Translations under genes and position numbers: made by a program | Part shown: positions 1-64,000 of the stretch, piece after piece | Position numbering within the stretch: position 1 is the first letter of the stretch | How the letters are laid out: every line of letters starts with the position of its first letter | The notes under the pieces: model-generated | What the model was told of the DNA's origin: nothing | The model's input: only the letters and a program-made list of their open reading frames with translations | Databases searched by the model: none | Origin: Glandiceps talaboti | Lineage: Eukaryota; Hemichordata; Enteropneusta; Spengelidae | Direction: 5' to 3' | DNA length: 64,000 nucleotides | Assembly: GCF_964340395.1 (NCBI RefSeq) | Contig: NC_135556.1 | Span: forward strand, 26,686,562 to 26,750,561

Positions 1-571
1 CAATTGAAAAAATAAATGAACTTTGGTATGGCGGCCCTACTGTTTAATTTTGTTTACTAGTACATTACATTGGAGCGGAGAGCTACTTCTAAACAGTAAT
101 TGCAATGGCAATTACACGTTATTGGAAACCATCTTTTGGTTAAAGTTGTTCAAACATGAAAATTGCTAATAGTAACAGAGCCAGTCAGATGTAAACAACT
201 CCAAATTTTTGTCCATGGAGAACACACAGGTCACATTGCGAAAGGCATCTCGGGAATTAGAAGAGTATTAAAATATACTTTGCATACGAAATTTATCCTT
301 GCTTCTTAAACAAATAATCGAATGCTTAGCCAATTTATGTAGCGAACTGGATATATAATAAAAATCACGGTCAAATCTAGAAAAGATGTCGTAAAAATGG
401 GCATTCTTCAACAGATTCACGGAACAATCGTCGTGGGGGGTCTCCAGGGAGAAAGCGTCATCAAAAGTACAGTATAAAGAACGAGCGAGGGGTCCTAGAA
501 GTCGAGTGTAAAGAGGTAATCTTCGAGGACAAAATTTGAATTAATTTGTTCTTTGTCATTTTGTTTTGAAG

Positions 572-719
572 ACGTGAAGCTTCAGCTGACGAAGAAGATT
601 TGACAGTTCAACTGGATGTATTTGATGAGTCGAAAGCTAACGACGAAGAACATTTGACGGGTCCCGAGGGAGTCGATTTGAGTAACCATTTGGATATCTT
701 CCACGCCATTTTTAGACAG
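572..719 (+). CDS. INF2: Formin exon: C-terminal DID region
   Basis: This is the first supported exon. The frame reads [19 protein letters not shown] and then [10 protein letters not shown], resembling the Leu-rich helices at the end of formin armadillo/DID regions. The donor is CAG|GTAGGT in phase 0. The acceptor choice (after AAG at 569-571) is uncertain because two further AGs follow within 20 bases. It carries one leading base of a split codon, so an upstream exon must exist to the left. Confidence 0.72.
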
Positions 720-3700
720 GTAGGTGGTTTGATCGACTCGCACTATTCTTTTTTTTGTATGCAACGAAGACAATGAACTTAAAATTGAACTTTCGTCTTG
801 AACACAATCGAACAATAAGCTTACCCTTGCTAAAACAAACCATGTTTATCGAAAAAAATAGCTGAATAAACTTTTATTTTCGAAAATAAACACAAATTAT
901 ATGCATTTATACAGGGGCTAGCAAGCATTCCAGGGTAACCGTTAGAATTACACATTGATGGAAAGTATTTCTCGATGACTGATGCACATTAGGGGTTTGT
1001 TGACACTACAATCTGACCCAGTGTAAGTGATGCTATTCTGTACATCCTTTGATATGTCACCTTGGATGTCTAATAAGTGGTAAAGATACCCCGCTGTCAC
1101 TGACATGTCATGATGAGTAATCTAACACATCCTTGAACTACAAATGAATGTGTAGTAGAATCCGGCTTATTTTCCAAAAGTTCATCATCAAAATGACATC
1201 TATAAATACATCTCAGCGTCTGTCCTCAACATCTGGTCTCTCAATTTTCTAGGCACCGCAGAATTGATAAAATAATGATGCATGTATTAATAGTCACGTC
1301 TCAGATTTGATGAATGTTCGTACTGACGTTCGCATACAATTCGACTTGCTAAGTTGTAAACCGATTTTATCGGTGAGTTGCAACTTTTACGAATTTCATT
1401 CACGTTAATTAAATTTATTAGGAAGCATCGTTACTTATAATTGAATAGAAGAATGGGCTTAGTGTTTTTATTCAATCAATAGAGAGGAGTGAATTCAGTC
1501 GGAAGAAAAGTCTAGTCAAGAAAAACAACAGAAAAATCAGTGTTATTCAACCGTTAACCACCAAATCAAATCAAATCAAATCAAGCACTGTTCAAGGTTA
1601 AATCATCTTTCAAAAGGAACATTAGGTGGCACATCAAATCAGATTGATATAGAACTTGAATATGTAATTATCGTTTACTTATGAATTTGTTTGTTTCTTA
1701 TAGGTGTACGATAGTCCACAGTCAATCGCATTCCTGACTATCCTACAACATTTGCTACGATTGGACTCTAAAGATCCTATTAGTGACGTCATCTGGGAGG
1801 TCACGGAAAAATTAGTTCATCGTGCAAGCTTGATTGATAAACGCGAACACGCACAAAGATTAATACAAACTGGTGAAAAGGAGTTAGAAAAGGCTGTGGA
1901 AAGTCTGAAAAAGAAACCCGGTAAGCAGGGTAATTGTGATTGTGACTGCCATAAAAATGTGGAAAGGACAGAAACTTTAACGGAAAATGCGACAAGAGTA
2001 AGGAAAACTTCGTGTGCAATACTCCCGGGAATGTGTGCGCATGACGGTACTTCGACGAACAGTTCACAAGCTGGTGCTACCAATACATATCAAGGAAATA
2101 CACAAAACTCAAGAACTTCGGATTTAACTGCTTCCAGTTCAGGTGTTTCGGCCACAGGAAAGGGGCCAGCTCCGCCTCCTCCTCCCTTCATAGGAGCTAC
2201 AGGACCTCCACCACCACCGCCACCACCGCCTCCAATAGGAACACCAAACTTTCCAAACGGAATACCGCCTCCCCCACCCATGTTAGGCGGACCGCCTCCC
2301 CCTCCTCCCCCTCCTGGGGGTGTTCCACCACCTCCACGTATTGGTACCCAAGGACAATCAAATGTACCATCCTCGCCTGTTATACCTAGGATTAGGCCAA
2401 AAAGTAAAATGCGGACACTAAACTGGAGTAAACTTCCAGTAAATTCAGTGGTTGGGAAAGACAATATATGGGCAAATGTCTCAAAGGTGAGTTTTTTAAT
2501 CCGACAATTGTGTGTATTTGTATGTTCCTTCCTGAGAAGTCAGGAATATAACTATCTGTCACTCACACACTCAGGCTGGACATTAACTATCTGTCACTCA
2601 CACACTGAACATACACAAAGCTGTTACTCGATCACCATGTCCTTCTTATCTCTCTCCAAAGTTTTTAAAAGATTAAAGAAGTTGGTTGTGGTAACCATAG
2701 ACGTTCGAGAGAGAACTCTCTCAATGTCTATGTGGTAACTTAACTTTAAAATATCATCCTATTCGTGAAGTCTCTTTCTTGAAAATAGACTTTTATGTTG
2801 TTGTTGTTGATGTTGTTGTTGTTTTTGTTTTTGTTTTTGTTTTTGAAAGTGAGATTGAATAAACAATAGAACAACACGTTAACGTTGAACAATGTATTGA
2901 AATTTAACTGAAGAGAGAAATTCCATCACGTAAATTGAGTCTGTGAGAAAAAGAAAACAACTTTCTTCTTTCTTTCAAGGCAAGTAATGGTTTTTCAGTG
3001 GACTGGGGGCAAGTCGAAGAATTATTCTGTCAAAATTTACAGAAACCAGATGCGGTGAAGAAAAAAGACGGCGTAGCTTTAGGTACAGTAGAAACAGACT
3101 CTAAGAAGAAAAAAGAACCGACAGAGGTAAGTTCCATTACCATGACAACACATTATTTAAAGTGCTAAAAGTTCTTAGCAAGAATAAAAGCATTCTTGTT
3201 TATTTGTATAAATGTCAAGGTCAATATACATTCTATATGTTTCCATGAAAACGCATGTGATAAGAACCATACGTTCCTCTCTGAGTGTGAAGGCGTCGTC
3301 AAGACAGACATTAGATAAATCTTTCATCATTTCAGAAACTTTGAGCTGAAGTTTTTTACCCTTTTCATTGATTCATAGGGGATGTGGGGTCAAAGGTGAG
3401 GTAGGTTTCACGACCTTTCACAGTCAGTGAATAAAGTTTCACTAATACAGGATACTAAACCATTTAATCTCGAAGGCATTTATTTCCTGTGCCCCATGAT
3501 CTAACAATCTTGAGTCTGTCTCTCAATACAAACTGTCGACGTCTGCCATTTCTGTGTCGTACATCCGGGTAACCAGTGGGAATTGGTAGTGATTTAAATC
3601 TTCGGTTTCGTTGTTCGTACCGTCTTCTACTTTTACCATCCCCATTTCTAGGTTCATAAATTCGTCTTTGACTCCGTCGGGGAACTATCAAATTCCACTC

Positions 3701-6700
3701 CATACCAAACCACACTCTTATGTCGAAACGTGTTGACAAAAACACAGACAAAAAATACAGCCGCTCACAATTACAGTTGTTTGTAAGATTGTGCCAATCG
3801 GATTAACCAATATTTTTACTACAGAATTAACATATATGTTACTGTAATCAGACATTTAAAGAAAAGAAACCAAACAGTTATTTTCTTGCAAAGATCAAAT
3901 GTCTTTAAATCACTACTGAGATATTGACGATCAATGCAGTTACCGCCCTTTTCTGAGTCGCTTTACGCATAAACAATGTCCTGAATTCAGTTGTACGGTA
4001 AAACCGAACACACCTTGCATTGAGACGGGGCGTGCTCTATATAGGGGGAGGTGCCAAATATATATAGTCGACGCACTTTTCAAAACTTCAAAGTTACTAT
4101 AAAACCACCGTACACTTCATGTCACTACACTGTCATAGTATAACAATGCAGATAACTTTGAGAAGAATAGACTTTCAATCTGACCCCATGACATTTGGTG
4201 TGCTTTATTTCAAACATCACAAAATGGCGACGCGTGTATATGCTGTGCGGTCTCTTTATTCATACACTGTACCGGTTTACGACAGTTATATATCCCAGTT
4301 TATACCCTTTTTAATTTGTCTTGACACTGCAAAACGATTTACATTGTACTTCAAATTATTGATATCGCAATAGCTATTAAACCGTTTTTGAGTTGTTGTT
4401 TTTCCAATAGAAGGTGCGTCTAAAATTCTCTCTAGTTCATTCATATTCAAGACACTCTCTTTGCGGTTTTTGTGTAGCACTAGAAAGAAGTATTGTTTGG
4501 CGGTAATCACCTGTGTTGAGGCACATGGCAACTCGGTCTGCACTTTCACAACCTGTCAAATGAGTTCAAGGCAAAATTGTCACTGAGAAATGTCAGCCAT
4601 TCCCTGTACCATGTATTTTGGTCAACATTACGATTGCAGTACTTCACTGATCCGTCATATACATTGTAATTAATTATAAAATTATCATGAAAGTGTACTC
4701 AAATATTCAACTCTACAGATGACATTTTCGAAAATTCAGCTTTTTTATTAATTTTACATGTAATTGAATATCCTTGGGATTGTAGCTGACATTTTTCTTT
4801 CATCCCATGGTCTCATTTGCTACTACAGTTGTACTTCACATGACTACGTAACTGTGCTTCTAATACCCCAGGCGCCAATGGCGAATTACAACTACAGATA
4901 AAGGTAAAACAGCATACCGATGTTTGTTGTCATGGAAACTGAAATGTGATCGGTATACTAGCTTGGAGCAAATACTCCAGAGACGAAAATTGTAAACCCT
5001 AGACCTTGATAACGTATGTCTTGACATCAACCACTGAAAACCGTGTAAACGTGCTATTTGAGAGAAAAGTGTCAGGCTGTATTTTCATCACCTCAGAAAT
5101 GCAACAAAACGAAACACATTTAGACAGTATCACTCAGTACAAAGACAGTGTGATTCATGCACACAATCGTTCAAACTCTGTGTAAACTATATGCGTCCAA
5201 AGAGTTTCCCACCAAATTAGTAGAAATTTAAATAAAAATGTTGTTTTCGTGAAATATTTGGCCCGTCGCAGTTGCATTTTAAACTTTGGATATGGAAATA
5301 ATTCCTGTTTACCAGCATGAGCAAAAGTTTTTGTTCGAAGGTAACCACATTTAGATCCATTTACAAAAGTTTAAGTAAAATAGAGTTTCGGATTACGTCT
5401 GGTTGTATAAAGGGTTAAGACTGAGATCACAGACTTTGACATAGTAGTTCATATGCTATCGAAATTATTGATGTCAGAAATCCGGTTTTAAAATCTATTG
5501 CATGTGTATAACAAGGGTTACGTTACGCCATAATACTCACCAAACAAAGATGCTACTGTAAAAAGTACGAAAAATACACAAAGGTGGCGACCCTAATTAT
5601 TGAGATATTTACAGTGCTCGCGGAAAACATACCTTCACGCATGGTAATGTAAAAAAGACATCTGTAGCCAAGAAAAATAGAATCAATTGAAGTCTACCGT
5701 TATCAGCTATTTGAACTAAGTCAAAATACCAAGATCAATTTTCATATATCAGTAATATTGGATTTCTTGAGTCACTCGCGCACTTGCATTTGCGTCAATA
5801 AATATCTCTGACCTCAGGAAACCCAAGTCCTGGGGCAATTAATGTCAAGTGATCCGGCTTATACTTTCCATGGCTTGTGAATTTTCCTTAAAATAACTTT
5901 GGCGAAGCCTATCCGGTTGCTTGTTCGGCCGATGATAGGACAGCCTCGTTGGGAAAAAACAACATTCCTACACAAGTCCACATATCACACATAAAATACG
6001 GCATGTCATCGACAAAGTGTACTAGTTATCTTGTGTACACTTGTGTTCACGCCTCGAGAAGTTTTCAAATCACCTGTCTCTGGTGTAAACTGATATCGCG
6101 TTCATTCTTCTAGATACGTAATTAAAACCCAAATTAAATTTTCACAGCGACACTGGTTAATTTATCATCATATTCCTGACGCTGTAAAAAAAATTGGAAA
6201 ACGTTTATTTTATCGCATCATGTTTTATTTTGTAGGTAAATCTCCTGGACGGAAAAAGAAGTCTCAATATTAATATATTTCTCAGGCAGTTCAGGAGGTG
6301 AGACCCAATCTTCATGATTCAGACTTTGACTCACCCGCATTTCATAGTTATACTTTTAAAATAACCCCACTTGTAAATGAGAGTCATTGCATGACATAAA
6401 TTCATCAGTTTATTTTTTACTGTGGTGAATATCTTTCATGCACAGTAGATTGTAATTTGTGTCGTTTTTGTTGACGATGTCGAGATAGAGATGAAATGTA
6501 ACATCTAACCACGTCAAGTTGTGTGTCCGCGACATTTGCCGTGTTAAAAAACTGTTTGGCACCGAAATATTCAATAAGTATTCTTCAGATATGGTGGCGT
6601 GTATTACTTGCAAAAGACGCCTGACAATCTGTCCATAATCAATAACGCTATTTTATTTATATTTTCAGCACTAACAAAGAAATTATTGGCCTCATACAAG

Positions 6701-7434
6701 AAGGCAAAAGCGAAAGCGTTGGTGCTGAGAGGTTACGAGGTTTGCTGAAACTGCTGCCTGAGACAGATGAGGTATGTATATTTATTGAAATCACATACCT
6801 TGTCAGTATTATATTATTTTCTCAAATTTTAAAAAGGACGCCTACGGTATTTGTACGAATCGAGGGGCGTATTGCAACCAACACCCACTTGTATTGCAGT
6901 TATAACCTTTCCCAGTAAAATGTTACAATTCCCTGGACGAATTCTAACCCATCGACTTCCTTGCATAAGCTTAGAGGTTGACAGATATCCACTGTGCAGA
7001 TTATCTGAACTTTTTTAAACCTCCGTCTTTTTCAACACAGAATTCACTTCTTCTTCTCCCCAATTCTATGTCTCAACAGTGCCCATCTACCGATACTTTG
7101 CTTAACAGCAAAGAGATACAGATAAAGTCACGTCATTCTGAATTTACCATCCTTGGTCCCGTCATGCCCTGTGTTAAAGAGACATGGTGATTAGTTGTAC
7201 CAGAAGTATGGAATATTAACTTACTGTGCCTTGAGGCTGGAATATTTGTTTTCACAGTGTCTTGCGCTACTCACTTATCTGTTATTTCAAATGACTATTA
7301 TTTCTTACAGATTGAAATGCTGAAATCGTTTGACGGAGACAAGTCGAAATTAGGAAATGCTGAGCAGTTCATTTTAATGTTGGTAGGGTTGAAAAGGTAC
7401 GTGGCATGTCTGCAGAAAGCATTGAAAACATACA

Positions 7435-7468
<34 letters not shown>

Positions 7469-10400
7469 CATACATACATACATACATACATACACAGTCA
7501 GTCAGTCAGTCAGTCAGTCATTCAGTCAGTCAGTCAGTCAGTCAGTCAGTCAGTCAGACAGACAGACAGACAGACAGACAGCTTGATTTTAACACTGAAA
7601 ACGATGTACGCGATGTTACAAGATATTCTAAGATCCACTGTTTCTATTGTTTGTATGTTTATGTATAATCGTTACTAGATAATTAATTTAATGGTAATAA
7701 AATATCTGATTTCAAGTACTATTGTTTCTTTTCTGTTTGATAGTTATAAATTACGTATAGAGGGCATGCTACTAAAGGAAGAATTCAATGCGTCGTTAGA
7801 TTTTCTCGAACCAGCAATAGAATGTATAGAGAGGGCAGGTAAAGGTAAGTTAACACCATGTCAAGTTCAACGTACTAGATATAGCTATAACTGTGGGATG
7901 TAAAACAGATACAATTGCCACCAATGTTTTGTTCTGTGTGCTAAATTGCGAACACCTGATTTTACAGTGTATATCTGCACAGTGGTCGGACTCTGTGCAC
8001 AGCCAGAAATGTAACACTTTGTTTTAACAGCCTACTAAGAAAATTACGTTCATAAATGACATTCAGATTTGCGCAAGAGAATAATGATGAAATGGACACT
8101 GAGTGAGAGTTCCTATATGTTTGTAATGTTTCTTGTCACCATGAAGTAATATCTGCTTACACAAGTGCTTCCGTTCAAAAAATTTATGGATTTGTTCATA
8201 AGTTTTGTTTCTGTCATTGAATTGCCTCCAAAAAATTGTCTTCAATATCTATCTTGAACATTAACATAATCTACTAACTTTTATCTAATTACTTACGCGT
8301 CCACGTGTGTCTTTGTGCTTGCGTGCGCGCGTGTGTGTGTGCGTGCGCAGGTTGTTTGCTAGTATACAACACTACACTATGTTGTACGTCATGTGCCATA
8401 ACCCTGTTAACTTTTCTCGTTTCTTTCAGAACTGAAAAACAGCAAATCATTAGGTGACATACTTTATCTGGTGCTCTTTACTGGAAACTTTATTAACTCA
8501 GTAAGTTACATTTTACTATTGCCATGGTAACCAATGAATAAATGAACATGAAGTTTGAAGGCGTTAACCAAATGCTGTAGTGTTATGAGTGGGTATCATT
8601 ATCATACGAGTAAGATCACCCATCAGGCTCACAACGACTTCTGTGTGTAAATTTCAGACATCTTACTGTGTAGGTTGAAGGTCACATCGATATCAGTTGC
8701 TTGGTGTCTTTTGGTTCATAGGAAGAATACAAGAATAATGTAGGAGTTGTCTTCTCTTAAACACCAAGTGTTACTTGATAATGTGTTTTTTGTAATTACA
8801 GAGTATAAATAGATCAATCGTCGTGCTCTTTAGTAAGTAGCATCCAAACTGGGTTTATCCTGCCTGTTGAGGGCTAGAGGGCGCACGCATAGTTGCAACC
8901 CTTCATGATTTGTAACCTATCGATCTATCGATCTCAGTTTTGACATCTTAATCAATTTGATTTGTTTATAGGGAGGTTATGCTGGAAATGCCATTGGTTT
9001 TAAACTAGCGTCGTTGCTGAAATTAATGGATACAAGAGCGAACAAACCGAGAATGAACTTTATTCATTATGTTGTCATGGTAAGCGATTTTACGGTATTG
9101 AAAATTGAACAAAAACAGCCTGTACGCGTTTACCAGCTTTTGATAACTTTATAAATGCAACAATTGTTGTAACCAGATTAACATTCAACGAACAATGTTA
9201 CTGTAAACGTGAAACCTAGTTCCGCATCCTACTTTTTTAAATGGACCGTGTTTGGGGACCACAGTATTAGTTGAAACCCGTTGTTCAAGTTTAACCCCTA
9301 CGGACAGTTGTAGAGGAATATGTGTACTGGAATGTACCAAGGTCAGACTGACTCAGTGCAGTATAAACTAACACTTAAGACCCACAAGCAAAACTTTTAT
9401 ATAGTAGTGAACCGTGTTTGGGTTACCTAGTATCGACCTGTAAAATGTTCCGACGTCTTTTCCCGCCAAAATTGGTAGAACGAAATTTTGGTTTGTTGGT
9501 AACTTTGTAGTAATTTGAAGCCTATTACTTACTTTGGTAATAGTGATACATCTTATTTACCAAAGTATATCTAAAATTAGAGCTAGAAGTTAGCAATTAT
9601 TTTAACAAATCATTGAAATTCAAGCTCATATCTGGAATGTCGCACAGTTAGCCTTGTTTGGTGCTATATAAACTAACACTTAAGACTTACAAACAGTGCC
9701 ACAACTTAAATGAACGTAATCGAACGAGGAATGCACTTACAGTGTACGCATTTTTTATTTCCCTTTCAACAGCAAGCAGAAAAGAAGGACAAAAATCTTC
9801 TGAATTTCACAACTGAATTGAAACACCTTGAAGAGGCTTCTAAGCTCTCTCTAGAACAAATTATTGGGGATTTTAAATCCTTGGAAAGTAAAGTAACCAC
9901 TCTGATTGGTCAAGTCGAGGATGGTGAACAAATCGTGAAAGATCAACTACAAGAATTTTTGAAGGTTTGTGTTTTTAATTGAAGCCCTGTTTCCTGAGAT
10001 ATTACACCATATCTTATGTATCAGCTGTATCGGGATAATGTATTCCGACATGATTCAGTGACGTAATATTTGAACGCGAAAGACAATACGTCATCGGATT
10101 ATTTGCATATTACTCATAAACAATGAGAATAGGGAACTTGCAAACCCGCCATTTTGAATGTTGCATCATGGGAAATGTGATAATAAATACTGATGAATTG
10201 GTATTGTAAACAATACTGTTACATTGTTTGCAACCACGAATGGTCAATCCATAGTTACCCTGACCATTGTGGGAGGGTTTTTTTATTGGTAGCTCCAGAT
10301 TAGGTATTACGATAACCACAGATAATACCATAGTCCTTTGCGTCTGAGCATGCTCAGTCTGGATTGCAAGTTCCCAGTTTTATTATAGAAGGACTAAAAC

Positions 10401-13400
10401 TCAAAGTTAACAAAATAGTTTATGCTATGAACGTTTCTCGCTAGACATCACATCCTCTAGACAATAAATCAGTTGATTTATATAAATGTTACTCAAAACT
10501 AGGATATCGAATAACAAAAGACATGATGTTATGACGAAACGGGACGTGAGCAAATTGAAAATTAAAACAATAAAAATATCGCTCAATGTAGAAAGTAAAT
10601 GAAATATGAGGGAATGAATTGATTTCATAAAAAAATAATGACTCAATTTCAGAGAGGTATGGGAACTAGCACAGAGATAGTTGAAGTAAGAAATAAGTAG
10701 AATCACAGACAAAGTAAGTTTTTTACTTGTCTGTGTTAGAATCAATAAATTGTTAAACACAGTCTCAATATTAGTCGTATACACTAGGGAACCTTTATGT
10801 ACTAAGCATCACCCATGGCTTAAGGTAACTGTGTAGCCTACAGTAAATAATAAACAGGGCAGATGTATACTATTCTGTAATTGATTCTTGCATTTGCTTA
10901 TTTGTATGATCTCCCATTCAGAAGTATGTCCACACACAGCAACTCTTGGCACTGTATTCTATCATGAATACATACAGTCAATAATGGCGTATAACCGCAA
11001 ACAATTCTTATAAACATTGCACATCTGTTCCTTCCAGAATGCCAATGAAGACTTGGAATATGTCAAGGAAGGTTTAGACGACCTCGAAAAGTGTAGACGT
11101 GAACTTGCCATCTATTTCTGTGATGATCCGACAACGTTTAAATTTGAAGAATGTCTGAGGATCTTCCAGACTTTTTGCTCCCGCTTCAAGAGAGCCATTG
11201 AGGTAAGAGACGTTCTCTTATGCAATTCTTCAACATCTGAAAGATAAATACCGTCTGCCCTTCCCATTGATGTGTATAAAAAGGCATTGTACCAAAATAG
11301 CTATAGGCGGTGACCGTTGTATTGCTGTGCAGTGTCTGATTGTTGCCCCAGAAAACATTGAAACCGTTGTGTGTATATAATCTACCTTTATGTGACAGAT
11401 AATATGGGATGACACATTCTGTATTATGTGGAAATACTTCATTCACAGATCCATTGTACAGTAAAGTAATTAATTGAAGCGGCAGTCAATAAATCCTCGT
11501 GTTTTGGCGTACATCCCTTTACTAATGTGGTGCTGTGTATGGAATGGGGCCCTTTCCACCTCAATGTACCGTGTAAACTTTCGTGAACCCACAAACTTGT
11601 GAATCGCTTTCAAAAGCATTCGTCTTCATTTATAACTGCTAATACATATTTGAGTCTGTATACTTCATTCTTATTTTGTCATGTTGATTTATATCATTTG
11701 TATTTTCTCTACAGGAAAACGAGCAAAGACGAATTCAAGAACAAAAGGCCGAGGAGAGACGGAAACAACGAGAAGAACAAGAAGCTGCAAAACGTCGTCG
11801 AAAAGAACGCAGTGGCAGTCTACCTGGGGGCGCACTTCCGGGCACAGAAGGACCTCTCGTTGACAGATTACTTGGAAATATCCGTAGCGGATTCCCACAG
11901 AAGAAATTTAATGACATTATGTTACAATCACCCGATCAAAGTTTGTCACCAACGTCGCCAGCATATTCCGACCTTATGTCACCAAATTCACCAGCGGACG
12001 ATACCACAGTTTTTGGGTTTAGCAGAGGTAATAGTATTCGACGATCAAGAAAATTCAACAAAAACTTGGAAAGTATAACAGAGAAAGGTGGACAAGAAGA
12101 AATGGATAACAGGCCTGACGAAAGACGATTTTCAGTTTATTCAACGAGTAGTTCAAGCAGTAAGGACGAATCGCCGCATGGCACTCTTACAGGTCGTAGA
12201 CTTCGAAACTTCAACGATACCCAAGGAGAAGAAGAACTTTTTGACGTACTACATCAAATGCATACAACTGATCAATCCGACTTACGTCGTGAAGGAAGTT
12301 TGCGTCGATCGCGTCGCAAGGGTTCGCGAAAGGATGTCAGCGATGTTAGTAGGGAAAGAAATGACTCACCTGGAAGGACTCCTGAGAGCCGTGATTATAT
12401 GAGAAATAAGGACAGTTCTCGAGTCAGAGAGAGACCAAGAAGTTACATAGATCCAACTGAAGTTGATGGTGCATTAAGACAATATGAAAAATCACAAGCT
12501 AAAAGTGAAAGTGTAGAAAAGCCTTACCAATCAAAAATTACAAGACCCAGAAGTTATATAGATAGCAGGGATGTTGATAGTGCATTAGAAAACATGGACT
12601 GGAAATCACTCCTTCCTAGGCGGCCCAGAAGCCACGAATTCAGAGGAGTTACAACTGACTCGTTGCTACAAGATGACAAGAAGGATGACATTGCTAAGTC
12701 ACCGTTTAGAAGGGCCCGGAGTTTCCATGTGCGCAGTGAGTTAGAAAAAACAAGTAATGCTAACAAGGACAATTTGTCGGATAGTGTGTCTTGGAAGGAA
12801 AATATGCGAAGTCGACAGACAGGTTTTGTTGAAAGCAAAGATGTAAACAGAGTAATGGGTTCAGAGGAGAAGAATAACAGTGACAGTTCGGACACTGAAC
12901 CAAAAGTTCATATACAAAGACGAGGGCGACGCAATGCCCTCCCGACAAACAGGGACTTTGCTACAGCAAGTATGGCAACAGGAGATCGTTGGCGTCGGAA
13001 GCTTAGTACTGAGACAGAACCTGAGGAGAACAAAATTGAAAACAAGAACGAAGAAGCGAAGTCTGAAGTAGCAATTACAAGTGGTGAGTTACCAGAAAAA
13101 TCCAAGGCAGAGTCAGAGTCAGTCATTTCACCTGAGAAAGTTGAAGGCTTTGAAAAGAAAAGACTTGATCGTGATCAACGGCGTAGTCGTAGTGAAATAG
13201 ATAAACAAGACATTGACACTGCTTTAAGTGAGCATACTACAAAGAAAACCCAAAGTACCGGAAAAACTTCACCAACTGAGATTAAACAAACACAAAATCC
13301 AGAGAAGGTCACATATAGACTGCGATATGCAACTGATTTGGATGAAGATGGTTTCAAAGTGAAATACAGTATCGATGATACCAAGAAAGATGTTACAGCC

Positions 13401-16400
13401 AAGTCTGATAAATCATTTACGGACAAACCTTCATATGTACGTCGATGGAGACAAAATGAAACTGATCAACTTTCGATCAAAACAAAGAACACACCAGGAA
13501 AGCTGGGAAGTGTAATCAACAGATTTGAACAGTCATCAAACAAGAATAACTCAAACAAATTGTCTAATCAAGACACTGAACACAAGATTAGTGTTAACAA
13601 ACGATGGAAAAGTGACATGGACAAGACAGATATAGAGAAAGCACTCGTTGAAGACGAGGATAAAAAGAAACATGCAAATATTGGAAACGAGAGTCCAAAG
13701 GAAGCAGAATCCCCTAGAGCAGTCAGAAGGCGAAAACTGGGACTTGATCTGGAGAGCATTAATGTGGAATCCACCTTAGAGACTGTGCAACAGTCGATTC
13801 AAAAACAAAAAGAAATGAAATCACCTGTGGATGAAGAGGCCGTCACTCGAAGACGGAAAACTTCAGTTGTGTACAATGACCATCAAACCAACATCATCGA
13901 TGAAAAACCTGTTTCCGCTAAAGAATTATTCAAAAATACGGATGATGAACCTCCCTACTTTGTGTTTCGTAGTAAGAAGACAAGAGATCGACAAATGTTA
14001 GAACATCTCCTTACAGGTGTCACTCAGATGATAGAGGATGGAGCAGAGAAGAAAGAAAGTTCATCAACCACCATAACGAAAACAACACCACCACCACCAA
14101 CGACAACAAATACCGCTACTCCTGCTGTAAAAGAAAATGAAGAAGATGAAGAACGTCAGTGGGCTCATATTGTAAAGAAGCACCATGAAATAGATCAAGA
14201 CCTAAAACAGATGAAAAAAGATATGAATAGGAGAGAGTCTGTGAGTGATGGACCTAACTATGATGGACAAGAAAAGGGAACTGCAAGTGTTGATAAGACA
14301 GAGGATAAAGTGAAAACAAAACAACAAATCCTTCCACCACTTGTCATCAGAGAACGAGACATAAACTCATCACAAAATGCTAGTAATGCTGCTCCTCGTG
14401 TGTCTACACAAAAATTTATCTTAAAGAAATCAGTGACACAAGGATATGTTGGCGAATCAAAAACAAAGAAGGAACCTGAGGATATTATTCCATCACCAAA
14501 TCCTGACAAGGGAGAAATAAAAAAGGATATAAACGACAATGAAAACTCTGAAAATGATTCTAGAAGTTTGTCTCCTGAAGATAAAGATGAAATAGATGTA
14601 GACAGGAGGAGATCTGCAGATGTAGTAAGTATTGCTACGTCAGATCGAACAGATGAAGACTTCCGAAAAGATAGTCTTGATGGTACACCGTCTGAGAGTG
14701 GAGATGATGGTGATGTTGAATCAGGAAATGAAGATAAAGAACCAGGAGTTCGACCAGACAGTGTTACTTCACTTCCAGGTAACAGTTATCAATATGAAGC
14801 TGTCATCGCACACAATGCAAGTAAAGGTGACAACACACCAAAGAAAAGACTTGACTCAAAAAGTAGACTGAAAGAAAAGGCTGATAAGAAACCCCAGTCA
14901 GTAACTACTAGCAGATTGGCCTCTAAAGGGACAGAGAAATCAAATATTCAAAGAATGAGGGCACCAATAAAAACTAGTCCAGCAGCGAATTCTGGAGTCC
15001 GAAAATCAACACTTTCTTCTGATAGGAAATTTCGAGGTAGTGCTGTTCAGTCACTGTTAAGTAAAACTAGCAGTAGAAGCAAAGATTCACTCGAATCAAC
15101 AACATCGGATACTGATTCAAGGAAAGGAGGCCGATCTCGTAGTGGATCTCCTGCAAGTACTTGTTCTACTGCTAGCCGTCGATCTACTAGTTCTGTAGAT
15201 GCAAGAAAAAGACCAGTCCCTAAGCAACACTGTAAGCCAGATTTACACAATAAAATCCCAAACAAATCTCGATCGGGATCAGCTACATCTACTACTAGTA
15301 CTGAGGCTGAGTTATCAAAATCTGCAAAAATCCAACAAAAGAAAGCAGGAGCATCTGGTATTCGACAACCGAAGCGTCATTCTAAAACAGACCAAGCTGT
15401 TGAAGCTGCAAGACAAAGAAGACTCTCAACCAGCACATCGGTTTGTGACAGAGCGCATAGTGGGGATTCAGATTCTGGAAGTCAAAAATCAACCCCAACA
15501 CCTCCACCAAGGTTTTCATCATTCAGACGTACTCAAAGGAGCCCTAGTCCAGTAGGGAGTCACTGTGGAGATAAAAGTGTAAAGAAGGGCAAGGTTGTTC
15601 AGACACCATCTACAGGAGTGAAGAGATCTGACAGCAGACTGGGAAGTAGAAATTCTGGAAAGCCACCTACAACACCATCGACCAGACAGACAACACCAAA
15701 CAAAGCTAATGATCGCCAAACAGACACACCAACCAACAAAACACAATCGACAAAACGTCAAGCTCCTGGTATTCCAAAACCAACAATATCATCAATGAAT
15801 AAAGTGGCTGCTGCCTCCACACCAATACCAAAACCCGTGAGCGGAACAGTGTCCTCAACAAGTGTCAAAAAATCACATCCTCCAAGGAGAATAGCCACTG
15901 TAACAACATCTCCACCTCCTGACAAAGACAAAATTCCACAGTCTCCAAGAACAGCAAGAACAGCAATCAAAATGGGTACAGCCAGTTTAGGATTAAGTAG
16001 CTATCAATCACCTACTCGAAGAGGTCAGAGTGTTCAGCCTATTCGACCAACAACTTTGAATACCACACCAAGATCTTCACAAGACAGTCATCGTGATTTG
16101 GCAAGGAAAAAAGAAGAGATTAGGAATTCATTTAGGAAAAAGAATAATGCTGACACTGATACTTCTAAAATAACATCGCCTATACAATCATCACAGTCAC
16201 AGTACTTGAGTCCATCTGAAGTATCACACCCAGTGTGGTCACCAATGCCTGGTCCATCTACACCACTTGGGTCACCAATTCAACAAAAGACACCATCACC
16301 AATTCCATTGGGGTCCCCTGTGATGCACCAGTCTCCAACACCAGTTATACCAGGTTCAACTCTGACAACACTTTCTCAATCACCAACACAGGCAGCCAGA

Positions 16401-17522
16401 ATGTCTCCAGGACAGGCCCCAAGCCCAGGACCTCCACCTAGTCCCCAAGCTAAATCAGCATCAGGGAGCCAACAGAGCATAGCGAGTACTGCCAGTACTA
16501 GCATTCCATGTGCTGGCTCAACACAAAGTCTTGATTCACAGTTGTCAGGGGCAAGTGCTCAGACTGATTCTTTACTCACTAGTATCGCTATGACAGCATC
16601 TTCTGTAGCAGATTCTTTGTCTCCATTAATACACAGTACCTCTGACCCGGATGTTGGACAGAAATTAGAGATTCAGAAAGATCTCTCACCTATTGAATCT
16701 ATAGAAGCTGCTAAAAGTGTCATGGTAAACCTGCAAACAACACACACTAAGTCATCTGAAAGTAGCAGCCCAGCCAAAGCACCGAAAGCAAGCAGGGTTA
16801 GTCGACTTATTGGAATGCTTACCAGGAAATCGGACAAGAAGCAAGAACAGCAGCAGCAGGCACAGCCATCAAAACTACACAGAAGTTTGTCTGTTGGGTC
16901 ACGACCAACCAGTGCGGTACCAATGATGCCTGGTGGTGGGAAAGTTGCTGCTATTGTCAATAACATCGACAACACATCAACAAATCAAAAAGAGAGAACA
17001 AACACTTTACAAAACACTGCCATTATTGAAGATTGTCAGTACGTTGCTTCCGTAGCAGATATGTCAACCCCTACTATCCCAGAAACTCCATCAATTGCCG
17101 AAACTCCCCGGGAAACTTATGATAATGTGCCTGAGCCAGAAACACAAACCCTGGCTATACCGGAGGTGTCATCTTTGATTGTAACTAGTCCAGATACAAC
17201 ACCAAGCCCTGTTTCAACCACCGAAACCTCTTTATCACCTTCTCCAACACCATCAAAATCGTCAAAGATACCAGGTCCAAAAACTTCAAAAACAACAATT
17301 GTCCTGAGTAGGAATGTATCTCCACCTACTTCATCAGCCACAAGATTTGGAACATCTAAAACAAGAGCAACGTTCACTGCCAGAGATCGCTCACAAGCAG
17401 TTTCATCAACGTTGAACCAGCAAACAAGCAATTTTTCAAGGTCTGCCTCTGTCAATGCTAAAACAGGACAGAAATTGAAAAGAAGTACTTTGACCACGAC
17501 CATCAAGAAGACCAAAGTGTGA
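572..17522 (+). CDS. INF2: INF2-like formin, 3' part of gene (12 exons visible)
   Basis: Formins nucleate and elongate unbranched actin filaments: FH1 recruits profilin-actin and the FH2 dimer caps the barbed end. Twelve exons join in frame (572-719, 1704-2486, 2980-3126, 6236-6297, 6669-6771, 7311-7396, 7744-7844, 8430-8500, 8972-9079, 9773-9964, 11038-11202, 11715-17522) and give 2,590 visible residues. These are the end of the DID/dimerisation region (about 1-110), a Cys cluster (about 125-165), FH1 (about 204-261), FH2 (about 278-655), a Glu/Arg-rich helix and a DAD/WH2-like motif [15 protein letters not shown] (nt 11850 on), then a tail of about 1,860 residues. The order DID-FH1-FH2-WH2-like fits the INF2 family (Drosophila Form3 clade); human INF2 is about 1,250 residues, so the tail is greatly enlarged. 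The 5' end lies outside the window. FHDC1 is the nearest alternative but lacks a DID. Confidence 0.9.
720..1703 (+). other. Formin intron
   Basis: Intron between two DID-region exons, with GTAGGT donor and a T-rich tract before TATAG. It holds a short (CAAAT)n run at 1562-1584. Nothing else is recognised. Confidence 0.7.
1704..2486 (+). CDS. INF2: Formin exon: DID end, Cys cluster, FH1 and FH2 start
   Basis: Acceptor TTATAG|GTGTAC and donor AAG|GTGAGT, 261 codons, phase 0 at both ends. It begins with the last DID helices ([15 protein letters not shown], then [13 protein letters not shown]) and continues through a charged helix to a linker with CDCDCHK and two more Cys. Next is FH1: several runs of 4-10 prolines separated by Gly-rich spacers (nt 2167-2337). 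It ends with the FH2 lasso, [11 protein letters not shown], including the conserved LNW for the post contact. Confidence 0.9.
2797..2846. repeat. GTT / GTTTTT simple repeat
   Basis: GTT triplets followed by GTTTTT hexamers in the formin intron between 2486 and 2980. Confidence 0.9.
2980..3126 (+). CDS. INF2: Formin exon: FH2 N-terminal part
   Basis: Acceptor TTTCAAG|GCAAGT and donor GAG|GTAAGT, 49 codons, phase 0 at both ends. It codes for [15 protein letters not shown], the FH2 helix that usually reads D...LE.LF, followed by a Lys-rich loop. The next FH2 exon is 3.1 kb away. Confidence 0.85.
3127..6235 (+). other. Large formin intron within FH2
   Basis: The largest formin intron here (3.1 kb). 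It holds a weak Arg-rich reading frame on the minus strand (about 3464-3703) and a cluster of TATA-like sequences at 4037-4068. No recognised transposon or RNA gene. Confidence 0.7.
6236..6297 (+). CDS. INF2: Formin exon: FH2 'LLD..RS.NI.IFL..F' segment
   Basis: A 62-bp exon, acceptor TTTTGTAG|GTAAAT and donor AGGAG|GTGAGA. It reads [20 protein letters not shown], which holds the family-diagnostic FH2 signature with the conserved Ile of the barbed-end-binding knob (NINIFL). Phase 0 in, phase 2 out. Confidence 0.92.
6669..6771 (+). CDS. INF2: Formin exon: FH2 knob/linker helices
   Basis: Acceptor ATTTTCAG|CACTAA and donor GAG|GTATGT. Enters in phase 2 and leaves in phase 0. It codes for helices reading [11 protein letters not shown] and [15 protein letters not shown]; the second is the well-conserved 'L..L.K.LP...E' FH2 segment. 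Confidence 0.92.
7311..7396 (+). CDS. INF2: Formin exon: FH2 'L..F.GD...L..AE.F' segment
   Basis: Acceptor TTTCTTACAG|ATTGAA and donor AAAAG|GTACGT. It reads [19 protein letters not shown], the standard FH2 sequence. Phase 0 in, phase 2 out. A compound tetranucleotide microsatellite begins 34 bases after the donor. Confidence 0.92.
7430..7581. repeat. Compound tetranucleotide microsatellite (CATA)n-(CAGT)n-(CAGA)n
   Basis: Three tetranucleotide blocks follow without a gap: CATA to about 7493, CAGT to about 7553, CAGA to 7581. They change by one base at each boundary, suggesting stepwise spread from one block to the next. It lies inside a formin intron, 34 bases past the donor at 7396. Confidence 0.95.
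7744..7844 (+). CDS. INF2: Formin exon: FH2 core helices
   Basis: Acceptor TTTGATAG|TTATAA and donor AAAG|GTAAGT. It codes for [19 protein letters not shown] and an 'I..IERAGKE' helix typical of the FH2 core, where most formins read 'RL..M.F...F'. Phase 2 in, phase 1 out. Confidence 0.9.
8430..8500 (+). CDS. INF2: Formin exon: FH2 'LG.ILYLVL..GN.IN' segment
   Basis: Acceptor TTCTTTCAG|AACTGA and donor TCA|GTAAGT. It codes for [18 protein letters not shown]; the 'GN.(I/M)N' motif is among the most conserved of the FH2 domain. Phase 1 in, phase 0 out. Confidence 0.93.
8972..9079 (+). CDS. INF2: Formin exon: FH2 'GNA.GFKL.SLLKL' segment
   Basis: Acceptor GTTTATAG|GGAGGT and donor ATG|GTAAGC, 36 codons, phase 0 at both ends. 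It codes for [20 protein letters not shown] followed by NFIHYVVM, the canonical 'A.GF.L..L.KL.D...' and 'LLH(Y/F)' elements of FH2. Confidence 0.93.
9773..9964 (+). CDS. INF2: Formin exon: FH2 post-domain helices
   Basis: Acceptor CTTTCAACAG|CAAGCA and donor AAG|GTTTGT, 64 codons, phase 0 at both ends. It starts with Lys-rich [12 protein letters not shown], then [16 protein letters not shown] and a long amphipathic helix, matching the FH2 'L...L..V..A..........' part of the dimer post. Confidence 0.9.
10132..10374. mobile_element. Possible MITE-like inverted-repeat element
   Basis: GGGAACTTGCAA at 10132-10143 is matched by its exact reverse complement TTGCAAGTTCCC at 10363-10374. The ~240-bp span also contains a perfect 14-base palindrome CTGAGCATGCTCAG near 10348. 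There is no coding capacity and I see no convincing target-site duplication, so the element boundaries are tentative. It lies in the formin intron 9965-11037. Confidence 0.35.
11038..11202 (+). CDS. INF2: Formin exon: FH2 C-terminal end
   Basis: Acceptor TTCCAG|AATGCC and donor GAG|GTAAGA, 55 codons, phase 0 at both ends. It reads [20 protein letters not shown] and [11 protein letters not shown]; formins typically have 'YFGE......E.F..F..F...F..A..EN' at this point, so it closes the FH2 domain. Confidence 0.92.
11715..17522 (+). CDS. INF2: Formin terminal exon: WH2/DAD-like motif and giant tail
   Basis: Acceptor TTTTCTCTACAG|GAAAAC; TGA stop at 17520-17522; 1,935 codons uninterrupted. It begins with [11 protein letters not shown] and a Glu/Arg-rich helix that ends the FH2 domain, then the WH2/DAD-like [15 protein letters not shown] (11850-11894), which in INF2 binds actin monomers and the DID. 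The rest is low-complexity: Ser, Pro, Thr and Lys-rich with scattered acidic patches. It has a repeated motif of type R-x-(R/K)-S-x-(I/M)-D-x-x-(D/E)-(V/I)-(D/E)-x-A-L at 12432, 12543, 13182 and 13602, and SxIP-like motifs near 15818, 16297 and 17261. No folded domain is recognised in the last 1,800 residues. The last residues are basic (IKKTKV). Confidence 0.92.
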   Translation, partial: ENEQRRIQEQKAEERRKQREEQEAAKRRRKERSGSLPGGALPGTEGPLVDRLLGNIRSGFPQKKFNDIMLQSPDQSLSPTSPAYSDLMSPNSPADDTTVFGFSRGNSIRRSRKFNKNLESITEKGGQEEMDNRPDERRFSVYSTSSSSSKDESPHGTLTGRRLRNFNDTQGEEELFDVLHQMHTTDQSDLRREGSLRRSRRKGSRKDVSDVSRERNDSPGRTPESRDYMRNKDSSRVRERPRSYIDPTEVDGALRQYEKSQAKSESVEKPYQSKITRPRSYIDSRDVDSALENMDWKSLLPRRPRSHEFRGVTTDSLLQDDKKDDIAKSPFRRARSFHVRSELEKTSNANKDNLSDSVSWKENMRSRQTGFVESKDVNRVMGSEEKNNSDSSDTEPKVHIQRRGRRNALPTNRDFATASMATGDRWRRKLSTETEPEENKIENKNEEAKSEVAITSGELPEKSKAESESVISPEKVEGFEKKRLDRDQRRSRSEIDKQDIDTALSEHTTKKTQSTGKTSPTEIKQTQNPEKVTYRLRYATDLDEDGFKVKYSIDDTKKDVTAKSDKSFTDKPSYVRRWRQNETDQLSIKTKNTPGKLGSVINRFEQSSNKNNSNKLSNQDTEHKISVNKRWKSDMDKTDIEKALVEDEDKKKHANIGNESPKEAESPRAVRRRKLGLDLESINVESTLETVQQSIQKQKEMKSPVDEEAVTRRRKTSVVYNDHQTNIIDEKPVSAKELFKNTDDEPPYFVFRSKKTRDRQMLEHLLTGVTQMIEDGAEKKESSSTTITKTTPPPPTTTNTATPAVKENEEDEERQWAHIVKKHHEIDQDLKQMKKDMNRRESVSDGPNYDGQEKGTASVDKTEDKVKTKQQILPPLVIRERDINSSQNASNAAPRVSTQKFILKKSVTQGYVGESKTKKEPEDIIPSPNPDKGEIKKDINDNENSENDSRSLSPEDKDEIDVDRRRSADVVSIATSDRTDEDFRKDSLDGTPSESGDDGDVESGNEDKEPGVRPDSVTSLPGNSYQYEAVIAHNASKGDNTPKKRLDSKSRLKEKADKKPQSVTTSRLASKGTEKSNIQRMRAPIKTSPAANSGVRKSTLSSDRKFRGSAVQSLLSKTSSRSKDSLESTTSDTDSRKGGRSRSGSPASTCSTASRRSTSSVDARKRPVPKQHCKPDLHNKIPNKSRSGSATSTTSTEAELSKSAKIQQKKAGASGIRQPKRHSKTDQAVEAARQRRLSTSTSVCDRAHSGDSDSGSQKSTPTPPPRFSSFRRTQRSPSPVGSHCGDKSVKKGKVVQTPSTGVKRSDSRLGSRNSGKPPTTPSTRQTTPNKANDRQTDTPTNKTQSTKRQAPGIPKPTISSMNKVAAASTPIPKPVSGTVSSTSVKKSHPPRRIATVTTSPPPDKDKIPQSPRTARTAIKMGTASLGLSSYQSPTRRGQSVQPIRPTTLNTTPRSSQDSHRDLARKKEEIRNSFRKKNNADTDTSKITSPIQSSQSQYLSPSEVSHPVWSPMPGPSTPLGSPIQQKTPSPIPLGSPVMHQSPTPVIPGSTLTTLSQSPTQAARMSPGQAPSPGPPPSPQAKSASGSQQSIASTASTSIPCAGSTQSLDSQLSGASAQTDSLLTSIAMTASSVADSLSPLIHSTSDPDVGQKLEIQKDLSPIESIEAAKSVMVNLQTTHTKSSESSSPAKAPKASRVSRLIGMLTRKSDKKQEQQQQAQPSKLHRSLSVGSRPTSAVPMMPGGGKVAAIVNNIDNTSTNQKERTNTLQNTAIIEDCQYVASVADMSTPTIPETPSIAETPRETYDNVPEPETQTLAIPEVSSLIVTSPDTTPSPVSTTETSLSPSPTPSKSSKIPGPKTSKTTIVLSRNVSPPTSSATRFGTSKTRATFTARDRSQAVSSTLNQQTSNFSRSASVNAKTGQKLKRSTLTTTIKKTKV

Positions 17523-18570
17523 AAAGACAATTTTAGTCAGTTAAAACTGACTGGCTAAGTTTCAGAGATGGTGAGATACTATGATGGGTGAAAGCCGAGG
17601 CATTCGTTCAGTGTTCACTTTCACAGTTGTGTCAATGTAATGCGAGGACTGGATCTGACAAATACCATGACAGTAGAAACCAAGACAAATTCTTACCCGG
17701 ATGATATCAGGGTGAATTAGGTCAATTCTGTATTGCCAATCGAGTCAGCGATTCTAAGTCACAGTCACTATCATCACCAATAGTAGATATGAGACATCTA
17801 AGACATTGGAGAAGATGAGTTCAAATATCACGACTGCTTGAAAATAAGTAGACTTCGACATACAAGTGTCCTTTCCATAGGAAACACAAACAATGAAGAT
17901 CGTAGGTAGCAGAGTTAACTGATATGTTTCCATGGCAACAGAGGCAGTTATTTTGATGATATGATGGTGTGGCCACTTTTACACAAAGAAAAAGTGCAAT
18001 CGCTCACCTCTACCTACAATATTCAGACCAGCTGCATTTTATCCATGCCATTGATGCCTTCTTTAAATTTGAGGCAATAATATCACGTGCTTCCAAATGT
18101 ATTACATTCCATCAAGACGTACAAAACTGTCATATGCAAATTAAGTGATATTACCATAACAAAAGAATAATCACAGATGTTCCTCCCAATCGGGAACACA
18201 GTTGGGGTTTTTATTGGTATATACACTGTATTTTTTCTTGTCCAAAGAATAGACTTTACACTTCCCCAGTGATATAACGAGAACGGGGCTTGATTATTGT
18301 TTACACAAACATTTATTTACATGTAGCCTTTTCAAAGTTACGCTTGCAATATTGCTGAAATGGGACACTTCGAATTTGAACTTTCTAAAAACGAAGGACT
18401 AGACATGGTGATATAATTTCACCAATTTATTTTGTACATTTATTTCTACAAATAATCGACAACCCTGCATGGGAGCTTAAATGAATAATTGGATGCCATT
18501 GTGCCTTAGATTTTTTTAACCTTTGTAGTTACTCCTGTAAATAAAGTAGATCAAATATTGTGTATACTAG
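17523..18570 (+). other. Formin 3' UTR with polyadenylation signal
   Basis: About 1 kb follows the stop without another coding frame. The first good AATAAA in the sense strand with AT/GT-rich sequence after it is at 18539-18544 (TGTAAATAAAGTAG), so the transcript probably ends near 18560. The UTR end is inferred from the hexamer only. Confidence 0.55.
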
Positions 18571-19728
18571 TTGGTATGATTACAATACTCACCGTTGGAG
18601 GCGTACTCCATCTCAGCATTAAAATTAAGGAATGTTTTATTCTTTATCAATTTATTATTTTGCATATATTAAGAAGTATGTATGCTTCTTTTTCCTTCAA
18701 TTATGCTGAGTCATGCTAATCCCGTGAGAAAAAACACAATTTCCTGTAAAATGTCTAATACTCCCTATGAAATAATGTAGTCATACCTACAACGGCGGAA
18801 GGTTTCCACTTTCTCGAGGAATATATAATGAGGAGAAATATGTAGAGTACTAGTGATATGCAATGCATACATATTTAGTATTTTGTGCATTTTTATCGTC
18901 AATTTATCGATTATTACCGCGTTACCTCATCGAAGAGAAGGTATTATTTATTTTCAATGTTACTGCTGTCAGCCATATATAAATATGGTGAATGTTTTCT
19001 TACGAGGAACACGTACGGTGAAATTTTTCCTCACTTTTGATCTGCATGATGAACGTTTCCATTACAATATGGACACTTTCGGTGAACGTTTACCGCCAGG
19101 TATGACGTCACATGGCGCCATTAGTGTTTGGATAGTGATCAATGTCGATGCCTTTATCATATTATTTATGTTAAACACAGGAACATTTTGTTAATAAGAC
19201 ATTTTCTTAATAAAAGTATAATAAAACAAAACATTCATTACTGAAAAGATAGTCTCAGCTTTCTTGTGATTTTTTATGGACAGTGTCAAATACAAATACA
19301 TAAGACACTAGTCTGGTAAGATGAATTGCCACCTTTTGTAACACGGTCGTAATAGTAATAAATCACATTTGACTTTACCTTTTAATTGATTCAAAAAAAT
19401 TGTCACGATTCATCAGTTTGAATATCTGGAAGTGGAGGGAGAATACCTACAATTTTCACATACGTGCAAATCTTCAGGTCAATTTTGGGTCCTTATACTA
19501 TTCGAATGCCTTATATAAAAAGTGTGACGTTTGCTGTTTCCCATTCTTCTTTTCGGTTATTTTTGTCTTAAAGTGTGATTGTAAACTAAAGGAAACAGCA
19601 GAAATAGTGTCACCAGCCTTATGATATAAAATATGACAACCTGTTGTATGCCGATATATAGCTTGTACATCAAATCATTACAACAAAGATTTTATAAAAT
19701 GAGATCCCTTATTCTCACACCCCAATAC

Positions 19729-19768
19729 GAGTCACTGTGGAGATAAAAGTGTAAAGAAGGGCAAGGTT
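19729..19768 (+). repeat. 40-bp exact copy of formin tail exon sequence
   Basis: All 40 bases are identical to 15557-15596 inside the formin terminal exon, in the same orientation. The match stops sharply at both ends (G vs C before, G vs A after). It is far too long to be chance in this window and has no flanking homology, so it looks like a templated insertion (filler DNA) copied from 4.2 kb upstream. Confidence 0.85.
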
Positions 19769-20670
19769 ACTTTTACTCTGGAAATATAAATTGTAGAAAA
19801 ACAATAACTATCATTTACCCTTGAATGTATCGAAAGACCATTTAGGCAAAAAATAACCATGGCCGTAGACAAAATCGATCCTGTGTCATGAATATTGTTT
19901 CATGATAATAAAATGGATGCTGCCAAGCAATATATAAAAATCATTCTGAGCACTATTTTTTTTATGCCCGAAGTCTCAACACCATTGATGAGGTATTGAT
20001 TGTTGACGATGCTTTGAATTAGCATAAACTTTCCGAGTGCTTCATGTTGGCCTATTGCTTGCATTTATGCCATAGTTTTGAAGGCCTTTATTGTAAATTT
20101 GAGTATAACAAGCTATTGAACAATTGCAATAGTTACGAAACATGTCAGTTAGATTTGCTCATCTGTTCAGATCAGGAAACTCAAACACCATCGTCTGCAT
20201 GTGTCATGAAAATGAAACGAGTTGTATGAGCGACCTCTATAGTCTAAGTATGCAAACCGCTTGTTTTCGTAAGTGGCCCGGGTAGTGATTGAGGGAGATA
20301 GTGTCATAGAGGTTGGAAAATAGAAACGATACAGAACAAGTATTCAAACGAGTAGCTAAGAATGAGCAGTGTAGTAAAAATACATATACACACCATTACA
20401 TAGTAACAATGTGAATCTTCACCCTCTTCAAAAGTACGATGATATATTTGGCCATGTAATACTGCGATGACACCACTTTGAGTTTCGACACATATATATA
20501 GTTCTAACTCTTGAATACTCCGGCCAATCAGCTTTCGCATTCCAGACCCTCTCAGCCATACATACACAAACATGTACACCTTTGTGTGGTTAATTAGGCG
20601 GAGACATAGACAGACAGCTAGTCAGAAAGGTAGGTAGAATGTATCACTGACAGCATGGGAAAGATGGGTT

Positions 20671-20736
20671 GATGGATATGGATGGATGGATGGATGGATG
20701 GATGGAAGGAGGGGTGGAAGGGTGGGCTGGCTGGCG

Positions 20737-20780
<44 letters not shown>

Positions 20781-20782
20781 TC
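20671..20782. repeat. (GGAT)n and (GACA)n simple repeats
   Basis: GGAT units from about 20676 to 20704, a G-rich transition, then GACA units to about 20780. The opposite strand reads as Cys/Leu/Ser and Pro/Ser repeats, which are not genes. Confidence 0.9.
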
Positions 20783-22128
20783 CTCGTTAAGCTGAATACA
20801 TAAATCAACAATGATATTTAAACTATTGACACTCGGAGCTTCAGTTTTGCGGTCAGTAAATATCAACTGTTTGTAGTGTTTCAACAGTTTACATGTACAA
20901 ATTGTCGATAGAATAACCTACACAGATTAACTTGCATACATTATGATGATTATTATGAAACGAACCAGTTTCTGATTTAAATAAAGGTATACAACGAGAC
21001 GAAAATAAACATGTCTGTGAATTTATTGAATATGGCAGTGATAGTTGTCAAATCGTATATATTGACCAAGACGCCATGTATTTGCACACACAATTCCGAA
21101 TTTAATGATTCCTTGATTTTTTTCATAAATGTATTTATAATTTAACATGTTTAAAACTGAACAGAAAACTATTCAGGCTGGCATTGTTATGAAACTAATG
21201 AATATTGTATTAGGCGGAAGTAGGACTTCAAGTGCAGAAAAGATTCCAGATGGATATCTTAGTTAATGTTGTAACTAGTGTAACTACACGATTGTGAAAT
21301 GTATCACGTGGATGCCAACCAACTCAATAATATTCTAAGTGTTGAAGTGTTCCCAGTCAATCTTTAAGTGGAAGTTAACACAACGCTATAAGGACTCCTG
21401 TCATATCATTATTTGCTTGGCTATTTTAAGGTTTAAAGTAAAGTCTAGGTTTTTAATTCACTGGTATATATTTGCTGTCAATTTAAAATTGAGCCTATGA
21501 ATATATATATGTAAACAAATCACGATATAATTTAATTTTTAGGATTACTTCCATAATTTCACACCATTAAAAAAAAGTTTAGATATATCAAAAATTTACA
21601 GGAAAACAAAAAGGACCAACTCGTCGAGAGAGTCTGAAACGACGATATTTTAGAAATATCAATGTGCACCTTTCGATATATCATTTTGTCTTGTTGATCT
21701 TGGCAGGGACAAAAAATATAAATTTGTGAGCTGGAGTAGGCGGTAAACTGTTTTCTTATTCAACTAAAAATTCAATTAGTAACAGGTGTTGTGTCATCAC
21801 TGTCACTATTGTAAAATTACAAAACACTCTATGGTAGATGGCTAGCATGAATTATTGTACATCAGTATACATTTTTAAATTCCTAAAAATCATTGTTCGA
21901 GAATTAAGTAACTTCACCTTTCCATACACCGGGAAAATATTTGAAATGATAGTACCGTACGCCATGCAATGTCAAACCATCTAAAGGCACAATGATAGGG
22001 TATTGACTGTCAGCTCATTTGTACAATGAAACAAAAATCATCCTTTAAAAAGAAAAACATTTACTTAAGCTACCATCAAGCCATACTTCCCCTTTCTTCA
22101 TATCATACAAAACACATCCATCCATAAG

Positions 22129-22230
<102 letters not shown>

Positions 22231-24859
22231 TAATGAGTGCAGTCCTGATAAATAAATTCAATCCTGACGTTTCTTTCACAAAGGATACAAGGCAAGATAT
22301 AAATAGGTTATATGTATATACATGTGTGTGTGTGTGTGTGTGTGTGTATTTGGTTTTTTTTTTACTTGTTTGTTTGTTTGTTTGATATTTCTTGTCATTT
22401 TAGTCATGAGTAGTTTCCCTCGTTATCATCTGTCATTTAAATGTAGCATACCAGCCTCTTTTTCTTATATGGAGTGTTTATTAGTGTAGACACACCTACG
22501 GTGGTTCTATTTACTCCTATGATAAATTACACCCATTCCCATTCTGTCGTTGTAGAAATAAGCTCAGGCCAACACATTAGTTTATGTCTATATCATTACG
22601 TATATAGAATACTTAGCGAAATATAGGAGAACAACTGCTTCGTTGGTTATGACCTTGCAGTAAGCTCAATCTAGGGAACCGTGGAACTATAAATACAGTC
22701 GTATAGTTGTTTGTACAATGTGATCGATTGTTCAGAGTGGTACAGTACAACACGCTTGGGTTACATAGGTGACTGACCCCATCTTAGCAGTGCCTTTAAA
22801 CTGTCATTATTTGCCCTGTCCGTATTATACAAGCCAAGGTAATATAGGACCTGAATTTCTGTGTCGTGGTTGGGTCTAATTTATATTCAGCATAAGAGTC
22901 ATTTCTTTGATATACAACCACAGCTGGTTGTGGACAGCAGGGTCATCTGTATGAATATCAAATTAATAAACCCTGTAATATAATTACATATATATCCCAT
23001 TTAAATTTAAATTTAACATTTTCTTCTGTTTCTACTGAACTTTCACAAGACAAGCTATTTTTTGTTCGGTAATCTGTGACGGACTGGATTACTAGAAGTT
23101 GAGGAGATAAGTGTGTAAATTTACAACGAGGCATAGCATTGTGAACGTATATATAATGTTCAAGTGTCCTTGAATGGCCCGTCGTAATCCATACCTGGGT
23201 TGATGAAGACCTTTTCAACAGCTCTTGTTACATCTCACGTGATGTCTGGCCAGAATCCCCCATTTCCGCGAACGAACATAAAATCAGCAATCTAGGCTAA
23301 TTTTAATGACTGTGACTTTCAGGATTCAATTTTGCATAAATAAGCACATTTTCATGCAAATAATATTTCTTCAGATGTTGTTCTTTATTGCTTTTCCAAT
23401 CAAATTGTGATTTTGTTAGCATTGGTTTTGTTTATTTATGAATAATAAAGAACCATCCATAAAAACTCCAAGGTCGTACAGTACCAACTAATGATTTCTA
23501 GTTACCTGATATGTTTGAAGGCTGATTACTAGGTTTTTAACATCCTTTCTTTGTAATTATAAGAAGACAATTTCCATGCCATCATATTTTTCTGTTGTTT
23601 CTTCTTTCGTCAGGTTACATCAAATAATGGTCCTGAAACATTGACAATAATTAGCCTGAGAGTCGGGTATCAGAGTAAATTATTGCGACTATTGAAAAAA
23701 CGGAGATGAGGGGCGGTTGAGGTCAATTGAGTACTGCTGTATGGATGCAAAAACATGTTATAACTAGATAGCACGGTGCTTTCTCATGCGATTAAGTTGT
23801 ACTTTTGGAAACCTACGCTGGGTTCAAAGATCTCAAACAAGGGATGGAAACTTCTTAAGGTGACTTCTGTCGCCTTATTTAAATAACACTGCATATAAGG
23901 GATGGTTAGTCAACAATGGCATTATATATAAAGGACGACCAGGTAACAATAGGTATTGTTAGAATTTATCTTGTTTAAAAATTCAGCATTCCATTTATAG
24001 TATTACAAAAAAAAATAAATGCTGGTTCCCAACAAGACAGACAGTGTGAAAACACGCTATGAATAGAGAAAGTGTCATGTATTGACCTTTCAAATATGCA
24101 GTTACAGAGAGCTGTTGTTGTTAAACCATACACAGATAAACTTGCATAAATATTCTCCACAATTGCCGGGTTGACAAATAATTTTCTCAATGATCACACA
24201 GTTGAGGGACTGTAATACCGCGTTACGATAGGTTTTCTAGAACACACCATTTTAGTGTGAGAATAATACAATACTCGTAATGTTGTATGTCATTGTGTCA
24301 CTGAGATCTTAGGATGGGCAGTGGCAGAAACTTTACTTTAAGACTGACAAAGTGAGCTGTTCACAATGGAACATCAGTGTAAAGGCAAAGCAGAAAGTTG
24401 ATGGCGAAAGTTCATTGAGCATTGGTCACACCCCCTTGGTGTAATGATCAGACAGTAGTTTCCCATAGCATACATTGTAGGACCTAGGTAGGATAAATTC
24501 TTACATCGTTAAGAGGTGGGGTAGGACTGAACAAAGAAAGTATGCTTTAATATGGCTTTCATATTCGGAAAATACACGATGATAGAAGTCCGAATAATTT
24601 CTGCCTAGACTGGATGTACATTGTTCAACATCAGTTGCAGTCGAGTCAATGTGTTTTCAAAATAAAAATTGTTCATTCAATTTGTTGTTCATTGATTTTC
24701 AGTTTTACTTATCGTCTAACAAAATTTTATAAACGTCTGCGTGAAGACAATGTGCATATTTTAAGAAATTCCATGCAACCTCACATTCCTGTATGTAATT
24801 ATAGTTGTCTGATGTAACGTACTAATATATGAATTACTCTCTAACAGTGGCTGACAGTA

Positions 24860-24868
24860 TAATTTGGT
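24860..24868. repeat. Target-site duplication, left (TAATTTGGT)
   Basis: Nine bases directly outside the left terminus, repeated exactly at 32252-32260 directly outside the right terminus. The neighbouring bases do not extend the match, so the duplication is exactly 9 bp, the size made by Foldback and other Mutator-like transposons. Confidence 0.93.
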
Positions 24869-24930
24869 GGGTGACCCTAAAACGAATGACAACCTGAATG
24901 ACGGAAAACGAATGACAGCATTTCTAGGTG
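24869..24930 (+). repeat. Left terminal cap of the foldback element
   Basis: The 62 bases from GGGTGACCC to CTAGGTG are identical, inverted, to 32190-32251. The cap holds three GAATGAC cores (24884, 24896, 24910) spaced 12 and 14 bp, closer than the ~31-bp spacing inside the arm. This looks like a transposase-recognition end, by inference. Confidence 0.9.
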
Positions 24931-27900
24931 GTAAACAGTGGAATGACACCCTTTTCTACATTCAGTTAGTTGAATGACACCCTCTACACTGTAGAACCAG
25001 TGGAATGACAGCCGCCACTCTATAAAATAAGTGGAATGACAGCATTTTCAATGCTTTAGAACTGGAATGACAGCATTTCTAGGTGGTAAACAGTGGAATG
25101 ACACCCTTTTCTACATTCAGTTAGTTGAATGACACCCTCTACACTGTAGAACCACTGGAATGACAGCCGCCACTCTATAAAATAAGTGGAATGACAGCAT
25201 TTTCAATGCTTTAGAACTGGAATGACAGCATTTCTAGGTGGTAAACAGTGGAATGACACCCTTTTCTACATTCAGTTAGTTGAATGACACCCTCTGCACT
25301 GTAGAACCACTGGAATGACAGCAGCCACTCTATAAAATAAGTGGAATGACAGCACTTTCAACGCTTTAGAACTGGAATGACAGCATTTCTAGGTGGTAAA
25401 CAGTGGAATGACACCCTTTTCTACATTCAGTTAGTTGAATGACACCCTCTGCACTGTAGAACCACTGGAATGACAGCCGCCACTCTATAAAATAAGTGGA
25501 ATGACAGCATTTTCAATGCTTTAGAACTGGAATGACAGCATTTCTAGGTGGTAAACAGTGGAATGACACCCTTTTCTACATTCCGTTAGTTGAATGACAC
25601 ACTCTGCACTGTAGAACCACTGGAATGACAGCCGCCACTCTATAAAATAAGTGGAATGACAGCATTTTTAATGCTTTGGAACTGGAATGACAGCATTTCT
25701 AGGTGGTAAACAGTGGAATGACACCCTTTTCTACATTCAGTTAGTTGAATGACACCCTCTACACTGTAGAACCAGTGGAATGACAGCCACCACTCTATAA
25801 AATAAGTGGAATGACAGCATTTTCAATGCTTTAGAACTGGAATGACAGCATTTCTAGGTGGTAAACAGTGGAATGACACCCTTTTCTACATTCAGTTAGT
25901 TGAATGACACCCTCTGCACTGTAGAACCACTGGAATGACAGCAGCCACTCTATAAAATAAGTGGAATGACAGCACTTTCAACGCTTTAGAACTGGAATGA
26001 CAGCATTTCTAGGTGGTAAACAGTGGAATGACACCCTTTTCTACATTCAGTTAGTTGAATGACACACTCTGCACTGTAGAACCACTGGAATGACAGCCGC
26101 CACTCTATAAAATAAGTGGAATAACAGCATTTTCAATGCTTTAGAACTGGAATGACAGCATTTCTAGGTGGTAAACAGTGGAATGACACCCTTTTCTACA
26201 TTCAGTTAGTTGAATGACAACCTCTGCACTGTAGAACCACTGGAATGACAGCCGCCACTCTATAAAATAAGTGGAATGACAGCATTTTCAATGCTTTAGA
26301 ACTGGAATGACAGCATTTCTAGGTGGTAAACAGTGGAATGACACCCTTTTCTACATTCAGTTAGTTGAATGACACCCTCTGCACTGTAGAACCACTGGAA
26401 TGACAGCAGCCACTCTATAAAATAAGTGGAATGACAGCACTTTCAACGCTTTAGAACTGGAATGACAGCATTTCTAGGTGGTAAACAGTGGAATGACACC
26501 CTTTTCTACATTCAGTTAGTTGAATGACACCCTCTGCACTGTAGAACCACTGGAATGACAGCCGCCACTCTATAAAATAAGTGGAATGACAGCATTTTCA
26601 ATGCTTTAGAACTGGAATGACAGCATTTCTAGGTGGTAAACAGTGGAATGACACCCTTTTCTACATTCCGTTAGTTGAATGACACACTCTGCACTGTAGA
26701 ACCACTGGAATGACAGCCGCCACTCTATAAAATAAGTGGAATGACAGCATTTTTAATGCTTTGGAACTGGAATGACAGCATTTCTAGGTGGTAAACAGTG
26801 GAATGACACCCTTTTCTACATTCAGTTAGTTGAATGACACCCTCTACACTGTAGAACCAGTGGAATGACAGCCACCACTCTATAAAATAAGTGGAATGAC
26901 AGCATTTTCAATGCTTTAGAACTGGAATGACAGCATTTCTAGGTGGTAAACAGTGGAATGACACCCTTTTCTACATTCAATTAGTTGAATGACACCCTCT
27001 ACACTGTAGAACCACTGGAATGACAGCCGCCACTCTATAAAATAAGTGGAATGACAGCATTTTCAATGCTTTAGAACTGGAATGACAGCATTTCTAGGTG
27101 GTAAACAGTGGAATGACACCCTTTTCTACATTCAGTTAGTTGAATGACACACTCTGCACTGTAGAACCACTGGAATGACAGCCGCCACTCTATAAAATAA
27201 GTGGAATGACAGCATTTTTAATGCTTTGGAACTGGAATGACAGCATTTCTAGGTGGTAAACAGTGGAATGACACCCTTTTCTACATTCAGTTAGTTGAAT
27301 GACACCCTCTACACTGTAGAACCACTGGAATGACAGCCGCCACTCTATAAAATAAGTGGAATAACAGCATTTTCAATGCTTTAGAACTGGAATGACAGCA
27401 TTTCTAGGTGGTAAACAGTGGAATGACACCCTTTTCTACATTCAGTTAGTTGAATGACAACCTCTGCACTGTAGAACCACTGGAATGACAGCCGCCACTC
27501 TATAAAATAAGTGGAATGACAGCATTTTCAATGCTTTAGAACTGGAATGACAGCATTTCTAGGTGGTAAACAGTGGAATGACACCCTTTTCTACATTCAG
27601 TTAGTTGAATGACACACTCTGCACTGTAGAACCACTGGAATGACAGCCGCCACTCTATAAAATAAGTGGAATGACAGCATTTTTAATGCTTTGGAACTGG
27701 AATGACAGCATTTCTAGGTGGTAAACAGTGGAATGACACCCTCTTCTACATTCAGTTAGTTGAATGACACCCTCTACACTGTAGAACCAGTGGAATGACA
27801 GCCGCCACTCTATAAAATAAGTGGAATAACAGCATTTTCAATGCTTTAGAACTGGAATGACATCATTTCTAGGTGGTAAACAGTGGAATGACACCCTTTT

Positions 27901-28553
27901 CTACATTCAATTAGTTGAATGACACCCTCTACACTGTAGAACCACTGGAATGACAGCCGCCACTCTATAAAATAAGTGGAATGACAGCATTTTCAATGCT
28001 TTAGAACTGGAATGACAGCATTTCTAGGTGGTAAACAGTGGAATGACACCCTTTTCTACATTCAGTTAGTTGAATGACACCCTCTGCACTGTAGAACCAC
28101 TGGAATGACAGCCGCCACTCTATAAAATAAGTGGAATGACAGCATTTTCAATGCTTTAGAACTGGAATGACAGCATTTCTAGGTGGTAAACAGTGGAATG
28201 ACACCCTTTTCTACATTCAGTTAGTTGAATGACACACTCTGCACTGTAGAACCACTGGAATGACAGCCGCCACTCTATAAAATAAGTGGAATGACAGCAT
28301 TTTTAATGCTTTGGAACTGGAATGACAGCATTTCTAGGTGGTAAACAGTGGAATGACACCCTTTTCTACATTCAGTTAGTTGAATGACACACTCTGCACT
28401 GTAAAACCAGTGGAATGACAGCCGCCACTCTATAAAATAAGTAGAATGACAGCATTTTTAATGCTTTGGAACTGGAATGACAGCATTTATAGGTGGTAAA
28501 CAGTGGAATGACACCCTTTTCTACATTCCGTTAGTTGAATGACACCCTCTACA
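24921..28553 (+). repeat. Left arm: 155-bp tandem array, 24 register copies
   Basis: The marker TTTCTAGGTG recurs every 155 bases from 24921 to 28486 (there as TTTATAGGTG). Each unit is five subrepeats of 31, 32, 30, 31 and 31 bp, each starting (G)GAATGACA. Shared variants show a 7-unit (1,085-bp) higher-order block: for example GCACTTTCAACG at about 25353 and 26438, and ACATTCCGTTAG at about 25580 and 26665. Confidence 0.93.
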
Positions 28554-28567
28554 GTGTAGAGGGTGTC
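28541..28567. repeat. Centre of the giant palindrome
   Basis: The arms join at G28554 inside TCTACA-G-TGTAGA. The same short palindrome, with central C, occurs once in many 155-bp units of the left arm. The junction therefore sits on a hairpin already present in the repeat, as expected if one arm folded back on itself there. Confidence 0.9.
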
Positions 28568-31500
28568 ATTCAACTAACGGAATGTAGAAAAGGGTGTCAT
28601 TCCACTGTTTACCACCTAGCAATGCGGTCATTCCAGTTCTAAAGCATTAAAAATGCTGTCATTCCACTTATTTTATAGAGTGGCGGCTGTCATTCCACTG
28701 GTTCTACAGTGTAGAGGGTGTCATTCAACTAACTGAATGTAGAAAAGGGTGTCATTCCACTGTTTACCACCTAGAAATGCTGTCATTCCAGTTCGAAAGC
28801 ATTGAAAATGCTGTCATTCCACTTATTTTATAGAGTGGCGGCTGTCATTCCACTGGTTCTACAGTGCAAAGGGTGTCATTCAACTAACTGAATGTAGAAA
28901 AGGGTGTCATTCCACTGTTTACCACCTAGAAATGCTGTCATTCCAGTTCTAAAGCATTGAAAATGCTGTCATTCCACTTATTTTATAGAGTGGCGGCTGT
29001 CATTCCAGTGGTTCTACAGTGCAGAGGGTGTCATTCAACTAACTGATTGTAGAAAAGGGTGTCATTCCACTGTTTATCACCTAGAAATGCTGTCATTCCA
29101 GTTCTAAAGCATTGAAAGTGCTGTCATTCCACTTATTTTATAGAGTGGCGGCTGTCATTCCAGTGGTTCTACAGTGCAGAGTGTGTCATTCAACTAACTG
29201 AATGTAGAAAAGGGTGTCATTCCACTGTTTACCACCTAGAAATGCTGTCATTCCAGTTCTAAAGCATTGAAAGTGCTGTCATTCCACTTATTTTATAGAG
29301 TGGCGGCTGTCATTCCACTGGTTCTACAGTGCAGAGGGTGTCATTCAACTAACTGAATGTAGAAAAGGGTGTCATTCCACTGTTTACCACCTAGAAATGC
29401 TGTCATTCCAGTTCTAAAGCATTGAAAGTGCTGTCATTCCACTTATTTTATAGAGTGGCGGCTGTCATTCCAGTGGTTCTACAGTGCAGAGGGTGTCATT
29501 CAACTAACTGAATGTAGAAAAGGGTGTCATTCCACTGTTTACCACCTAGAAATGCTGTCATTCCAGTTCTAAAGCATTGAAAGTGCTGTCATTCCACTTA
29601 TTTTATAGAGTGGCGGCTGTCATTCCAGTGGTTCTACAGTGCAGAGGGTGTCATTCAACTAACTGAATGTTGAAAAGGGTGTCATTCCACTGTTTACCAC
29701 CTAGAAATGCTGTCATTCCAGTTCTAAAGCATTGAAAATGCTGTCATTCCACTTATTTTATAGAGTGGCGGCTGTCATTCCAGTGGTTCTACAGTGCAGA
29801 GGGTGTCATTCAACTAACTGATTGTAGAAAAGGGTGTCATTCCACTGTTTACCACCTAGAAATGCTGTCATTCCAGTTCTAAAGCATTGAAAATGCTGTC
29901 ATTCCACTTATTTTATAGAGTGGCGGCTGTCATTCTAGTGGTTCTAAACTGCAGAGTGTGTCATTCTACTAACTGATCGTAGAAAAGGGTGTCATTCCAC
30001 TGTTTACCACCTAGAAATGCTGTCATTCCAGTTCTAAAGCATTGAAAATGCTGTCATTCCACTTATTTTATAGAGTGGCGGCTGTCATTCCAGTGGTCAC
30101 GGTTCTACAGTGCAGAGGGTGTCATTCAACTAACTGAATGTAGAAAAGGGTGTCATTCCACTGTTTACCACCTAGAAATGCTGTCATTCCAGTTCGAAAG
30201 CATTGAAAATGCTGTCATTCCACTTATTTTATAGAGTGGCGGCTGTCATTCCACTGGTTCTACAGTGCAAAGGGTGTCATTCAACTAACTGAATGTAGAA
30301 AAGGGTGTCATTCCACTGTTTACCACCTAGAAATGCTGTCATTCCAGTTCTAAAGCATTGAAAATGCTGTCATTCCACTTATTTTATAGAGTGGCGGCTG
30401 TCATTCCAGTGGTTCTACAGTGCAGAGGGTGTCATTCAACTAACTGATTGTAGAAAAGGGTGTCATTCCACTGTTTATCACCTAGAAATGCTGTCATTCC
30501 AGTTCTAAAGCATTGAAAGTGCTGTCATTCCACTTATTTTATAGAGTGGCGGCTGTCATTCCAGTGGTTCTACAGTGCAGAGTGTGTCATTCAACTAACT
30601 GAATGTAGAAAAGGGTGTCATTCCACTGTTTACCACCTAGAAATGCTGTCATTCCAGTTCTAAAGCATTGAAAGTGCTGTCATTCCACTTATTTTATAGA
30701 GTGGTGGCTGTCATTCCACTGGTTCTACAGTGCAGAGGGTGTCATTCAACTAACTGAATGTAGAAAAGGGTGTCATTCCACTGTTTACCACCTAGAAATG
30801 CTGTCATTCCAGTTCTAAAGCATTGAAAGTGCTGTCATTCCACTTATTTTATAGAGTGGCGGCTGTCATTCCAGTGGTTCTACAGTGCAGAGGGTGTCAT
30901 TCAACTAACTGAATGTAGAAAAGGGTGTCATTCCACTGTTTACCACCTAGAAATGCTGTCATTCCAGTTCTAAAGCATTGAAAGTGCTGTCATTCCACTT
31001 ATTTTATAGAGTGGCGGCTGTCATTCCACTGGTTCTACAGTGCAAAGGGTGTCATTCAACTAACTGAATGTAGAAAAGGGTGTCATTCCACTGTTTACCA
31101 CCTAGAAATGCTGTCATTCCAGTTCTAAAGCATTGAAAGTGCTGTCATTCCACTTATTTTATAGAGTGGCGGCTGTCATTCCAGTGGTTCTACAGTGCAG
31201 AGGGTGTCATTCAACTAACTGAATGTAGAAAAGGGTGTCATTCCACTGTTTACCACCTAGAAATGCTGTCATTCCAGTTCCAAAGCATTGAAAGTGCTGT
31301 CATTCCACTTATTTTATAGAGTGGCGGCTGTCATTCCAGTGGTTCTACAGTGCAGAGGGTGTCATTCAACTAACTGAATGTTGAAAAGGGTGTCATTCCA
31401 CTGTTTACCACCTAGAAATGCTGTCATTCCAGTTCTAAAGCATTGAAAATGCTGTCATTCCACTTATTTTATAGAGTGGCGGCTGTCATTCCAGTGGTTC

Positions 31501-32190
31501 TACAGTGCAGAGGGTGTCATTCAACTAACTGATTGTAGAAAAGGGTGTCATTCCACTGTTTACCACCTAGAAATGCTGTCATTCCAGTTCTAAAGCATTG
31601 AAAATGCTGTCATTCCACTTATTTTATAGAGTGGCGGCTGTCATTCTAGTGGTTCTAAACTGCAGAGTGTGTCATTCTACTAACTGATCGTAGAAAAGGG
31701 TGTCATTCCACTGTTTACCACCTAGAAATGCTGTCATTCCAGTTCTAAAGCATTGAAAATGCTGTCATTCCACTTATTTTATAGAGTGGCGGCTGTCATT
31801 CCAGTGGTCACGGTTCTACAGTGCAGAGGGTGTCATTCAACTAACTGAATGTAGAAAAGGGTGTCATTCCACTGTTTACCACCTAGAAATGCTGTCATTC
31901 CAGTTCTAAAGCATTGAAAATGCTGTCATTCCACTTATTTTATAGAGTGGCGGCTGTCATTCCAGTGGTTCTACAGTGCAGAGGGTGTCATTCAACTAAC
32001 TGAATGTAGAAAAGGGTGTCATTCCACTGTTTACCACCTAGAAATGCTGTCATTCCAGTTCTAAAGCATTGAAAGTGCTGTCATTCCACTTATTTTATAG
32101 AGTGGCGGCTGTCATTCCACTGGTTTTACAGTGCAGAGGGTGTCATTCAACTAACTGGATGTAGAAAAGGGTGTCATTGCACTGTTTATC
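28555..32190 (-). repeat. Right arm: inverted 155-bp array, 24 register copies
   Basis: The marker CACCTAG recurs from 28613 to 32190, 23 steps of 155 bp plus 12 bp. The extra 12 bp are two identical 6-bp insertions (TCACGG) near 30096 and 31807. Variants repeat at a 1,401-bp shift (9 units + 6) in the first part and 1,711 bp (11 units + 6) in the second, so a block of the arm was duplicated and gained two units. Confidence 0.92.
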
Positions 32191-32251
32191 ACCTAGAAAT
32201 GCTGTCATTCGTTTTCCGTCATTCAGGTTGTCATTCGTTTTAGGGTCACCC
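32190..32251 (-). repeat. Right terminal cap of the foldback element
   Basis: Exact inverted copy of 24869-24930, ending GGGTCACCC. The immediately internal bases already differ between arms (TGTTTATCAC here), so identity is highest at the very ends. Confidence 0.9.
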
Positions 32252-32260
32252 TAATTTGGT
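32252..32260. repeat. Target-site duplication, right (TAATTTGGT)
   Basis: Exact copy of 24860-24868 directly after the terminal GGGTCACCC. Confidence 0.93.
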
Positions 32261-32801
32261 ACCGAAAACAAAATCGGTTGATAGATAGGGTTGCATAGGA
32301 TGAGATACATGTCTGTGTATTTGACCTTGACATTATTATATGAGTCACTAGACTAACGTTCCATGACCTTTATGACAGATGTTGTAGATTCATGGACACC
32401 AAACTATAATTACAACATTGAGAAGTGTGTGTGTGGCTCTTGAGACTAATTCATTTAAATAAAACGTGAGAAAATGTAGGATATTTAAGCGAGATTTTAA
32501 TCATAGCTAGACTGAGTATCATTCAGATTTTGTATCTATTTTTTAAGAAACTATGTATGAAGGCAATGGCTGTATGGATATGTTGAAATAATAATATAAC
32601 AACCATATCATACATTGAAATAATTTTCAAGCGAGTTAACCAAAGAGAAAGAGAAAAGAGAAATTTGCGACAATCGAGTGAAAGTGACCAAAATGTACAT
32701 CAGCTTGGTAGATGAAATGATTTACAAAGGTTATAACACAGCAGTTCAAAATTTTAAACACTGAACTGTCGATCTGTCTTGGTTGACGATCATCAATAGA
32801 C

Positions 32802-32878
32802 TGACAAATTTCAGTTTTTAACATCAGCTTGACAAATTTCAGTTTTTAACATCTGATTGACAAATTTCAGTTTTTAAG
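32802..32878. repeat. 28-bp tandem repeat, three copies
   Basis: Three successive copies beginning TGACAAATTTCAGTTTTTAA at 28-bp spacing in intergenic DNA. Confidence 0.85.
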
Positions 32879-35111
32879 CAATGGCTGTGACATTGATATC
32901 TTTGAAATAATGTGTTATGTGATTCATGTTTATCCACCCATCATGAGAAAAACAAACACTGAATGCATACAATACACACTTTGTGCAAAATTGTATCAGA
33001 GTGGGCGAGAGGATAGAAAATAATTACTAATCAAATAATCAAGTCTAGCCACTCAAATCTCAGAAAACTAGTTTAAACATGAAAATAATTATGTGACTGC
33101 TGCAATCAAGTCATACAGCGAAATAAGTTTATTTTGGCAGAAAACCACCAGTGAAAAAATAAAAAACTGAAAATTCGGTATTTGACCAAGTAGTATCAGA
33201 ACATAACCTGTACTGATTGGAGACATCTTGTGTCCTAGAGTAAATGACCACTATAATATAGTTTATTTATTCATTTTCTTGTTAATCTTTATATTTGGAC
33301 TATTGTCACAAGTGAGGATCTGATCATATATTTATCACCATATCAAAATTCATTTTATTAAATTGATATCACAGGTCATAGGTTTGTTGTCAAATCAAAT
33401 GTCACATGTTCTTCACGTTCAATCAGATAATTATGGAATTTTCATATCATGCATTTGAATATTTGCATATCCCATTGCAGATAAATGTCAATTTTGTCCA
33501 GGGATTTGCATATAATAATATAAGGTCATATCAACCTGAACTTTGGAGTCTATGTTTAGCTTATTTTTTCACAAATATTATTTTCCATATATAGATCATT
33601 TTGTTCAAATAATAATGATTGACTACAGTATTGTGGACACTATGTTTAAGTATGACCTTTTTTTCTCCTCAGCAACTCCTCCATTATTATGAATAAATTA
33701 TGTGATTGAGATATATAATGTGGAATATTCAATCAGTTTTGTAAATATGTATATACTGATGTATTTTTAATGATACAGCTACAAGGGATATGTGATCATG
33801 GTACAATGTACCCTAATGTTCTTAAGTTTCACACATACAAGCATCATACTTCCATGTAACAATCCAGACATCTGTGAAAGGCATGGCATATTTTTTTGCA
33901 TGTCATGTACTACGTGATAACGTACTATGCAATTTTCAACTGTCTCCTTAAGGAGTTTTCAATTGTGACACATTGATGTCGAGGACAACTCTTTTTGCAT
34001 ACACTGTGAACAAGGAAAGGAAATAAAAGAGACAACACAAATGCATCTGAAGTGCCATTCATTATTTATTAGGCTTTTTGCTATGTGCTTGCTGTCTGAC
34101 CAGTTTGTAAACAATTTCAAAATAGCGATGAACTAAGAGCTACTGTAAATTTGTACTCAAGAGTATTTCATACAACTTGCAAATGCCAACTGTGCACTTC
34201 GTTTTACAAATAATTACATCATTCATCAAGCAAAATAAACTGTGAAACTTGGAAAACGTGGTACTAAATGTACTCATACTATGAGAAAGTACTGTAAACA
34301 ATAAAACAAAATCAAACACTATGAAAACTGACAAAGACTGAGCTTCTTAACAAAAATATACACAACTTAGTATTATGGATGAACGACTCAAAGTTATAAG
34401 GCACCATACAAACTGCAGAGTAAACCCTCTTTAGCTAATGGTTTGAGGTGTTGTTGATTACTAGGAAAAATCATCTTTATGAATTAAGAGTAATGTGTTT
34501 GCTGGCTTCCACCGCAAAATATCCCGCTTATTGTCTTAACTAACAGTATACAAAAAAGAACAAAACTTGACTTGAGCTAAGATTCTGATCATGTTGCAAT
34601 CTTCAATAGCCATGATTACACAGGATGAGAAGGCGTAATATTACCTACATGTCTACAATCCTACGTATAAATTGCAGTTATTCTGCACATTATGAAATAT
34701 GGTTGAAAAACTAGAACTAAAAACTAAATTACATCTTTAAGATATATGTTGTAGTACAAAGTCAGTCATCGTACAAAAAGTGCAAGAGTTGCTAAAATTT
34801 GATCGTAGTTAGGAGTTTTTCTGACATGTAAATGCAGACTGCTGTTCAACCATTCTCATTCAGCTGTAAATAGCCATTCTTTGCAAACTTTTATGCGATT
34901 TAACATCAAAAGAAAGTACAGCAACAACAATAAAGGGGAAACATATAACAGAAGTAGTGTAAACTTGATATCACTTTAGGTATTTATCAAACATGACTAC
35001 CTGAAAGTGTGGGAAAATAGTCATTTCGTGATGACATACAGTTCAAATACGTATGAGACCTCATAAGTAGCCTTGCATGTGTATGCATTCTACCACTCAG
35101 GACTACAGATG

Positions 35112-35124
35112 TGACCTATGACCT
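35112..35124 (-). promoter_or_regulatory. DR1 nuclear-receptor-type site
   Basis: TGACCTATGACCT on the plus strand is AGGTCA-T-AGGTCA on the minus strand, a perfect DR1 (HNF4/RXR/COUP-type) element. One 13-base match can occur by chance; no function is shown. Confidence 0.25.
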
Positions 35125-36078
35125 CTTAGCTTGTCAGCTGTAAAGTCAGGTGACACACCATAACCACAAAGTAGTAGAAACACATACACATACAAAAGCA
35201 GACAATCACATGATGTGTTACATCTCATTTTTTCAGATGACAGTAAAATAAATGAAATACATCAAAATGTGAGTATGGCGATGTCGTCAGGAGTGAAATA
35301 GCCTAGATGATAAATTCTAAATTTGATCGATTTGATCACATGGCATACGGAATTCTCAGTAAGTACTGTACAGATTAGTAGTATTTAGTATTAGTACTGA
35401 GATGTCTCCCCATTCTTCTTACACCACAGCAGCAAGTTTCTATGTTCCACTCCTTTCACGCCTCGTGACAGAGCAGCTTCTTTCCCACACACACATGGTA
35501 CATGTCACCTTATATCCAGTTGCACCTTCCCATGCCCCAAGCAGTATTTCAGTAAAGCACACAGAAGTACTGGCCAATTATATATTCCATGCAGACATGC
35601 AGATGAGAAGCAATGCAGTGAATTTTTTGGCAAAACTTTACAAAAAAAATAAAATATTTAAAGCAAATCAAAATTAAGAAGGAAAGCAGGTGGCAGTTAC
35701 AAATTGTAGATTTTAGTACATACAAGCGTGAAGGATCACCGAGGCAGTACCTACGACAGAGTATTCAAGAGGTTTCTATATAGTACATACATGCAACGTG
35801 CTACAAATTAATATTTACATCTCTAGCTTAATATATTAACACATACAAGAACAGCAAATGTCCATTCACATGTGCATGAAAGACTTGCATAGCAAAATGC
35901 CTTTATGCAGTGAATAATTAATTTCATAACATCTGAATCAAGTGCTATTTATTTATGATTAGGCAAAAAATCTTGCCATTTGCAATTCATTATTTACTTG
36001 TCTCTAAATCAAGGCTAAGCTTGGAGTTGGGAATTCCAAAGTACGACTTTCCCACCTGGTGGGAAAATCAGCCAATAT

Positions 36079-36311
36079 TTAGAATATACCACTGGACTTT
36101 CCACCTGGTGGAATACGACCTCTTGGCTCTTCTTCATAAGCCTTAACGCCAGCTGCTGGTAGCTCTTCAGGTCTCATACGATCTGGTTTGCGAGATCTTG
36201 TATCGGTCTGTTGGTTAATTTGACCACCGGAAACATGTCCGGTGATAGGACTGATGCCGTCCTCGTGTTTTCCTGGTTTCTTACGACTTTCGTGTTGGCC
36301 AGCATTGGGAT
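36079..36311 (-). CDS. JPT: JPT terminal coding exon: C-terminal PPGGKSS motif
   Basis: Acceptor CTACTATAG|ATCCCA; reads DPNAGQHESRKKPG and ends RGRIPPGGKSSGIF then TAA (36079-36081). The family ends 'R.PPGGKSS', so the terminus is well supported. Confidence 0.9.
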
Positions 36312-39300
36312 CTATAGTAGAGAATACATTTATCAAATGGTGAATAAAATCTTGGAATGGTGAAGTTTATACTGTGTTGCTACATTATGCATGCAACACT
36401 TGAATATCAAAATTGTTAGTATGGAACAAAAAACACCTGTAAAAAGGGGGAAAATCGGTGTCATGCAGGTATGTGTATGTGTATAACTGGTGTACTTTGT
36501 AAACTGTGAAAAGTATCAGGTGTTAGAACCCATACTCTGTTTCTGACATTCATGTCACTGTAGTTTACCTACTGTATCTAAACACTTGCTGTGAAAACAC
36601 TGAAGACTTGTGTTGGTAGCTGTCACGATGGGTGATAAAGTAAGAACTTGTCAGCAAATGACAAGTAGGCTCATGACATTTGTTTATGGCATACAAACAT
36701 ACAAATAAACTTACACTACACATTGTCGGTAGTTACTGATTTTTAGAGTGTTTTTTGTACTTGATCTACACAAACTAAACAAACTGCTTGTCAATAACAC
36801 TGTGCCACTGTTTTGGGCATATTGGATCTAACCAGATGATACAACTACTGGGGTACATATGGTACAGTGACATGAATGTCCTAAAAATGGAGTACAGGTT
36901 CTAGGCCATCACATTCAATGTTATTTCTTTCTTCAGCTCCAGTATAGGCACTGTAGCACTAACCAACAGTTGTCACATTAATTTTAACAAGTGTCATTCT
37001 AAAAATAAACACTAGAATTCAGCTGTCACCTGTCCACCAATCTGACCATGAAACAGAAGGTTCTGCTTTTCACTAGAGGTGCAACCAAACAGGTGAGAGA
37101 TCACATCACCATGTGACTGTTCAGTTCATACACATAAGATTACACTGGAGTTGAAGAAAGCAACAAACACAAAGACAAGTTGAATACAAGATCTGCATGC
37201 TGTAAGATTTGTGGCTGGGGGGAAAAAATTGCAAGTTTAAACATTTGTTTAGCAAATCGTTAATACCAATAACTAGATTCAGATTTGATATATTTAAGCA
37301 TCACTTTATCCTAGCAACACTTTAAAGAAACATTTTGATGTTAAGTCCAAACACATGCCATGGTTAAATCCACCAACACACAATGGTACCAACAGTTATA
37401 CAGTGGTATGTGACTGTGTTTGAAGTATAGCAAATGCTATCTGATATTTATGATCAGATGAAAAGGCTGAATTCTACAATATTGACAACACTGTTAATCT
37501 AAGTCTGTCGCTATGCACTGGCTGGATACTGTGGTGTATCATTAACATATCTGTTGTTGTGGCGTACACAAACTGTTGTGTACGCTGACATTTCCTAGGC
37601 ATGGGTTACTGAGCTGACTGAGCACCAGTCTTCATGATTTGTGAGATGACCTCTGACCAAAATAGAATCTGTAACTCTGTTGTTGTGTAACTCCTGGTGC
37701 GTGAAATGACATGCTCACAGTATATATGAAACAGATGACCCTCTCCCTGTTTGCCTTTGTATCCACCTGTGTTGTTGCCATAAATTTCAACGACAGTTGC
37801 ACACAATTTACATGATGAATAGCATTGGAAATCAAATTATATTGTTTCCTTAATTTATAGGTATAAATATAATATTCTTGGGAGAACCTATCCCAAAATG
37901 CCTGCCATAAGATACACCAAAATCTAACTTTTCAAATCAGTAAATAGATGTCTATCAATAAATATTATCTATCATTTTAACTAAACTGATTGAAATGAAC
38001 ACCTCTATATGACATTTGCAATGATAACATAACAGCTGATATCTCAAATTCAGACATTACCTAATTAAATGCTTAAAATGTATAATATTACACCACGCTC
38101 TACATGCATCATTCATTCTAAATTTAAATTATGCATATGATATGAAATTTTACAGAATGCTCATGACTGTGTCACGCACACTGTTGAAAACATGAACTGG
38201 AGCATTTGAATATTCAATACTTTTTATTTCCAAGCTAACACTGAAATGTATTTATCAAAGGCATGAGATGGAAATTATCTATAAAGTATAATGCAACAAT
38301 TATTCTATGTCTCAAAATGATTTTTATGCAGAGCTTAAGATCAGCTCATAGATATGCAAGTATGTTCTTCATTAGCATACCAACTTGTCACATGACACAG
38401 CTCAAAACACACCTGTAGAGCTAATGAAGTTCTGATTCAACTTCTATCAGTAAACAGAAGTACAGATTATGAAAGTTTTCCAATGCTAATTAAAATCAAA
38501 CAAAAAAACTCTAGACTATGATGATTATTATTATTCACATCAAGCAAGCAGGAATGGAAGAAGGTAAATGAAGATTACTTTAACTGAAGTCTGATGATGG
38601 CATGTCGTTTGACATGAAAACACACAAAGAAGGGAACAAAACAAAACCAACCCCCCAAAAAGAAAGAAGCAAGAACGTCTAGTGGTTATCTAAAACTGGG
38701 TGGTTTTGTTATTAAAACTACAACTCCAAGTTCACAAGGAGCAACTGTAAAGAGTTTATTATCACCTTCTCCAGGTCGACCAAACACAGCTGAAAAACTG
38801 TTACTTTCATGGTAATGATACTGACGTCTGGTTGGTTTACTATCAGATGGAGTTGGGGTACTGTCATCTCCACCCATATACAAAGTGGAAACATTACGTC
38901 GATTAGTACCATGTTTAGCGTCTTGTGGTGTACTCGGAGTCTCCCCGAATAGGTTATTCTTGGTGTCAACTATGCCTACAGTATGTGTACAAATAATATC
39001 ATATTACACAAATAATAAACAGGAAAGATTTTGACTTTCTCTCGCTAAATATTAACAACTGAATGTCATGCAGACAGAAGTATCTGGTGAGTTCTTGACT
39101 TCATGATGTTTCATTGCTACAAAGTTCTTGTCATTGACATTGGGCGGCTTCATGATATGTTTCATTTCTACAAACTAATGAGATATGGTGTATGTTCACT
39201 ACTAATGTTACACAGTCTACACTCTACAGTGTTAATTCATTGAACTGAATTTCAACAAAATCTGACTTGATCTTTTAAAGCCAAATCTGACTTGATGTTT

Positions 39301-42300
39301 TAAAGAACAAATCTTGACTGCAAAAGATGACATGCAAATAATGATTGGTTAATCAATGATCAAGTTGGTTAGAATGTCGAGTGATGTGGTGACAACTTGG
39401 AAGGAAATGTATACTATTCATGCACCCTCCATGAAAACTTTAAAGACACCGTATAGTATACTTGAGGTGTTAGTGAGCCATACATACGTTGTTGGAAATG
39501 TCTCTTGCCACTGCCAGGCCTTGTTTCAACAATCAGGGGTCCAAAAACCATGTCAGGTTTCTCTCCTATATGTTATGAAATGAACATGTATCTTGATACA
39601 TGTATGTTAAGAAATAAAAGAGATTTCTAATTCTAATCGACTAAGACATAGATTTTACAAAGTGTTTTGATGCATTATTTAGGAGCTGGGTGTTAGAAGA
39701 TGAGTGGAAAAAGTGAGAAAAGAAGAAGAAGAAGCAGATGGCTAGAATTACAGGCAACTTACACGACTCAATTATAGTACTATACCCACAACTACCGCAA
39801 AAAATCCATGTGCACTGAACACAGATCATGGGGCAAGAAAAGCTTTGCAAACCAGTGTTGCTGTGGCAAACAAAACAAAACTCATATTTTGAAATATTGT
39901 CACAGAAAACAAAATAAGAGCAATAAATTTGACATGTAGAAAACTGAAATGGCTGTGCAATATGCTTTGATTGATTGAAGAAAAACAGCAATACACCAAG
40001 AGTTCTACCTTGTATCAGCATTTATCTACGGTAGGATACACCCTTTGTGTGTAATGCTTTATAAGTGAGGCATTATCCATATATAGTGAGTGGGTCTGTA
40101 CAAACTAGAAACATGTACATACCACATGAATTGCATAAAACTGTATATCAATCTTTCATATGCTCCTTAGCTGTTCATTTTAGATTCTCTGATTTTATCA
40201 CTACATACATAGAGGTATGATTGACTCTACTGTGCATGTATGGTAGTTATGTTATGTAAATTTATCATGGTGCACAAATACACGATAGAACATGGAAGTA
40301 ATCAACCATCTCATTCCTTGGTAACTACAACATACAGCCTTTCATTAATCAATTCACTGCTCACTCCTATTGTATGTAACTACAAGCAACATTTATCAAA
40401 TATAGCCCAAGTATAGAGGATATTTACTTGGTATCTCTTTTCTCTATTTGGCAATTACTTATAAGGGTGTATCCTTCCATAATGACTTATCCAGACTATT
40501 CATGTGCAACTTCTTTCGTAATATGGAAGGGAACTATTTTTTAGCATCTCATTAATTTTTTTCAATATAGAAATTGTAAGATGTTTTTAGCAGAAAAAAT
40601 CATAAAGACATGACATATGTATATGTAGGTCAATAATCAGGTGCTGATGTCATGCAGACAACCTTTTTGTGCATGTCCTATTGACTGGGATTACAGAAAC
40701 ATTGCAGCTAGCCGTGTTAAAGTTGGTGTTTTCATGCATGGTATTGTGGTCTGTTTTCATCCAAGTTGGATAGATCAAACACATGTTGCGCACTGGTCCA
40801 GCCCTTCTAAAACGGGGACTGTAATGTGGAGAAAATGTATTGTTGGTACTGATACAACAACCAATAGAAACAGGAGCATGGACAAGAGGATACAAATGAA
40901 GTCAGAGAAAAGATCACAGGCCAATAATGATCTAGCCATTTTTGGCTTTTTGTTTATACTCAGTCATAGCTGAGTTCAATGTTGTTGTGTCAACACCAGT
41001 TACATTAATTAACAGTAGAGAATATAGAACAGAAATACTCAGTGTTGTAAGTTCATACCAGGATAGTCATGGTTCAAGTGTGGTAGTTTCATAGACTTGA
41101 TGAAAAGGACTACACTGTTTAAATTAATGTCACAGACAACATCGGAATGAAAACTGAATGCCTTTTCAGCATTTTTAGTTCTTACTTAGTTTTGGACATG
41201 GCAGTGAAAGAGAAACACCTCAGTGGATCATGGCAATACATTTGAAAATTAATCTTGACCTCCATTCAAATGGAGATACTGGTAAAATTATGATAGTTTT
41301 ATAACTGTAATACAAAGAGGAAAGGATTTACAGTTGATGTACCACAATTGATTTGTTCAAGACAAAAGCTGTACAGTATAACTACAAAGAAAACAAACGT
41401 GTATGAGGATCAAAAATAATCAAGTGAATTCAGAAAGAGTAAGCAAGGGTCACTCATCACACATCAAATTACAAGTACACCTTAACATTTGCATCTAGCA
41501 ATATCTATGATAAGACTGCATGTTCCTCCCATAATAAAACTTTATTACAAACTGCCACCTTCAAATGTGACCAAGCAATCTACTTCTAATTGCAAAACAT
41601 GCACCAGAATATTTCAATGGCAAGTTCATTTTGATATGTAAAATTGACAGTTTCCACAGAGAGGCATCTGAATTGGTGATGGCAGGTTGGATCAAACCCC
41701 CTATTTCTATACACATATTTCTCTGACTTTGAATTTGTGATTTTAACAGGCCGGATGTACTTGGTAGTAGCTGTTGTATATTCCTTTTTAGACGATGTGG
41801 ACTTTAAAAATTTGGAAATTGAAAGTATTCACGGGCCATTTTAACACGCCTATTCTTCAACCATAAGGTACTGTACCTTGTCGCAACATTTGTTTGTTCG
41901 TTGTTTTTATGAAAACAGGCCAACAGCATGGAGTTTGTAGAATTATTGGAAAAATCTTCATGCTGATACAAGCTGAGAAGCACAAACGGTAATGGACACC
42001 TAACAAACTTGGATTACGGACAATAATATTCAGTGTACTACAGGGTCTACATGCTATTACTGTGCAGTAATTTTTTTTTTAGCAATTAACACTGCAAATA
42101 TGAGACAAGTTGTTGTGAATACTCAAATCAACCATGCACACGGAAAAAGACAAATATGAAAGTACAAACTGTCACAAGTCTAAACTTGATAATGATAATT
42201 GACACTGAATTTGAAACTGATGTTCCTTTTTTTTCATCTAAAGTGATGTTATTAAATTACATGTGCATTTATGATTTTAAACAGATTGGAACAAGAAGAA

Positions 42301-45272
42301 TGATAGTAACGTCAGGTATTTCACCTCTTGCTGTATCATTCTTTCTCGGAGTATCAGTAGATGACCGTGGAGTCTGACTTCGAGGGGTTGGAGCCTTGAC
42401 TCGTGGAGTTCTAGGAGTTGAAGCCTTTTCTCGTGGTGATTTAGGTTCTGACGATGATTTTTTAGGACTTGGTGCTTTCCCCCTTGGACTTTTAGGTGGA
42501 CTTTTGGTGGTGGGAGATTTTACTATGGGACTTTTCTGAGTTGGACTTTTTGGACTTTTTGGTGATTTAGGTGGTGTCTTAGCTGGACTTTCTTTAGGGC
42601 TCTCATCGGCTGTCCCATTTACTGCAGGGACATTATTTTCAGCCGGAGCTGGATTTGATGGTTCTGGATTTTCTGTTTTGGTGGTTTCTGATTGGGCATT
42701 TGCTGGATCATCAGCAGGTGCTGGATCTGACGGTTCAGCATTTTCTGTATTTGGGGTTTCTGATTGGGCATTTGAAGGCTCCTCACTCTCGGGAGCTGGA
42801 TTTGATGAATCTGCATTTTCTGTATTGGGGGTTTCTGATGGGGCATTTGCAGGATCCACACTCTCAGGAGCTGCCTCATCTGCTGCAAAGAATTTAGCCA
42901 TCGAAAACATTGAAAAAAAAAGAAGTATAAATTCATACTGAAACAAACCATGCCATGAAAAACTATTTTCATTACTGAACAGCACACACTAGTTTATGTT
43001 GATCTAACAATACACTACAGAGCATGAAAGAATGTACAAGATCACCCATGCTTATAAATGTAATGGAACACATCCTGTGGTGTATGTCATGTAAACTTGT
43101 ATTCTATGTCAGAATTATGTATTGTGTTTTTGCTTGTGTAGATGATACAATAAGATGTGTGGCATTATACAAACAAACTTTACAATATGATCCAGTTGTT
43201 GCAGCATGCATCCAGTATGTAGACGCTAACTGAAAGCCAGGTGTACCTGTATGTTTATAGTGGAAAGCTTTGTTAGTAGATGTATGTAGATATATGAAGA
43301 CGTCAGCTGTACCTATATGTCTGTTTCATTTGTTTTATTGTGTGTGTATCATATGGAATGGACCACCACCTGTGATCTGATATATGAAAGCAAAGCCTCA
43401 GATGTTAGTACAGCTGTTGTGTGATGCAGGCTCAGAGGCAAGAAGTGGTTCAGTACAGTCTTCAGACACACTATATGCAGCTCTTTATCTCTTCTAGTGG
43501 CAGCTGAATTTTTGCTCAAGATGCTGTGACTGGCATCAACATTAGTATAGTACTAGTAGTAAGATTTAGAATAATATGTATATAGTATACATACAATTAT
43601 TAAATCACTGCTTTCTGGTCAAAACTTAGAATAAATAGGTAATTATACATACAATTGTAAAATTACTCTTTTCTACTTATATGTACATACATGTACATAC
43701 AATTGTAAAAACACCGTTTTCCAGTTGGAACTTATATGTACATACATGTACATATAATTGTAAAAACACCGTTTTCCAGTCAGAACTTGGAATAAATATG
43801 TACCGTACATACATCATACAATTATCGGATCATTGCCTTACTTCACATTATTCAAATCCTGTCAAAAATTAAAAGGTTAACAGAGAAATGCCAGACATAC
43901 AGAGAATAAATTCTGCACTCCAAATAAATTCAAGTCTTGTTTCATACTTCAAAGGAAGCTTTCATTAGTTTCAATATATATATATTACATTTAATTTTTA
44001 GGCTTGATTCAAAGCCCTGTATTTCTGTCTATTCATTGTTTTTTAACAACAGAGGACTAATTGATAAACTGCTATCATGTTACATTTACATGACTGTTAC
44101 TGGGTGTGTTGAAAAAGTTGTTTGTTTGTGAAAAGAAAAAAGATGGTTCAAGTATTCATACATACATACATACATACATACATACATACATACATACATA
44201 CATACATACATACATACATACATACATACATACATACATACATACATACATACATACACACATACATACATACATACATACATACATAAATATATACATA
44301 CATACATACATAATACTAGATATTGGTATATACATATACTCAACTTGTAACTATGTAACTATATAACAAGTTCAGTGAAAGACAATTAGAATTATATACA
44401 ATGACCTACCACAGCATGTACACATGTCTTACCTTGTGTCATTGCTGGAGTGGAATTTGGTTGGCCACCATCATCACCACCATAATCTCCAAGCTGAAAG
44501 CTGGATGCACCACCTGGTGGGGCAAGAACCCTGGAAAGGACAAAAACAATATAATGGTGATAAGATGTTCTTTACATTGTATGATATAAACAGAAAAGCT
44601 AAAACACCAGAGGTTTTAATCAAAGTACTTACTGAGGGCTTAAAGTATGTGTAATTTCAACAATTTACTCACATCCCCCATTACAATACACAGCACTGTG
44701 ATTTCACTTAATTTCATGGGATGATGTAAATTTTACTACATTCCCTTCCTCTGTAATAATGGGTTTCTAAAGCCTTAACAAAAAACTAACTTTATGCAGG
44801 TTGCAACCTATGTTATGGAGTAAATGTATCCTGTGTTGAAGTAAACATTTACACTGTAGTGAAAGTACTGCCCTCTGGAGCCCTCTGTTGTGAACTTTAC
44901 AAATCAAGAAAGAGTGATCATTTCCAAAGAAATTAAAATCATCAACACTGGTGAGCGAGTTATGGACTGAAAGGAAACCATAATGAAGAAGGTACATTTA
45001 TTTTCTTTGTACACTAGTTTAAAACAAAATAGTGTCAATCACATCCTGGCAGTCTGAGAGTATGGACAACAAGCATGGGATCATGGTCTGAGATGGAACA
45101 CCTAACACTTGTTGGAGAATTTGGGACTTGTACTTGCCAGTGGCTTGTATCAAACAAACTTTCCCAATTCATCTGAGATATTCCGTCTCAGCCCACTGGG
45201 ATTCTACATATCCCTAGTCTGCAAGTGTGTGAACATGCATTGGGTTTGTCTGTGAGTTTATCAGTGTATATG

Positions 45273-45322
<50 letters not shown>

Positions 45323-48300
45323 AAAGAGGATTACAAACAATTCATAAAAATGTCAGAAATGTTTGCCTAAAATTCTATTTTATGGGTTAAAACTTTCTAA
45401 GAAACATATCTTTCTATGTTGACTTGTTCAATACACAACCGTGTAAACCCGTAGAACAATACACAACCATGTAAACCCATAGAACAATACACAACCATGC
45501 AAACCAATGAAACAATACACAACCATGTAAACCCCTGAAACAATACACAACCATGCAAACCCCTGAAACAATACACAACCATTGAAACCCCTGAAACAAT
45601 ACACAGCCATGCAAACCCCCTCAAACAGTACACAACCATACAACCCCCCTCAAACAATACACCATGCAAACCCTGTCAGGTACTCTCTTGGTTTTGAGGG
45701 TGGCATGTTCTTATGTGGATTATATCTGTCATTATGATGACATAATTCCTCTTACCCATTTATGATTACATGTACTTGTAAATACCTATGAGACTATTGC
45801 ATACAGTACATGTCTGTTTTCTAAATGGAATGTATAACAGTAGCTACTATTCACTGTGATAATGATTGGTGACGTGATGGCAGCTGGAATTCCCAAAGGA
45901 TATTATAATTTTGAATAAGACAATCTTTATCAGAAATCTCAAATATATTGCTCAAACCACAGTTCAATTACTGACAGCAAACACTGCCGCGCGCCACACC
46001 CTCCACTTTTAAACAAAGTCTGACCTTTTCAACCCCTCTACCATACACATTAAATATATCTCACGGTGAATGTATCGCAGTTTTCATAAGAAAATGACTC
46101 TACCCTTTTCAATTTCAAATTGCATCTCTTCGTGGTTACCTTTAGTTAATTTGGCCAAAGCCTACAATCTAGCTTAATGTATAAATTAGCAACAGTTCAG
46201 TAAGCAAAAGGTGTTTAACATTCAGATCGTGATGGCTATGCCGAGACATATTGTGCGTCTTTCATGACCCTACACACGGCTTGGTTTATCACAATTACTC
46301 AGCAGTACAATTCATGCAATTCTGACCTGTACAGGTAAAAGGCGGGTCAGTCCTCTTCTTTCATTTCAACTTTAAGGACACACAAGACAATCGGGATGCA
46401 ATTCTAAATGCAAGACAGTCACAACGCTAGGTGAATGGGCTCCTTGCCAGCAGCCTCATATTATTTTGTCTGGACAAAGGCTGGTGACTGCTTTGCAATA
46501 GGGCTATTGAGGACCTATCTTGGGGCCTTTTTTGGGCTAAAATGCAAGTACAAAAGGATGAGTCACTTCAGATTTGTATACATCTCATTACTAAGGTGAA
46601 GTGTCTAAATTTTATAATATTTTAATAGGAATGAAACAATACATGTCCTCTTATGGAATCATATGTACAAGTACTAATACTATATGTTTACTGAGACAGA
46701 ATATAATAATGATTGGACTAAACATTCTTCAACACAGTTCCACAAAACTACCAGTAACATGATTGAATTGATTCTGTAGGGTATGGAAAACAAATTTATA
46801 CAAGGGCACTATTAAAACCACATGTTCAAAAGACAAACATATATACTACAATTAGATTCTTTACAGCCCTCTTGACACTGAAAACCTTTAGTTGCTGAGT
46901 TGGTTGTTTGAGTTACCATTCAATAGTAGGTAGTAAGTATTGTCTAATTTCCAGTCAATGACACCAAGTGACCTTCTGACAGAGTGCCTGCATATATACA
47001 CTGGAAGACCGATAATTTCAATTTTTGAATTTGAATGTGGAATTCTGTCATTCTAAAAATTGAGAAATCATAACCATAGTTCAAAATACTGTCTAGCATA
47101 TTAACAGCAATTCTTATGATAAAAATAACACTAATTTGCAGCCTACATACCATTAATATTACATGCACTTCAGTTTACAAACAAAGACAGAGGGCATAGT
47201 TAAGTCTACGTGTACATGCATGTACATGGTAGCCAAGTACTATTTGTATCACAAATTTTCAAATTTATATTTTACTAGATCAACTTTGTACAGCATCTTG
47301 TCACATCATCTGTTATAATTGTTGACTATCACTCTGCAAATGTTTGATTTACAAGTACAAACATTAAAAATTTTATCAAAAATTTCTAACTGAAACGGAA
47401 TAGTAACTATAAAAGGCATGGCTACATTTCACTGTGCAAGGTTTGTACTTTACATATCCTGTATGTGTTGACAACAGCCCAGGAAAAGTTAGAGGTTGCA
47501 TTATAATATCTATTTATAAATACACTAGTACACCTAATAATGTTACAGCTCTGACAATAAAAAGATATGAAATTTGAAACATTGGCAATTAGTAGTAATA
47601 TGTCTGTAGCACCTTCACATATGAAATTTGATTCTTGTGCTTTTTTCCCTCTATTTTCTGTAACAATGTTAGACTATTAACATGTATATCCCAGGCCTAG
47701 TAATTTTTGTTTCAAGCCAAAATTTGCTTTTTTTCACCGGTTTATTATGTTACTAATTGTTAGTAATTTCTGAAATGAGTGACTAATCCATGCAAACACT
47801 GGTTATGTGTTGTAGCATGTTAAGAATCCTTGTATGCTCTACTTACATTTACACATAGTGCAGATTATCTTTCTCAACTGTTGATAACGATGGCAATGTT
47901 CACATTTCCAACTCAGTATTGCTTTGATAACATTATCAACCCATTGTTCTGCCTAACTTTTAGTCTGACAGTGATATGCATGATAGTTCACATCTAAAAT
48001 GGTCATGAAAAATAGCTGAGACTTCAGGAAATAAGTCCTTGAGTTGAGGGGGCTTGTCTTGGACTATCTTCTGTGTGATTTAATATAACCCCAAGCAAGG
48101 TTTGTCAATGGCTAAATGGTGTTTATCTCCTTTTGAATTACTTCCTTCCACAGAATGGGAATATAAACTACATAAGCACAAGAATTACTATAGTCTGATC
48201 TAATTGGTGAAAGTGAGGAAGCCATTTTTACTTTCAATAGCAGGCTGCCTTTTTACACATACACCACTGGGGAAGTGCAACAGTCATTTCCAACTCTGGC

Positions 48301-49233
48301 TTGGGTCTAACACTAACAGTGGCTCAGGAAATTTGGGCCACTTTACTCTTGCACCTTGTTACCAGATTATCGTGATTTCCAGTAGTGCATGTCTATTATA
48401 CTAAACACTTTGGCCACACCTTACATGACCTTGTAAACTATTACCCCAGGTGCCATGTAAAAATCTTCAGTTGCCTTGTTGTAATGGTAGATCTCACTAC
48501 CATGTCTGGGCTCATGATTATTACAACACATCTTTTTAGTCAATACTAACGGTTTTGCAAACAATAGTATTTCCTTTCAAACTTTAATGAACTATGTTCA
48601 TCCATTGACCATTGTTTATGGTTCATCAAAAATAACTGTCCTCTAAGTTGCTTGCATTGTTCTTAAATTCCATGGGTTGATTAAAACTGTTAAATATCTG
48701 TATAGTAGCTGTTTTACTCTAGTTGTGGTTCTTCATTTAAACATTGTAATAAACGAGCAAATACGAAGCTTTCAGTAACGGTCTGTCATTAATGATTCTT
48801 CAGTGATATACACAGAAAAAAATGTCACGATATTATACTCGAAAGTAGTTATAAATTTAAGAATCATAAAGGCATGATAATGCTTACAAGCAAAGAATGG
48901 AAATTTGCCTACACTGCCTTGAAGTTGTTGCTGGGCAAGAGAGGAGTAGGTCAGTGTTGACTTTGAAGCAAACAACCAGTTTCCATAAGTCGTCGGTTAT
49001 GACATGCAAGTTGCAGGTGACATCATTTATAAGTTCATGATTCCACCTCAATAATTTGGTACGGTGTACAATATACACCAAAGCTATATTCCCTTGCGTA
49101 TATCTAGTATTGTTATGTTGATTAGACTTCATACAGAACTTGAATCTCAAACTGAAAGTTGACTAATAATGAACACTCACCTGGTTGGTGGTTTCTCCAT
49201 GTTCTCCATCCCTTGAAATGTATCTGTAGACAT
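36079..49233 (-). CDS. JPT: Jupiter microtubule-associated homolog (HN1/JPT family), 5 exons
   Basis: Coding exons 49181-49233, 44433-44530, 42325-42882, 38766-38975 and 36079-36311 join in frame into 383 residues. The family signatures are all present: MSTDTFQGM at the N-terminus, VLAPPGGASSFQLG at 19-32, NLFGETP at 244-250, and the C-terminal IPPGGKSSGIF. JPT/HN1 proteins are small disordered proteins; the Drosophila homolog Jupiter binds microtubules. Human JPT1 and JPT2 are about 154 and 190 residues, so this one is twice as long because exon 3 adds three ~24-residue acidic repeats (60-132) and a basic KSP/TP-rich stretch (133-236). The last three introns are phase 1. It lies head to head with CRAMP1. 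Confidence 0.9.
36312..38765 (-). other. JPT intron 4
   Basis: 2.45 kb between exons 4 and 5. Its first 80 bases (from 38765 down) are the possible alternative C-terminal coding extension. Nothing else recognised. Confidence 0.7.
38766..38975 (-). CDS. JPT: JPT coding exon 4: NLFG motif, with alternative read-through end
   Basis: Acceptor CTGTAG|GCATAG. It reads NNLFGETPSTPQ, which matches the JPT 'N(I/L)FG.P' motif. Donor GAAG|GTGATA in phase 1 leads to exon 5. If this donor is not used the frame stays open for 25 more codons and stops at 38686-38688, giving another C-terminus without PPGG. Confidence 0.85.
38976..42324 (-). other. JPT intron 3
   Basis: 3.3 kb with a weak GTGAAA donor. No further gene or repeat family is recognised; small reading frames on both strands show no family likeness. 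Confidence 0.7.
42325..42882 (-). CDS. JPT: JPT coding exon 3: acidic repeats and KSP-rich region
   Basis: Acceptor TTTGCAG|CAGATG and donor AGAG|GTGAAA, 558 bp, phase 1 at both ends. Three imperfect repeats start (D/E)P(A/S)NA(P/Q)SET, then come serial KSP, SP and TPR motifs. The acceptor is a tandem CAGCAG, so one Ala (GCA) may be optional. The exon is absent or short in vertebrate JPTs as I know them. Confidence 0.87.
43571..43830. repeat. Degenerate ~60-bp tandem repeat
   Basis: Four to five diverged copies containing ATACAATTGTAAAA and a CTTTTCCAGT-like segment. The two middle copies (about 43676-43790) are nearly identical. Confidence 0.75.
44157..44312. repeat. (CATA)n microsatellite, about 155 bp
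   Basis: Tetranucleotide CATA/TACA array with two interruptions. Its reading frames (Tyr-Ile-His-Thr or Met-Tyr-Val-Cys repeats) are not genes. Confidence 0.97.
44433..44530 (-). CDS. JPT: JPT coding exon 2: PPGG motif
   Basis: Acceptor CCTTTCCAG|GGTTCT and donor CAAG|GTAAGA. It codes for VLAPPGGASSFQLGDYG, the N-terminal JPT signature, followed by an Asp/Gly-rich stretch. Confidence 0.92.
45272..45321. repeat. (CTGT)n microsatellite
   Basis: About twelve perfect CTGT units. Confidence 0.95.
45424..45670. repeat. 28-bp minisatellite, about 9 copies
   Basis: Units of type AACAATACACAACCATG plus (T/C)AAACCC(C/A)(T)GA. The minus strand stays open in all three frames because 28 is not a multiple of 3 and the unit lacks stops, giving spurious Cys/Val-rich peptides. 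Confidence 0.93.
49181..49233 (-). CDS. JPT: JPT coding exon 1
   Basis: ATG at 49233; reads MSTDTFQGMENMEKPPT plus two bases of Arg, with donor CCAG|GTGAGT. The start is supported by resemblance to the JPT N-terminus ('F.G......(S/T)R'). Confidence 0.87.
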
Positions 49234-51376
49234 GGTTGCCTGCCCTCACTATATTTATGTTATTAGGCCGGAAGGATGGACAGATGATTGACAGACGATA
49301 GCTGACTTGGGTTGGGCAATTTCAAACGAGGCAATATCGAGCTGAAAACGGGCCAACTGGAGTGCATAAAAGTGTTGACAAGCAGTCTTTTATCAAGCAG
49401 TGTGCTCCCTCAGCTAAGATATGCAACTGAACAAGTGGTTTGAATATGTACAGTCTGACGTCACTTTTATGCTAAACCAAAAGATGTATGTTAACCCTCT
49501 TCTCATTGGCTGATTTCTAGTGATGGGTAATTTTGTTCTGCAGAAATATCTCAATCAAGCACTTTCTCGTAATGTCCGGGTCATTCCCTTTAGTTTAATC
49601 ACTCAAAGATACTTGAATAACGAAACAACATAATATACATATCTTGCACGTATATTTATTGCATCACTACTGCCGACGAAGCTCATTCGATATAGCCAAT
49701 CAGATGTGATTATAGAAACGTATGTAGGAGATGACCTTGGGGTACATTTCTCGCCCAAATTAGTTTTGAGAGTGATCATATCTACCTAAATTAACTTGAA
49801 AGGGAAAATTTCGATTAATAGTCAAAAGTTAACTTCAAAGCTGATAAAAACTATAATTTTGTGACCAGATTTCCCACAATACACCCAAATCGGGGATCAC
49901 CCCCATGTGACTAAATAGTGTCCAATCAGAAAAGGGTGATCCCGGTGACCATTTCGCGCCAAAGTGAGGTGTATGAATTTGTTTACATCGCGAATATTAC
50001 GGACTTCCTAGTGAAATTTTACGTGATCAGCGCAAATGAATGACCGTGTACAAGACAATAAGGTATGATAATGTTTAGAGTGTGGTATAGATCTATTGAG
50101 CTGCAAACTTCAGTGAAACGAATTGTATTTTCTTTCCTGTCTTTCTGACATGAGAATACACACGCGTTTCATTCCTATCAACTTCTCAGCGTTTGCAGGT
50201 TTTGTACGTCTTTAAGCCATGTGTACCCAAAAACAACTCATAGTTCTAACTATTTTTATGAACTGGAAAAATAGTTTGACACATTGACATTATGTGTACC
50301 GCAGCCTTTCAACCCTTCCCACTATTGTGCAAATGTAACTGTTTTTGGTATATTATTGCCATTATAGTGTACTAGATTGACATCAATGTCATACAGCGTA
50401 TTAGTAGTATGTCATAAATATAATAAATTCTCGTGTTTACCAGAAAAGTACTATGCTGCTGTAATATTTTAGATTAACGTTGGAGACATATATATATGTT
50501 CTCTCTTGCAAGAGAATATATTTGAAATCTCCTGTTGCATTTGGCTTCGATGTGGAATTTTATTGATAATTAGTGCAAACGCTATGTAGTTACAAAGTCG
50601 AGTTGGATTTTTATGTGACTCAGAAATATAAATCCGTGTTTCCAGTTGAATGAAAAATTCTGTCTATGTGTATTACGTCTTGATACGACTAATATTTTCA
50701 TAACAACTGCAAATCAGATTAAAAAACCCGTCACTGTGAACCATTTTAGCGATATAAAACATTTTTACCGTAATTTTATATCGCAATGCCTCAAGTAAGA
50801 TTTTCAATGCAAACTAAATACTGCGATATTGTCTTCGCCCTATTCCCATAATAAATAACCGCGCGAGTCAGTTCCCAGTTCCGAGCTGGCACGGCAAGTG
50901 GAAGGACCCCCTTGTGCGATGTTTTAACGGATATATTTTGCCAGTAAACGATGGAAAATTGTGCTGTTTTGTGATGCTTCAATGGTAAAACGCAAGAAAT
51001 CGACATCATGTGTGGTACTTGGGGACGGCAACGTCGACGGGTGGGTAGACGGGAAAATTGCCTTTACAAACAGATTGCTTATCCGAGGTCGTTCTCAGGT
51101 CGCATTCATTTGAAGCTGGTTTCTGTTGTTATTTCAGCAAATATCACTTTAGGATAAGACTAAATTTAACTAACTTTGTAAATATACGCATAGCAACATG
51201 TAATATCGTGAAAATTGTGAATATGGGACATTTAAAATGAAGAATATAATAGTGAAAACCTGCGAACGAGATGTTACAAATATGGCAGCCATCTTGAAAT
51301 TTTTTCGTAGTTGCAAATCTGGAAACGTTTTCCACTGAAAATAATATTTTGCGACCATTCACAATTTTTATTTCAG
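49234..51376. promoter_or_regulatory. Divergent JPT / CRAMP1 upstream region
   Basis: 2.1 kb between the two start codons. The CRAMP1 start exon begins with an acceptor (TTTATTTCAG|A ATG at 51378), so a 5' untranslated exon lies upstream, and a donor-like GTATGA occurs at 50061. GC-rich patches are at 49920-50040 and 50860-51060. Exact start sites cannot be placed from sequence. Confidence 0.5.
49922..49963. promoter_or_regulatory. CCAAT box and E2F consensus between JPT and CRAMP1
   Basis: CCAATCAG starts at 49922 and TTTCGCGCCAAA at 49952-49963, a full match to the E2F consensus TTTSGCGCSAAA. They lie about 0.7 kb upstream of the JPT start codon and about 1.4 kb upstream of the CRAMP1 start codon. 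A likely first CRAMP1 exon could end at AATAAG|GTATGA (about 50060). Confidence 0.5.
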
Positions 51377-51377
51377 A

Positions 51378-51624
51378 ATGACAACTGCTGTTTCAGAACC
51401 AGCTACAGAAAATCAGGACAGCAAAGCGTCATGTAGCAGCGAGGTTGCAGAAAGTAAGGTGCAAGATTCAGAATTGAAACGCAGGCGAGGTGGAGGCGAG
51501 ACAACAAAAGAGAAAGAAGAGAACATTCCACAATATCACCATCCAGTTCTTCGATCTAGTGTCAGACCACATAAACGGTTTAAGAAAGACCAAAGCCCAC
51601 CACCCACACAACCAAAAGAACCAG
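51378..51624 (+). CDS. CRAMP1: CRAMP1 coding exon 1
   Basis: ATG one base after acceptor TTTATTTCAG; 82 codons, donor CCAG|GTAAAC (phase 1). Ser/Glu/Lys-rich with a basic KRRRGGGETTK and HPVLRSSVRPHKRFKKD; disordered and likely to carry nuclear localisation signals. Confidence 0.87.
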
Positions 51625-54600
51625 GTAAACGTGCATGGTTGTGAAAAATAAATCGTATTATTCTAGTTATTCAACCGTTATACGTTCACCACACAAGGGG
51701 CGTTACACGTTGCACTATGATTTTCAAGATGGCACCACGACCAAAAATAACCGAGAATTATCACTGTAAATAAAATGTAAAATTTATTGAAATAACCCAA
51801 TTAGTCATTCTAGATTTGATAAATTCGAAACAACTATGTTTAACGTAAGTTATTTTTTGGCAATAGAAATTAACGAAATCAGTTGTGTACTGTAACAATA
51901 GTCATGTACATGATATTTGAATGAAGAAAAAATACTACTCTGGAATCCATACCGCAACTTCCTGGTTGTGTTCAGGTATTGAATCCATTCTTGCAGAGGA
52001 TCTCAGAATTGTCATGGGTTATTGAACTGGTTCACTTATACCTTTGAATGATTTATTTCAAAATAAAGACTCAGAGTGATTGTTTTTTCACATCGTTGCA
52101 AATTGCAATGGAAATAAATAATGTAGTTACATCATTTTTCATAATTACTAAGTAAGGTTAGTATGAAAGTATATTGCCCTCTATAATGTTTATCAATGAT
52201 CTATTTATTATACCCTATTATAAAGTTTTATTTTGCATCTCATAGTAGCAAGAAAACTCTCTGTAATCAATGTTTTACCTCAATTTTGTCTTCTAGAAAA
52301 GCCTGCCAAACAAGAACAACAAACAGTGAAGAAAAGATGGGAAGCTTGGACTGTACAGGACAAGAACCTTTTCTTTGAAGCATTATTTGAGGTTAGCTAC
52401 TACAATTGTTTTTTGCACAAGAAGTGTAGGTAAAATATTGATGACGATATTATATTCTTTCAATGGTTTCTTGGTAGCTTACTGTTTTTTATTTTATTTT
52501 TGATAGTCACAAAAGACTCACAAATGATTTGCAATTATTCCATTTAGCCACAATTTTGTAGAGTGTTTTATTTTCTATCATCACACTTCATATACATTAC
52601 TTTCTGTACTTGCTGTGTTCAGGGTTACAAATTGCTCAAATTGTGTGTTGGATGCCTTTAAAAATACGCTGTGGTCAGTTCAGTGATTTACAAAAAAAAT
52701 CCTATGTGAACAATAAGGATGTACTCATGTAGTATTTTAAGATGGAAAAATAATGAGTCAAGTTAAAGCTGTATACCTTGTCAGGTGACTCAAGTATGTG
52801 TGTTTCCTATCTAGTACTTTCAAAAGTTGGGGTATAGATTAGACTTTGAGCAACTTGCAAGCAAAAGAGCTGTATGGCACAGCCACTGACAATACTGCTC
52901 CAGAGATATGATCCTATCTAATCCATAGGTTGCCACTAATGTGGGAATATGGCATTCAAATGTTGGGCTTACATCTCTAATTGGTTGCCACTAATGTGGG
53001 AATATGACATTCTCTGATTGGTTGCCACTAATGTGGGAATATGACATTCTCTGATTGGTTGCCACTGATGTGGGAATATGGCATTAAAACATTGGGCTTA
53101 CATCTCTGATTGGGTTTGCATAGTATTATTGATACGTAGTCAGTACTTCAAATGTCCTCACATCTGTCAGAAGAATTGATGTGTAAAATGTACATAAACA
53201 TATTGTATCATGCATATACCTAGTATAGTGCTGAAGGAGTACATAGTAGCAAGCAAACCAAATTATTAGGCTCTACTTTTCTATCACAAAATTCACCAAA
53301 AAAATGAACTCTATTTTCTGAAGACTTAAACTTTCTTTTGTCAAGCAATCAAATATTCTGCTATAAGTTCCTGTCTCTGTATAGGTAAATTATAAATATG
53401 TGCTTGATAAAAATCTGACTCACTGTACACTATCATGGCAAGTTATTGTACAGTATTCTAGGGTACCTTGTACATGTATGCACACGTCACCATTTCAGTG
53501 TGTGATTTTGAATGCCTATTTCACACACATGTGTGAGTACTTATGGACAACCAGTTAGTAATTGGTTTAATCATGAAACACCTCCATGGTTTAAATGACC
53601 CTCATTGTATGAAGCAAGTATTACCAGAGGCTTGTTTTAAAATTTTCATCATTTTCAACATAGAACTCAAACACATTCTCATTCTTAATAATTGAGTAAA
53701 TATGTCACAAGACATATTTTATTTTTTGGTTTAACATATGTTTTCTATTAAGCACAATATGTTCTTTTGTTTTGTAAATATTTTTTTTACAAAACTATTA
53801 TTTTCAGGGGAGGTTGAATACATTTTGAAAAAAAAGTAGTGTGTGTGTGTGTGTGTGATACTTGTACTCAGCAAGTGGAGGGCCTATCGTAATCAATTTG
53901 CATAATTGTGTGTTTGTTTAGCATGTGGAGAGGTGACACTTACTGAGACTTGTCAGTCACATAGATGAGGAGTTCAGTGTTGTGAGCCTTTGTACCCATT
54001 GATAGCATGAAATAAAGATCTTGGAGTAGCTTCACTCCAGGACTACTTGCATTGTAAATGTACTAAAACATAAACCAAAGATTTTGTGGTGACCTTAATC
54101 CAGGATAGTCTTGTGCTGTCCTTTATCGAATCTTAAGATCTTTTAGGGTTAGAGGTGACTCTATACCACGTTGACATCCTGACTAACTCCAGGACTATGT
54201 ACTAACAGCATCCAAATTACTCTTAGGAGGCTTGAATAAATACATTGATGGAATGATAACTTTGTTTGTTTGATTCATCCACAGCATGGAAAAGACTTTG
54301 AAGCCATCCAGAAATACATGGAAGTGCGCCATAAGAAAAGAGGAGATCCACCACACTTGATAAAGAACAAAGACCAGGTGGAGGATTATTCTTGAATGGA
54401 TTTAAAAGTTACTTGACTTTTCCAATAGCCAAATCTTCATGGTTTAGTTGGTCCTGCTACTTGAAAGTAAAACCAATATGCTTTAGTTCACTGTTCTACT
54501 GAATGTAAAAATGTAAAGACAGGTGTTATTTTATTTCTCGGTAGTTTAGCTTGTTCTTGAATAATTAGGTATTATTCCCCTATATTATCCTTTGTTCAGC

Positions 54601-57600
54601 CAAGGAAATACAAATGGCCTAAGGGGCCTTGTCACTACAAGTTACTAGCTGATTCATGAGAAACCCTAAGGTCACAAAGTATTTTCCAGCTGTATTAAGA
54701 AAAATGTTGGAAATAACATAATTATACCTGCTGAAGCATTATGAAAAATAGGGAAAATTAATGGTGATTTGGCATGTTTAAACTCATATTTTGAGCACTG
54801 TAGAACCAATGACATAGACACAGGTTGTTGTGATGTAGAACCACAGAACCAATGACATAGACACAGGTTGTTGTGATGTAGAACCACAGAACCAATGACA
54901 TAGACACAGGTTGTTGTGATGTAGAACCACAGAACCAATGACATAGACACAGGTTGTTGTGATGTAGAACCACAGAACCAATGACATAGACACAGGTTGT
55001 TGTGATGTAGAACAACTCATATTTTGAGCACCGTAGAACCAATGACATAGACACAGGTTGTTGTGATGTAGAACAACCAGGGTATATAATCCATATTTTC
55101 TGTTCAAAAACAACGTCTTGGCTTGTGGATGGTATAATGCAAATTATGATGCTTAGCTACTCAAACACATATCCTATTCCACAAGAGCAGTCGATAGGAA
55201 ATCCAGTGTTATGAAAACAGCTGACCTGTATCAGGTAGATTGGTGAACAGGTCAAATGTTTACACTTTCAGTTCTGTTTCCTCTATGTCAAAGCATTGAA
55301 GCACATACCGATTTCATGATAACAAACACATTACCTCCTTTTCTGACAAGTCTGATTTACATATAATTTGCATATGAATACATTGACAGACTTAGTCACA
55401 GCTGACAGTGACTTGTGTTCGTCTGAAGTGAAGGAATGACGGCTGCCATGTTTTTATCATGGAAGTCAGCAAATACACATGCTCTGATATATTGATTTGA
55501 GCATTTTAGATAACTTAAGGCCAAATAAAAAAAATGTTGTTTGGTTCCAGTTACCCGACCCCACCTAGTTTTTCATGCCGACCCTACACTTTTTTTGATG
55601 TATTTGAGAAAAATTATAATAAAATCGCAAATATCGTGAAGTCTCACAAGAAGTAGTGGGTGCGGAAACTGACATAAACTAAAAAAGACAAATATAAAAC
55701 TAGTCTTTCAATCAGTAATACTGTATACCTGATAGGAAGAAATAAACAACACAGACCATTTGGAAAACAATGATATACCTGAATTAGACACACACATGAA
55801 AAAAATATAATATATAAAATCTACCTACCCCACCTATTTTATAATTGAATGTAATTGAACCACACAATTTTTTTTTTATGCCTAACAAATTATGAAATAC
55901 ACATGCTCAGAAATATTGATTTGAGCATTTTAGATAATGTATGTAAACATCACATGAATGAAATGTAATGTGTCAACTTTTTTCGTGTGTAGGTTCGACA
56001 TCTGTACTACAGGACTTGGCACAAGATATCAAAGTATATCACACCCAATGAAGGTAAACCTGAATACACTTATTGTACATTTGCACAAAACAATCAAGTT
56101 TATATTGAAAGGCAAAAAAATACAATTTTGATGATAATATATTCGAAAACAGGAAGCAGAGAATAATTAGTTTATGGAATCCATAGTTGAAATATTGCTA
56201 TCAGAGATGGGATTTCTGTTTGCATATTTGAAGCTAGCCATGACCTTCACCTTCAAATCTGTTATTTGCATAAATTTTTCATAAAATATCACAAGCTATT
56301 CAGATTTTATTACACAGAGTACAGTAGACAGGGGTGTTTTTTGAAATAGTTTCTTAATTCTAAATTAAGCAGATGAAATTGATGATCTTGAGTATCGAAT
56401 GTTATTTAAAACTTTCCTAAGTGTTTTTTTTTTTTTTTTTTTTTGTATCGTGACATTCTGTGAAACTATATATCACGGTTATGACTAGTATCTCTGTAAT
56501 TGAGTTTTAGGATTTTATAGGATTTACAGGACGTAGCAGGGTTATAATAGGATATGACAATATTTTATTTATCAATAACCTTTTTGAACTATGATGTCAG
56601 CAGTTTCTATATATGTTGACAACCCAGCCCCGTCTTAGCTCTCAACACACACACATTGGCACTGATGAATAGTTATACAAGTGACAGCAAAAAATGATTT
56701 GCTAATCAGAATCGCTAATCTGAGCCATAAAGTACATGTGTGTTGTACTAATTGATACCACTATCAAACTCAAGAGAACCATGAGTGAATGTAACTATCC
56801 CCATCATTTCAGAACTAAAGAAAACATCACAAGAATTGTATGGCCTCATTAACTATGGAGAATTACGCAAGAAAGTTGGAGGAGGACTGAATGAAAAAAT
56901 TGGACTGAAACTGAATGAACTTGTCACCAAAGGGTAAGTGAAATAATTCATACCGGTTCAGTATTTTACATAGTATGGAAACAAACATACAAACATACAG
57001 AACTTGTCTGAACACTCAGTTGTATGCAAAACAAAAACAGAAAAGTTAGGTTAATTAAGATGTAGTGTTGCTTTGGTAGATCTTATAATGTTGATGCTGT
57101 CAAGCATAATATCCTGAATTTTTTAGTGCTGTTTGTGTATGGTATAGTTTCATAATACACTATATTGTCATGATCATCAATTTTAGCATCATAAGATGGA
57201 GCCCACTGGCTTTGAGAGAAGTCTGCAATCTGCAACTACAGCTCTCCATGATTTTTTTGAGAAGAGAACCATGTGATAATCTATATAACTATCAACAAAT
57301 AATGTTTGACAAGCCATAGGTCTTTCAGCCTCACATTGGTTACTTCCTTGATGATATCCAACTACCACATCTTTGGATGTCCTTATAACAATTATACTAA
57401 ACACAAAAATCTTATCAAATTATATTTTAACAGAGCAACTCTGATTCGTCATAAATCAAGAAATCTTCGAATCAAGACACCAATCTGTAAATCTTTGAAG
57501 AGACTAAACAGTACAGAAGGTAATTAAACTCCATTCAGTTCTGTCTGGACTAAATATAACCTTATGACCTTATGTTATATGTTATAATCTTTCCACTAAA

Positions 57601-60600
57601 TGTCTTGATGTGAAAAATGTCTGTGAAAAGTCAAGGATATTAACATATAGTTTGATTTATGTTGGATTGTATCCCTGTTTTCACCATTATGAAGTAAATA
57701 GATGGCAGTGATGACAAGCTACAAATGACAGCAACATATGATTTGCTATTATTATACGCTATACTGAGCCATGGAGTACATAGTTTAGATGCTATGCTGA
57801 GCCATGGAGTACATAGTTTAGATGCTATACTGAGCCATGGAGTACATAGTTTAGATGCTATACTGAGCCATGGAGTACATAGTTTAGATGCTATACTGAG
57901 CCATGGAGTACATAGTTTAGATGCTATACTGAGCCATGGAGTACATAGTTTAGATGCTATACTGAGCCATGAAGTACATAGTTTAGATGCTATACTGAGC
58001 CATGGAGTACATAGTTTAGATGCTATACTGACAGTGAGCCATGGCGTACATAGTTTAGATGCTATCCTTGGCTTTGAATCTCAACATCTCTCTTCACTCC
58101 ATCGAGCTCAAATGAGAAACCATGAACGAAAAGTTGTTATGCAAATGAGTAAACTCCCAACCATTAGAATGATGTTAAACAGTGTATAAGTAGCATCCAG
58201 ATCTGACAAATGTATCATATTTGGACATTATGTAACTACCCCCATAAATGTTATGTTAATGACTATGGATGGCTTCGTTTGAATTTGAAATGTCATCTCA
58301 GGACCTCCATGAGCTAGAGTTCGATGAAGAGATTAGAGGCCACAGATGGCCTAGATTATGGAGGACAAAACATGTCAATTTATTACAGTCTGGTATGTAA
58401 ATGTGAAATACACAGATCGTATGAGTAGTAGCTTAGCTAACACAGATTGGTCTTCTCACTTTACGTACACCAGGTAATGAGGAAGAGGAACCAATCAAAT
58501 TGCCAGCTAAAGTTGTCATTGAACTTCAACCACAAACAAATGCTGCATGGGCTACAATACAGAGTATGGCACAAAACCCAAGGATTAGGTTAGTTGTCAT
58601 AACTGTATGTTGTCATGTCATACTGCAGACTTTACATAGACTTACTGAATTTTATGTGTGTGCAGGATGTAATCACATACTCAGTTATGCTTTAGTATAG
58701 GCAGAGTTCAGCTGCAAAGCTGTGGCAAAGTACCCAAGGTCTGGGACTAATAGGAACATTAACAATTTCTGGTACAGTAAGTCTTAATTCAGAGAAGCTT
58801 TGATGACAAGATGTGGTGGCAATGTTGCCATGAACTCAAAAACCAAGTAGGAAGTACAGTTTGATTTCAAGTTTTTCTTCTTCAAAGATAAAAGTTTGGT
58901 TTTTAGTACATTTGATGTAAAACTTGCTCTCAATCAAGGCATACTGCTTTGTTTCAAAGATTGAATTGTACAGATTTAATTTTCAGGATAACAGCACCTT
59001 TGAAGAAAGAAATTGGTAGTTTGGTGGGATTTCTTCAAGAAAAGTGGACTCCTAGTAGATTAAAACTTGTATCCTTTGACATGTACAGACTGTGAATGTG
59101 TGAATGAATGTGTATGTGGGGATGATGATAGGGAATGAACTTCTTGTACAGTACCTTATGTCTGAAAATATGTGGATTTGCAATACATGACAGAACCCCA
59201 TGGTGCATGAATGCCAGTGTGATGTAGTGCTCATGACAGTTGCATATGTGCTTGCAATGTTCTCTGTGTTGGTACTTTGTGTGTACAGTGAAGCAGAAAA
59301 CAGTGCAAGCACAAGTGTAAATACTGTGAGTACCCCACACTGTGCATTTTACCTACAATGTCATTTGTGCATTCATAATTGAGATAGTTTAGAAAGTTTC
59401 TCCATACTTTCTAGTTTCATCATCATCATCATCACTTACAAACTATATAGATGGCAGTGATGACAAGCTACAAATGACAGCAACATATGATTTGCTATTA
59501 TTATACGCTATACTGAGCCATGGAGTACATAGTTTATATGCTATACTGAGCCATGGAGTACATAGTTTATACGCTATACTGAGCCATGGAGTACATAGTT
59601 TATACGCTATACTAAGCCATGGAGTACATAGTTTAGATGCTATACTGAGCCATGGAGTACATAGTTTAGATGCTATACTGAGCCATGGAGTACATAGTTT
59701 AGATGCTATACTGAGCCATGGAGTACATAGTTTAGATGCTATACTGAGCCATGGAGTACATAGTTTAGATGCTATACTGAGCCATGGAGTACATAGTTTA
59801 GATGCTATACTGAGCCATGGAGTACATAGTTTAGATGCTGTACTGAGCTATGGACTACAAAGGGTTTAAATTTATTACAGTCTGGTATGTAAATATGGAA
59901 TGTATCTATCATATCTTGTATTGTATCTCATCTTGGGTCATTAGTAGTAGAGCAGTTAACTACCATTTCAAAGAACCAAAGCATAAATTTAGGTGTGGGT
60001 CTTCAATATTGTCTTGTTTGTACTATCTGTCATATGAAACATTTTCCCTAACACTACCTTCAGTTGCGATCACTGAGACCATTCTTGAATGATGAACCAC
60101 ATGCTTTTTTAACTCTAAAGGTGCCTGAAAATACGGAAATCACCCCACAGAATAATTTGAAAGGCAAATATTTACACAGTAATTCTAAAACTCCATTTAT
60201 GTTTAGACATGACTGTGGAAAGTGTGGAAAGTTATCTGCAGTATCTAACAGTCCTAGAAACAGTAGTAAAACAAAAACACAAAATGTCAGAACTGCAAAG
60301 GCATCTTCCAGCAATGCAAAAAACTCAATGAAAGAAGTCAGTGCAAATGACAGTAAAGGAACCTGTATAGCAAACGACAAGCCTTGTGAAAACTGTAAAA
60401 AGGCAAGAACTGGGAATTATGCAAATTGTAGCAAAGTTAAAGACAAGAACTATAAGTGTGTTTGTGCCAGCACTGCCTATAAAGTGGACAATATGGACGT
60501 GGTGAATCACAGACCGAAGAGTGTCTCAGAAAGTGTTGATGTGAACTCAAAACAAACAGAAATTATTGGCAATAACTTGGCAACAGGTGAACCTGTAGCA

Positions 60601-63493
60601 GTCACAGCAATGGAGGTGGATTGTAATGATACTGCTAAAATTATTGGAGTGGATGATTCTAGTAATAGTGGACAGTCTGAACATACTGATAACATGATGA
60701 AAGATACGTCTGAAACAGGGACGGAACTAAACAGCAAGTCAAATTGTTGTGGACATTCAACAGAGCTGAGTATTGAAGAGAAATTACAACAGGGTATTAC
60801 AATCAAGAATGGCGATAAACTAACAATTACTGAAATTTACATCATGGTAGGTCAACTTATCCAAAATTTGACTCATTACAAAAAATGTGGACATTTTGTT
60901 TTCCAACATGTGTTTTCGTTGTCCAGATGTTGCTCAGCTGAAAGAAAAAAATGAATGTGTCTCCAAGAGTCGGAGACAAGATCCTGGGGTCCTCCTATGA
61001 TGTGTATTTGGTGGATAAATGCCAAAAAGTTAAAAAAAAAAGAGAAAGATATATGTATACTCTTACATCCAAAAGTTGATCTCCATGACCTTTGTGTGAC
61101 CCTGGACTAGTATTTCAGGTGCCATTTGTGCAAATCAAATTGTAACCACGGCGTCCAACTCTTGTGTTCCTAAATGTCACAGTACCTTTTCCAAGGGCAA
61201 AGATGTTAATTTTAATTGTCTTTTAAAGTGAGCTAGACTGCCTATATAACTATACATGTAATAACCTTGTGCTATACTGAGTCTACTTCCTATGCCACAA
61301 CAATATGACCCCCTGTGGATCATTCACCAAATAGCCATAGGTCGGTTTGAATTTATTGAATGGACATCAGTAAAACAGAAAATGGTGAATGAGAAAAAGT
61401 GGCGATGCATATATACAAGAAATGAAATGGGAATTGATGAAGGAAAAGTCCTAAAACCTATCAAAACTATCTTACTCTATCTATCTTTATCTCAATTGTT
61501 AAATTTCCAAACTTATATGGCAGCTGATATCTTTTGCAGCTTGGTATGCCAGAAAAGATGAAATTTGAGTACAGTTGGAAGAAAGAAGAACAAGAAATAA
61601 AGACAAAAGTGTCTGAAAACCAGACCCAGGGTGTCTGTGGACCAAGTGTTTCAAGTCCGGATAAACAAGGTGTGAACAAACAAGATCAAGTGTCAGATAA
61701 AACTGTACCAAATGACAACTCCAAGTTTGTGAAAACCATTGGTAGGCTGATTCAGTTGGCTAGCCTAGAGTTAGCTGAAGTCAACAAACCTAAACAGGTA
61801 AGTCTTATTTAGTTCTTCCTTGTATAGAGTAGGAGCTGGTTTGGCTCAGGATTACAATTTAGGTATGAATAACAGTTGTCTTGAAAAACAATAGAAAAAG
61901 TAGGTTCAGAACACAAGAATGATTCTATGTAATCCTTATAGCTCCACTGATAAGATAACACTAATGTGAGAACCTGGGATTGAAACCCTGCCCTTTAAGT
62001 CTCCATTGGCAAGATAACACTAATGTGAGAACCTGGGATTGAAACCCTGGCCTTTAAGTTAGTAAGAAACCTGAGTTGCTGAGGCTAGCTTTTGTGATTA
62101 TTTAAACCCCAACAGTGTTGGTGATATAGTTCTGTATAATATAATTTCTGTAATATCTTTGGTGGCAATGATGACAAATTTGTGAAATGAATGCAACACA
62201 TGATTTGCTTATATTATACGCTATACTGAGCCACTTGACAATAAAGGTATCCAAGTATTACTAGTAGAATCCCTTTTGCACCATTCTTATTGATAATTAC
62301 CATACAAGACAGAAAAAAATGAATTTGTGAGTAGGGTTCATGACAAGTTTTACACATGTACTTACATACTTTTTAGGTGAAATGTATGTGCAGATTTTAC
62401 AAGATACCAAAAACTTAAAAATAGCAGCAACTGACATTTAAGCTAGGCCTGTATTAATGACTTACTTTCATTCAGTGTCTGACAAACTAAGAATAGAATA
62501 GATGGAATACATACTTTGAAGCAAGTGTGACCTTCCTCTTTCTCACTATGTAGAGTACCAGTACAAACGGATCACCAGCAAGGTCATCAGTAGTTACAGC
62601 AAGTACTACCCCTCCATCAAAGTCTAATTTAAGTGGTTCTAAAACCTCTGGTAATAACAGAAGTCCTAAAGAAACAAGTAAAATTACAACACCTAAAGTA
62701 CAAAATGTGTCATCTAAAGCCGTGGTTGCAATGCCAAATAACAGTGCAATTGGTAAGATAGATAAAGACAGGGATGTCTTTCTACTACCAACTATTCCTA
62801 TTATTCCGAAGAAGATATCACCAACAACGCTACAAGATAAAACATTTATGCAACAATTACAAACCATCAATGTAAGTCTGCATTATCTTCTGTGTTTTCT
62901 TTTCATCTACCGTCAATTTTAATTCATAATATTTTTCTCATACAATTTCAATAGTCTTAGAATGAAGGGTTTTTCCCAAAACATCAACTTTATACTTTTT
63001 GGACTGAGGACATTTTGTATTGTGTTTTCTAAGATTTGTATCACAACTTACATAAAATGACAGGGGAATGTGTGTGTCCAAATATTTGTTGTGAATTAGT
63101 GTCAGGAGATTTGCTTGATTCTTGTTTGAATCCCTCAATTTCTCTCTTTATCAGATTCTTGTCACTGTTCTACTCTAATAATGAAGCTATCAGTAATCAA
63201 GTTGGAATACAATTGTTCTAATTATGGCAATGATGACAAGTTTACAAATGACAGCAACATATGATGTGCTATTTTTATACGCTATACTGAGCTATAATTT
63301 GCCTAGATTGTCTGTAGATGTAGTGTTGAAGTTCGTACATTGCATAGTACACTTTACTCTGTGGACATAGTGTTCAAACATTGCATAGTACACTTTACTC
63401 TGTGGACATAGTGTTTATTTTGTTGTGTTTGTTTTGTGTCAGAAACAACCAAATAGAAGGAGAACCAGAGGAAGAAAACCACTTGTTGTACAG
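51378..63493 (+). CDS. CRAMP1: CRAMP1 (cramped chromatin regulator), 5' part, 12 coding exons visible
   Basis: Coding exons 51378-51624, 52297-52391, 54285-54377, 55993-56053, 56813-56933, 57434-57519, 58474-58588, 58987-59068, 60064-60846, 61540-61797, 62554-62871 and 63443-63493 join in frame (770 residues) and continue beyond the window; human CRAMP1 is about 1,270 residues. Residues 95-165 are the SANT/Myb-like domain (WEAWTVQDKNLFFEAL, EHGKDFEAIQKYM, RHLYYRTWHKISKYI). Later landmarks are VVIELQPQTNAAWATIQS, SMAQNPRIR, LTITEIYIM/LGMPEKMKFEYSW, TFMQQLQTIN and RKPLVVQ. Cramped is a nuclear Polycomb-related factor needed for histone gene expression, so an E2F site upstream would be sensible. 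Confidence 0.92.
52297..52391 (+). CDS. CRAMP1: CRAMP1 exon 2: SANT helix 1
   Basis: Acceptor TCTTCTAG|AAAAGC and donor GAG|GTTAGC. Reads KKRWEAWTVQDKNLFFEALF, the tryptophan-bearing first helix of the cramped SANT-like domain. Confidence 0.93.
52392..54284 (+). other. CRAMP1 intron 2
   Basis: 1.9 kb. It contains a 37-bp tandem repeat at 52929-53110 and a short (GT)n tract near 53840. Nothing else recognised. Confidence 0.7.
52929..53110. repeat. 37-bp tandem repeat, four copies
   Basis: GGTTGCCACTAATGTGGGAA recurs four times (third position variant GATG in the last). The first and last copies carry an extra GGGCTTACATCTCT segment, so the array is itself symmetric in type. Confidence 0.88.
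54285..54377 (+). CDS. CRAMP1: CRAMP1 exon 3: SANT middle
   Basis: Acceptor CCACAG|CATGGA and donor CAG|GTGGAG, 31 codons, phase 0. Reads HGKDFEAIQKYMEVRHKKRG and KNKDQ, closely like vertebrate CRAMP1. Confidence 0.93.
54378..55992 (+). other. CRAMP1 intron 3
   Basis: 1.6 kb with a 43-bp minisatellite (54795-55077). A 20-base stretch around ATATTGATTTGAGCATTTTA occurs twice (about 55488 and 55913), a short direct repeat. Confidence 0.7.
54795..55077. repeat. 43-bp minisatellite, about 6.5 copies
   Basis: Unit AACCAATGACATAGACACAG plus 23 more bases, exact at 43-bp spacing. A longer variant unit with CTCATATTTTGAGCAC(T/C)GTAG starts the array (54782) and recurs near its end (55016). Confidence 0.93.
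55993..56053 (+). CDS. CRAMP1: CRAMP1 exon 4: SANT helix 3
   Basis: Acceptor GTGTGTAG|GTTCGA and donor GAAG|GTAAAC. Reads VRHLYYRTWHKISKYITPNE; 'VRH(F/L)YYRTWHKI.KYI' is diagnostic of cramped proteins. Confidence 0.94.
56657..56738 (+). repeat. Dispersed repeat, diverged copy 1
   Basis: Matches the CRAMP1-intron repeat family (GACAGCA...ATGATTTGCTA...CT.AGCCAT..AGTACAT), including one degenerate unit of the later minisatellite. Confidence 0.6.
56813..56933 (+). CDS. CRAMP1: CRAMP1 exon 5
   Basis: Acceptor CATTTCAG|AACTAA and donor AAAGG|GTAAGT. Reads ELYGLINYGELRKKVGG and GLKLNELVTKG. Phase 1 in, phase 2 out. Confidence 0.92.
57434..57519 (+). CDS. CRAMP1: CRAMP1 exon 6
   Basis: Acceptor TTTTAACAG|AGCAAC and donor GAAG|GTAATT. 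Reads RNLRIKTPICKSLKRLNSTE, like the 'IR.K.P.CRALKKL' segment of CRAMP1. Phase 2 in, phase 1 out, which joins directly and in frame to the exon at 58474. Confidence 0.92.
57698..58066 (+). repeat. Dispersed repeat copy 2 with 33-bp minisatellite
   Basis: A 60-bp core (57698-57757, ATAGATGGCAGTGATGACAA at its start) leads directly into about nine 33-bp units (GCTATACTGAGCCATGGAGT plus 13 bases). The last unit has a 6-bp insertion (ACAGTG). Because 33 is a multiple of 3 the array gives an 11-residue repeat in frame; it is intronic and not coding. Confidence 0.93.
58302..58392 (+). pseudogene. Exon-like 91-bp segment in CRAMP1 intron, phase-incompatible
   Basis: Flanked by TCATCTCAG and TCTG|GTATGT; the open frame reads DLHELEFDEEIRG and WPRLWRTKHVNLLQS. 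The exit phase (1) fits the next exon but the entry phase (0) does not fit exon 6 (phase 1), so inclusion alone would shift the frame: after the junction G the reading is Gly-Pro-Pro-stop. It could be a poison exon, a decayed exon, an exon that needs an unseen partner, or not an exon. Confidence 0.4.
58474..58588 (+). CDS. CRAMP1: CRAMP1 exon 7: VIELQP motif
   Basis: Acceptor TACACCAG|GTAATG and donor ATTAG|GTTAGT. Reads GNEEEEPIKLPAKVVIELQP and AWATIQSMAQNPRIR, a conserved block of CRAMP1. Phase 1 in, phase 2 out. Confidence 0.93.
58987..59068 (+). CDS. CRAMP1: CRAMP1 exon 8
   Basis: Acceptor AATTTTCAG|GATAAC. Reads ITAPLKKEIGSLVGFLQEKW, like '...H.K..SLI.FL..KW' of CRAMP1. The donor CTT|GTATCC is weak and chosen to fit the next exon's phase 0; another donor slightly upstream or downstream is possible. 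Confidence 0.82.
59447..59858 (+). repeat. Dispersed repeat copy 3 with 33-bp minisatellite
   Basis: Its 60-bp core is identical to 57698-57757; about 10.5 units follow, the first ones with TTTATA(C/T)GC instead of TTTAGATGC. It is followed at 59869 by a 25-base match to the end of the exon-like segment at 58377-58402. Confidence 0.92.
60064..60846 (+). CDS. CRAMP1: CRAMP1 exon 9: large Cys- and Ser-rich exon
   Basis: Acceptor CTACCTTCAG|TTGCGA and donor ATCATG|GTAGGT, 261 codons, phase 0. Begins LRSLRPFLNDEPHAFLTLKV, continues through Lys/Ser-rich sequence with several Cys pairs (CGKC, CENC, CVC) and an acidic stretch, and ends KLTITEIYIM, equivalent to 'LTLAEVY.M' in vertebrate CRAMP1. Confidence 0.88.
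61540..61797 (+). CDS. CRAMP1: CRAMP1 exon 10
   Basis: Acceptor CTTTTGCAG|CTTGGT and donor CAG|GTAAGT, 86 codons, phase 0. Begins LGMPEKMKFEYSWKKEEQE, the continuation of the conserved block split by the intron, and ends with helix IGRLIQLASLELAEVN. Confidence 0.9.
61938..62060. repeat. About 60-bp direct repeat, two copies
   Basis: AAGATAACACTAATGTGAGA and the following CCTGGGATTGAAACCCTG occur twice in tandem in a CRAMP1 intron. Confidence 0.9.
62163..62234 (+). repeat. Dispersed repeat copy 4, no minisatellite
   Basis: Diverged copy of the core ending CGCTATACTGAGCCA, with no tandem units after it. Confidence 0.85.
62554..62871 (+). CDS. CRAMP1: CRAMP1 exon 11
   Basis: Acceptor ACTATGTAG|AGTACC and donor AAT|GTAAGT, 106 codons, phase 0. 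Mostly Ser/Thr/Lys-rich; ends DKTFMQQLQTIN, matching the conserved '.F..(H/Q)L..I' of CRAMP1. Confidence 0.88.
63223..63293 (+). repeat. Dispersed repeat copy 5, no minisatellite
   Basis: Copy of the core ending CGCTATACTGAGC, with no tandem units after it. All five copies point the same way as CRAMP1. Confidence 0.88.
63317..63418. repeat. About 45-bp tandem repeat, two copies
   Basis: CATTGCATAGTACACTTTAC plus TCTGTGGACATAGTGTT repeated in tandem just before CRAMP1 exon 12. Confidence 0.9.
63443..63493 (+). CDS. CRAMP1: CRAMP1 exon 12: RKPLVVQ
   Basis: Acceptor TTTGTGTCAG|AAACAA and donor CAG|GTAATC, 17 codons. Reads KQPNRRRTRGRKPLVVQ; 'RKPLVVQ' is conserved in CRAMP1. The gene continues to the right of the window. 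Confidence 0.9.
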
Positions 63494-63720
63494 GTAATCT
63501 ATAATAATTATAAAATGTATCTTTGTATGAATTATTAGAATGCTATGTATTGCAAGGCTCAAAATTAGCAGTCGTCCAGGGAGATGAGTTTACAAGGTGG
63601 TTGTCTATTAGACAAATAGAAATCATAAGATAGTTGTTGTTGAAACTCACGTGGCTAAATGTGACTACTAGTACAAAGTGTAGTTGAACTTGAGTCCAGT
63701 ATTGTATGGGTTAAGTAAAC

Positions 63721-63915
63721 CCCCCCCCCCCCACACACACATATACATACACATACACACACATATAGACACACATACACATACACACACATACACACAC
63801 ACACGCACGCACACACATATAGACACACATACATATACACACATATACACACATACATACACACACACATACATACACACACACACCCACACACACACAC
63901 ACCCACACACACACA

Positions 63916-63988
<73 letters not shown>
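63721..63988. repeat. C-run and (CA)n compound microsatellite
   Basis: A run of Cs, then interrupted CACA/CATA and a pure (CA)n tract to 63988, in the last CRAMP1 intron of the window. The minus strand gives meaningless Cys-Val repeats. Confidence 0.97.
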
Positions 63989-63990
<2 letters not shown>

Positions 63991-64000
63991 AGTTAAAGAG

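What the first reader, a model, noticed from the sequence alone, without database searches (positions are those of the whole stretch)
24860..32260. Intact foldback transposon with fully repetitive arms and a 9-bp target-site duplication
Seen: TAATTTGGT on both sides, exact 62-bp inverted ends starting GGGTGACCC, and two tandemly repetitive arms that fill the whole 7.4 kb with no unique loop and no coding capacity. Known: 9-bp duplications and inverted arms made of tandem repeats mark the Foldback/Rehavkus group of Mutator-like elements. Inferred: a non-autonomous member, possibly of an undescribed family, mobilised by a transposase elsewhere in this genome. Sharp ends and an unmutated duplication suggest insertion that is not very old.
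Basis: partly seen in the sequence, partly recalled or inferred. Interest (0 to 1): 0.9.

Follow-up and report, generated by a model that had tools for sequence, protein, structure and literature searches.

The report
Acorn-worm foldback transposon made of repeats
This 7.4-kb stretch of an acorn worm's genome is a jumping-DNA element with no genes, built almost entirely of mirrored tandem repeats; other copies exist in the same genome, and its repeat layout oddly matches that described for a fruit-fly element.

Summary
In detail: 9-bp duplications (24860-24868, 32252-32260), exact 62-bp inverted ends, a 7,383-bp palindrome with no unique loop. The window is Glandiceps talaboti, a hemichordate. 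It belongs to a mobile family: 206 exact 23-bp ends genome-wide, backwards control 0; 15 of 19 copies with both ends seen have perfect 9-bp duplications. So it is a non-autonomous foldback transposon, not an artefact.

Each arm is a tandem array of 155-bp blocks, each of five 31-mers sharing GAATGACA, a motif also in the ends. Drosophila FB is described with the same layout.

New: 12 loopless copies carry 10 different head-to-head junctions. In five copies including the window (grouped after the fact), arm units match the same side of other copies (44%) more than their own opposite arm (10%); six other copies show the reverse.

Not shown: the transposase. Of 31 MULE-domain hits, 0 of the 20 on contigs with listed ends is within 119 kb of one.

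The parts
24860..24868 (.). left 9-bp target-site duplication TAATTTGGT
24869..24930 (+). left 62-bp exact terminal inverted repeat; begins with the imperfect palindrome GGGT-G-ACCC; three GAATGAC motifs 13 bp apart
   Evidence: spacing read from the sequence
24910..28553 (+). left arm: 23 full 155-bp units plus a partial one; each unit is five 31-mers carrying GAATGACA
28548..28560 (.). head-to-head junction of the arms, 13-bp palindrome TCTACA-G-TGTAGA, axis 28554; same junction as copy L012 on contig C7
28555..32210 (-). right arm: 23 full 155-bp units plus a partial one, opposite orientation
30097..30102 (.). 6-bp insertion in a right-arm unit (placement within the repeat is ambiguous by a base or so)
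   Evidence: read
31808..31813 (.). the same 6-bp insertion about 1.7 kb away, within a block that recurs
   Evidence: read
32190..32251 (-). right 62-bp exact terminal inverted repeat
32252..32260 (.). right 9-bp target-site duplication TAATTTGGT

Best explanation
A non-autonomous foldback DNA transposon of Glandiceps talaboti, one of a family with 206 exact 23-bp ends in the assembly. SHOWN: copies share fixed ends (GGGTGACCC...) but have different flanks and their own 9-bp duplications; arms are arrays of a 155-bp block of five 31-mers; arm lengths differ between arms and copies; two pairs of copies on different contigs, each with its own duplication, share a head-to-head junction, so loopless copies themselves transpose. 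INFERRED: a DDE transposase encoded elsewhere recognises the terminal palindrome and the GAATGACA motif at the ends, and the arms multiply that motif every 31 bp (about three helical turns), so that the arms are largely a ladder of secondary binding sites. Arms grow and shrink by unequal exchange and block copying. The middle domain is lost by deletion joining two opposed arms at 0-7 bp of microhomology, as in failed gap repair after excision. The transposase is most likely of the Mutator (MULE) superfamily, because of the 9-bp duplication, the GGG ends and the Muta1-like end layout.
For: Perfect 9-bp duplications in 15 of 19 copies with both ends seen. 206 exact 23-bp ends, control 0; among the 99 listed ends on C1-C7, 32 facing pairs spanning 447-16,154 bp. 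GAATGACA at 31-bp spacing and in the terminal 41 bp. 10 distinct junctions in 12 loopless copies, microhomology 0-7 bp, two junctions each shared by two copies on different contigs; the window and L012 share the variants of the central partial unit. In the group of five copies that includes the window, units match the same side of other copies; over 11 copies 51 of 55 pairs prefer same-side pairing, score 10.4 against a maximum of 5.7 in 60 shuffles. Muta1: terminal imperfect palindrome + subterminal tandem repeats + 8-9-bp duplications. MULEs: 8-11-bp duplications, conserved G/C at the first three positions in most arthropod MULEs. The genome does encode MULE domains.
Against: No copy coding for a transposase was found. 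Of 31 MULE hits, 20 lie on C1-C7 and the nearest is 119.9 kb from a listed exact end; the other 11 are unchecked, and copies with mutated ends would be missed. Three MULE stretches read (L037, L041, L042; 5.5-6.5 kb, which may not reach the element ends) show neither the motif nor GGGTGACC. Foldback architecture also arises on P-type transposases (Galileo). Binding of any protein to GAATGACA is untested. Against loop loss by deletion alone: in the other group (6 copies) units match their own opposite arm best (34% against 11%), and over all 11 copies the mean similarity of the two arms of one copy (0.69) exceeds that of same-side arms of different copies (0.65). 4 of 19 copies lack a perfect duplication.
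Confidence: 0.72

Rival explanations
1. The same kind of element, but moved by a transposase of another superfamily (P-type as in Galileo, Merlin, or an undescribed one); the foldback form and 9-bp duplication are convergent.
For: Foldback arms occur on both P and MULE transposases; none of the 20 checkable MULE hits lies near a listed end.
Against: 9-bp duplications, GGG ends and the terminal palindrome with subterminal repeats fit MULEs best; Galileo has 7-bp duplications (recalled). No other transposase family was searched for here.
Confidence: 0.22
2. It is specifically a Rehavkus element, as the first reader half suggests.
For: Rehavkus is described with 9-bp duplications and a minisatellite before the 3' TIR; this genome has a MULE with a PHD finger beside 49 copies of a 40-bp repeat.
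Against: That minisatellite and stretch hold neither GAATGACA nor GGGTGACC; Rehavkus is described with one minisatellite and TIRs of 26-400 bp, not mirrored arrays of kilobases.
Confidence: 0.08
3. Loopless copies arise by folding back: one arm is copied in inverted orientation at a short hairpin, so both arms start as mirror copies.
For: In the window the axis sits on the longest perfect palindrome of its unit variant (6-bp stem against 3 at any other place); in the second group units match their own opposite arm best (34% against 11%); over 11 copies arms of one copy are on average slightly more alike (0.69) than same-side arms of different copies (0.65).
Against: In the window's group units match the same side of other copies (44%), not the own opposite arm (10%); by register the two window arms are hardly closer than permuted ones (p 0.06); in the other 10 of 12 copies, which do not share the window's junction, the perfect inner run at the best axis is only 0-4 bp.
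Confidence: 0.25
4. Assembly artefact or a satellite array with a chance inversion.
For: Long palindromes and tandem arrays are hard to assemble.
Against: Different flanks on the two sides with a duplication at each end, and the same ends with other flanks and duplications in other copies.
Confidence: 0.01

Closest known systems
Drosophila melanogaster FB (foldback) element (PMC7642927, passages)
   Same: 9-bp duplications; mirrored arrays of tandem blocks, each block made of five distinct repeats of 27-31 bp; block number differs between arms and copies.
   Different: FB there has 467-479-bp end sequences, spacers, CTC separators, a middle region of about 320 bp and 2 to 8 blocks per side; here the end outside the array is 41 bp, 16 of the 19 copies with both ends seen have no unique middle, and arms reach 36 and 67 blocks. 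Sequence homology was not tested (no FB sequence at hand).
Muta1 / Phantom MULEs (PMC5225508 and PMC6446971, passages)
   Same: Terminal imperfect palindrome, short subterminal tandem repeats, 8-9-bp duplications, non-autonomous derivatives with variable repeat number.
   Different: Muta1 TIR is 145 bp with 12-bp repeats and encloses a transposase; none found here. The Phantom row of the table seen in PMC6446971 names no hemichordate host.
Tm1 of root-knot nematodes (PMC3169594, sections 5 and 9 and passages)
   Same: 9-bp duplications, composite TIRs with variable numbers of a short motif, MULE/Phantom-type partner, non-coding members.
   Different: 14-bp motif, TIRs with 1-9 motif units, asymmetric terminal motifs.
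Tetris of Drosophila virilis (PMC4079207, sections 10 and 16 part 1)
   Same: Non-autonomous foldback, TIRs with tandem repeats, 8-10-bp duplications, no partner found.
   Different: 220-bp repeats, TIRs up to 1.7 kb, a middle domain, a flanking domain of up to 866 bp; no 31-bp phasing in the sections read.
Galileo (P superfamily; PMC3688188, abstract and passages)
   Same: Long internally repetitive TIRs; secondary transposase binding sites shown in its tandem repeats.
   Different: P-type THAP transposase; 7-bp duplications (recalled).

Membership tests
Foldback elements (structural class) | long inverted arms made of tandem repeats | tested here: met
Foldback elements (structural class) | repeat number varies between arms and copies | tested here: met
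   12 copies, 2.0/3.6 to 23.5/23.6 units; 36/67 units in the 16-kb copy
Foldback elements (structural class) | mobile: same ends, different flanks, duplications | tested here: met
   15 of 19 copies with both ends seen
Drosophila FB layout | blocks of five distinct 27-31-bp repeats | tested here: met
   five 31-mers per 155-bp block against the description
Drosophila FB layout | FB end domain of 467-479 bp and spacer | tested here: not met
   the non-array end here is 41 bp
Drosophila FB layout | sequence homology to FB or its NOF protein | not tested
Mutator (MULE) superfamily | 8-11-bp target-site duplication | tested here: met
   9 bp in 15 of 19; range
Mutator (MULE) superfamily | G/C at first three terminal positions | tested here: met
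   GGG; feature stated for most arthropod MULEs
Mutator (MULE) superfamily | MULE transposase encoded by a member with the same ends | tested here: inconclusive
   31 MULE hits; 0 of 20 on C1-C7 within 119 kb of a listed exact end; 11 on other contigs unchecked
Phantom/Muta MULEs | terminal palindrome followed by subterminal tandem motifs | tested here: met
   GGGT-G-ACCC and three motifs 13 bp apart
Phantom/Muta MULEs | Phantom-type transposase | tested here: inconclusive
   none found with these ends
Rehavkus | PHD-finger transposase in the element | tested here: inconclusive
   a PHD-MULE exists in the genome, but the stretch read has neither the ends nor the motif
Rehavkus | one minisatellite, before the 3' TIR | tested here: not met
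   mirrored arrays on both sides in the window, up to about 10 kb in the 16-kb copy; feature. The exact 62-bp inverted end would fit the 26-400 bp TIR range given there
Galileo / P superfamily | 7-bp duplication (recalled) and P transposase | tested here: inconclusive
   duplications here are 9 bp; the 7-bp figure comes from no call, and no P transposase was searched for

The most novel reading that the evidence does not exclude
A transposon that is almost nothing but transposase binding sites: a ladder of about 230 (about 500 in the 16-kb copy) copies of one motif phased at 31 bp, in blocks of five, without a loop. Drosophila FB is described with the same five-by-31 block, more than 500 million years away (divergence time recalled). 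So the block layout would be either an ancient inherited form or one forced by how the transposase multimer wraps DNA, and loopless ladders would be formed again and again and kept because more sites win more transposase or titrate it.
Probability: 0.2. Interest if true: 0.82.

Novelty: new variant of a known kind. Interest (0 to 1): 0.6.

Why it matters
Whether the tandem repeats of Foldback and Phantom ends are transposase binding sites is stated as untested in PMC3688188 of 2013 (passage). This family gives a sharp test: one motif, fixed spacing, and natural copies with about 6 to about 104 blocks in all that share the same ends. It also shows natural loopless foldbacks forming repeatedly and moving, puts a fly-FB-like five-by-31 layout in a hemichordate, and offers 16 palindromic copies read here (and 32 facing pairs of ends listed on contigs C1-C7) for studying palindrome stability and inversions.

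Tried and rejected
Relatives in viral contigs (two exact patterns): none. Relatives elsewhere in the window: only 13-bp matches at E 0.24. Register-matched arms (a simple mirror origin) for the window: weak at best, p 0.06. A SAP-like ORF in the middle of copies L013 and L019 was first taken as a gene of the autonomous element; by eye it lies inside a nested element with GGGAGCC...GGCTCCC ends, so it was dropped. Three MULE loci (L037, L041, L042) show no link to these ends. Equal arms as a sign of constraint: rejected, since the other 11 of 12 loopless copies have unequal arms. The near-identity of the 62-bp ends among copies is biased, because the copies were picked by best match to that end; the 16-kb copy was picked for its size from the list. 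Dropped before the duplication count: eight stretches with only one kind of end in view (L016, L018, L020, L025, L028, L033, L034, L035); L001-L008 are short pieces of places fetched again or of the window and were not counted apart. L019/L030 and L032 are counted as copies with both ends although the two ends may not belong to one element. Dropped from the sidedness test: three copies with fewer than three units in an arm (L010, L022, L026). The unit walker also skipped units (21 of 23 in the window's right arm, 9 of about 18 in one arm of L017, smaller losses in others). Limits: the orientation of each copy was chosen to give the best score (in the shuffles too), the two groups were drawn by eye, percentages are means over arms, and shuffling units breaks local block copying, so the contrast with the shuffles is overstated.
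Full report
WHERE. The large exon at 11688-17519 is 99% identical over its first 900 residues to an uncharacterized Glandiceps talaboti protein, LOC144439438, on a 27.5-Mb contig; the only other match listed is a formin-J-like protein of Anneissia japonica. Taxonomy: Hemichordata, Enteropneusta, Spengelidae. The window is G000:C9:26686562-26750561 of a 590-Mb, 47-contig assembly. The element starts about 7.3 kb downstream of that exon.

OBSERVATION. The arms are equal in length after two 6-bp insertions in the right arm are set aside.

ANATOMY. From outside in: GGGTGACCC (GGGT and ACCC pair around a G); GAATGACA, GAATGACG, GAATGACA 13 bp apart (read); then 155-bp units. Each consensus unit is exactly five 31-mers that share GAATGACA and a few more positions (0 of 2000 letter shuffles reach the similarity outside the core). 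The motif occurs 116 + 117 times in the element and 3 times in the other 56.6 kb. 31 bp is about three helical turns (established knowledge), so sites would face the same side of the helix; that they bind the transposase is inference.

IT IS A FAMILY. A 71-bp end query gave 310 candidates, of which the 40 scored all matched at 4e-24 or better. The exact 23-bp end occurs 99 + 107 = 206 times, the backwards control 0. The first 100 places are listed, 99 of them on contigs C1-C7: 32 facing pairs spanning 447-16,154 bp (median 3.9 kb) and 35 unpaired ends. Of 19 copies in which I saw both ends, 15 have perfect 9-bp duplications: 13, L031 and the 16,154-bp copy. Misses: L019/L030 and L023, L032 and L036 (L036 is 7 of 9, in a microsatellite-like flank). 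Of the 19, 14 are plainly loopless, 2 are loopless but rearranged or very lopsided (L023, L036), 2 have a middle domain (L013/L014, partly masked, and L019/L030), and 1 (L032) is partly masked and cannot be judged. The 16-kb copy is 36.3 and 67.4 units between its ends.

HOW LOOPS ARE LOST. In 12 loopless copies I located the point where orientation flips: 10 different junctions, 0-7 bp of microhomology, offsets of 5-71 nt between the joined unit positions. The window and L012 (contig C7) share one junction and the variants of the central partial unit, while units further out differ (the right arm of L012 could be followed for five units only). L015 and L027 share another, read from opposite strands. 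All four have their own duplications. So loopless copies form repeatedly and then transpose. Two more copies (L031 and the 16-kb one) have junctions that look different again by eye.

DO ARMS KEEP THEIR SIDE? In WIN, L009, L012, L021 and L031, on average 44% of units have an exact twin on the same side of another copy, 10% on the opposite side of another copy and 10% in their own opposite arm. Over 11 copies, 51 of 55 pairs prefer the same-side pairing after the best orientation is chosen; score 10.4 against mean 2.5, maximum 5.7 in 60 shuffles. For this group two old, distinct arms seem to have travelled together before the present junctions formed, which favours deletion between arms over folding back. 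Against this: in L011, L015, L017, L024, L027 and the 16-kb copy the own opposite arm is the best match (34% against 11% and 10%), so conversion between arms or true folding back is likely there; and over all 11 copies the two arms of a copy are slightly more alike (0.69) than same-side arms of different copies (0.65). The groups were drawn after the fact.

WHO MOVES IT. Unknown. The genome has 31 MULE-domain hits, all over the family's cut-off. 20 lie on C1-C7; the nearest is 119.9 kb from any listed exact end. 11 lie on contigs whose ends were not listed. One MULE read closely (L037, 775 aa) has a PHD finger and a C48 match below its cut-off, beside 49 copies of a 40-bp repeat, but not this motif or GGGTGACC in the 5.5 kb seen; L041 and L042 likewise lack them. 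The MULE assignment rests on duplication length, GGG ends and the Muta1-like layout.

COMPARISON. Drosophila FB is described as mirrored tandem blocks, each with five distinct repeats of 27-31 bp, with 9-bp duplications (PMC7642927, passages). That is the closest layout I found. Muta1 (PMC5225508, passages), Tm1 (PMC3169594, sections and passages), Tetris (PMC4079207, sections) and Galileo (PMC3688188, abstract and passages) share parts. Sequence homology to FB could not be tested. In a search for Glandiceps talaboti with repeat terms and one for hemichordate with MULE/foldback terms, none of the 20 papers listed in each shows the terms Glandiceps talaboti or hemichordate, respectively; only the top of long result lists was seen and most journals are not held, so this is not proof of absence.

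VERDICT. A real, mobile, non-autonomous foldback transposon family; the kind is known, while the scale, the lack of a loop in 16 of 19 copies read and the five-by-31 match to the description of fly FB are unusual.

Noticed in passing
L037:2319-4646 (+) and L037:73-2014: A 775-aa open MULE gene (MULE, ZSWIM-type RNaseH-like, PHD finger, C48 protease below cut-off) beside 49 copies of a 40-bp minisatellite: features like those described for Rehavkus, which PMC6446971 lists for arthropods and annelids. The best of 47 relatives is a Ptychodera flava protein at 46% identity over 70%. TIRs and duplication were not found in the stretch.
   Followed up: partly
L019:7690-9133; shared part in L013:6693-8252: By eye, a nested element with ends GGGAGCC...GGCTCCC and a SAP-like ORF (below Pfam cut-off) sits in the middle domain of two related foldback copies; TTA on both sides suggests a 3-bp duplication.
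   Followed up: partly
L016:276-701 and 5302-5727: A left end plus 2.5 units lies near a sulfotransferase-like ORF (Sulfotransfer_2), and the stretch recurs in tandem about 4.6-5.0 kb on; no right end seen there or in the next 5.1 kb.
   Followed up: no
G000:C6:9244283-9244729 and 9248154-9248600: Two facing pairs of ends 447 bp long and 3.9 kb apart, the smallest listed; perhaps minimal MITE-like derivatives, not read.
   Followed up: no
L019:1277-2407 and 3661-5943: Two reverse-transcriptase ORFs between the ends of one foldback copy, so arms and middle seem to serve as targets for retrotransposons.
   Followed up: no
window 57758-58065 and 59507-59859: Two arrays of the same 33-bp repeat (9.2 and 10.7 copies) about 1.7 kb apart, with related flanking pieces at 56657, 62163 and 63224.
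   Followed up: no
window 54802-55013: 4.9 copies of a 43-bp repeat at 100% matches.
   Followed up: no
window 42269-42988 (-): A 239-aa Pro/Lys/Ser-rich ORF with internal repeats and no Pfam match.
   Followed up: no
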